A stretch of 33,256 bases of DNA from positions 1 through 33,256 of the forward strand of contig JAFTEC010000064.1 in the NCBI GenBank assembly GCA_017453865.1, given 5' to 3'. This DNA is from Lachnospiraceae bacterium (lineage in GTDB: Bacteria; Bacillota; Clostridia; Lachnospirales; Lachnospiraceae). A program made the position numbers and the translations under genes. The notes beneath the pieces are model-generated. The model worked only from the letters and a program-made list of their open reading frames with translations, was not told the origin of the DNA and did no database searches. Positions 1-33,256 of the stretch are shown piece after piece (positions within the stretch are counted from its first letter, which is position 1; every line of letters begins with the position of its first letter).

Positions 1-508
1 GTCCTTCTCCCTTTGCAACCTGTCCTGCCTGGAAAGCCTTCAGGTTTGCCTGATATACTTCGTAGTCAGCTCTGAGTGCTGCTCTCTGCGCCTCTCCCTT
101 TGCAACCTCACCAGCCTGGAATGCTTTCAGGTTCTTCTGATATACTTCGTAGTCAGCTCTGAGCTGTGCCTTCTGTAATTCACCCTTTGCAACCTGTCCT
201 GCCTGGAAGGCTTTAAGGTTTGCCTGATATACTTCGTAATCTGCCAGAAGCTGTGCTCTCTGTGCCTGTCCCTTTGCAACCTGATCTGCCTGGAAGGCTT
301 TAAGGTTTGCCTGATATACTTCGTAGTCAGCCCTGAGCTGTGCCTTCTGTGCCTCACCCTTAGCAACCTCTCCTGCCTGGAATGCCTTCAGGTTTGCCTG
401 ATATGCATCGTAGTCAGCCCTGAGCTGTGCTCTCTGTGCTTCGCCTCTTGCTATCTCGCCTGCCTGGAAGTTCAGGAGATTCTCCTGATAAGCTATATAA
501 TCTGCGCA
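1..508 (-). repeat. Tandem 87-bp coding repeats, six copies
   Basis: The motif cctgga recurs at 28, 115, 202, 289, 376 and 463, an exact 87-base period, in frame with the secreted protein. Copies are nearly identical in DNA except the one nearest the start codon (about 463-508 and just inside), which is more diverged. The array continues past the left edge. Confidence 0.95.
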
Positions 509-628
509 TCTCTGTTCTGCTGCCGCTGCGGCTGCCGCAAAATCTTCAGCCGGACCCGCAAAAACGGGAACTGCCATAAGAACTGATAACGCTGCAAGTA
601 CGATTAAGGATGATAACATTTTCTTCAT
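1..628 (-). CDS. Secreted alanine-rich protein of 29-residue repeats (C-terminus outside window)
   Basis: The reading frame runs from an ATG at 628-626 off the left edge, so at least 209 residues are present and the C-terminus is missing. GGAGG stands 9 bases before the ATG. Residues 1-25 form a clear signal peptide (MKKML, a hydrophobic core, then VFAG). A short Ala-rich linker follows, then six copies of a 29-residue unit with consensus RADYEVYQANLKAFQAG followed by EVAKGEAQ. The repeats have no Pro, are rich in Ala, Gln, Lys and Glu, and should form long alpha helices. Twenty-nine residues equals 7+11+11, which fits a mixed heptad/hendecad coil. I do not recognise the family. The Ala-rich helical repeats recall the stalks of surface adhesins, but only in general character. 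A surface or cell-wall location is inferred from the signal peptide. Confidence 0.85.
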   Translation of the reverse strand, partial: MKKMLSSLIVLAALSVLMAVPVFAGPAEDFAAAAAAAEQRCADYIAYQENLLNFQAGEIARGEAQRAQLRADYDAYQANLKAFQAGEVAKGEAQKAQLRADYEVYQANLKAFQADQVAKGQAQRAQLLADYEVYQANLKAFQAGQVAKGELQKAQLRADYEVYQKNLKAFQAGEVAKGEAQRAALRADYEVYQANLKAFQAGQVAKGEG

Positions 629-652
629 AAGATATTTCCTCCATGATTCATA

Positions 653-717
653 ATGCGGTACCCCCGCATCCTCGATTTACATAATGCGAATATAACATCA
701 AGTGAAAAAAATATCAA
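653..717 (-). promoter_or_regulatory. Promoter and leader hairpin of the repeat-protein gene
   Basis: On the minus strand TTGATA (717-712) is followed by 17 bases and TATATT (694-689), a good SigA-type promoter. The expected transcript start is near 682. The leader holds a perfect 6-bp hairpin (ATGCGG at 669-664 with CCGCAT at 658-653) just before the ribosome binding site. Confidence 0.75.
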
Positions 718-759
718 GCCCTTTAGTAAAAAAATTGTATTTACTAAATATAGTAGACT

Positions 760-797
760 AAAAAAAGAGGCAACACATCCTCTTGGTGTATTGCCTC
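760..797 (-). terminator. Intrinsic terminator of the gpi-mtaD operon
   Basis: On the minus strand GAGGCAA (797-791) pairs with TTGCCTC (773-767). The stem is extended by GTG/CAC pairing and followed directly by a run of seven T (766-760). It lies 84 bases after the mtaD stop codon. The stretch 629-880 otherwise holds only the promoter of the repeat protein and AT-rich sequence. Confidence 0.85.
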
Positions 798-880
798 CGG
801 AAAGAAATCAAATTTAATAGCGTCCGTTTTTAATAATTAGTTTACATAATCTTATTAAATATCGCCCGTTTTTGATCGTT

Positions 881-2164
881 TCACAATCCAACCCGTTCAC
901 AGATCTTCTTTATTTCATGATAAACTCTTTCCTCGTCAACGGTCTTCATTTCCCTGTGCTCCATTACTATCCTTCCGTCTATGATGACGGTGTCCACCTC
1001 CGAACCGTTGGCGGAATATGACAGGGCGGCTATCAGGTTATTATTTGGCATCATTGACGGCACATCCAGTCTGAGTATCGCAAGATCCGCCTTTTTCCCC
1101 TTTTCTATGGAACCGGTCAGCCTGCCAAGCTGCAGTGCCTTTGCACCGTTTATTGTGGCCATGCGGAATACCTCTGCCGCACCCACGCACTGGGGTGTTC
1201 CGTTCACTGCCTTGTGTATCAGCGCTTCAAAATTCATTTCCCTGAACATATTCTGTGCGTTATTTGAAGCAGCGCCGTCGGATCCCAGGCACACGTTTAC
1301 CCCCGCCTCCATAAGCTTCGGAACCGGAGCCACCCCGTTTCCCAGCTTTGCATTTGAAACGGGATTGGTCACGACGCTGACATTATGTTCCTTCAATATT
1401 TTAATGTCGCTGTCGTTTACCCTTATACAGTGTGCCGCGATCACCGGCACATCAAAGACGCCCGCATCCCTCACGTATTCCGTGGGGGTACAGTTATGGT
1501 CTTTAAGCATATTGTCGCTTTCCACCTGTCCTTCTGCCAGATGTATGTGGATGCCGAAGCCCTTCTCCTTCGCCACGTCCGCAACCATCTTCAGATAGTC
1601 TTTTCCGCAGGAATAGGGTGCATGTGGATTCAGGAAAAAGGAAAGCCGGTCGGTAAGCTCCGCATCCTGCATTTCCTCCAGCGCCTCCTTCAGTCTGTAA
1701 TCCTCCCTGTCGGCCTTGTCTCCCACGAGTCCGCGGCCTATGACCGCCCTCATACCGCTTTCCTTTACCGCCCTGGTGGTATTGTGGATATGCATCTGCT
1801 GATCGTTGAAGGTGGTGGTGCCGCTTTTTATCATCTCTATCTGTCCGAGAAGGGAGCCCCAGTAGGCATCCTCTCCCATAAGCTTCTGCTCGATGGGATC
1901 CACCGTATTAAACAGCCAGTCCGTAAATGACAGGTCATCGGCGCAGTTTCGCATAACCGACATATAGGTGTGGGTGTGGGCATTAATGAGTCCCGGTATC
2001 ACCAGGGAATCACGCCCGTCTATCACCGTGTCGGCACTGAAATCATCGGGTTCAATGTCTATTGATGCGATCCTGTCTTCTTCTATATAAATGCTGTGCT
2101 TTCCGACAACGTCCTTATTCCCCTCCGGAAGAACCGTTAACGCATCCTTAATAAGTATTCCCAT
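881..2164 (-). CDS. mtaD: Amidohydrolase, 5'-methylthioadenosine/S-adenosylhomocysteine deaminase type
   Basis: 427 residues, the usual length for the ATZ/TRZ-like amidohydrolases that deaminate SAH, MTA or related adenosines to inosyl products in the cytoplasm. Metal-site signatures are in order: PGLINAHTHT near residue 63, HIHLAEG near 206, AAHC near 240 and LGSDGAASNN near 295. The segment after HTHT (DWLF.TVDPIE) is typical of the MtaD subgroup. The ATG follows the gpi stop codon with no gap, and the ribosome binding site AGGAGAGG lies inside the end of gpi, so the genes are translationally coupled. The exact substrate cannot be decided from sequence; guanine or other adenosine-type deaminases are alternatives. 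The role is purine and sulfur salvage from S-adenosylmethionine by-products. Confidence 0.8.
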   Translation of the reverse strand: MGILIKDALTVLPEGNKDVVGKHSIYIEEDRIASIDIEPDDFSADTVIDGRDSLVIPGLINAHTHTYMSVMRNCADDLSFTDWLFNTVDPIEQKLMGEDAYWGSLLGQIEMIKSGTTTFNDQQMHIHNTTRAVKESGMRAVIGRGLVGDKADREDYRLKEALEEMQDAELTDRLSFFLNPHAPYSCGKDYLKMVADVAKEKGFGIHIHLAEGQVESDNMLKDHNCTPTEYVRDAGVFDVPVIAAHCIRVNDSDIKILKEHNVSVVTNPVSNAKLGNGVAPVPKLMEAGVNVCLGSDGAASNNAQNMFREMNFEALIHKAVNGTPQCVGAAEVFRMATINGAKALQLGRLTGSIEKGKKADLAILRLDVPSMMPNNNLIAALSYSANGSEVDTVIIDGRIVMEHREMKTVDEERVYHEIKKICERVGL

Positions 2165-3511
2165 TTATAACCTCTCCTTCAGTGCTTCCCTCTGATCCTC
2201 GAATCCCGGCTTTCCGAGGAGAGCAAACATATTTTTCTTGTAGCTCTCAACTCCCGGCTGGTTAAAGGGATTTACGCCCAGCATATATCCGGAGACCCCG
2301 CAGGCAAATTCAAAGAAGTAGAAAAGCTGCCCCAGGTATTTCTCCGTCTGCTCCGGGATATGTATCATGGTATTCGGAACGCTGCCGTCGGTATGCGCGA
2401 GAATAGTGCCGTTCATAGCGCACTTATTGGCAAAGTCCACGGTCTGTCCCGCCAGGTAATCGAGGCCGTCCAGATCGTTGTCGGCCTTCTTCATCTCTAT
2501 CTCGTGCCGTACCTTCTCAACCTCCAGCACGGTTTCAAACATTATGCGGGAGCCGTCCTGTATGAACTGTCCCATGGAATGGAGATCCGTCGTGAGATCC
2601 ACACTTGCGGGGAATATGCCCTTCTTATCCTTACCCTCGCTCTCTCCGTACAGCTGCTTCCACCATTCCGAAATGTAGTGGAGGCTGGGCTCGTAATTTG
2701 CCAGTATCTCCACGCCCTTTCCCTTTCTCAGAAGGATATTCCTTACAGCGGCGTATTTCAGGGCATCATTATCCTCAAAAGCATTATTCAATGCCATTTC
2801 GCGGCCTTCCTCCGCTCCCTTCATAAGGGCATCGATATCCGCGCCGGAAACCGCGATCGGAAGGAGTCCCACTGCGGTAAGTACCGAGAAGCGCCCGCCC
2901 ACATCATCGGGAACCACAAAGGTTTCGTAGCCTTCTGCATCCGAAAGGGTCTTTAATGCCCCCTTAGCCTTGTCGGTGGTGGCATAGATCCTCTCTGCCG
3001 CTCCCTTCTTGCCGTATTTTTTCTCCAGAAGATCCCTGAAAATACGGAAGGAAATGCCGGGCTCCGTGGTGGTTCCGGACTTACTTATCATATTGAGTGA
3101 GAAATCCCTGTCTCCCACCACCTCCATAAGATCGTGGATATAGGTGGAGGAAATATTATTTCCGAGGAAGTAGATCTCGGGAGTCTTTCTTATTCCCTTT
3201 GAAACCGTGTTGTAGAAATTGTGGCGGAGGAAATTGATGGCTGCCCTGGCACCGAGGTACGATCCGCCTATTCCTATAACGATCAGCACGTCACTGTCGG
3301 CCTTTATCTTTTCCGCGGCCTTCTTTATCCTGCTGAATTCCTCCCTGTCATATTTCACCGGAAGATCCACCCAGCCGAGGAAATCATTTCCCGCGCCCTT
3401 TCCGCTTATAAGGAGCTCCTTAGCCGCCAGGGTCTGGGCCTTTATGTTTTCGATCTCTTCACCGCTCACAAAGGGTGCTGCCTTCGAATAGTCATAAGTT
3501 ACTTTTGCCAT
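2165..3511 (-). CDS. pgi: Glucose-6-phosphate isomerase
   Basis: 448 residues, typical of the shorter Gram-positive form. The enzyme interconverts glucose-6-phosphate and fructose-6-phosphate in glycolysis and gluconeogenesis. Visible signatures are the phosphate-binding [26 protein letters not shown], the HTDGS segment and the C-terminal QPGVESYK motif with the catalytic Lys. An in-frame GTG two codons upstream (3517) is possible, but GGAGG sits only 3 bases before it and 9 bases before the ATG at 3511, so the ATG is chosen. It is the first gene of a two-gene operon with mtaD. The pairing has no obvious metabolic reason and may be simple co-expression of housekeeping genes. Confidence 0.93.
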
Positions 3512-3569
3512 GATCACATTCCTCCTTTATAAAATGGTATATGGTTGATCCGTTAAAGGATCGTAAAAA

Positions 3570-3594
3570 GATTCTTCGCTTCGCTCAGAATGAT
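3570..3594. repeat. Dispersed-repeat-like motif (attctt...cagaat)
   Basis: The sequence attcttcgcttcgctcagaa has inverted ends (ATTCT / AGAAT). From general knowledge this string recurs between genes in many unrelated bacterial genomes. Only one copy is seen here, in the divergent pgi/murG spacer, so calling it a repeat rests on recall, not on this window. Confidence 0.4.
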
Positions 3595-3623
3595 ATTGTC
3601 AGGTTCGGTACTGACATTGTCAA
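3595..3623 (-). promoter_or_regulatory. Candidate promoter of the gpi-mtaD operon
   Basis: On the minus strand a perfect TTGACA (3623-3618) is followed by 17 bases and GACAAT (3600-3595), a four-of-six match to the -10 consensus. It lies about 85 bases before the gpi start. The -10 is weak, so confidence is moderate. Confidence 0.45.
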
Positions 3624-3673
3624 GTTTAGCAAAGAGGAGGTTGTTTTGCAAACTGGCAAAGCCCCGTGCGGTC

Positions 3674-3682
3674 TGCTATAAT
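3674..3682 (+). promoter_or_regulatory. Extended -10 promoter of murG
   Basis: The nonamer TGCTATAAT is a consensus TATAAT (3677-3682) with the extended TGn element. No good -35 is visible 17 bases upstream. Transcription should begin at about 3689-3690, which coincides with the murG start codon. Confidence 0.65.
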
Positions 3683-3689
3683 GTTGACC

Positions 3690-4763
3690 ATGAAAAAGAT
3701 AATCCTTACGGGGGGCGGGACAGCAGGACACTGCATTCCGAATCTTGCCCTGGTTCCTACGCTTAAGGAGCGGGGATACGAGATAAAATATATCGGCTCC
3801 TACGAGGGCATCGAAAAAAATCTGGTGGAAGACGAAGGGATCCCCTATTTCGGCATATCTTCCGGAAAGCTCCGCCGTTACTTTGATCTGAAGAATATAT
3901 CCGATCCCTTCAGGGTGATAAAAGGCTTCGGTGAAGCACTCTCGATCCTGAAAAGAGAAAAGCCCAATGTGGTCTTCTCCAAGGGAGGCTTTGTTTCCAT
4001 GCCGGTGGTGCGTGCCGCAGGCTTATTAAAGATCCCCGTCATTATTCATGAATCCGACATGACTCCCGGCCTGGCAAACAGGCTCTCCTTCGGTGCCGCA
4101 GTAAAGGTATGCTGCTCCTTCAGGGAGACCCTGGACTTCCTGCCTGCGGGAAAGGGTGAATTTACCGGTTCTCCCATAAGAAGCGCCCTGTTAAAGGGTG
4201 ACCGTCTGGCAGCCCGTTCCTTTACCGGAATCCGTGAGGGCGACTATGCCACCCTTCTTATAATAGGAGGCTCCCTTGGGGCACAGCACGTAAATGAGGC
4301 CGTGCGTTCCGCTCTGCCGCTGATCCTTCCGGAATTCAACGTGATCCATCTATGCGGCAAGGGTAAGCTTGATCCCACCTTAAACCATATGGACGGCTAC
4401 GTGCAGTACGACTACATAGATAAGGAGCTCCCCGATCTCTTTGCACTTTCGGACATCGTGATCTCCAGAGCCGGCTCAAACGCGATCTTTGAGATACTGT
4501 CGCTGAAAAAGCCGAATATCCTTGTCCCGCTGCCCTCCGGCAGCTCCCGGGGCGACCAGATCCTGAACGCCGAAGCCTTTGAAAAGGCCGGATATTCCTA
4601 TGTCTTGCGGGATGAGGATCTGGGAGATGAGACTCTGCTAAATGCCATCAGATACGTAGAGGCCCACAGACTGGAATATCTGGACGCTATGGAGGTTGCC
4701 AGGGAGAGCAGAGCCGTGGAAAGCATCTGCACCCTTATCGACAGCCACGCCCGAAAGGAATAG
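3690..4763 (+). CDS. murG: UDP-GlcNAc:lipid I N-acetylglucosaminyltransferase MurG
   Basis: 357 residues, normal for MurG. The enzyme adds GlcNAc to lipid I at the inner face of the membrane to make lipid II for peptidoglycan. The N-terminal GGGTAGH (residues 7-13) is the MurG diphosphate-lipid loop. The SKGGFVS and IIHESDMTPGLANR segments, LLIIGGSLGAQ, and the C-terminal ISRAGSNAIFEI and PSGSSRGDQILNA (UDP-GlcNAc site) all match. The gene stands alone rather than in a division/cell-wall cluster, as in many Lachnospiraceae. Alternative in-frame starts lie upstream (GTG 3666, ATG 3681) but would fall in or before the -10 box. ATG 3690 starts the conserved MKKIILTGGG. No Shine-Dalgarno sequence precedes it, so the message may be leaderless. 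Confidence 0.92.
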   Translation: MKKIILTGGGTAGHCIPNLALVPTLKERGYEIKYIGSYEGIEKNLVEDEGIPYFGISSGKLRRYFDLKNISDPFRVIKGFGEALSILKREKPNVVFSKGGFVSMPVVRAAGLLKIPVIIHESDMTPGLANRLSFGAAVKVCCSFRETLDFLPAGKGEFTGSPIRSALLKGDRLAARSFTGIREGDYATLLIIGGSLGAQHVNEAVRSALPLILPEFNVIHLCGKGKLDPTLNHMDGYVQYDYIDKELPDLFALSDIVISRAGSNAIFEILSLKKPNILVPLPSGSSRGDQILNAEAFEKAGYSYVLRDEDLGDETLLNAIRYVEAHRLEYLDAMEVARESRAVESICTLIDSHARKE

Positions 4764-4795
4764 ATGAATGACAGAAAGGAGAAACAATAACCGAC

Positions 4796-5203
4796 ATGAA
4801 GGACGACTGCATTTTCTGCAAACTGGCAAACGGCATCATTCCCACAAATTCTATTTATGAGGATGATGAATTCAAGGTGATACTGGACGCCGGTCCGGCT
4901 TCAAAAGGGCATGCCCTGATCCTCCCGAAGGAGCATTACGCGGATATTTACGAGCTTCCGGAGGAGACCGCCGGTAAGGCATTTATCCTTGCAAAAAAGC
5001 TTGCTGCCCACAATACCGCACTTCTCAAAGCGGATGGCTTCAATATCGTACAGAATAACGGGGAAACTGCGGGCCAGACCGTTTTCCACTTCCACCTTCA
5101 TCTGATCCCCCGCTTTAAGAACGACGGACAGAAGATCGGCTGGAAGCCCGGAAAGCCCACGGACGAAGAATTAAAGGAGACCGCGGAGCTACTGAAGATA
5201 TAA
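4796..5203 (+). CDS. HIT-family nucleotide-binding hydrolase (HinT-like)
   Basis: 135 residues, the usual size of bacterial HIT proteins. It carries the histidine triad HFHLHLIPR (His98, His100, His102) and the N-terminal CIFC pair (Cys5, Cys8) that, with downstream His residues, often binds zinc in this family. HinT-type enzymes hydrolyse purine nucleoside phosphoramidates in the cytoplasm; the natural substrate is not evident. It starts 32 bases after murG and is probably co-transcribed with it. AAAGGAG lies 14 bases before the ATG, longer than usual, but no better in-frame start exists. The gene converges on the minus-strand operon end with a 17-base gap in which no terminator is visible. 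Confidence 0.9.
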   Translation: MKDDCIFCKLANGIIPTNSIYEDDEFKVILDAGPASKGHALILPKEHYADIYELPEETAGKAFILAKKLAAHNTALLKADGFNIVQNNGETAGQTVFHFHLHLIPRFKNDGQKIGWKPGKPTDEELKETAELLKI

Positions 5204-5220
5204 GATCTCAGTGAAGGGCA

Positions 5221-6225
5221 TCATTCCTCTTTTTTCTCAAAAGGAAAAACGGTATCCAGCATCCGGAGCATCCGGAAGTCGCCCTTTACCTGCATTACAC
5301 CGGACATAAAGGCATGCTGGAAGGTGGTCAGTCCCTTTATGATCTCATCCAGCTTTTCCTTTGATATCTTGCATAATACCGACTGATCGCTTCTTTCCTC
5401 AAAGGAAGCGGTCAGTTTTTCATTTCTGACATTCAGCATGAGAGGCGTATCAAAGCCCTCTATATCCATAAGGTAAACCGCCTCAAAGGAGCTCTGGGGC
5501 TTAAAGGTCCTTCTGAAGGTCTGAAGCAGTACCTCCTCTTCCGACATTCCGTCATTTTTTAGTAGTGTCTTGAAATGGCTCGCAAGCTCCTTCAGATCCT
5601 CCTTCTGGGTCTGGATATATTTGTCATCCGAAGCGTATCTGCTTAGCTGCTCCGTCTCCTGAGGCGTAAAGTCTATGGGCGCCTCTGTTGTGACCATCTG
5701 CTTCACCGCCTGGCTGCTGGCGGGAAGGATCACGGCCTTTCTGGAAACAGTCCTGTAGAGGTTTTCTGCCGTCTTTTCCACGACCTTCACATATTCCTGA
5801 TTCAGCTCAAAAGCCACGGAATCCCTTACATAAGCGGAAACCCCGTTACAGGTACGTCCTCCCAGAGTATCCCAGGCTGTCTGGAGGGTCACCGCCCCCT
5901 GCCTCTCCCCGTAGGTCGTGGAGATCACCACCGGGCACATATACATTTCGGATATTTTCTTTTTATTTCCGTAGAACCAGCAGGCATCCAGAAACTGTGT
6001 CATATACCCGCCTATCCCGAACCACTCCACACTGGTCGCGAGTATTATCCCGTCCGCGTCATTCAGGGTACTGGGAAGAGAGGTGATATTGTGCTTCTTC
6101 TCGTAAAGATTTATCCGTTCCACATGCACATTCAGCTCTTCCAGAACCTTCTGCATCTTTGAAAGCACGAAAAGGGTCGTGTCCCCGACTATGCCGCGTC
6201 CGCCGTAGTAAATATTAATCTTCAT
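5221..6225 (-). CDS. Flavodoxin-like oxidoreductase fused to a C-terminal SCP2-like domain
   Basis: 334 residues. Residues 1 to about 170 look like an NAD(P)H-dependent FMN reductase/flavodoxin fold: MKINIYYGGRGIVGDT at the phosphate loop, then DGIILATSVEWFGIGGYMTQFLD and ISTTYGERQG. Residues about 215-334 resemble the SCP2 sterol/lipid-carrier fold, ending in FMSGVMQVKGDFRMLRMLDT. A flavin enzyme acting on, or anchored by, a hydrophobic ligand is an inference; no substrate can be named. It is the last gene of the Tad operon and its start overlaps the rhomboid gene by 11 bases, so it is co-translated with pilus accessory genes. The SCP2 assignment is by pattern and should be tested by profile search. 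Confidence 0.75.
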   Translation of the reverse strand: MKINIYYGGRGIVGDTTLFVLSKMQKVLEELNVHVERINLYEKKHNITSLPSTLNDADGIILATSVEWFGIGGYMTQFLDACWFYGNKKKISEMYMCPVVISTTYGERQGAVTLQTAWDTLGGRTCNGVSAYVRDSVAFELNQEYVKVVEKTAENLYRTVSRKAVILPASSQAVKQMVTTEAPIDFTPQETEQLSRYASDDKYIQTQKEDLKELASHFKTLLKNDGMSEEEVLLQTFRRTFKPQSSFEAVYLMDIEGFDTPLMLNVRNEKLTASFEERSDQSVLCKISKEKLDEIIKGLTTFQHAFMSGVMQVKGDFRMLRMLDTVFPFEKKEE

Positions 6226-7282
6226 TATATGAAGTTTCCTTTCCTTCTCCGTTCATACCGCCGTCTGTTTCCCTTACCCTGTAAAGGATGAATCCCAGAA
6301 GAAGTCCCGTAACAAGACCTCCTATATGGGCTGCATTATCTATCCCCTCTCCGGCAAAACCCGAGAAAACGCTGTAGAGCACCAGAAGTACTGCCCGTCC
6401 TCCCGTGAGATCCGCGTACCTTCCCCTGTTTTTTATAACAATTGCAAAAAGTGCCCCGATGGTCCCGAAAACAGCACCGCTTGCTCCGGCTGAAACAACG
6501 TCCGATCCCGAAAGATAGGATATGAGAAGTGAAACAGCGTTGCCGATGTAACCGCTTAGGAGATAGACAGCGATAAATCTGCCTTTTCCGACCGCCTTCT
6601 CGACTCTTTCCCCGAAGACCCAGAGCGCCAGCATATTGGCTGAGAGATGTTCCAGTCCGAAATGGAGAAATACTGCCGTAAAAAGCCGGTACCATTCATA
6701 ATTCGCCATTATCCTGTCAAGGGACATGGCTCCGTGCTCTATCATAAAATGGGTGTCCAGCGTCGAACCCAAAAGTGACAGGAAGACAAAGACGATGATA
6801 TTAATAAGTATCAGCATCAGTGTGGCGGGCGCCTTGTTCCTTAAAAAGAAATCGGACAGCACACCTGCAATCGTGGTTCGGGAATCCCTCCCCTCCACTG
6901 CGAGAAGCTCCTCCAGTCCGGGACGCAGATTATCAAAATCCGCAACCTGATTGTCAAAAATACAGAGTCTCTTTGATGACAGGTCAATTATCCAGGAAAG
7001 CTCCTCCCTTGCGCCGATGGCGCCGAAATTCATTACGTTCTGTGTGAGGAACAGCGAGAAAAGCTTTATATTCGTATAACCCTTGCTCTCAAACATCCTG
7101 AGGGTCTTTGTCTTTATTGCTCCGTATGCTTCGGGGCTTATTATCAGATTTCTGCCGTCCACGAGAAGGACTGCCATTGCCAGGGCATCATCCACACGGA
7201 AAAAGATCCGCACCTGCGGTATGGATGAGCGAACGGCTGTATAACCTCTCTTTAGCAGATATCCGGATATTATTTCGTCCAT
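6215..7282 (-). CDS. Rhomboid-family intramembrane serine protease
   Basis: 355 residues. A cytosolic N-terminal domain of about 140 residues is followed by about six membrane helices. Catalytic signatures are present: GASG with the nucleophile near Ser268, NAAHIGG with the His near 319, and the upstream HFGLEHLSANM segment of the family. Rhomboids cleave transmembrane segments of membrane proteins within the bilayer. An in-frame TTG at 7318 overlaps the FHA stop codon, but neither start has a good ribosome binding site. ATG 7282 is chosen because it begins MDEIISGYLLKRGY, which matches what I recall of homologues. The gene lies between the FHA and flavodoxin-SCP2 genes at the end of the Tad operon, so a pilin, pseudopilin or FHA-protein substrate is possible but unproven. 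Confidence 0.88.
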   Translation of the reverse strand: MDEIISGYLLKRGYTAVRSSIPQVRIFFRVDDALAMAVLLVDGRNLIISPEAYGAIKTKTLRMFESKGYTNIKLFSLFLTQNVMNFGAIGAREELSWIIDLSSKRLCIFDNQVADFDNLRPGLEELLAVEGRDSRTTIAGVLSDFFLRNKAPATLMLILINIIVFVFLSLLGSTLDTHFMIEHGAMSLDRIMANYEWYRLFTAVFLHFGLEHLSANMLALWVFGERVEKAVGKGRFIAVYLLSGYIGNAVSLLISYLSGSDVVSAGASGAVFGTIGALFAIVIKNRGRYADLTGGRAVLLVLYSVFSGFAGEGIDNAAHIGGLVTGLLLGFILYRVRETDGGMNGEGKETSYNED

Positions 7283-7310
7283 AGGGGTAATTGTACTATC
7301 CGGAATACTT

Positions 7311-8705
7311 TTATGCAAGGCGGAAGGTCAGGGTAACATCCGCAAAGCGCAGCATATCTCCGTCAAAGAGCTCTGCTGTTTCACTGCCTTTAAGAATACG
7401 TTCGTTTACTGCGGTCCCGTTTGTGGAATTAAGGTCGGACAGGAAGTAACGGCCGCCTTCCTCCCTTATGCATGCGTGGATCCTGCTGACCTTCGGATCC
7501 GGAAGGACCGCATCCGCCTTGTTCCGCATCTTCCCGATCATATAAGGGGTCTGTTCTATCCTGTATTCTCTTTGCTCACCTCCTATCCTGCCCGAAAGAA
7601 ACGGAATCCGGCTTTTCCTCCCGCCTCCGGAGAGATCCGAAAGAAGAACCGTGGCATCACTGTCCTCCATACTGTCCTGCCCCGTTCTCTCCATGATCTT
7701 TTCCTCCAGCGGGTCAAAGAGGAATTCCTCCTGCCGGATATCGGAATTCAGGCTGTCCATATCCTTTTCCCTGTCTTCCTCCTCCTTTTTCCGCTTATTC
7801 CAGATATATATCCCAAGGGTAATAAAGAGCCCCGAGATCACCATCACCGCTATACCGCCCCGAATATAATCCCTGTCGCTAAGGGACAAAGCCCTCATAA
7901 CGGAAGGATTCAGGAAAACATAGGCGTATGCTGCGGAGGCGATAACCGCAGGTATAAAGGATAAAAGAATGATGAGCTTTCCGCTTTTTTTCTCTCCCTC
8001 CTTTTCCGGAGCCGAATCCCCGAGGTAATAATTCTCATCATCTGTCCAGATCTTTGAAAGAGAGAGCGAATTGGTATTGCCCTCAAATACGGGATTCTGC
8101 TTTTCCCCGGAAGCCGTTTTTTCTTCCTTACTTACAGCTGCGGTGCTCTCAGCGATCCTTCCCGTATCCTCCTTTGTATCCCGTCCCTTGAAAAAATCCC
8201 CGGGCAGCAATATTCCCTCGCTTATCCTGTCGAAGTAGTCATATGCCGCCTTTACGGCTTCTTCATCCTTTTTGTCTGCCGTATCTATAAGAAACTGTCC
8301 GAGAGCGTAATATCCTTCCTCCCCCTCGGGATTCTCCGGATAATAGCAGAAGACCGGCTCTCCCTTCTCCAGATCCCAGAAAATATGCTCCGGCTCCATC
8401 ATAAGATCCTTCGCATCCAGAAGAAACTTTCCGATCTCCTCCGACACCATAATTATTCCGGAAAACAAAGCCTTCAGCTCTTTAAAGGAAATGGGGTTTC
8501 CTTCAAAAACATTCCTAAGGGTCTGACAGGAGCCCATATCATAGCTATAGCAGGACTCTCCGTTAAGGAACCTGATATTAAGCTTTGCGAGCCCTCTTAT
8601 ACTGTTTTTTATCACCATTTTTTCCCTGAAGCTTCTCTTTTCTCCGCCTGTTCTTTTAACGACCATTGTTCTTTTACATAGATCCTGCCTGTATTCCGCT
8701 TCCAT
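7311..8705 (-). CDS. DUF6382-type membrane protein with C-terminal FHA domain
   Basis: 464 residues. The N-terminal ~190 residues match the DUF6382 type found beside Tad genes in Lachnospiraceae (function unknown). A charged linker leads to two membrane helices (about residues 243-265 and 280-302). After another charged stretch, the last ~90 residues form an FHA domain: MIGKMRNKADAVL, KVSRIHACI, YFLSDLNSTNGT. FHA domains bind phosphothreonine peptides, so the protein probably links Ser/Thr phosphorylation to pilus assembly or output at the inner membrane; that link is inferred. No kinase gene is in the window. The ATG directly follows the stop codon of the TadE-like gene, indicating coupling. 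Confidence 0.85.
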   Translation of the reverse strand: MEAEYRQDLCKRTMVVKRTGGEKRSFREKMVIKNSIRGLAKLNIRFLNGESCYSYDMGSCQTLRNVFEGNPISFKELKALFSGIIMVSEEIGKFLLDAKDLMMEPEHIFWDLEKGEPVFCYYPENPEGEEGYYALGQFLIDTADKKDEEAVKAAYDYFDRISEGILLPGDFFKGRDTKEDTGRIAESTAAVSKEEKTASGEKQNPVFEGNTNSLSLSKIWTDDENYYLGDSAPEKEGEKKSGKLIILLSFIPAVIASAAYAYVFLNPSVMRALSLSDRDYIRGGIAVMVISGLFITLGIYIWNKRKKEEEDREKDMDSLNSDIRQEEFLFDPLEEKIMERTGQDSMEDSDATVLLSDLSGGGRKSRIPFLSGRIGGEQREYRIEQTPYMIGKMRNKADAVLPDPKVSRIHACIREEGGRYFLSDLNSTNGTAVNERILKGSETAELFDGDMLRFADVTLTFRLA

Positions 8706-9164
8706 TTAATCCTCCCCTTTTCCTCCCGCATATGCTTCCACGACCCTGCACTCCCTTATGAAGCCTGCCGGGTCTATACGGCTGCTTCGCCCGATAACCC
8801 TGATGGATGTGTTTACCATACCCATACCCGGAACCGGCAGCACTCCCGCGGGGATAGCGAATTCTCCCTTATAGGTCACATTTATCTCCTTGCTGTCCAC
8901 CTTGATGTCCATATCCAGATTTTTTGTGGCAAGAAGGCGGCCCTCCGTCTCCCGTTTTCCCGTATCCCTTACCTTGGAAAAGATATCCCCATGGGGACTT
9001 GTTATCTCACTTCCCCTTAATGCCGCCTGATTTGCGGCTGCATCCATCACTGCCCTGTCATGGATAAAAAAAGAAAAATATATGAGAAGCACGGTCACTG
9101 CAAGGATAAACGGAAAGAGTAAGGATGCTTCAACCGTATATGATGCCTTGTATTTCTTATTCAT
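8706..9164 (-). CDS. TadE-like pseudopilin
   Basis: 152 residues from an ATG with AAGGAGG four bases upstream; a longer start at 9200 lacks such a site. The N-terminus MNKKYKASYTVEASLLFPF is a class III prepilin leader: a short basic segment, likely cleavage after Ala7, Glu at +5 of the mature protein, then one membrane helix. TadE/TadF-type minor pseudopilins are processed by a prepilin peptidase and prime or form part of the Tad pilus. A prepilin peptidase gene lies immediately upstream, 13 bases away, and the FHA gene follows directly. The C-terminal part (about 110 residues) is exposed and unremarkable. Confidence 0.85.
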   Translation of the reverse strand: MNKKYKASYTVEASLLFPFILAVTVLLIYFSFFIHDRAVMDAAANQAALRGSEITSPHGDIFSKVRDTGKRETEGRLLATKNLDMDIKVDSKEINVTYKGEFAIPAGVLPVPGMGMVNTSIRVIGRSSRIDPAGFIRECRVVEAYAGGKGED

Positions 9165-9177
9165 AAACCCTCCTTTT

Positions 9178-9609
9178 TCAGATATAGTATCTGTCACCAA
9201 TCTTTATAATCAGAAATGCCGCCAGAAGAAAGGGAACAAAGGGCAGCTCCCTGTCCTTTTTCCAGCCCTTAAGGATCATCGCTCCCACGGAAAAGAGCGC
9301 AGACAGGAACAGAGCGAAGGTAAGAAGCCTCAAATTTTCGGAAAATCCGAGAAAGATCCCGGTTACCACTAGGATCAGCCCGTCACCCTCTCCTATGGCT
9401 CCCTTTGTAATACGTGAGATTATAAGCAGGGCGATCCCGGCGGCAGTACCGGTCAGGGCTGCGATCACTGCCTCCGGTCCGGAAGCGGCAGCTATGATGA
9501 CACCCGCCAGAAAAAAGGGCAGCAATACCTTAAGATAGATCTCATTATTTCTTATGTCCGTGTATGAACAGAGCAGCAAAAATACCGTTATCAATATACT
9601 CAGTATCAT
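9178..9609 (-). CDS. Prepilin peptidase, A24/TadV type (second copy)
   Basis: 143 residues, the short TadV/CpaA form. It is an integral membrane aspartyl protease that removes the leader of Flp-type pilins and pseudopilins. The two catalytic Asp residues are visible in SYTDIRNNE and GEGDGLIL (GxGD motif), separated by hydrophobic helices. ATG 9609 is preferred over GTG 9639: GGAGG lies 11 bases before it and the upstream gene ends at 9617. It lies between two pseudopilin genes, unlike the first prepilin peptidase gene at the head of the operon, and may serve those substrates. Confidence 0.87.
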   Translation of the reverse strand: MILSILITVFLLLCSYTDIRNNEIYLKVLLPFFLAGVIIAAASGPEAVIAALTGTAAGIALLIISRITKGAIGEGDGLILVVTGIFLGFSENLRLLTFALFLSALFSVGAMILKGWKKDRELPFVPFLLAAFLIIKIGDRYYI

Positions 9610-9616
9610 CCTTTTC

Positions 9617-10480
9617 CTATCCTCCGCCGCAGTCCGCACAGGGCGGCCTTCCTCCCGTTTCGGAGATCGGTACCGTTTTCACCGTCCGCTTTAATCCCGG
9701 ACAGCTGATCTTCGTATGATATCTGTCACCGTCATCCGTTATATACAGGTTTTCCCCGCTCCCGCCGCCGCAGTATTCGCAGGGGTAATACTTCCCGCCG
9801 GCGTTGTTCCTTTCCTTTCCCACCGAAGCTTTTGTGGTGTGGCGTATATTCAGATTGAGATGGCTGCAGTTCCTGTCCCGGTGATAAACCGTTCCCTTCT
9901 CGGTGATAAAGACCATTTCTTCATCCTCTTCTCCCGAGCGGTCCTCCCTGCGTGTATTGTCATATCCCGTAAACGCCCTTATCCTTGCCCTGTCTATGAC
10001 CCGGAAGCCCTTTACACCCGGCAGCGGAAAGAATACCTTCATCCGCCAGACGGCATTCAGATCTATCATCTGGTCCGCTCCCAGCACGCTTGAATGGATA
10101 AAGGACAATCCGCCAAGGTCACTTTCCACCGGAAGCTTTCCCGGGTTCTCCTTTTTCAGATCATTTACCACCATTCCTCTCCCCACGGTCAGGGAGACAG
10201 CCTTCCCTCCCGGCAGACTGCCGTCCATTCCGGCCTTATTTACGGCATAGGCGTAGGTACTGAGCTTTCGTCCGTTTTCCAGGAGTGCGGCGCTCATATT
10301 GCCTGAAAACCTGACGGCCTCCCCTATCATTATCAGGGAGAGCACAGCAAAGATAAAAAGCGGCAGCACAAGTGCGGTTTCAATCGTAAGGCTTCCCTTT
10401 AAGACCCTGAGAGAAGAGGAAGCGGACAGATCCCTTTTTTGTAGGAGTATATTTTGTTTTGTAAGCAGTTTCTTTCTCAT
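9617..10480 (-). CDS. TadE/TadG-like pseudopilin with two C-terminal Cys/His motifs
   Basis: 287 residues. The N-terminus carries a pilin-type leader, VLKG then SLTIETALVLP, with cleavage likely after Gly29 and Glu34 at +5, followed by a membrane helix. The C-terminal ~100 residues hold two similar units: His200-x4-Cys205...Cys234-x2-Cys237 and His255-x4-Cys260...Cys281-x2-Cys284, each starting with a Tyr before the His and ending CGGG. Such a His/three-Cys set could bind zinc or iron, or form disulfides outside the cell; which is unknown. The ATG at 10480 has no clear ribosome binding site, and the 104 bases before it, after the DUF5702 gene, hold no obvious element. Function in the Tad apparatus is inferred from the leader and position. 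Confidence 0.82.
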   Translation of the reverse strand: MRKKLLTKQNILLQKRDLSASSSLRVLKGSLTIETALVLPLFIFAVLSLIMIGEAVRFSGNMSAALLENGRKLSTYAYAVNKAGMDGSLPGGKAVSLTVGRGMVVNDLKKENPGKLPVESDLGGLSFIHSSVLGADQMIDLNAVWRMKVFFPLPGVKGFRVIDRARIRAFTGYDNTRREDRSGEEDEEMVFITEKGTVYHRDRNCSHLNLNIRHTTKASVGKERNNAGGKYYPCEYCGGGSGENLYITDDGDRYHTKISCPGLKRTVKTVPISETGGRPPCADCGGG

Positions 10481-10584
10481 GTCTAAAACCCAATTTCATT
10501 ATCATCAAAGGAGAGTCTGTCTGTTTTGGGGGAATCCGGGATCCGCCCGCTTCCTCTTATCTCAGGGTCGTTTTTACATTCTTT

Positions 10585-11997
10585 TCACTCTATGATCTCT
10601 TCATAGGAGTAATCCCTTCTTATGGTGAAGGAATATCCCTTTTTTGCCTTCAGGCTTACATCCGCCTCGGCATAATCTATGCATCCGTCCATGCGGAAGC
10701 CCTTATTTCCTTCCTTTGTGCGCATATTCATCTCTATGATATCCATGGCTCTCATTACCTTTTTTGTTTTGTTTTCAGTTGCCAGTAGCATCAGGCAGTA
10801 ATCTCCATAATCAAGACCACTCTCATTGTCTCCCTTACTTACGGGAATACTCAGGAACAGGGGAAGCTCAGCTGCCAGCTTTATACGGAAGTCTTTACCT
10901 TCCTTTATCACCGGTATCCTTCCGCCCTTCAGAAGAGTACGCATATCTACAACACTTTCCGCAAAGCCCCAGGTGAAGAGGAGCATATCGGCTAAGGGCT
11001 CCTCTATCTCCGGATTAAGGAGAAGCAGGGAAATGACAGCGGCAAGTGCCTCGCACTGGCCTTTCTTTCCCTCATCCTTAAATACAGCCATTGTGTCCGC
11101 AGCCTCTCTGATAACGAAAAGCTTGAAAACGGTGTCCCGAAAATTAGCCTGATCCGTGTTTTTCCCGTTAAGGATATATTCAAGCTCATAGGAGCAGGAC
11201 TCATGTGAAAGGTCATTTATATAGGAGCTCATTTTCCATTTAAGATAGGCATCAAACAGAAGATCATTCACAAGTGAATCCGGATTACTTTCCGGCCGTA
11301 TTACACCTGCTCCCTGTCTCAGATCCCGGTGGGATGCGGTATTCTTAAGATCAAGCTTTTTGTCGGATACACTTACCCCTCCCGATACCAGTTTTTCTAT
11401 TATTCCCGGTCTTTCATCATAAACCTCGTCCACTGGGCACTTCTCAACCTTCAGATCAACGCCCTTCAGCTCCTTCTCCACTGCCTGTCTTTTTTTGTCT
11501 GTGTCAAAATCCTTTATTCCGCTCTTCTCGTAGTCTGTCGCGTTTCTCTTCAGCTTTTCCACGATCCCCAGACCGAAGTGATCCCTGACGGCGTGGATCG
11601 CCTGCCGCTTAAATTCCCGACCTCCCTGATCGGAGGCATAGGAATACTGTGTGAGCTCCGCTTTCTCCACGTCCAGAGCCATGATCTCGTCCAGCCCGAA
11701 GGACAGTATCCCCTTTGCAGGACGTCCGTTATACTGCATATAACTTTGGAGGTGATCCTCCGTTGCGGAAATATCCGCTTTTCCGCTTCCGTAGGTGGTG
11801 TCTATGAAGAGGAGATCATAATCCTTCAGCAGTTCCCTGTTATACTCGGCAAATATCGACATCAGCCCCATCTCCATGATCATTTCCGTGCGCATCCTCA
11901 GAGCGCTGTATCGAGCGCTTTCGATCACGGCTCCTATGAGAGACAGTATGATCGTCAATGATAAGCTCAGAAAAACAGTTATTGTTCCCCTCTTCAT
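10585..11997 (-). CDS. DUF5702-type Tad-associated surface protein
   Basis: 470 residues. The start MKRGTITVFLSLSLTIILSL resembles a pilin-like leader (possible cleavage after Gly4) but has Phe instead of the usual Glu at +5. One N-terminal membrane helix is followed by a long, mostly helical exposed region. Proteins of this type (DUF5702) occur in Tad loci of Lachnospiraceae and have no established role; structural comparison to TadG-like large pseudopilins is plausible. GGGAGG stands four bases before the ATG. The gene sits between the Flp pilin and the Cys/His pseudopilin, in the part of the operon that encodes structural subunits. Confidence 0.8.
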   Translation of the reverse strand: MKRGTITVFLSLSLTIILSLIGAVIESARYSALRMRTEMIMEMGLMSIFAEYNRELLKDYDLLFIDTTYGSGKADISATEDHLQSYMQYNGRPAKGILSFGLDEIMALDVEKAELTQYSYASDQGGREFKRQAIHAVRDHFGLGIVEKLKRNATDYEKSGIKDFDTDKKRQAVEKELKGVDLKVEKCPVDEVYDERPGIIEKLVSGGVSVSDKKLDLKNTASHRDLRQGAGVIRPESNPDSLVNDLLFDAYLKWKMSSYINDLSHESCSYELEYILNGKNTDQANFRDTVFKLFVIREAADTMAVFKDEGKKGQCEALAAVISLLLLNPEIEEPLADMLLFTWGFAESVVDMRTLLKGGRIPVIKEGKDFRIKLAAELPLFLSIPVSKGDNESGLDYGDYCLMLLATENKTKKVMRAMDIIEMNMRTKEGNKGFRMDGCIDYAEADVSLKAKKGYSFTIRRDYSYEEIIE

Positions 11998-12023
11998 ATA
12001 ACCTCCCTTTGGTCAAAATGGTT

Positions 12024-12185
12024 TCAGACCGATCCGGCCTTGGAATTAATGGTCTTAAAGATCTTATTGACCAGATTCGTAAGCTGTTCCTTGAAAATAA
12101 GGACCAGGCCTATGAGAACCACAAGGATCAGTATCATTTCAACCGTTCCTATGGCATCCTCTTCGGCAAAAAACCTTTTTAACAT
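12024..12185 (-). CDS. flp: Flp1-type major pilin subunit (53 residues)
   Basis: A small frame of 53 codons, easily missed. ATG at 12185 is preceded by GGGAGGG five bases upstream; the stop is TGA at 12026-12024. The peptide begins MLKRFFAEEDAIGTVEMILI, then a hydrophobic helix and an amphipathic tail ending KAGSV. Acidic residues before a GTVE motif with Glu at +5 and a hydrophobic helix are the mark of Flp1-like type IVb pilins in Gram-positive Tad systems. Cleavage probably follows Ala11 rather than the more common Gly. It sits just after TadC and before the DUF5702 gene. It is likely the main pilus fibre subunit, secreted by the TadA/B/C platform. Confidence 0.88.
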   Translation of the reverse strand: MLKRFFAEEDAIGTVEMILILVVLIGLVLIFKEQLTNLVNKIFKTINSKAGSV

Positions 12186-12252
12186 ATCTACCCTCCCTTC
12201 TTAAAGATATTTATGATAAAGCCCGTATTCAGGCTCTCTCATACCCTGTCCT

Positions 12253-13608
12253 CTATATTGAAAACGACAGAAATGCCGGTATTATCACTATTATCATCAC
12301 CACAAGAAGCATTATCCCCATAGGCAGGAGAAGCTTTGTTCCCGCTTCCTCTCCGGTCTTTCTGGCATTTGCCTTCCTGTCCTCAAAGGCATCCCGTGCC
12401 TCCGATTCCAGAACCGCCGTCAGTCCCGAGTTTCCCTTCTGAAGGTTCTGGGAAAGAAGAGTTCCAAGCTTCCCGTATCTTCTGACTCCGGCTCTTATGC
12501 CGAAGTTCTGGTAGGCCTGGGATTCCGGCACACCGCCCTTCATTTCCCGGACGCTTATCAGCATTTCCTCAAAGGCAAAGCGTTTTTCTTTTTTGCCGCT
12601 CCGTCTCTGCTTCTCATAGTCCGAAGCTATCCTTTCAAAGGCTCCTCTTATGGTCATTCCCGCGAAGAAAAAGAGATTAAGCCTGCTTACGATATCGGGA
12701 TAATCAAGGAGCATTTCCCGTTCTCTTTCCTTTATCCTGTTGTCCAGATCCCTGTCCCTGCCGTACCAGATAACCAGGCTTAAGATCACGGTCAATGCAA
12801 GGATCAGAGCCCCCGTCTTTTCGGTAAGGACCCTGTAGCGGATCTCCTTATCCCCTATGGAACGGGGAAGTATCAGGTTCTCCGATGAAACCGTGAGGGT
12901 GTCATACCTGTTGATCTTATTTATCACCATATCCCTTATCCGTCCCGCTGCTTCCCTGTGTCTCGGAAATACCAGGACCGGAAAGGAATAATCAGCATAT
13001 CTCCCCATATAGCTAAGGCTTGCGGTTAGCACCACCGGCGTCCCGTTAACATCCTTTACCTCCTCCTGTATGGTCCCGCTGCTGTTCAGCACATCATAGT
13101 TATCAACGCTCCATTCGATATTTACGGGATAATCCTCCGCGCTTTCCTTAAGCTCCAGGTCATACTCCACCCTTTCAAGCGAGCTGTTTTCACCGAGGAT
13201 CTGCCGGGGCAGACGCTCTCCGATCTCATCAAATATCCTTTCTGTCTCTTCATCGCTATACTGTCTTTCTCCCACGGTAAGGGATATCGGCTCCTCAATC
13301 TCCCTGTCGCCGACCCTTGCCATTAGTTCCACGGTCCGGTCTCCCTCCCCGTAGCTGTTCCTCTCTATGCTAAGGCAGTCCTCATCTAATGACTTTATAA
13401 GGGTGCCTGCGGTAAGCACCGCAGAAAGCACTCCCCCGATCAAGAGCACGCTGAGCACCTCACTCAGCTTATCGATCCTGTATTTTTCAGCTTCCTTCCT
13501 GCCTCCTGCGGCGGGATTAAGGAGCATCTGCTTTTTTATGATCTCCGCATTTCCGGAGAGCTTGAATTTTTTCAGAATGCTTACGGCAAAACGTCTGATG
13601 ATCTTCAT
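12253..13608 (-). CDS. tadC: TadC-like pilus platform protein (T2SS F family)
   Basis: 451 residues, longer than usual for TadC (about 300). The C-terminal half has the T2SSF fold: an N-terminal membrane helix, the helical core LNLFFFAGMTIRGAFERIA...FEEMLISVREMKGG, and a final hydrophobic helix. An N-terminal extension of about 240 residues includes a membrane helix (LIGGVLSAVLTAGTL) and a largely beta-type exposed segment before a second helix (GALILALTVILSLVIW); this extra domain is unassigned. With TadB it forms the inner-membrane platform turned by the TadA ATPase. Ribosome binding site AGAGGGG precedes the ATG by 3 bases. It lies 26 bases after tadB. Confidence 0.85.
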   Translation of the reverse strand: MKIIRRFAVSILKKFKLSGNAEIIKKQMLLNPAAGGRKEAEKYRIDKLSEVLSVLLIGGVLSAVLTAGTLIKSLDEDCLSIERNSYGEGDRTVELMARVGDREIEEPISLTVGERQYSDEETERIFDEIGERLPRQILGENSSLERVEYDLELKESAEDYPVNIEWSVDNYDVLNSSGTIQEEVKDVNGTPVVLTASLSYMGRYADYSFPVLVFPRHREAAGRIRDMVINKINRYDTLTVSSENLILPRSIGDKEIRYRVLTEKTGALILALTVILSLVIWYGRDRDLDNRIKEREREMLLDYPDIVSRLNLFFFAGMTIRGAFERIASDYEKQRRSGKKEKRFAFEEMLISVREMKGGVPESQAYQNFGIRAGVRRYGKLGTLLSQNLQKGNSGLTAVLESEARDAFEDRKANARKTGEEAGTKLLLPMGIMLLVVMIIVIIPAFLSFSI

Positions 13609-13634
13609 TTTCCCCTCTTTTTCCGTGCTGTTCC

Positions 13635-14378
13635 CTACACCTTTTCTGCATCCGCAGTTATCCTTTCCGCTATGACAAAAGCGATAAGATACAGGCAGAG
13701 ACAGACTGTCATGATCACATAACCCGTTATATTGTGGTAAAGTGCCGCCAGAAATCCTGAGGAGGTCAGGTTCAGATATACGATTATCCCGAAGGGAACG
13801 GCCTCCATTATGCGGGTCTCATAGCGTCTCGAGCTTATCGCGGTCTTTATCTCCCTCCTTACATCCATCTTGTCCCCTATTGATTCTGCGGCCTTCCTTA
13901 TGATCCTCGTAAAATCCCCTCCGCTTCTCTTCGCTGCGGCAAAAACATTTGCAAAATCCTCGATGTCCTCGATTCCGCTTCTGTCGGAAATATCCAGCAG
14001 TATTTTTTCCAAGGTCTCATTGGATCTTAATCGCCGGGTCAGTACCCTGAATTCATCCCTTATGGGACTTTCCCCGTACATGCTTTCCATCACCCTCCCC
14101 GCCTCGATAAAGGCATTTTCAACGGAATAGCCTGCGTTCAAAGATGACTGCACCGCCATTATTGCTTCCCTGAATTCCAGGGAAAGCTCATACTTTCTCT
14201 TTTCTATCAGGCTCTTTCTCATATATTTGAAAAAAAAGGTCTCAACGGGGATAAGAAGTAAAAAGAAAACAACGGGACTTTTATAGAATGTCCAGGATAT
14301 CAGTCCGTCTGCCGCGGCTCCCAGAAGGAAACAGATCAGCTTCTCACCGGCAGAAAACCTGTATTTATCATAGTTCAA
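13635..14378 (-). CDS. tadB: TadB-like pilus platform protein (T2SS F family)
   Basis: 247 residues with the T2SSF domain (MAVQSSLNAGYSVENAFIEA and FANVFAAAKRSGGDF are typical TadB segments), two N-terminal and two C-terminal membrane helices. It partners TadC in the pilus export platform. The start is TTG at 14378, overlapping the tadA stop by four bases (TTGA); GGGAGG lies about six bases before it inside tadA, which supports this rare start codon and tight coupling. Confidence 0.9.
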   Translation of the reverse strand: MNYDKYRFSAGEKLICFLLGAAADGLISWTFYKSPVVFFLLLIPVETFFFKYMRKSLIEKRKYELSLEFREAIMAVQSSLNAGYSVENAFIEAGRVMESMYGESPIRDEFRVLTRRLRSNETLEKILLDISDRSGIEDIEDFANVFAAAKRSGGDFTRIIRKAAESIGDKMDVRREIKTAISSRRYETRIMEAVPFGIIVYLNLTSSGFLAALYHNITGYVIMTVCLCLYLIAFVIAERITADAEKV

Positions 14379-15568
14379 ATAAAACCTCCCCTTTCCAGCT
14401 TGTATGTGGCATTTAATTCACCCTCCTTTTTCAGCTTCCCTCCGTCAAAGCCGTACAGGCTTTTATATGTGATCTCCCCATCCTCGCAGCCCGTGATCTC
14501 CACGATCTCCAGTACCTTGCGGCTCTTATCCTTTAGCCTCCCGAGATGGACGATGATGTCCACCGCCGAAGCGATCTGCCGCCTTATCGCCTGCAGGGGA
14601 AGCTCCATTCCCGCCATCAGCACCATAGTTTCAAGCCTTGAGAGCATATCCTTGGCGGAATTTGCGTGTCCGGTGGAAAGACTCCCGTCATGTCCCGTGT
14701 TCGCTGCCTGCAGAAAGTCAAAGGCTGCTCCGTCCCTTATCTCTCCGACTATGATCCTGTCGGGCCGCATACGGAGTGAGGATTTGATAAGATCCCTCAT
14801 AGTAACCGGTTTACAGCCCTCCACATTTGCATTTCTGGTCTCCAGGCTCACAAGATTCGGTATCCCCTGTATCTGAAGCTCTGCGGAGTCCTCAATGGTT
14901 ATCACCCGGGTTTCTTCGGGGATGAAGGATGAGAGAGCGTTCAGGAATGTGGTCTTCCCGCTTCCCGTTCCGCCGGACACGAAGATGTTGTAGCCGCTTA
15001 TGACAAGCTTCCTTAAGAATTCCACTGCTTCCGGGGTAATGGAGCCGAATTTGATTAGATCCTCCATCCTTATGGGTTTCTCAGGGAAGCGCCGTATCGT
15101 TATTACGGGTCCGTTTAATGCCACAGGGTTCATAACTATATTTACCCGGGAGCCGTTTTCCAGCCTGGCATCGACTATGGGGGATGCCTCGTTCACCACT
15201 CTGTTAGATCCCGCTGCTATCTGCTGTATCACGTCATTTAAGGTTTCCTTCGATTCAAAGCGCTTGTCCCAGAGGAACAGTGCCCCGTCTCTCTCAACAA
15301 AGATATTCTCGGTTCCGTTCACCATTATTTCCGTAACCTTCGGATCGTCTATGAGGCTCTGTATCACCCCCTTTTTCCTGATGGAATCAAAGAGCTCCCG
15401 CATCAGCCTCCGTTTGTCTTCGAGACTCAGGTATTCTCTTTTGCCTGCAGATACAACGGCATTGCTTATGATCTCCTCTATTTCCTCATCGCTGACCTCC
15501 CTTGACAGATCTATCTCCCTTAATATCCCGTCGTGAAGCTCCTGTCTTATTTCCGCCGGATCCCTCAT
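14375..15568 (-). CDS. tadA: TadA/CpaF-family pilus assembly ATPase
   Basis: 397 residues, a cytoplasmic hexameric secretion ATPase that drives Tad pilus assembly. Walker A GGTGSGKT is at residues 199-206. The Walker B and Asp box region IIVGEIRDGAAFDFL and the downstream GHDGSLSTGHANS (His box) are intact. The N-terminal domain has IMVNGTENIFVERDG, typical of CpaF. The ATG overlaps the tadZ stop codon by four bases (ATGA), and its own stop overlaps the tadB start, so the three genes are translationally coupled. No key residue is missing. Confidence 0.96.
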   Translation of the reverse strand: MRDPAEIRQELHDGILREIDLSREVSDEEIEEIISNAVVSAGKREYLSLEDKRRLMRELFDSIRKKGVIQSLIDDPKVTEIMVNGTENIFVERDGALFLWDKRFESKETLNDVIQQIAAGSNRVVNEASPIVDARLENGSRVNIVMNPVALNGPVITIRRFPEKPIRMEDLIKFGSITPEAVEFLRKLVISGYNIFVSGGTGSGKTTFLNALSSFIPEETRVITIEDSAELQIQGIPNLVSLETRNANVEGCKPVTMRDLIKSSLRMRPDRIIVGEIRDGAAFDFLQAANTGHDGSLSTGHANSAKDMLSRLETMVLMAGMELPLQAIRRQIASAVDIIVHLGRLKDKSRKVLEIVEITGCEDGEITYKSLYGFDGGKLKKEGELNATYKLERGGFI

Positions 15569-16542
15569 AGCCTTCTCACAAACTCTCCCATTGGCGAATC
15601 TGCCAGAGAATACAGATTTCCGTTAAGCTCGTTCATAAAGGGAATTCTTATCTCACGTGTCTTTTCCAGGATCTCTCCCTGCTCCATTATCCTCAGCATT
15701 GCTTCATACTGTTCAAGCTTTGCCTTCGACACCGTGTCCTCCCTTACCGGCATATATATGATATTTGCTGCCTGAAGTATATCCAGAAATCCGCTTACGG
15801 AATCGGAAAGGTCTACAATGATCTTTGAGTAATCACAGCAGCAGAGCTCATTAAAGAGTATCACCCAGGCTTCGCGGTTTACCGAGAGTATATCGAGGGG
15901 CGATATGACCGGAGGTATGTAATCCATAAGTCCTGCCTTTTCCACCATGCTTGCCAGCTTACAGGGGAAATTCCTCTTTTTCTGATCTATGTAGAACAAA
16001 AGATCCGACAGATCGCTCATATAGTTTTTCTGAAGCAGCTGGTTGAATCCCGAGAACTCTTCGAGACTTACGAACAGCGTTTTCTCTCTTTCCGAAAGGA
16101 CCTCCCCCAGGGCGAAGGCAAAAGATGTTCTGAAGCTTCTTCTTATGGGTGAATAAACGGCTATTATCTCAGTATCCACGCTGTTTATGATGCCGGCCTC
16201 TGCCAATGGCTGTTCGGCGTAATAACACATAACCTCCCGCATGATATTTTCCGAAGACTGGTATTTACAGATCGACTTATGCCCCCGGCTGTCCCTTGCG
16301 CTGTCATTTTCCGAAAGGACCATCATTTCACCGGTATCACAGGCCTCTATGTCATCATCCACGTCGTCCTCCGGGATCAGCAGGATATCAATGCTGTTTA
16401 CCCTGATAAAATCCTTCAGGAGCTCCTTATCCGTGAAGCCCTGGATCTCCAAAGGCACCGACCGGCTGTCGCTCATATAGCTCATAAGCTTTGTGACGTA
16501 TTCTTCGTCAGGATCAAATACCGCTAGTGTGTTTTTTTTCAT
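15565..16542 (-). CDS. tadZ: TadZ/CpaE-like protein with degenerate nucleotide-binding loop
   Basis: 325 residues. Residues 1 to about 110 have a receiver-like alternation (LAVFDPDEEY, IDILLIPEDD). Residues about 130-325 resemble the ParA/MinD-like ATPase half of TadZ, which places the pilus machine in the cell. The Walker A loop expected after the IIAVYSP strand is replaced by IRRSFRTSFA, with no GK[ST]; the later KIIVDLSD strand is retained. It may therefore bind nucleotide poorly or act as a non-hydrolysing localisation factor. Identification rests on fold pattern and on position directly before tadA. AAAGGGAG precedes the ATG. Confidence 0.78.
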   Translation of the reverse strand: MKKNTLAVFDPDEEYVTKLMSYMSDSRSVPLEIQGFTDKELLKDFIRVNSIDILLIPEDDVDDDIEACDTGEMMVLSENDSARDSRGHKSICKYQSSENIMREVMCYYAEQPLAEAGIINSVDTEIIAVYSPIRRSFRTSFAFALGEVLSEREKTLFVSLEEFSGFNQLLQKNYMSDLSDLLFYIDQKKRNFPCKLASMVEKAGLMDYIPPVISPLDILSVNREAWVILFNELCCCDYSKIIVDLSDSVSGFLDILQAANIIYMPVREDTVSKAKLEQYEAMLRIMEQGEILEKTREIRIPFMNELNGNLYSLADSPMGEFVRRL

Positions 16543-16566
16543 TTTTCTCCCTTTCTGTAAGATCCT

Positions 16567-16977
16567 TCACCTCAGGCTCAGGATTATCCCCATGCTTACC
16601 GGCAGTGCCATAGGGATCCTTGCATCCCTCAGCCTGCCGCTTTTCACCGCATAATACATAAGCAGTACTATGCTGAATATCGTTATCGGGATCAGTGATC
16701 TTTCCATCACCTCGTGTCCCGTATACACCGCTGCCGCCATTATGAATTTGATGTCCCCGGCTCCCAGATATCCTCCCGCGTAAAATGCATACAGCAGAAG
16801 AAATACCGCGAGGGCCGTAAGCATTCCGTCCGCCGCCCCTCTGACGCCTCTTTCCAGAAGTGCAGAGGCAAGGCCCAGTATAAATCCGAAAATTATGTGG
16901 AGATTGTCAATGTAACGTGCTTTCAGATCTGTAAGGGATGCGGCGACAAGGAACAGGAAAAGAACCGGTCTTCCCAT
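16567..16977 (-). CDS. Prepilin peptidase, A24/TadV-CpaA type (first gene of the Tad operon)
   Basis: 136 residues, integral membrane. The catalytic Asp residues are in ASLTDLKARYIDN and GAGDIKF (GxGD), the pattern of Flp prepilin peptidases. GGAGG lies five bases before the ATG. It heads the 13-gene Tad operon, which runs to 5221 with gaps never above about 105 bases. A second short prepilin peptidase lies further down the operon. Confidence 0.9.
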   Translation of the reverse strand: MGRPVLFLFLVAASLTDLKARYIDNLHIIFGFILGLASALLERGVRGAADGMLTALAVFLLLYAFYAGGYLGAGDIKFIMAAAVYTGHEVMERSLIPITIFSIVLLMYYAVKSGRLRDARIPMALPVSMGIILSLR

Positions 16978-17086
16978 ATCGTCCTCCGTGAAAACAGATA
17001 TTTGTAAAAAAAGAATTTCTGCCGAAACGGCAATTACGAACTTAAGAAAAATCGAAAAAATTGAATTTTAAGAACGTGAAATGGAT
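16978..17086 (-). other. Leader region of the Tad operon with small hairpin and T run
   Basis: On the minus strand a 5-bp stem, TGCCG (17032-17028) with CGGCA (17024-17020) and a three-base loop, is followed by seven bases and seven T (17012-17006) before the operon's ribosome binding site. The spacing is not that of a classic terminator, but it could be an attenuator. No convincing promoter could be assigned here; the region is AT-rich. Confidence 0.3.
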
Positions 17087-17129
17087 AATACACCAATCGG
17101 GCCGGTTTGTCCAGCCCGATTGGTGTATT
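17087..17129. terminator. 16-bp perfect hairpin, likely terminator after the wall-binding-repeat gene
   Basis: Positions 17087-17102 pair perfectly with 17114-17129 (stem aatacaccaatcgggc, 11-base loop). It lies 55 bases beyond the minus-strand gene ending at 17185 and before the Tad operon. T tracts are weak on both sides (TATTTATTTC on plus, TATCCATTTC on minus), so the terminator role is probable, not certain. Confidence 0.6.
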
Positions 17130-17184
17130 TATTTCTATACAATTTGTGTCGGTTCGTGTCCGCTATGACGGTTCACCATTTGCG

Positions 17185-17607
17185 TCATCTCTGTCCCGTC
17201 GTTGCAGGTACCGGCTGTACGGGTACCGGAGCGATCACCGGAACTCCCGCTGAATTGATAGTGGTTGCCGGCGCAACCGGTACGGCAGGATCCATAAGTG
17301 TTGCTGTACCCTCATACGTAAGACCCCACAGATGGTTATCGATCACATAAAATCCCAGAAGCATATTGCCGTTACCATCGAAGCACCACTTCTGATTTCC
17401 TACGGAGATCCAGGCATTCTTGATATACTGGCCGTTCGGCTGGATATATTTTATCCCGTCGTTAATAAACTTGAAGCCGATGCTGGTGTGTGCGGAATAC
17501 GCCAAAGGATCTACCTTGGGAGCCGCAGCAGCAAAAGCCGTTCCTCCTGCCCCCATTGCGGCCGTGATCAGTACCACAGAAAAAATAATAGCCTTCAGTC
17601 CTTTCAT
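17185..17607 (-). CDS. Small secreted protein with cell-wall-binding-type repeats
   Basis: 140 residues. An N-terminal signal peptide (MKGLKAII, hydrophobic core, AFAAAA near residue 28) precedes about 60 residues resembling choline/cell-wall-binding repeats: GIKYIQPNGQYIKNAWIS, then NQKWCFDGNGNMLLGFY. The alternation of Trp/Tyr and Gly-Asn turns is typical. The C-terminus is a Pro/Val/Ala/Thr-rich tail (VPVAPATT...VPVQPVPATT), probably unstructured or wall-spanning. There is no enzyme domain, so it may be a wall-attached decoration or a partner of another surface protein. It has its own promoter; a hairpin (17622-17637) is at the start of its message and AAAGGGG precedes the ATG. Confidence 0.78.
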   Translation of the reverse strand: MKGLKAIIFSVVLITAAMGAGGTAFAAAAPKVDPLAYSAHTSIGFKFINDGIKYIQPNGQYIKNAWISVGNQKWCFDGNGNMLLGFYVIDNHLWGLTYEGTATLMDPAVPVAPATTINSAGVPVIAPVPVQPVPATTGQR

Positions 17608-17644
17608 AGTTTCCCCTTTCTCCGCCGTTCTCGGCGGTAAAGCT

Positions 17645-17673
17645 ATTTTACCATAAAACCCTCATATTGTCAG
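17645..17673 (-). promoter_or_regulatory. Promoter of the wall-binding-repeat gene
   Basis: On the minus strand CTGACA (17673-17668) is followed by 17 bases and TAAAAT (17650-17645) with an upstream TG (extended -10). The -35 overlaps the stop codon of the CAP gene. A GC-rich hairpin (CCGCCG/CGGCGG) lies directly downstream at about 17622-17637. Confidence 0.7.
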
Positions 17674-18152
17674 CTGCTGAACATATAAGCAACTGTGATC
17701 TTCCCATTTTCAACATGGCTTGAGATACCTATCCTGGTAAACTCCTCAAAAACCATATTGTCGTAGTGATCCGGTGACTCTACAAGACTATCGAACATAA
17801 CCCTGGCAGCCTCCGAAGCATCTTCCGTATCGGTAACATTGGACAGATTCTCGCCTCTCCATCTGTCGGCGGGTATCATCTCCACTCCCTGCTCTCCGTT
17901 GGGTCTGGTGTGGCTCCACTCCTCTGCAGCCTCGTCTGAACGGATGTTTGCAATGGAGATCAGGCTGCTGTCTATCTTCAGTGCCTTAAGTCCCAGGGAT
18001 TCCCTCAGATCATTGATATTTTGGAGCATATTATTATTAAGCGCATTTGTGTCCACCGCAGCGGACACATTTACGCAGAAAAGCATGGTGAAGAAAACGG
18101 TCAAGAAAAGTATTCTTTTAGAGAGAGAAAACAGCTTTTTCACAGCTATCAT
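17670..18152 (-). CDS. Secreted CAP-domain protein (SCP/PR-1 fold)
   Basis: 160 residues. A signal peptide (about residues 1-31, ending NVSAAV) is followed by one CAP domain of about 125 residues with the family's motifs in order: LNNNMLQNINDLRESLGL, ANIRSDEAAEEWSHTRPNG, GENLS and ESPDHYDNM. Bacterial CAP proteins are exported; their biochemical role is mostly unknown, and the His/Glu cavity residues (H of SHTRP, E of GENL, H of DHYDN) are all present. The ribosome binding site AGGGG sits in one arm of a long inverted repeat (see the leader entry). The gene lies between flagellar genes and the wall-binding-repeat gene. Confidence 0.88.
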   Translation of the reverse strand: MIAVKKLFSLSKRILFLTVFFTMLFCVNVSAAVDTNALNNNMLQNINDLRESLGLKALKIDSSLISIANIRSDEAAEEWSHTRPNGEQGVEMIPADRWRGENLSNVTDTEDASEAARVMFDSLVESPDHYDNMVFEEFTRIGISSHVENGKITVAYMFSS

Positions 18153-18160
18153 GAAGAAAA

Positions 18161-18255
18161 CCCCTATGCAACCGCCGAAAGCATCACGATAAACGAAATA
18201 AAATAATTTCGCTTACTGTAATTTTAGCGCAATCAGCTTAAATTACAATAGGGGG
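18161..18255 (-). promoter_or_regulatory. Structured leader that can sequester the CAP gene's ribosome binding site
   Basis: Reading the minus strand from the fliS stop codon: arm P1 (CCCCCTAT, 18255-18248), then a stem P2 (TGTAATTT at 18247-18240 with AAATTACA at 18224-18217, extended by AGC/GCT), then a 9-bp stem P3 (18214-18206 with 18199-18191), then the closing arm ATAGGGG (18167-18161). The closing arm contains the likely ribosome binding site of the CAP gene; A and T runs outside lengthen P1 to about 11 pairs with one bulged C. A short rival stem ATGC/GCAT shares two bases with P1. I do not recognise a known riboswitch class. It could instead be a read-through terminator region. Confidence 0.5.
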
Positions 18256-18260
18256 TTTTT

Positions 18261-18722
18261 TCAGGCTATAAATCCGCGGTTTCCCATAGAGACATTTTCC
18301 TGCGCTCCGGCCCTTCCGTAGGTCAGTCCAGAATAGATGGTCTCCGTATTCCGCATAGCGGGCTCGGACGTGTCGCTGTCGGCTATCCGGTCAAAGGCAT
18401 CATGGAGCTTTCTTAAAAGCTGCTCCGCCTCATCAAGGATGCCGGCATTATGTCTGATCATAGCCTTGTCCAGTAAAAGTGATATATAGTTATAGATCCT
18501 GTATAGATAAAGCGCTATTTCCTGAGAGTAATCAAGGACGCTGCGCAGCTGGTCCGTACAGCATTTCGCATGCTGTATCCCACGTACAAAATCCTCATAT
18601 CCTTCAGCATTTCTGGCTTCCTCGAGATAGGTCAGCGCAAGCTCGTATGTTAAGACTACGATCCTTGTCCTGTTTGCCTGTGTGATCTTTAAGGTGAATT
18701 CCTTCTTCTTCTCGTCTGTCAT
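18261..18722 (-). CDS. fliS: FliS-like flagellin export chaperone
   Basis: 153 residues, close to the usual FliS length (about 130) plus a tail. The helical pattern fits FliS: TRIVVLTYELALTYLEEA at the start, LRSVLDYSQEIALYLYRIYNYISLLL in the middle, and a final helix with EAEQLLRKLHDAF. FliS binds the C-terminal disordered region of flagellin in the cytoplasm and keeps it from polymerising before export. The gene lies 15 bases after flagellin on the same strand and is surely co-transcribed. The last 30 residues (polar, Gly-rich) are extra. Confidence 0.85.
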   Translation of the reverse strand: MTDEKKKEFTLKITQANRTRIVVLTYELALTYLEEARNAEGYEDFVRGIQHAKCCTDQLRSVLDYSQEIALYLYRIYNYISLLLDKAMIRHNAGILDEAEQLLRKLHDAFDRIADSDTSEPAMRNTETIYSGLTYGRAGAQENVSMGNRGFIA

Positions 18723-18737
18723 TTATTGTCTCCTCCC

Positions 18738-20069
18738 CTACTGTATGAGCTGCAGTGCCTGCTGCGGTGCCTGATTCGCCTGTGCCAGCATTGATGTTGC
18801 CGCCTGGACCAGGATCTGCTGGCTTGCGTAATTTGTCATTTCCTCCGCCATATCCGTATCCTGTATGCGGCTCATGGCACTGCTTAAGTTCTCATTCGAG
18901 GCTGCAAGATAGCTTATGCTGTGCTCCACGCGGTTCGTGTAGGCGCCTATCTGAGCCCTGGTTGCGGACACATATTTCAGCGCATATGAAACCCTGTCTA
19001 TACTCTGCTGGGCGCTTGCCTTGGTGGTCATACGGAGATTGTCAATATCCAGTCTTTCAAGGGAGATCCTCGGAAGGGAACACTCCACCACCTCTTCCTC
19101 ATTGGCACCGATATGCAGATCCATGGCACCCTGCCCTGTAAGGGTAATATCCAGCTCCAGTCCGCTTATGTTTTCAAACTCCTTATATCTGTATCCATCG
19201 GCATCCTTGGGGATCCCTGCTGATGTTTTTTCTGTAAGCCTTTTATCAAGCCTTAAATTTATCTCTTCTCCATTATCGCCTCTTAAGGTCAGGTACTGGG
19301 TTCCGTCGCTGCAGATCTTTACGAATCCGTCCTGTTTTTTGTCCTCGCCGTCTCTTCCGTATGCTCCCTCGGAGACCCAGGTCCCGTTGTAATTCTCGGC
19401 GGGATCCGTACTGTCTCCGTAGCTAAGCTCGGAATCAAGATACTTGGGGTAGGACATCTTTTCGAGGTTCACGTCCATTATCGTCTGGGCAGGTGATGTG
19501 TCGGTCTCAACCTTTGCCTTTACCGTCAGACTGTGATTCACCGGATCAAAGGTCTCATCAAGGGTGACCTTGTATTTTCCGGCCTTTATCTTGTCGTTAT
19601 ATTCCTCTATCTGAACCATCTTCTCATTCTCACAGTATCCGTGGTTCTCAAGGTGCCCGTCGAGAAGCTTCTGTCCGTTAAGCTCTATCTGCTCCGAGAT
19701 CCTCTGGATCTCTCCGGTCAGCTGGTCCACCTCCTGCTGTATATCCGCGCGGTCACTGGCAGACATGGTGCCGTTACTTGCCTTTATTGCCAGCTCGTTC
19801 AATCTCTGCAGCATATCGTTTACTTCGTTTAAGGCGCCGTCTGCGGTCTCCAGAACAGATTTCCCCGTTGTGGCGTTTACATCGGCTCTTTCAAGAGCCG
19901 CCAGCTGCTGACGCATCCTGCCGGATATGGCATAACCCGTGGGATCGTCTCCCGCAGTGTTTATCTTGTAGCCCGATGACAGCTTTCCCGTGGATAATGA
20001 AAAAGCGGATTCATTCCTTAAGAGGACATTATTGGTGATGATGGATGTGAGATTACTGTTGATGTGCAT
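18738..20069 (-). CDS. Flagellin
   Basis: 443 residues. The conserved N-terminal D0/D1 region (SAFSLSTGKLSSGYKINTAGDDPTGYAISGRMR and LNEVNDMLQRLNELAIKASNG) and C-terminal D1/D0 region (ISYLAASNENLSSAMSRIQDTDMAEEM...QILVQAATSMLAQANQ) are intact. The central ~215 residues (about 150-345) form the variable surface domain. The start MHINSNLTSII and the end QQALQLIQ differ from the usual MRINxN... and ...LQLL, so it may be a divergent or secondary flagellin. GGAGG precedes the ATG by six bases, and the start overlaps the upstream gene by 17 bases. A SigD-type promoter lies inside the upstream gene. FliS follows. Confidence 0.95.
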   Translation of the reverse strand: MHINSNLTSIITNNVLLRNESAFSLSTGKLSSGYKINTAGDDPTGYAISGRMRQQLAALERADVNATTGKSVLETADGALNEVNDMLQRLNELAIKASNGTMSASDRADIQQEVDQLTGEIQRISEQIELNGQKLLDGHLENHGYCENEKMVQIEEYNDKIKAGKYKVTLDETFDPVNHSLTVKAKVETDTSPAQTIMDVNLEKMSYPKYLDSELSYGDSTDPAENYNGTWVSEGAYGRDGEDKKQDGFVKICSDGTQYLTLRGDNGEEINLRLDKRLTEKTSAGIPKDADGYRYKEFENISGLELDITLTGQGAMDLHIGANEEEVVECSLPRISLERLDIDNLRMTTKASAQQSIDRVSYALKYVSATRAQIGAYTNRVEHSISYLAASNENLSSAMSRIQDTDMAEEMTNYASQQILVQAATSMLAQANQAPQQALQLIQ

Positions 20070-23000
20070 AGAATACCTCCGTTAAAAATATCTTCGCTGT
20101 CCTGTATAAAACAGCGGGGCTGTTTCCGGCATCCATGCTCTCTGACCCGCCTGATCCTCCGTCCGTCCCTGACGGAGCCTGATTCCTGCTTCCTATGGAA
20201 GTTATATCGGCAGTTTCCGGGATTCTGTTTATATCCCGGGACAAAGACTTTTCAAAAAATATCCCCTCTCTCCTTATCCCTGCCTCGTCAAGAGCTGCGA
20301 AAAATCTCTCTGAAACCGCGCTTAGCCTCTCTCTCCCGCTTTCGATGGAGGAAGAAGCAATACCCTTTACCGCATCCTTCGAAAGCGTGAATTCCGCATA
20401 AACCTGGCCGAGCTCCTCCGTTTCAAAGGATATGGCGGCCTTTGATTCCCCTGTGCCTCTTACTATCTTCAGGTTTACGGAGAAAAAGCGTCCGTCACTC
20501 TCCATAGGGATCTCATAATTCTCCTCCCGGGACAGGGCCTTCGCAACGGTCAGTCTCCGGTTAAGGCTCTGAAGGCTCTTCAGATCCACATAGCTTTCCG
20601 CGTTGACAGAGGCATCTCTAATAAGCTCCTCCATCTCCTCCGTCATTTCTCCGTATGCTTCCTTAAGGGCATCCCCCGTATCTCCGCTCTCCGCTCTGTC
20701 TTCATCCATTTTTTCGAGCAGCTTCTCCGAGCGTCTCTTTATGCTTTCCCTTATATTTCCGCCAAGCAAGGCCATAAGCTCATTAAGAAAAGCACCCCTG
20801 TCATTCATCAGCGAATCCATGGCGATCACGTTTTCCGGCGTTATCTCCTGTCCATAACGGAGAAGCATTTCGTAGACCTTATCGTCCTTTTCCGCAGCTG
20901 CCCTTATTTCCTCCGCTTCCGCAGCACTGAGTTCCTCCTCTGCTGAAGGTCCTGTCTCAATGTTTACATTCTCCGCCTTCCGCTCTCCCGAATGAGAATC
21001 ACTTCTTCTCACTATGTCCAGAATGTCTTCAAGCGTCGTCTCCTCATCAGACAGCGGAGCGCCCATAAGCTTTTCCGGTGACAGGCTGTCATAAAGCTCG
21101 TGTAAAAGGTTTTGCCGGTATTGCTGCTCCGTTCCCCTTCCCTCGTCTCCTTCATTCCGGAAGGCTGTACCTATCTGGGCATCGATCTTCAGATTACGGG
21201 AGGCATCCTCGGAAGCGGTCAGACCTCCGAAATCATTATCCACGCTGAAATCCATATGGCCTCTGCCTCTGATCCTAAGCTCGGTTAAGAGGTTTTTTAG
21301 TGACAGCTCCTTTCCGCTCTGCAGAAGAGAGCCTATGACCGCACCGTCACTATTCTCGATCTGCCTTAAAAGCCTGAATATCCCGATATAGGACTCTGCT
21401 TCATCATCGGATATCTCATTATTTCTCTCGAGCTTAAAAAGATACTCGCTGAATTTCTCGTTTTCCCCTTCAAGACCCTGCATATCGGAGATCCTGTCAA
21501 TAAGCTCCTGCATATCGGTCTTTAAGGGATTTACTCCCTCCCTTATAAGGGAAACCGCCGCCGCTCCGGTGAGACGGTTAATAAGCGTCCTTACGGTCTG
21601 GTCCGCATTTTTTACGGCAGAGATATTTCCCTCTGTGATCTCCATACTGTTATATCCAAGGATCCTTACCGCCCTTAAGTTTTCTTCCGTTTCCTTTATT
21701 CCCAGCTCATGCAGCAGCTCTCCCGCATTCCGGAAAGCATCTCCTATCCGGTCCCCGAGATCTGCCCTTACCTCCGTACCTACTGCTTCATAGGTCTGAC
21801 CCGCCGCCTCAAACCTGGATCTAAGCCGGTTTCCGGCTTCGTAAACATCATTAACGGTGAAGGCTTCCGCTGAGGAAAAGCCGCCGATCACCGCAGCCGG
21901 CATATTCCGTATCTCGGCGGTCTTGAAGAGGGTTTCCTCCGCGAGGCTTATACTCTCCTCTACCGTCAGCTTATCATTCCCGCCATCCTTCATAAACAGG
22001 GCGTGATAGAAGGCACGCTCCTTAATTTTAAGCTCATCAACCCTTTCCGACAGCTCCTCCGTATCCAGCGTAAAGCCGTTGTCGGCTTCAAGGCTCCTGT
22101 TTGCTTCGATATTCATCCGGAGTCTGGTCTCATTTAAGACCCTCTCATTTTTTGTCCTGCTGTAGCCCTTTATAAGATAAGCATTTCCTGCGCTCTCCCC
22201 ACGGGACAGGGCGCTGCTTATCTCCTCCATAAGATCCCCTGCCTTAAGGGGGAAGGAAAGATTTTTCAGATCCTCATAGAGATTCAGGGTTTCGGGGTTT
22301 AAGGCAAAGCCCTCCCTGATAAGGTATTCCGCGTCCTTTTTTATCTCATCGTCTGCCTTTAAGCCGGACTCCCCGATGATACTGTCTATGCTTTCGGAAA
22401 GTGCCTTAAGATCATCACTTTCCGCGATCTCTGCCATATAACCGGTGCCCTCATTATCGAAATAACCCCTGGCGCCGCCGGAGCCCTCTCCCGAGCCGGA
22501 GTGCTCAGCGAGATAGACATTCTCCACCGTGGGCTCCGCCCCGTTTGACAGCATATATTCAATGCTCCCCTGATCCGGCATTTCCGTCTTTGCCGCTGTA
22601 TCAAAGGCCTGTACGGCATCTCTTATATTCGCATCAGTCACCGGAAGATCCGCGCTTTCAAGACCTGATGCAATGAAATCCTGTAACGCTTCTTCATCCT
22701 TTAATATTTCACTGCTTACGGGAGTATTGTCCGTAATGGCATTTGCGGCCGCCACGCTTCCCGTGATCTTCGCCGCCGTTTCCCTGTCAACGGTATCGGT
22801 AAAGCCCGCAACATTTACGCCTGACCGGGCAAGAATAACCTTTATCCTGTCGAGACCCGTAACGGCCTCTGCGCTGTTCATCCGTCCGGGATGGTAGCCC
22901 TCCTCCTTCATAGCCCGGAAGTCCTTATCCGACATGGTATTTGACATCACTGCCATATAATTATGCGCGTTTTTTGCATCAAAGGAATTGATATCATCTG

Positions 23001-23217
23001 CAAGACCGCTTTTTTCGGCCTTTATTCCCTTCTGCTTTCCCACACCCTTGAAGCCGTGGGCTGCATTCTTACCCTCGCCGATATCCATTACGATCCCGTT
23101 GTCCTTGATCCTGCCGGCATTGTCGGCGCCGTATGCCTTCATCATACGGGGATTCTCTGCTATCCTGTTATTTTCCTTTGCTGTGGATTGTGTCTCTGTC
23201 TGAAAGCTGATGTGCAT
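20053..23217 (-). CDS. Large DUF6240/FliK-like flagellar protein
   Basis: 1054 residues from ATG 23217 (MHISFQTE); a TTG 29 codons upstream is open but less likely, and neither has a clear ribosome binding site. Most of the protein is polar and helical and repeats a degenerate motif: a short helix, Gly, a few residues, then T-x-E-N-V/L (for example GAEPTVENVYLAEHSG, GQEITPENVIAMDSL, GKELSLKNLLTELR). I associate this with DUF6240-type proteins near flagellar genes in Lachnospiraceae. The last ~120 residues (VNLKIVRGTGESKAAISF, ELGQVYAEFTL, RFFAALDEAGI) resemble the C-terminal domain of the hook-length protein FliK. No signal peptide is visible. It precedes flagellin with a 17-base overlap. A hook-length or export-switch role is an inference. 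Confidence 0.7.
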   Translation of the reverse strand: MHISFQTETQSTAKENNRIAENPRMMKAYGADNAGRIKDNGIVMDIGEGKNAAHGFKGVGKQKGIKAEKSGLADDINSFDAKNAHNYMAVMSNTMSDKDFRAMKEEGYHPGRMNSAEAVTGLDRIKVILARSGVNVAGFTDTVDRETAAKITGSVAAANAITDNTPVSSEILKDEEALQDFIASGLESADLPVTDANIRDAVQAFDTAAKTEMPDQGSIEYMLSNGAEPTVENVYLAEHSGSGEGSGGARGYFDNEGTGYMAEIAESDDLKALSESIDSIIGESGLKADDEIKKDAEYLIREGFALNPETLNLYEDLKNLSFPLKAGDLMEEISSALSRGESAGNAYLIKGYSRTKNERVLNETRLRMNIEANRSLEADNGFTLDTEELSERVDELKIKERAFYHALFMKDGGNDKLTVEESISLAEETLFKTAEIRNMPAAVIGGFSSAEAFTVNDVYEAGNRLRSRFEAAGQTYEAVGTEVRADLGDRIGDAFRNAGELLHELGIKETEENLRAVRILGYNSMEITEGNISAVKNADQTVRTLINRLTGAAAVSLIREGVNPLKTDMQELIDRISDMQGLEGENEKFSEYLFKLERNNEISDDEAESYIGIFRLLRQIENSDGAVIGSLLQSGKELSLKNLLTELRIRGRGHMDFSVDNDFGGLTASEDASRNLKIDAQIGTAFRNEGDEGRGTEQQYRQNLLHELYDSLSPEKLMGAPLSDEETTLEDILDIVRRSDSHSGERKAENVNIETGPSAEEELSAAEAEEIRAAAEKDDKVYEMLLRYGQEITPENVIAMDSLMNDRGAFLNELMALLGGNIRESIKRRSEKLLEKMDEDRAESGDTGDALKEAYGEMTEEMEELIRDASVNAESYVDLKSLQSLNRRLTVAKALSREENYEIPMESDGRFFSVNLKIVRGTGESKAAISFETEELGQVYAEFTLSKDAVKGIASSSIESGRERLSAVSERFFAALDEAGIRREGIFFEKSLSRDINRIPETADITSIGSRNQAPSGTDGGSGGSESMDAGNSPAVLYRTAKIFLTEVFYAHQQ
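20204..20231 (-). promoter_or_regulatory. SigD-type flagellin promoter inside the upstream coding sequence
   Basis: On the minus strand TAAA (20231-20228) is followed by 16 bases and GCCGATAT (20211-20204), matching the flagellar sigma factor consensus (TAAA, 14-16 bases, GCCGATAT). The start of transcription would be near 20197, giving a leader of about 128 bases before flagellin. The -10 doubles as Ala-Asp-Ile codons of the upstream protein. Confidence 0.65.
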
Positions 23218-23342
23218 ATGCTGTAAGATTACGTCCCTGCATCTATCTACCTGCGGCAAGCTCCGTTCGCCGCCCGGGTTTTTCGCCCGTAAATACTGTT
23301 TCAATGGTTATTTCGGTTGTTTCCCGTATTTTCTGAAGAGAC

Positions 23343-23379
23343 GGAAGAAAGAAAAGAACCGCCACTTTTGTGACGGTTC
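23343..23379 (-). terminator. Intrinsic terminator after the 148-residue gene
   Basis: On the minus strand GAACCGTCAC (23379-23370) pairs with GTGGCGGTTC (23365-23356) with one mismatch and a 4-base loop, followed by TTTTCTTTCTTC (23355-23344). It separates the 148-residue gene from the FliK-like gene. The remaining bases up to 23217 show no convincing promoter. Confidence 0.85.
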
Positions 23380-23407
23380 CCATATATCTTTATCACTTTG
23401 TATGTAT

Positions 23408-23854
23408 TCAGAGCTTGATGTCCTCCTGTTCCGGAGCCTCGGCACGCTGTCCCCTGACCCTGCCGTCCTCGGTGATGACCACCTTTGCGGGAGCTGCCGA
23501 CTTTTCCGCAAGCTGCTCCTCGAAAGCACCTTCCGCAGGAAGGTTCTGCATATCCCTAAGGATAGTCGGAAGCTTGTCAAGGAGCTTTCCCGCCATCCTT
23601 TCAAAGGCAAAGGAGTTGTCCGTGACCATAGCCTTCTGGAATGAATTCTCGGGAGAAACCCGGGTCTGTACCACCCCGCGGTTTTCCTTCTGAAGCTCTT
23701 CGATCTCATGCTGCCTTGTTAAGGAGCTTATACCTTTCGCTTCTTCTACGGGATTAACCTTCTCTACGGGGTTTACTCTTAAATTCCGATTCGGATCACT
23801 GACCCTGCCGGCGTCATAAAAGCTTGGTACCGAAGAATTGATTCTCATAGACAT
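23408..23854 (-). CDS. Unknown 148-residue protein of the flagellar (SigD) regulon
   Basis: The ATG at 23854 is preceded by AAAGGAGG seven bases upstream, and a terminator follows the stop, so this is a well-defined single-gene unit. The protein is hydrophilic with no signal peptide or membrane helix. It starts MSMRINSSVPSFYDAGRV, reminiscent of flagellin-type N-termini, then a short duplicated VNPVEKVNPVEE. A helical centre follows (ISSLTRQHEIEELQKENRG and FERMAGKLLDKLPTILRDM), then an acidic C-terminus. I do not recognise a family. A SigD-type promoter upstream and flagellar genes downstream point to a late flagellar function such as a regulator, chaperone or minor component; which one is not evident. 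Confidence 0.8.
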   Translation of the reverse strand: MSMRINSSVPSFYDAGRVSDPNRNLRVNPVEKVNPVEEAKGISSLTRQHEIEELQKENRGVVQTRVSPENSFQKAMVTDNSFAFERMAGKLLDKLPTILRDMQNLPAEGAFEEQLAEKSAAPAKVVITEDGRVRGQRAEAPEQEDIKL

Positions 23855-23940
23855 ATGGCCGCCTCCTTTCCCTCAAATATTTTTGACATGACGTTTGCCA
23901 TAAAACGCACAAAAAACAAGCTGCACGTCTTACACCTATA

Positions 23941-23967
23941 ATATCGGCTGTTTTTTAAAAATCTTTA
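23941..23967 (-). promoter_or_regulatory. SigD-type flagellar promoter
   Basis: On the minus strand TAAAGATT (23967-23960), 11 bases, then GCCGATAT (23948-23941): an almost exact match to the flagellar sigma (SigD/FliA) consensus, with 15 bases between TAAA and GCCGATAT. It starts a leader of about 80 bases before the unknown 148-residue gene and lies just beyond the glgB stop codon. Confidence 0.85.
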
Positions 23968-23982
23968 GTCCCTGTCTTAATT

Positions 23983-25896
23983 TCAGTCAAATTTGTATAT
24001 CACGGCTCCGAAGGGCGGAAGGGTAAAGCCTATTGAATAGGGCTGATTATCCCATTCGATCTTTTCCGCCTTCACGGTCTTCTGTACTTTTGCTCCCGTA
24101 CCGCCGAAGCGGGTCTCATCACTATTCAGCACCAGAGTGCATTTTGCCTCTTTCGGAAGACCCATGCGGTAGTCATCTCTCTCTATGGGGGTGAAATTGA
24201 CCACAACTGCCAGATTGTTCTTTCCCGTGGAATTCATACGGATATAGGAGTAAAGGCTCTTATCCGTATCGTCGGCATTTATCCACTTAAAGCCCCTGCT
24301 GTCATTGTCAAACTCCCAGAGAGCGCTGTACTCCCTGTATATCCTCAGAAGCTCCTTTGAATATGCCTGCAGCGCTGCATGGTTTGCGTCGTCCAAAAGG
24401 AACCAGTCGATCTCTCTTTCCTCGCTCCATTCCCTCTCCTGTCCGAACTCCTGACCCATAAACAGCAGCTTCTTTCCGCTGTGGGTCATCATAAAGGCAT
24501 AGCCGACCCTCAGATTTGCAAACTTTTCCTGGGGACTTCCGGGCATTTTATTTAGCATTGAGCATTTAAGATGCACCACCTCGTCATGGGACAGCACCAG
24601 AATATAATTCTCCGCGGAATTATAGCTCATGGCGAAGGTCATCTTGTAGTGGTTATTCCTTCTGAAATAGGGATCCAGCTTCATATAGTCGCAGAAATCA
24701 TGCATCCATCCCATATTCCACTTGAAGGAGAAGCCAAGGCCGTCATCCTCCGGCCTTGCGGTCACCTTCGGCCAGGCCGTGGATTCCTCCGCGATCATCA
24801 TGACTCCCTTATTAGCCCCGAGGATCACTGAATTCAGATGCTTAAAGAACTCGATGGCCTCCAGGTTCTTGTTTCCGCCGTATTTATTTGCGACCCATTC
24901 CCCGTCGCGCTTTCCGTAATCAAGATAGAGCATTGATGCCACCGCATCCACTCTCAGACCGTCAATATGGAATTCCTCCACCCAATATGCCGCATTGGCA
25001 ATAAGGAAATTGCTGACCTCACTTTTTCCGTAATTAAAGATCTTTGTGCCCCAGTCGGGATGCTCTCCCTTTCTGGGATCGGAATACTCGAACAGGGGCT
25101 CGCCGTCAAAATTTGCAAGTCCATGCTCGTCTCTGGGGAAATGAGCCGGTACCCAGTCAAGTATCACTCCCACATTGTTTCTGTGGAGCTTGTCAACGAG
25201 ATACCTGAAATCATCGGGATCTCCGTAACGGGAGGTGGGGGCATAGTAGCCTGTAACCTGATATCCCCAGGAACCGTCAAAGGGATGCTCTGCGATCCCC
25301 ATAAGCTCTACATGGGTATATTTCATTTCCTTTAAGTACGACGTTAATCTGTCGGCAAATTCCCTGTAGCTGTAGAATCCGTCGTTCTCTTCGGTGGGAT
25401 GTCTCATCCAGGAACCCATATGACACTCATAGATAGCCATGGGTTCACGGTTCATGTCCTTCTTTTCCCTCTCCTTAAGCCACTTGCCGTCTCCCCATTT
25501 GTAGGGCTTTCCGTTCTTTCCGGAGATAAAGGTTCTTGAAGCGGTTCCCGGTCTCAGCTCCGCATAGGAAGCAAAGGGATCCGCCTTGTAGATGGTGCTT
25601 CCGTTCCCTTTTTCTATGAAAAACTTATAGAGCTGGCCGCTTTCCACCCCGGGAATAAACTTCTGCCATATCCCAACGCCCTCCAGCCTTACCATGGGGT
25701 CCGCCGTTGTATCCCAGTTATTGAATTCCCCTACTACGTGTACCTCCCTTGCGTGAGGTGCCCACACCGCAAAGAAGAAGCCGTCCTTGCCGTCCTCCGT
25801 GCTTGGGTGTGCTCCGAGCTTCGAATAGATCCTGTAGTGGGTGCCGTTTCCGAAAAGATACTGATCATCTTCTGAAATAAATACTTTTTCCCTCAT
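23983..25896 (-). CDS. glgB: 1,4-alpha-glucan branching enzyme GlgB
   Basis: 637 residues, GH13 family. The enzyme cuts alpha-1,4 glucan and rejoins it as alpha-1,6 branches in glycogen, in the cytoplasm. An N-terminal CBM48-type beta-sandwich (FFAVWAPHAREVHVVGEFNNWD) leads to the barrel: VGVILDWVPAHFPRDEHGL, IDGLRVDAVASMLYLDY with the nucleophile Asp317, MMIAEEST with the acid Glu370, and LSHDEVVH. A C-terminal beta domain ends the protein. All active-site residues are present. Its ATG overlaps the stop codon of the upstream TPR/AAA-like gene by four bases, so the two are translationally coupled. Other glycogen genes are not in the window. Confidence 0.97.
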   Translation of the reverse strand: MREKVFISEDDQYLFGNGTHYRIYSKLGAHPSTEDGKDGFFFAVWAPHAREVHVVGEFNNWDTTADPMVRLEGVGIWQKFIPGVESGQLYKFFIEKGNGSTIYKADPFASYAELRPGTASRTFISGKNGKPYKWGDGKWLKEREKKDMNREPMAIYECHMGSWMRHPTEENDGFYSYREFADRLTSYLKEMKYTHVELMGIAEHPFDGSWGYQVTGYYAPTSRYGDPDDFRYLVDKLHRNNVGVILDWVPAHFPRDEHGLANFDGEPLFEYSDPRKGEHPDWGTKIFNYGKSEVSNFLIANAAYWVEEFHIDGLRVDAVASMLYLDYGKRDGEWVANKYGGNKNLEAIEFFKHLNSVILGANKGVMMIAEESTAWPKVTARPEDDGLGFSFKWNMGWMHDFCDYMKLDPYFRRNNHYKMTFAMSYNSAENYILVLSHDEVVHLKCSMLNKMPGSPQEKFANLRVGYAFMMTHSGKKLLFMGQEFGQEREWSEEREIDWFLLDDANHAALQAYSKELLRIYREYSALWEFDNDSRGFKWINADDTDKSLYSYIRMNSTGKNNLAVVVNFTPIERDDYRMGLPKEAKCTLVLNSDETRFGGTGAKVQKTVKAEKIEWDNQPYSIGFTLPPFGAVIYKFD

Positions 25897-28307
25897 ATAA
25901 AATCCTTCTCCCTTAAGATTATCATGTCGTCATCATCATAACGCTTACCCACTACCACATCCAGGAAGTGTCCGGGTGTCTTCCTGTTAACATGCCTTAT
26001 GGCATCGTCCACTATTTCCTCCACCTCGTCTATGGTAACGAAATGGTCCGCCGTCTGCCGCTCATCTATCTTTGTGTAAAGAGCAAGAACCCCAAGGTCG
26101 TCTATGATGTACTCCTGCTCCTTCGCATATTCCCTGCCATGGAAGACCAGATCGTCATTGGTGTAGGTAGGGATCTCGATCTTCACATCAAAAATATCGT
26201 CAAACCAGTCCTTCTTCCGGTTGCGTTCCAGCATCCTGTAGGAGGCCTTTGTCTCCTCCAGAATGAGAAGTATGGAAGTCTCCGGCCTGGTGAGTACCTC
26301 ATGGATATTTTCAAGTGAGGCGTCATTAAGGTCCGCTGCATGCTCGATCACAAGGGCACATCCGTCCAGCGCCTGCAGTACGTCCAGAACGTTCTTTGTA
26401 TTAAAGAGATCCGCGGGTATTTTCGCCACCTTCCCGACAAATTCTTCGGGATGCTCATGCATATAGCCCCTGGCAAGGGCATTCGCAAGGTTGATCCTTG
26501 CGCTCTGCTCGTTTCCGGTAATAAAGACATTTCCGCTGTGTCCGTTCAATCTCATACGGTTAAGGGCATCCCTTATGATGTCCGGAAGATCATGCATCGG
26601 CAGGAACTGGGCAAAAATATCCTTTTCTTCATCATCAAAGCCCTTAACAGGCTGAGGCTCCGGAGCCACATACTTTTTCTTTTTTTCCGAAGGCTCTTTC
26701 CGGACCCTGACTTTTTCCTCAGGGATCTCATCCCCGGTAATATCCTCATCAGAGACATCATCCCCGGTAATATCCTCATCAGGGACATCATCTTCGGGAA
26801 TCTCCTCAGGTTCCCTTATCTTCCGAATGGAATTCACCTTTTCCCTGTGCTCACGAAGAAGCCCCGTAAGGTCGCTGGTAATGGCAAGGGTCTCTCTCTT
26901 CATGCCCTCCTTCGGTCTTTCGGGCGCTGCTTCCCTTATCTCTTCCCCGTGTTCTTCCTCCGGCTCCACGTGAACCGGCTCCTCGGGAAGCGGCTCCTCG
27001 GTTTCAACCTTTATATGCTCCAGTGACTTCTTCTTTACTTCCTCGAGTCTCTTTTTGTCGTGCTGCTCCTTCTGACGGCTCCAGCCGCTTAAGATGTCAT
27101 CTATATTAATCTGCCCCGTTATCTGCTTTTCCGCAGCCTCGGGACTATCGGGGATATTTAAGCTCAGCTGGCCGTCGTAATCCTCCGAAAGGATCCGGGC
27201 GAATTCCCTTTCCACATCACTTGTTCTGTGACTTCCGATATTAAGAGGCTTCCTGTTCGCAAAAACATCATCATCCTCAGCATTTATCCTTGCTGCAGGA
27301 GGCTCCTCCCTAGGGATAAAGGCCTCGGCTCCCGTCTCCTCCGCGGTTATCTCATTTACATCCGTATCCGCCTTCATGGGAGTGATATCCTCCATCGGCG
27401 GCAGGGCGACCTCCTTTTCCCTTAAGGGTTCTCCGGTCTTTTTCTCCAGATCCGTCATGTTCTTTTTCAGCTCGGCCTGAAGATTCATTGTGCTGTATTT
27501 ATCCAGATTTACAGAGGGCTCCTTTATCTCCTCAACACCCAGTCTCTCATTTACTTCCTTGTCGGGGATCCTGTTTGTGGGCTGATTCGACGGCTGGATA
27601 TTGGTTATCTCTATGGAAAGAGGTTCCGATGGTTTTTCTTCCTCTTCTTCACTCCTCGCCGCCGAAATATCCTCAGCGGCGGCAAGCACCTCTATACCGT
27701 CTCTGTGATCGAACTTATGCTGCTGTTCGGGGGTCAGCTCCTCATACTGCATTTTCAGCTTCATAGCCTCGGTAACATACCTGCCATGCCCGAACCACAG
27801 TATAAGCCTGTCACATTCCTCGACACATTTTTCCTTCTCACCGGCCTCAGAGTAAAGCCTCGCCAGCTCAAAGCCCCATCTTTCCTGGTAATCTACATTT
27901 TTCAGCTGCTCCAGTATCTCTATCCTCTGGCCTATACCCACCTTTGTGAAATCATAAAATTTGTACTGCAGCACAAAGGTGCTGGGATCCTGCGGCGCCA
28001 GCTGCATATATTCTTTAAGATATCCGACAGAATTTGTCAGATCCCCCATTTTAATGGAGAGCTCACAGAGGGCATAGATAATGGATTTGGCATTGGGACA
28101 TCTGGCATCCGCCATCAGAAGGATATCCCTTGCTTCTTCGTATCTTCTGTTTACCTTGTATATTTCACTGATCAGACTTAAAGTCCTTACGCTTCTGACC
28201 TTTCTCCAGTCAATAGCGTCGGCCTTCAGAAGAGCCTCGTGATATTCATGGTTTTGTGCAAGCGACCTTATCTGCTCCAGCCGCACATTATATTCGTAAC
28301 GATCCAA
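25893..28307 (-). CDS. TPR protein with acidic linker and degenerate AAA-like domain
   Basis: 804 residues. Residues 1 to about 200 contain TPR-like helical pairs (NHEYHEALLKADAI, NRRYEEARDILLMADARCP, LTNSVGYLKEYMQLAPQDP). Residues about 210-560 are a low-complexity, mostly acidic linker with a 10-residue tandem repeat (DEDITGDDVS). Residues about 565-804 resemble the CbxX/CfxQ-type AAA fold, but the P-loop is ITGNEQSARIN without GK[ST], and the Walker B strand reads CALVIEHAADL without the Asp-Glu pair. It is probably a binding or scaffold module, not an active ATPase. The start is TTG, supported by GGAG seven bases upstream; a strong promoter lies about 70 bases before it. Coupling to glgB suggests a link with glycogen, but no direct evidence of function is seen. 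Confidence 0.75.
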   Translation of the reverse strand: MDRYEYNVRLEQIRSLAQNHEYHEALLKADAIDWRKVRSVRTLSLISEIYKVNRRYEEARDILLMADARCPNAKSIIYALCELSIKMGDLTNSVGYLKEYMQLAPQDPSTFVLQYKFYDFTKVGIGQRIEILEQLKNVDYQERWGFELARLYSEAGEKEKCVEECDRLILWFGHGRYVTEAMKLKMQYEELTPEQQHKFDHRDGIEVLAAAEDISAARSEEEEEKPSEPLSIEITNIQPSNQPTNRIPDKEVNERLGVEEIKEPSVNLDKYSTMNLQAELKKNMTDLEKKTGEPLREKEVALPPMEDITPMKADTDVNEITAEETGAEAFIPREEPPAARINAEDDDVFANRKPLNIGSHRTSDVEREFARILSEDYDGQLSLNIPDSPEAAEKQITGQINIDDILSGWSRQKEQHDKKRLEEVKKKSLEHIKVETEEPLPEEPVHVEPEEEHGEEIREAAPERPKEGMKRETLAITSDLTGLLREHREKVNSIRKIREPEEIPEDDVPDEDITGDDVSDEDITGDEIPEEKVRVRKEPSEKKKKYVAPEPQPVKGFDDEEKDIFAQFLPMHDLPDIIRDALNRMRLNGHSGNVFITGNEQSARINLANALARGYMHEHPEEFVGKVAKIPADLFNTKNVLDVLQALDGCALVIEHAADLNDASLENIHEVLTRPETSILLILEETKASYRMLERNRKKDWFDDIFDVKIEIPTYTNDDLVFHGREYAKEQEYIIDDLGVLALYTKIDERQTADHFVTIDEVEEIVDDAIRHVNRKTPGHFLDVVVGKRYDDDDMIILREKDFI
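26731..26790 (-). repeat. 30-bp tandem repeat in the linker of the TPR/AAA-like gene
   Basis: Positions 26731-26760 and 26761-26790 are identical except for one base (agaga/aggga). The unit encodes DEDITGDDVS-type ten-residue repeats, in frame, and a diverged third copy flanks it. Confidence 0.9.
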
Positions 28308-28377
28308 TTTTTTTCTCCAGAAAAGACAAAAACAAGCTCACCGGACGTCTTCCCTCCGTATGAACATAATCCCTATT

Positions 28378-28406
28378 AGGATAGCACAGCCCCTTTATGG
28401 TGTCAA
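28378..28406 (-). promoter_or_regulatory. Promoter of the TPR/AAA-glgB operon
   Basis: On the minus strand a perfect TTGACA (28406-28401), 17 bases, then TATCCT (28383-28378) with an upstream TG (extended -10). It lies 71 bases before the TTG start codon. Confidence 0.75.
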
Positions 28407-28442
28407 AAACCGGCATCGTCCGGCAAAAGACCGAAAAGCGAT

Positions 28443-31400
28443 TTAATTTGCCCTGTTGGAATCCAGTATCCTGTGGGCAGCATTTATAAGCATATGAGTA
28501 ATGATGCCGAGGTCCCTGTTAAGCGTCTGGGGGAGTGTCGGCACACGGTCATACAGAACCTGCAGATACTCATATTTCGAATCCAGAAAGTCTGTTATCA
28601 CCGCCGTATATACCGGTGAACCGCCGGATCTCGGTATAAGCTCATCATTGAGTATTCCATGTATCTCCACCCTGTAAGGATCCTTTTCTATGCAGATCTT
28701 CACCCTGTTACCCAGCTTCAGCCCTTCCGGTTCATCAATAAAGAGCTTGACGATATTCTCTGTCATAAGTGTGGTGACACCGTATGACACCGGTGCATCC
28801 CCTGCCTCGTCGAGACCCTGAATGGTAACAGGCTCCGCATCAACCACCTTTACGTTTCCGCTCTCACCGTCACGGCCGTCCACAAGGAATAATGCCATTA
28901 TAAGGAAGTAGATATTCCGGGTGAGCCAGAAAAGGAGAACTACGATGCCGAAAGCCTTCGTAACGGCAAGTATGACTATGGAGCGGATGATACCGATAAC
29001 AGACAGCCCTATCAGCACATAAAAGGGTATATTGAAATTTGCGTCTCCCCTATTCTTTACCCGCCTTCCGGATTTGTCGGTCACCTCGAAGACAGATGCC
29101 GAGATACCAAAGGTTTCCCTGAAAAGAGGTATCAAGAGATGAGGCATAACGCTCATTTCATATATGCCGCTCCACTTTAATGATATCGCGTTGCGGCTGA
29201 ATACCCTCAGTGTCAGATCCTGAAATATGTACATTGGCAGCCAGTATACCAATAGATCCAGCCATCCGCACTTAAATACGGGTACCGTAAATACAGCGAA
29301 CAGCAGAGGTGTTATGAGATATAATGCACATTTCAGAGGCGAATACCAGTAAATTACGGAGCTTAGGTAGCTCAGCTTCTGCTCAAAGGAAAGACCCTTC
29401 TGACTGAGAAGCTTCAGCTTTTTCGCGGTACCGATGACTCCTCTTCCCCAGCGCCTCCTCTGCTGTATATGCTCCTTATAGGTATTCGGAGTGGTTCCGC
29501 TTGCCATAGGCTCGGGAAGCGCAAGACTTATATAGCCCGCGGCCTCGATAAGCATTCCCGTTGCGAAGTCCTCTGTTATGGACTCGGTATAAAACCCGCC
29601 CACGGCATCAAGAGCCTCTCTCGAAAGAACGGTATTGGAGCCTCCGTAGATAACGCTGTTTGAAGTAGTCTTTGCAACCTCGACGGTACGATAGAAGAAA
29701 TCCTGCTCATTTGGCGCATTCTTTTCGGAATACAGCGCATGCTGGAAGATATCCGGCTCGTAGAAGCACTGGGGTGTCTGCAGAAGTCCCAGACCCTTTT
29801 CCTCACCCCGCTGCTTTTTCGAATCCACAAAGTACGGTATGGTGTTCAGGAGAAAATGGCTCATGGGTATCATATCCGCGTCGAAGGTAACGATATATGG
29901 CGAGCTTGTATGTGCCATGGCGTTATTCAGATTACCGGCCTTTGCGCCCTTATTGTCCGGCCTGTCAAAATAGCCGACACCCATTTCCTCCGCGAGCTTT
30001 CTAATCTCAGGTCTTCTGTTGTCATCGCAGAGCCAGATATGGACCTTTGACTTATCGGGATACAAAAGATGATTGCAGCCGTTAATGGTTTTTCTGAGGA
30101 GCTCCGCCGGTTCATTATAGGTTGCAATGAAGACATCCACATCCGGAAATTCCTCATCTTTAATGACCGGCACAGGGTACTCCTTCATACCCATCAGATT
30201 CCTGTAAAGGACCAATGATTCGATAAAGCCCAGTATCTCCACAAAAAGAAGCAGGACATTGGCGACCACCGGAAGAACTCCCATTTTGAACGGAACAGAG
30301 AATCGTATACGCCAGACAAGATACAGTATCGTAAAAAACATACTTAATATCAGGGCTGCCATTCGTATAACGGCCCTCGTTTTCTCTTTATCCGTCACGT
30401 TCCGGTTTTTCCCGCCGATATCGTCATAGTCGGCTTGACTCTTTTTCCCGAATAAAGAATAAAGTATCCGGAGGATAAAAAACAGTATAAGCCCGATCCC
30501 GACAAACAGAGCGTTCCTTGGCCAGTCCCCGACCGCATTCAGGACCTCCCGATCCGAGTGAATGACAAAGAAACGCAAAAGACCGTTTGCTTTTGTTACA
30601 GCCGCAGGCTCAGAGATACTTAAGGGGTCTTCCCCCCGTACAAGAGAACGCACCCACTGACCGTAGGCTGTAAGATCATTTTCCCTTATGGAGGATGCCG
30701 GTTTATAATCCGGTTTCAGCATTGCTGAGCTCTCGTTTTTATTCGAAAAGCTCCACACAACGAAGCTGATATTATGCTCCCTAAGATACGAAAACCATTC
30801 GGCGGCCGAAGCATAATCTGTCTTGCCGTCACCCGTCTCTTCAGATAATCCGCATTCGGAAATAAATACAGGCAGACCGCCCTCGACAGCTGTCTTCAGT
30901 TCCGACCTCAGCTCCTCCTTATGGCTTGCGGCATAAAAGTGAAGGGAATACATCAGATTATCCCCGTTGACCGGCGACATCATGGAAGGCGTAAGCATCC
31001 TGTCATAAGCAGGTGTTCCCACAACGATAACAGAGGAGGGACTTTTTTCCCGTACCACAGGGATCACTTCCTCGGCATATTTCTTTACTTCCAGCCAGGT
31101 AGTATCTCCATTGGGCTCATTACATATTTCATATATTATATTGGGGCAGTCGGGATAGGCAGCGGTAATGGTGTCAAAAAACTCCTCAGCATACCTTTTA
31201 TTGACGTTGGGATCCTGTTCCTCCAGAACGTGCCAGTCCACCAGAACGTACATATCAGCTGCGATAGCCGCATCCACTCCCTTTTTTACCAGCGACAGAG
31301 TCTCCTCCTTATTCCCGTTCACATATTCCTGGGAGTAGGCGGCAAGCCTTATCAGGTTACAGCTCCAGTCTGAGGAAAGATACCTGAATTTCTCTTCGCT

Positions 31401-31643
31401 CACAAAGTCGGGATACCAGGTGAGGCCGTGGGTACTGATTCCTCTAAGGACAACAGTATTTCCATCCCTGTCCTTCAGCTCGGTCCCCTCCACATGAAGC
31501 GCTCCGTTTACGGAAGGCCTTGCTGTTTCCACCTTTTCCGCGCTCTTACCCTCCGTTGCAAAAGCACTGACAGAAAAACAGAAAAGCAAAACCGCAGTAA
31601 GTATAAATACCGGTAACCTCCGTAAAAATCTGTTCTTCCTCAC
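28443..31643 (-). CDS. Fusion of secreted GH5 cellulase domain and cellulose synthase (BcsA-like GT2)
   Basis: 1066 residues from GTG 31643, with GAGGAG nine bases before it; a TTG at 31727 is open but would bury the signal peptide. Order: signal peptide/anchor (1 to about 32); a GH5 domain (about 45-335) with acid/base Glu176 in EICNEPNG and nucleophile Glu263 in ISECG; a membrane helix (about 377-397); two or three more helices; then a cytosolic GT2 cellulose synthase core. The core has FIATYNEP, LCDDN near 540, DADM at 588-591, TED at 690-692, QQRRRW at 727-732 and the gating loop FEVTDK at 852-857. More helices follow, then a PilZ-like C-terminal domain lacking the c-di-GMP motifs. The synthase makes and extrudes beta-1,4-glucan while the GH5 domain faces outside. 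No separate BcsB or BcsC gene is visible. Confidence 0.9.
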   Translation of the reverse strand: MRKNRFLRRLPVFILTAVLLFCFSVSAFATEGKSAEKVETARPSVNGALHVEGTELKDRDGNTVVLRGISTHGLTWYPDFVSEEKFRYLSSDWSCNLIRLAAYSQEYVNGNKEETLSLVKKGVDAAIAADMYVLVDWHVLEEQDPNVNKRYAEEFFDTITAAYPDCPNIIYEICNEPNGDTTWLEVKKYAEEVIPVVREKSPSSVIVVGTPAYDRMLTPSMMSPVNGDNLMYSLHFYAASHKEELRSELKTAVEGGLPVFISECGLSEETGDGKTDYASAAEWFSYLREHNISFVVWSFSNKNESSAMLKPDYKPASSIRENDLTAYGQWVRSLVRGEDPLSISEPAAVTKANGLLRFFVIHSDREVLNAVGDWPRNALFVGIGLILFFILRILYSLFGKKSQADYDDIGGKNRNVTDKEKTRAVIRMAALILSMFFTILYLVWRIRFSVPFKMGVLPVVANVLLLFVEILGFIESLVLYRNLMGMKEYPVPVIKDEEFPDVDVFIATYNEPAELLRKTINGCNHLLYPDKSKVHIWLCDDNRRPEIRKLAEEMGVGYFDRPDNKGAKAGNLNNAMAHTSSPYIVTFDADMIPMSHFLLNTIPYFVDSKKQRGEEKGLGLLQTPQCFYEPDIFQHALYSEKNAPNEQDFFYRTVEVAKTTSNSVIYGGSNTVLSREALDAVGGFYTESITEDFATGMLIEAAGYISLALPEPMASGTTPNTYKEHIQQRRRWGRGVIGTAKKLKLLSQKGLSFEQKLSYLSSVIYWYSPLKCALYLITPLLFAVFTVPVFKCGWLDLLVYWLPMYIFQDLTLRVFSRNAISLKWSGIYEMSVMPHLLIPLFRETFGISASVFEVTDKSGRRVKNRGDANFNIPFYVLIGLSVIGIIRSIVILAVTKAFGIVVLLFWLTRNIYFLIMALFLVDGRDGESGNVKVVDAEPVTIQGLDEAGDAPVSYGVTTLMTENIVKLFIDEPEGLKLGNRVKICIEKDPYRVEIHGILNDELIPRSGGSPVYTAVITDFLDSKYEYLQVLYDRVPTLPQTLNRDLGIITHMLINAAHRILDSNRAN

Positions 31644-31683
31644 CCCGTTACTCTCCTCTACAGACTTTTTTCCGTACACCAAT

Positions 31684-31707
31684 ATCCCGTGCGTATCCAC
31701 ACGGGAT
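31684..31707 (-). promoter_or_regulatory. Perfect 8-bp inverted repeat in the leader of the cellulose synthase fusion
   Basis: ATCCCGTG (31684-31691) and CACGGGAT (31700-31707) are exact inverted repeats around an 8-base centre. They lie between the candidate promoter and the ribosome binding site, so the element may be an operator or a leader hairpin. No T run follows, which argues against a terminator. Confidence 0.55.
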
Positions 31708-31730
31708 CGGATTTTCTCTCTTTTCAAATG

Positions 31731-31759
31731 AGTTTATCCTTTTTTCCGGAATTATTCAA
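31731..31759 (-). promoter_or_regulatory. Candidate promoter of the cellulase-cellulose synthase gene
   Basis: On the minus strand TTGAAT (31759-31754), 17 bases, then TAAACT (31736-31731), a four-to-five-of-six match at each box. The leader would be about 80 bases and would contain the 8-bp inverted repeat. Confidence 0.45.
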
Positions 31760-31948
31760 GGTCTTCACGGAGTCAAGGGGAACGGTTCTGTTTTAACGGA
31801 AATACCGTTTCCCGCCCCATAGACAGGGAGTTCACGATAAGAACTATTGCCGTACCGGCGGTAGGCGCTGACAGGCCCTTTTATCCAAGTATGTTTCCTA
31901 CCCATAGACTGTCGACCATACTGTATGCCATGGTTTATAAAATCTATC
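31760..31948. other. Intergenic region with imperfect direct repeats
   Basis: No supported gene. GTTTCCCGCCCCATAGAC (31807-31824) recurs as GTTTCCTACCCATAGAC (31893-31909), 86 bases apart. AACGG/CCGTT forms a small hairpin around 31798-31809. A minus-strand frame of 66 codons (31765-31965) crosses the area but lacks a ribosome binding site and overlaps the flavodoxin end. The stretch tcaaggggaacggttctg (near 31774-31791) resembles, from memory, a string scattered through clostridial genomes, so this may be a decayed repeat element. Confidence 0.4.
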
Positions 31949-32404
31949 TTACGGTTCATTTTCAACCTCTATTTTCTTTACAAACTCTACTGCTTCACGA
32001 AGTTCATCCTCATTCGGGTTCTTCCTGTTCATTCCTCCAATGAGTATCAAAGGTCCATAGGTGTTAAATCCTCTGCATCCGTACGAGCCGAGATTTATGG
32101 CGCCTTTATTTGAAACGATGCCTGCTATCGAAGCGGAAAAGTCCTTGTCGTTCCTTGCACAGGTATAGATAAAGAATGCTTTCTTCCCACCGGGAATAAG
32201 CTCTGCAGCCCTATTGACATTGTCGTAGAATTTACCAAAAGAGATCCCTGATGCAAAACCTACAAGGTCATACTTCTCCCACTCAAATGTACCTTCCACA
32301 TTTCGCGCAGGTACCAGTGCAGCACCGCATTTTTCGGCAATCCTGTCACATACCTTCTTCGTGCTCCCGTGGTGTTTTGATTCATAAATAATAGCTGTTT
32401 TCAT
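31949..32404 (-). CDS. Flavodoxin-family protein
   Basis: 151 residues, the size of a short-chain flavodoxin or protoporphyrinogen-oxidase-like flavodoxin. The FMN phosphate loop is visible in IIYESKHHGSTKKV (residues 5-18), and later loops in FASGISFGKFYDN and FIYTCARNDKDF. It should carry FMN and transfer electrons in the cytoplasm; partners are not known. ATG 32404 is chosen over 32437 because the latter lies inside the operator/-10 region; AAAGGG precedes the chosen ATG by seven bases. The TetR gene lies 95 bases upstream on the same strand, and an inverted repeat overlaps the flavodoxin -10, suggesting repression by that regulator. Confidence 0.88.
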   Translation of the reverse strand: MKTAIIYESKHHGSTKKVCDRIAEKCGAALVPARNVEGTFEWEKYDLVGFASGISFGKFYDNVNRAAELIPGGKKAFFIYTCARNDKDFSASIAGIVSNKGAINLGSYGCRGFNTYGPLILIGGMNRKNPNEDELREAVEFVKKIEVENEP

Positions 32405-32421
32405 AGTTTTCCCTTTCTTTG

Positions 32422-32441
32422 AATGAATATCATTCATTATA
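32422..32441 (-). promoter_or_regulatory. Likely TetR operator overlapping the flavodoxin -10 box
   Basis: AATGAAT (32422-32428) and ATTCATT (32432-32438) form a perfect 7-bp inverted repeat around 3 bases. On the minus strand TATAAT (32441-32436) overlaps its edge, so a bound repressor would block transcription. No good -35 box was found. Confidence 0.65.
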
Positions 32442-32499
32442 AGTGTATAATTTTACCCCCGAAGTAAGTTCCGGAAGATCTCCTGTCAGGGGTTTGTAC

Positions 32500-33075
32500 C
32501 TATAGCTTCAGCATATCTATCAAAAAATCCTGTATCCTCTTATTGCAATCCTTCTCATTCCCATGCTCCAGCAGCATTCCGATCTGTCCGTATACAAAAA
32601 AATACGCGAGTGCTTCAATATCAGCGGTGTCTATCTCCATTTTGTCCTTTGCCTCCTGCAGCTCCTTCCTGATATATGGAACCAGTTTTGACGCGGTTTT
32701 CATCATCAGCTGGTCGTGCATCTTCCGGCTGTTCTGACCGTGAAACAGATCATACAATAGCTCATTACTTTTTTCCGGTTCACGGTATTCCTCTACACTA
32801 CCGGAAAAGGTTTTTATCTTCTCCTTTAAGGATCTGCCCTTTTTTCCAAATCTCTTAAGATTTGAATTAACGATCATATCCGCATACTCTTCAAGTGCCG
32901 CTTCGTAAATCTCTTCTTTTGAAGGATAGTAACGGTAGCATAGTCCCTGAGATATTCCAAGCTCTTTTGCAATGTCCGTTATAGTGGTTTTTTCATAACC
33001 TTTTTTGGCAAATACCTTCAAGGCACCCTCAAGGATCTCCTGTTTTCTCGTATCCGGATCCTTAACTACTCTCAT
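32500..33075 (-). CDS. TetR-family transcriptional regulator
   Basis: 191 residues. The N-terminal helix-turn-helix is classic: KQEILEGALKVFAKKGYEKT, then TITDIAKELGISQGLCYRYYPSKEEIYEA (residues about 31-59). The remaining ~130 residues form the variable all-helical ligand and dimerisation domain, whose ligand cannot be read. GGAGG lies 6 bases before the ATG. The nearest target is the flavodoxin gene just downstream, whose -10 overlaps a palindrome of the size TetR dimers bind. Autoregulation is also possible through an inverted repeat in its own promoter spacer. Confidence 0.92.
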   Translation of the reverse strand: MRVVKDPDTRKQEILEGALKVFAKKGYEKTTITDIAKELGISQGLCYRYYPSKEEIYEAALEEYADMIVNSNLKRFGKKGRSLKEKIKTFSGSVEEYREPEKSNELLYDLFHGQNSRKMHDQLMMKTASKLVPYIRKELQEAKDKMEIDTADIEALAYFFVYGQIGMLLEHGNEKDCNKRIQDFLIDMLKL

Positions 33076-33118
33076 CTCCCGCCTCCGTGTGATCCGGCGG
33101 ATTTGTTCTTAGAAATTT

Positions 33119-33147
33119 ATTGTACCAAATCGCTTACGCGATGGCTA
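33119..33147 (-). promoter_or_regulatory. Candidate tetR promoter with inverted repeat in the spacer
   Basis: On the minus strand TAGCCA (33147-33142), 17 bases, then TACAAT (33124-33119) with an extended TG. The spacer holds ATCGC (33129-33133) and GCGAT (33138-33142), a 5-bp inverted repeat that could be an operator. Confidence 0.5.
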
Positions 33148-33202
33148 TCGTTAGGTTTTGAGTTTCGCTATCAATCTATGCATCTAAATAAGGTAGCATT
33201 GT

Positions 33203-33250
33203 TTGTCTGAATAAGATATCTTATAGTTCTCGACGCTATAAGAAAGACAA
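33203..33250. other. Nested inverted repeats upstream of tetR
   Basis: TTGTCT (33203-33208) pairs with AGACAA (33245-33250), TCTTATAG (33219-33226) pairs with CTATAAGA (33236-33243), and ATAAGATATCTTAT (33211-33224) is itself a palindrome. Function is unclear: it could be a terminator of a gene beyond the right edge, or a regulatory site. Confidence 0.4.
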
Positions 33251-33256
33251 CCAAAA

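Follow-up and report, generated by a model that had tools for sequence, protein, structure and literature searches.

It has long been asked why bacteria that make cellulose also carry a gene for a cellulase. In clostridia, the GH5 partner of the cellulose synthase CcsA is a protein of its own, CcsZ, which in C. difficile cleaves both CMC and cellopentaose (PMC7710045). A second report describes a BcsA-like GT2 of Romboutsia that produces mixed-linkage glucan (PMC10374906), and the linkage of the product is therefore not readable from the sequence of such an enzyme. The annotation “cellulose synthase” in such bacteria may conceal a different glucan. Because hydrolase-synthase fusions of other kinds are already described in several reports (PMC7710045, PMC10374906, PMC7112194, PMC7464555, PMC11842490, PMC10237404), a GH5-GT2 fusion does not constitute a new category. 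No report of this particular combination was found among the matches listed in searches of open PubMed Central text.

Here we describe a GH5-GT2 fusion encoded in a stretch of 33,256 nucleotides from a Lachnospiraceae bacterium (hereafter the window, meaning the whole of the DNA analyzed). In a natural 1:1 fusion whose two active sites both appear intact, either site can be disabled, so that the cellulase question becomes addressable in a single molecule. The fusion family looks like a one-gene unit, and it occurs in named strains and in distant bacterial groups. Our preferred reading, to which we assign a probability of roughly 55%, is that the gene encodes a stand-alone beta-glucan synthase, independent of c-di-GMP, whose fused GH5 domain cuts the emerging chain.

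On the minus strand, a frame of 1094 codons without a stop (28443-31727) reaches a TTG at 31727, which would yield 1094 amino acids. We favor the GTG at 31643, the start chosen in the first-pass annotation of this DNA, because GAGGAG lies upstream of it and because it matches the start of a 1066-amino-acid relative (L063); the product is thus probably 1066 amino acids long. The encoded protein begins with a predicted signal peptide and the GH5 domain; an additional transmembrane helix then leads into a GT2 core resembling cellulose synthases, and a PilZ-like barrel follows (Table 1). Pfam PF00150 (GH5) matches residues 86-331 with an E value of 5.5e-56 and 190.5 bits against a gathering score of 23.5, GH5 is the sole glycosidase family matched in Pfam, and no GH17 domain was found. 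Pfam GT2 families match between residues 528 and 813, and NCBIfam CelA (TIGR03030) matches residues 450-969 (E 2.5e-103) with 346.4 bits, which is below its cut-off of 699.1; therefore, the protein is not filed as BcsA. These matches bear out the first-pass description of GH5 and a BcsA-like synthase in one uninterrupted frame, and they dispose of the concern that the N-terminal half might be something other than GH5.

Table 1. Positions in the window of the fusion gene and its predicted parts.
Feature	Position	Strand	Basis or remark
Whole fusion gene	28443..31643	-	1066 aa from GTG 31643
Signal peptide / N-terminal hydrophobic helix	31554..31643	-	Predicted; hydropathy peak 38-56 of 1094-aa frame; model helix 2-31
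GH5 (Cel5A-like) domain	30630..31520	-	Residues 70-366 of 1094-aa frame
Glu204 codon (Glu176 from GTG), predicted acid/base	31116..31118	-	Aligns with Cel5A E139
Glu291 codon (Glu263 from GTG), predicted nucleophile	30855..30857	-	Aligns with Cel5A E228
Tether from GH5 to membrane, short helix beside membrane	30525..30629	-	Conserved-anchor spacing; model
Extra transmembrane helix between GH5 and synthase core	30450..30524	-	Hydropathy 2.42; model helix 374-398
GT2 synthase core and its transmembrane helices	28878..30392	-	
DDN motif	30018..30026	-	UDP-glucose site by homology
DAD motif	29874..29882	-	Sequence motif
TED motif	29568..29576	-	Catalytic base by homology
QQRRRW motif	29448..29465	-	Acceptor site by homology
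FEVTDK gating-loop motif	29073..29090	-	Sequence motif
C-terminal PilZ-like beta barrel lacking RxxxR and D/NxSxxG	28446..28832	-	Model strands 938-1018

The two glutamates earlier proposed as catalytic align with residues of Bacillus agaradhaerens Cel5A that we take to be its acid/base (E139) and nucleophile (E228). They are invariant in all 28 fusions of alignment A2 (28 of the 30, without L078, which is truncated at a contig edge, and without the frame-broken L084) and in 30 of 30 fusions in the site comparison, which omits the duplicate L136. Residues at the Cel5A catalytic positions and at its -1/-2 subsite positions, whose roles we likewise presume, are retained in 27-30 of the 30 fusions, as in a Cel5A-like GH5. 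The synthase motifs named in the first-pass annotation (DDN, DAD, TED, QQRRRW, and the FxVTxK gating loop, here FEVTDK) are all present, and across the 28 aligned fusions the majority of the motif residues vary little or not at all. A3 used 87 of the 115 available rows.

Values of dN/dS against L062 and L063 range from 0.05 to 0.33 over all five segments and from 0.15 to 0.19 across the junction. Against L063 alone, they are 0.155 for GH5, 0.147 for the linker plus helix, 0.055 for the GT, and 0.116 for the C terminus; against L064, dS is saturated except in the signal peptide. By these ratios, the fusion protein, GH5 included, is under purifying selection. An assembly error, or a frameshift fusing two neighboring genes, would mimic such a protein, and GH5 and GT genes do occur as neighbors: G112 and G203, which appear in the family table as open frames 955 and 960, were rejected as fusions because each proved to be a pair of neighboring genes separated by stop codons. 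However, among the best 80 loci there are at least 26 complete single-frame copies from separate records, another is present in genome G080, and selection acts across the GH5/GT2 junction. Given 29 further sequences of the same architecture and the junction dN/dS, we regard an artifact as excluded for practical purposes.

At least 30 sequences share the GH5-GT2 architecture, one of them with a frame break (L084) and one ending at a contig edge (L078), and they come from several named groups, reaching beyond Lachnospiraceae. In a sample of 299 genomes drawn from the taxonomic family, full-length matches occur in two, namely our own genome and G080, whose protein is 58% identical and whose gene neighborhood differs from that in the window. 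The one genome of the same genus in the survey (99% complete) gave no match at E 1e-60. Samples of the class (391 genomes) and the phylum (398 genomes) each returned a single match at E 1e-220, our own genome both times, and by this sampling the fusion is therefore rare.

The contigs of named genomes were also scanned, and counts from the best 80 loci are lower bounds. At least 28 of these loci have GH5 followed by GT2 in a single frame, of which 26 are complete and the others are L078 and L084, the latter with its break in the GH5. At least two loci carry the reverse order, GT2 then GH5 (L102 and L111). L075 is split into two frames, L088 ends at a contig edge, and L084, L092 (a short frame with parts of both domains), L096, and L099 are broken copies. 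Picking the longest frame as the gene dropped several true frames, namely L058 and L101 (one record with GH5 then GT as two genes), L093 (a GT), and L118 and L119 (GH5 alone), which are therefore absent from the trees, motif counts, and site counts; a rescan without this pick yielded no additional complete fusion among the best 80 loci. Fusions are carried by the named strains Lachnospiraceae AD3010, Butyrivibrio FCS014 and AC2005, Pseudobutyrivibrio MD2005, and Treponema C6A8, and a frame-broken copy by Treponema JC4, all of which we take to be cultured. The AD3010 protein shares 86% identity with the one encoded in the window. None of six matching plasmid records covers 80% of the query.

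In a GT2 tree of 73 rows rooted on Escherichia coli BcsA, the 30 fusions fall inside one clade of 32 rows (SH-aLRT 100), the remaining two being L075 and L088. Adjoining it are L034, the second copy in our own genome, and L039, and the combined 34-row set has an SH-aLRT of 98. By its GT2 half, the fusion thus belongs with the CcsA-like synthases of clostridia. A careful tree of 71 rows, from which L060 and L049 were left out, has the same number of label changes. Record names in the fusion clade include Lachnospiraceae, Erysipelotrichaceae, Oscillospiraceae, Anaerovoracaceae, Treponema, and “actinobacterium”; bin names may be wrong, and both Treponema members are named strains.

Two constraints, with groups named after a tree had been seen, were rejected: a single clade for the 18 Lachnospiraceae fusions (AU p 5e-8) and a single clade for both fusion orders (AU p 1e-62). 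On these grounds, the trees indicate that GH5/GT2 fusion arose at least twice, independently and in opposite orders, and that the GH5-GT2 kind most likely moved between lineages. Because the second fusion arose in the opposite order and distant groups carry the first, these results suggest that selection favors the very linkage between cutting and synthesis. The first-pass annotation did not mention the multi-group family, the two opposite-order origins, the disappearance of c-di-GMP motifs, or the known related fusions.

The fused GH5 domains form one clade of 34 rows (support 98) whose sister, under a midpoint root, comprises 26 stand-alone GH5 rather than the GT-adjacent ones. Two members of the fused clade, L100 and L104, have no GT beside them, and GH5 of this kind can therefore work alone. 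One possibility is that the GH5 is an ordinary surface cellulase that digests plant fiber and is tethered to the synthase incidentally. The proximity to stand-alone GH5 would fit, as would the ruminant-pointing record titles of 18 of 30 named members compared with 9 of 30 loci L112-L141 (title words, compared post hoc, with code meanings that we assume). We nevertheless judge this explanation quite unlikely, since it does not account for fusion having arisen twice independently, in opposite orders and with an additional helix both times, for the invariant GT2 site, or for the residue that follows the nucleophile. Cys occupies this position in 28 of the 30 fused GH5, in 9 of the 18 GT-adjacent ones, and in both reverse fusions, but all 25 free GH5 have Phe or Tyr there (Cys 0/25).

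A second position also separates the fused from the free enzymes. Where Cel5A has W178, which we take to be its +1 platform, all 25 free GH5 carry Trp and 29 of the 30 fused domains carry Tyr or Phe; the position is mixed in GT-adjacent GH5 (Trp in 10 of 18) and is Trp in both reverse fusions. Given these two differences from free GH5, the fused domains look specialized, and the Cys trait appears to reach other synthase-coupled GH5 as well. The change from Trp to Tyr or Phe may signify altered chemistry.

Topology signals, with one extra helix, agree with the earlier placement of GH5 outside the cell. The hydropathy of this helix is 1.44-3.04 across 28 fusions and exceeds 1.6 in 26 of them, and both reverse-order fusions also have an extra helix, at another place. 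With this added segment, the cellulase should remain external and the synthase internal in both kinds of fusion. In the model, residues 369-1066, the helix included, align with BcsA from residue 34 onward. Between two conserved anchors, the tether measures 19-33 residues (median 30; 28 fusions), and pLDDT in this region drops below 50 at model residues 349-352. The high-confidence model of the fusion matches cellulases and BcsA; GH17 is absent from its fold listing, which excludes nothing. The earlier suggestion of a cutter held near the glucan exit at a fixed 1:1 ratio fits both the topology and the predicted structure.

Although the model keeps a C-terminal barrel, Pfam PilZ has no match in the fusion protein. 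None of the 30 fusions and neither of the 2 reverse fusions has the properly spaced pair of RxxxR and D/NxSxxG motifs. The pair occurs in 2 of 19 split-adjacent rows and in 19 of 21 GT-only rows, where the exceptions are L088 (the fusion cut by a contig end) and L060 (truncated). By this comparison, the fusion clade has lost c-di-GMP motifs that its relatives keep. Our own genome has 25 GGDEF matches, 23 of them above the cut-off, and therefore probably makes c-di-GMP.

No consistent neighbor gene or operon partner was found across 30 fusion loci. The most widely shared neighbor family occurs at 8 of the 30, in varying place and strand, and its single scanned member (L083) is an ABC ATPase; other families reach at most 3 loci each, mainly the window, L062, and L063. 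The table of neighbors, which also relies on the longest-frame pick, may include shadow frames. The arrangement typical of ccsZABHI loci, with CcsA beside CcsZ, CcsB, MBOAT, and DHHW genes, was not consistently seen at the 30 fusion loci. Our own genome carries on another contig a ccs-type operon with VTC, DUF4956, CotH, MBOAT, AlgX/DHHW-like, GT2-PilZ, and GDSL-GH5 genes, and its paralogue L034 is adjoined by MBOAT, AlgX/DHHW-like, and GH5 genes. Of the 28 named fusion loci, 18 had their genomes searched for a second CcsA-like GT; at E 1e-50, 16 of these genomes showed none, and those of L062 and L068 each had one. BcsB (PF03170) was not matched in any of seven genomes, namely our own (87.5% complete), in keeping with the first-pass annotation, and six others; BcsC was not matched in two Treponema genomes.

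BcsA extrudes its chain with the reducing end first. In our preferred reading, the cytosolic GT2 would polymerize glucose from UDP-glucose and push the chain out through the protein's own helices with the same polarity, where the GH5 of the same molecule, on its tether of about 30 residues, would grip and then cut it. Each synthase would thereby set the length of its own product or release it. Given the loss of c-di-GMP motifs in this lineage, expression and UDP-glucose, not c-di-GMP, would probably control the output. We infer a beta-1,4-glucan as the polymer and a GH5 that acts on the chain of its own synthase, mainly by hydrolysis. In favor of this reading we count the single fusion clade, the conserved catalytic residues, the dN/dS values, the extra helix, the model matches, the lack of a consistent neighbor, of BcsB matches, and mostly of a second synthase, the c-di-GMP motif loss, and the precedent of CcsZ. 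Against it we count the same-genus genome without a match, the broken copies, the second synthases in the genomes of L062 and L068, the PilZ-bearing synthase of our own genome's ccs-type operon, the GH5 without an adjoining GT, the altered +1 residue, and the Romboutsia product.

GH5 and GH17 are both retaining families of clan GH-A. The main alternative, though an unlikely one, is that the GH5 serves as a transglycosylase in an NdvB-like device. Having formed a glycosyl-enzyme, it would cyclize or elongate the chain or pass it to an acceptor, yielding envelope glucans that are cyclic or of defined size in place of free cellulose. The pseudomonad “Orphan”/NdvB protein has a signal peptide, an extracytoplasmic TIM-barrel GH17, three helices, a GT2, and no RxxxR, and its gene lies outside the cellulose operon (PMC10237404); the fusion shows the same layout, down to the missing c-di-GMP motif. 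The +1 residue, changed in 29 of 30 fusions while the -1/-2 residues are largely kept, would suit such a role, but it is no more than suggestive, and both reverse fusions keep Trp. Treponema are bacteria with two membranes, and because neither BcsB nor BcsC was found in two of their genomes, the glucan may remain periplasmic there. On the other side, the proteins closest to this GH5, by relationship or by structure, are ordinary endoglucanases or stand-alone GH5, and we know of no cyclic beta-1,4-glucan.

A retaining GH5 and the chain polarity of BcsA would also permit the growing chain to be grafted onto a cell-surface acceptor and the glucan thus anchored. In that event, the -1 side would hold the part of the chain still threaded in the channel, transfer would replace hydrolysis, and attachment would consequently be by the new reducing end. 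The lack of a consistent neighbor gene and of BcsB matches is compatible with grafting, yet there is no known candidate for the acceptor, and we consider it very unlikely. More broadly, and as a tentative proposal only, the fusion might be an independently evolved hydrolase-synthase machine, free of c-di-GMP and of a dedicated partner, in which the GH5 glycosyl-enzyme step sets the length of, cyclizes, or grafts a growing beta-1,4-glucan that in Treponema would be periplasmic, without an exporter.

Among known layouts, those of pseudomonad GH17-GT2 (NdvB) and tunicate CesA-GH6 come closest to the GH5-GT2 fusion. NdvB differs in its GH17 domain, in a proposed beta-1,3 product, and in that no PilZ-like barrel is noted there (PMC10237404). 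The two fusions are likely separate, because the GT2 described here sits among clostridial CcsA-like rows, although the tree included no pseudomonad sequence. Bacillus Cel5A-type endoglucanases differ in that the GH5 described here is membrane-tethered and fused, with the altered +1 residue and the Cys beside the nucleophile. With clostridial CcsA and CcsZ (PMC7710045), the fusion shares the GT2 core lineage, the paralogue L034 lying in the sister group, and a GH5 partner for beta-1,4-glucan. However, CcsZ is a separate protein, compared in that report with GH5_25, whereas the GH5 here is fused and Cel5A-like, and CcsA has a PilZ domain, whereas the fusion has no c-di-GMP motifs and no consistent ccs-type neighbors. 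Zymomonas BcsAB and BcsZC likewise fuse parts of a cellulose operon, although neither joins a hydrolase to the synthase (PMC7112194). Tunicate CesA-GH6 does unite cellulose synthase with a cellulase-family domain in a single chain, but it is an animal gene with a GH6 domain whose catalytic Asp is not conserved (PMC7464555), whereas the fusion described here keeps its GH5 catalytic residues.

Downstream of the GH5-synthase fusion, the paired genes for an 804-aa protein and glgB also follow the fusion in its two nearest relatives (L062 and L063). Elsewhere in the window, the TadZ-like, DUF5702, and DUF6382-FHA genes together suggest a Tad-type pilus cluster.

Coordinates of features in the window and in compared loci
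Feature	Location	Remark
804-aa protein	window 25893-28307	0 Pfam matches
glgB	window 23983-25896	adjoins 804-aa protein gene
Flagellin gene and adjoining DUF6240 protein gene	window 18738-23304	DUF6240 protein, 1083 aa
TadZ-like gene	window 15565-16542	
DUF5702 gene	window 10585-11997	
DUF6382-FHA gene	window 7311-8705	
ccs-type operon	L034:5253-16181	own genome, contig C115
GT2-GH5 fusion	L102:7941-10628	895 aa; order opposite to that of the fusion in the window
GT2-GH5 fusion	L111:144-2801	885 aa; order opposite to that of the fusion in the window

The ccs-type operon, which lies on another contig of the same genome, includes VTC, DUF4956, and CotH genes, and one of its genes joins a GDSL-type domain to GH5.

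Both reverse-order fusions carry their own added helix and are found amid two-gene GT-GH5 loci. Large BspA-type leucine-rich-repeat proteins adjoin three two-gene GH5-GT2 loci (L036, L037, and L057). Two-gene pairs of GT2 and GH5 occur in records named Candidatus Saccharibacteria (L106, L107, L108, L113, and L114), a surprising setting for glucan synthesis.
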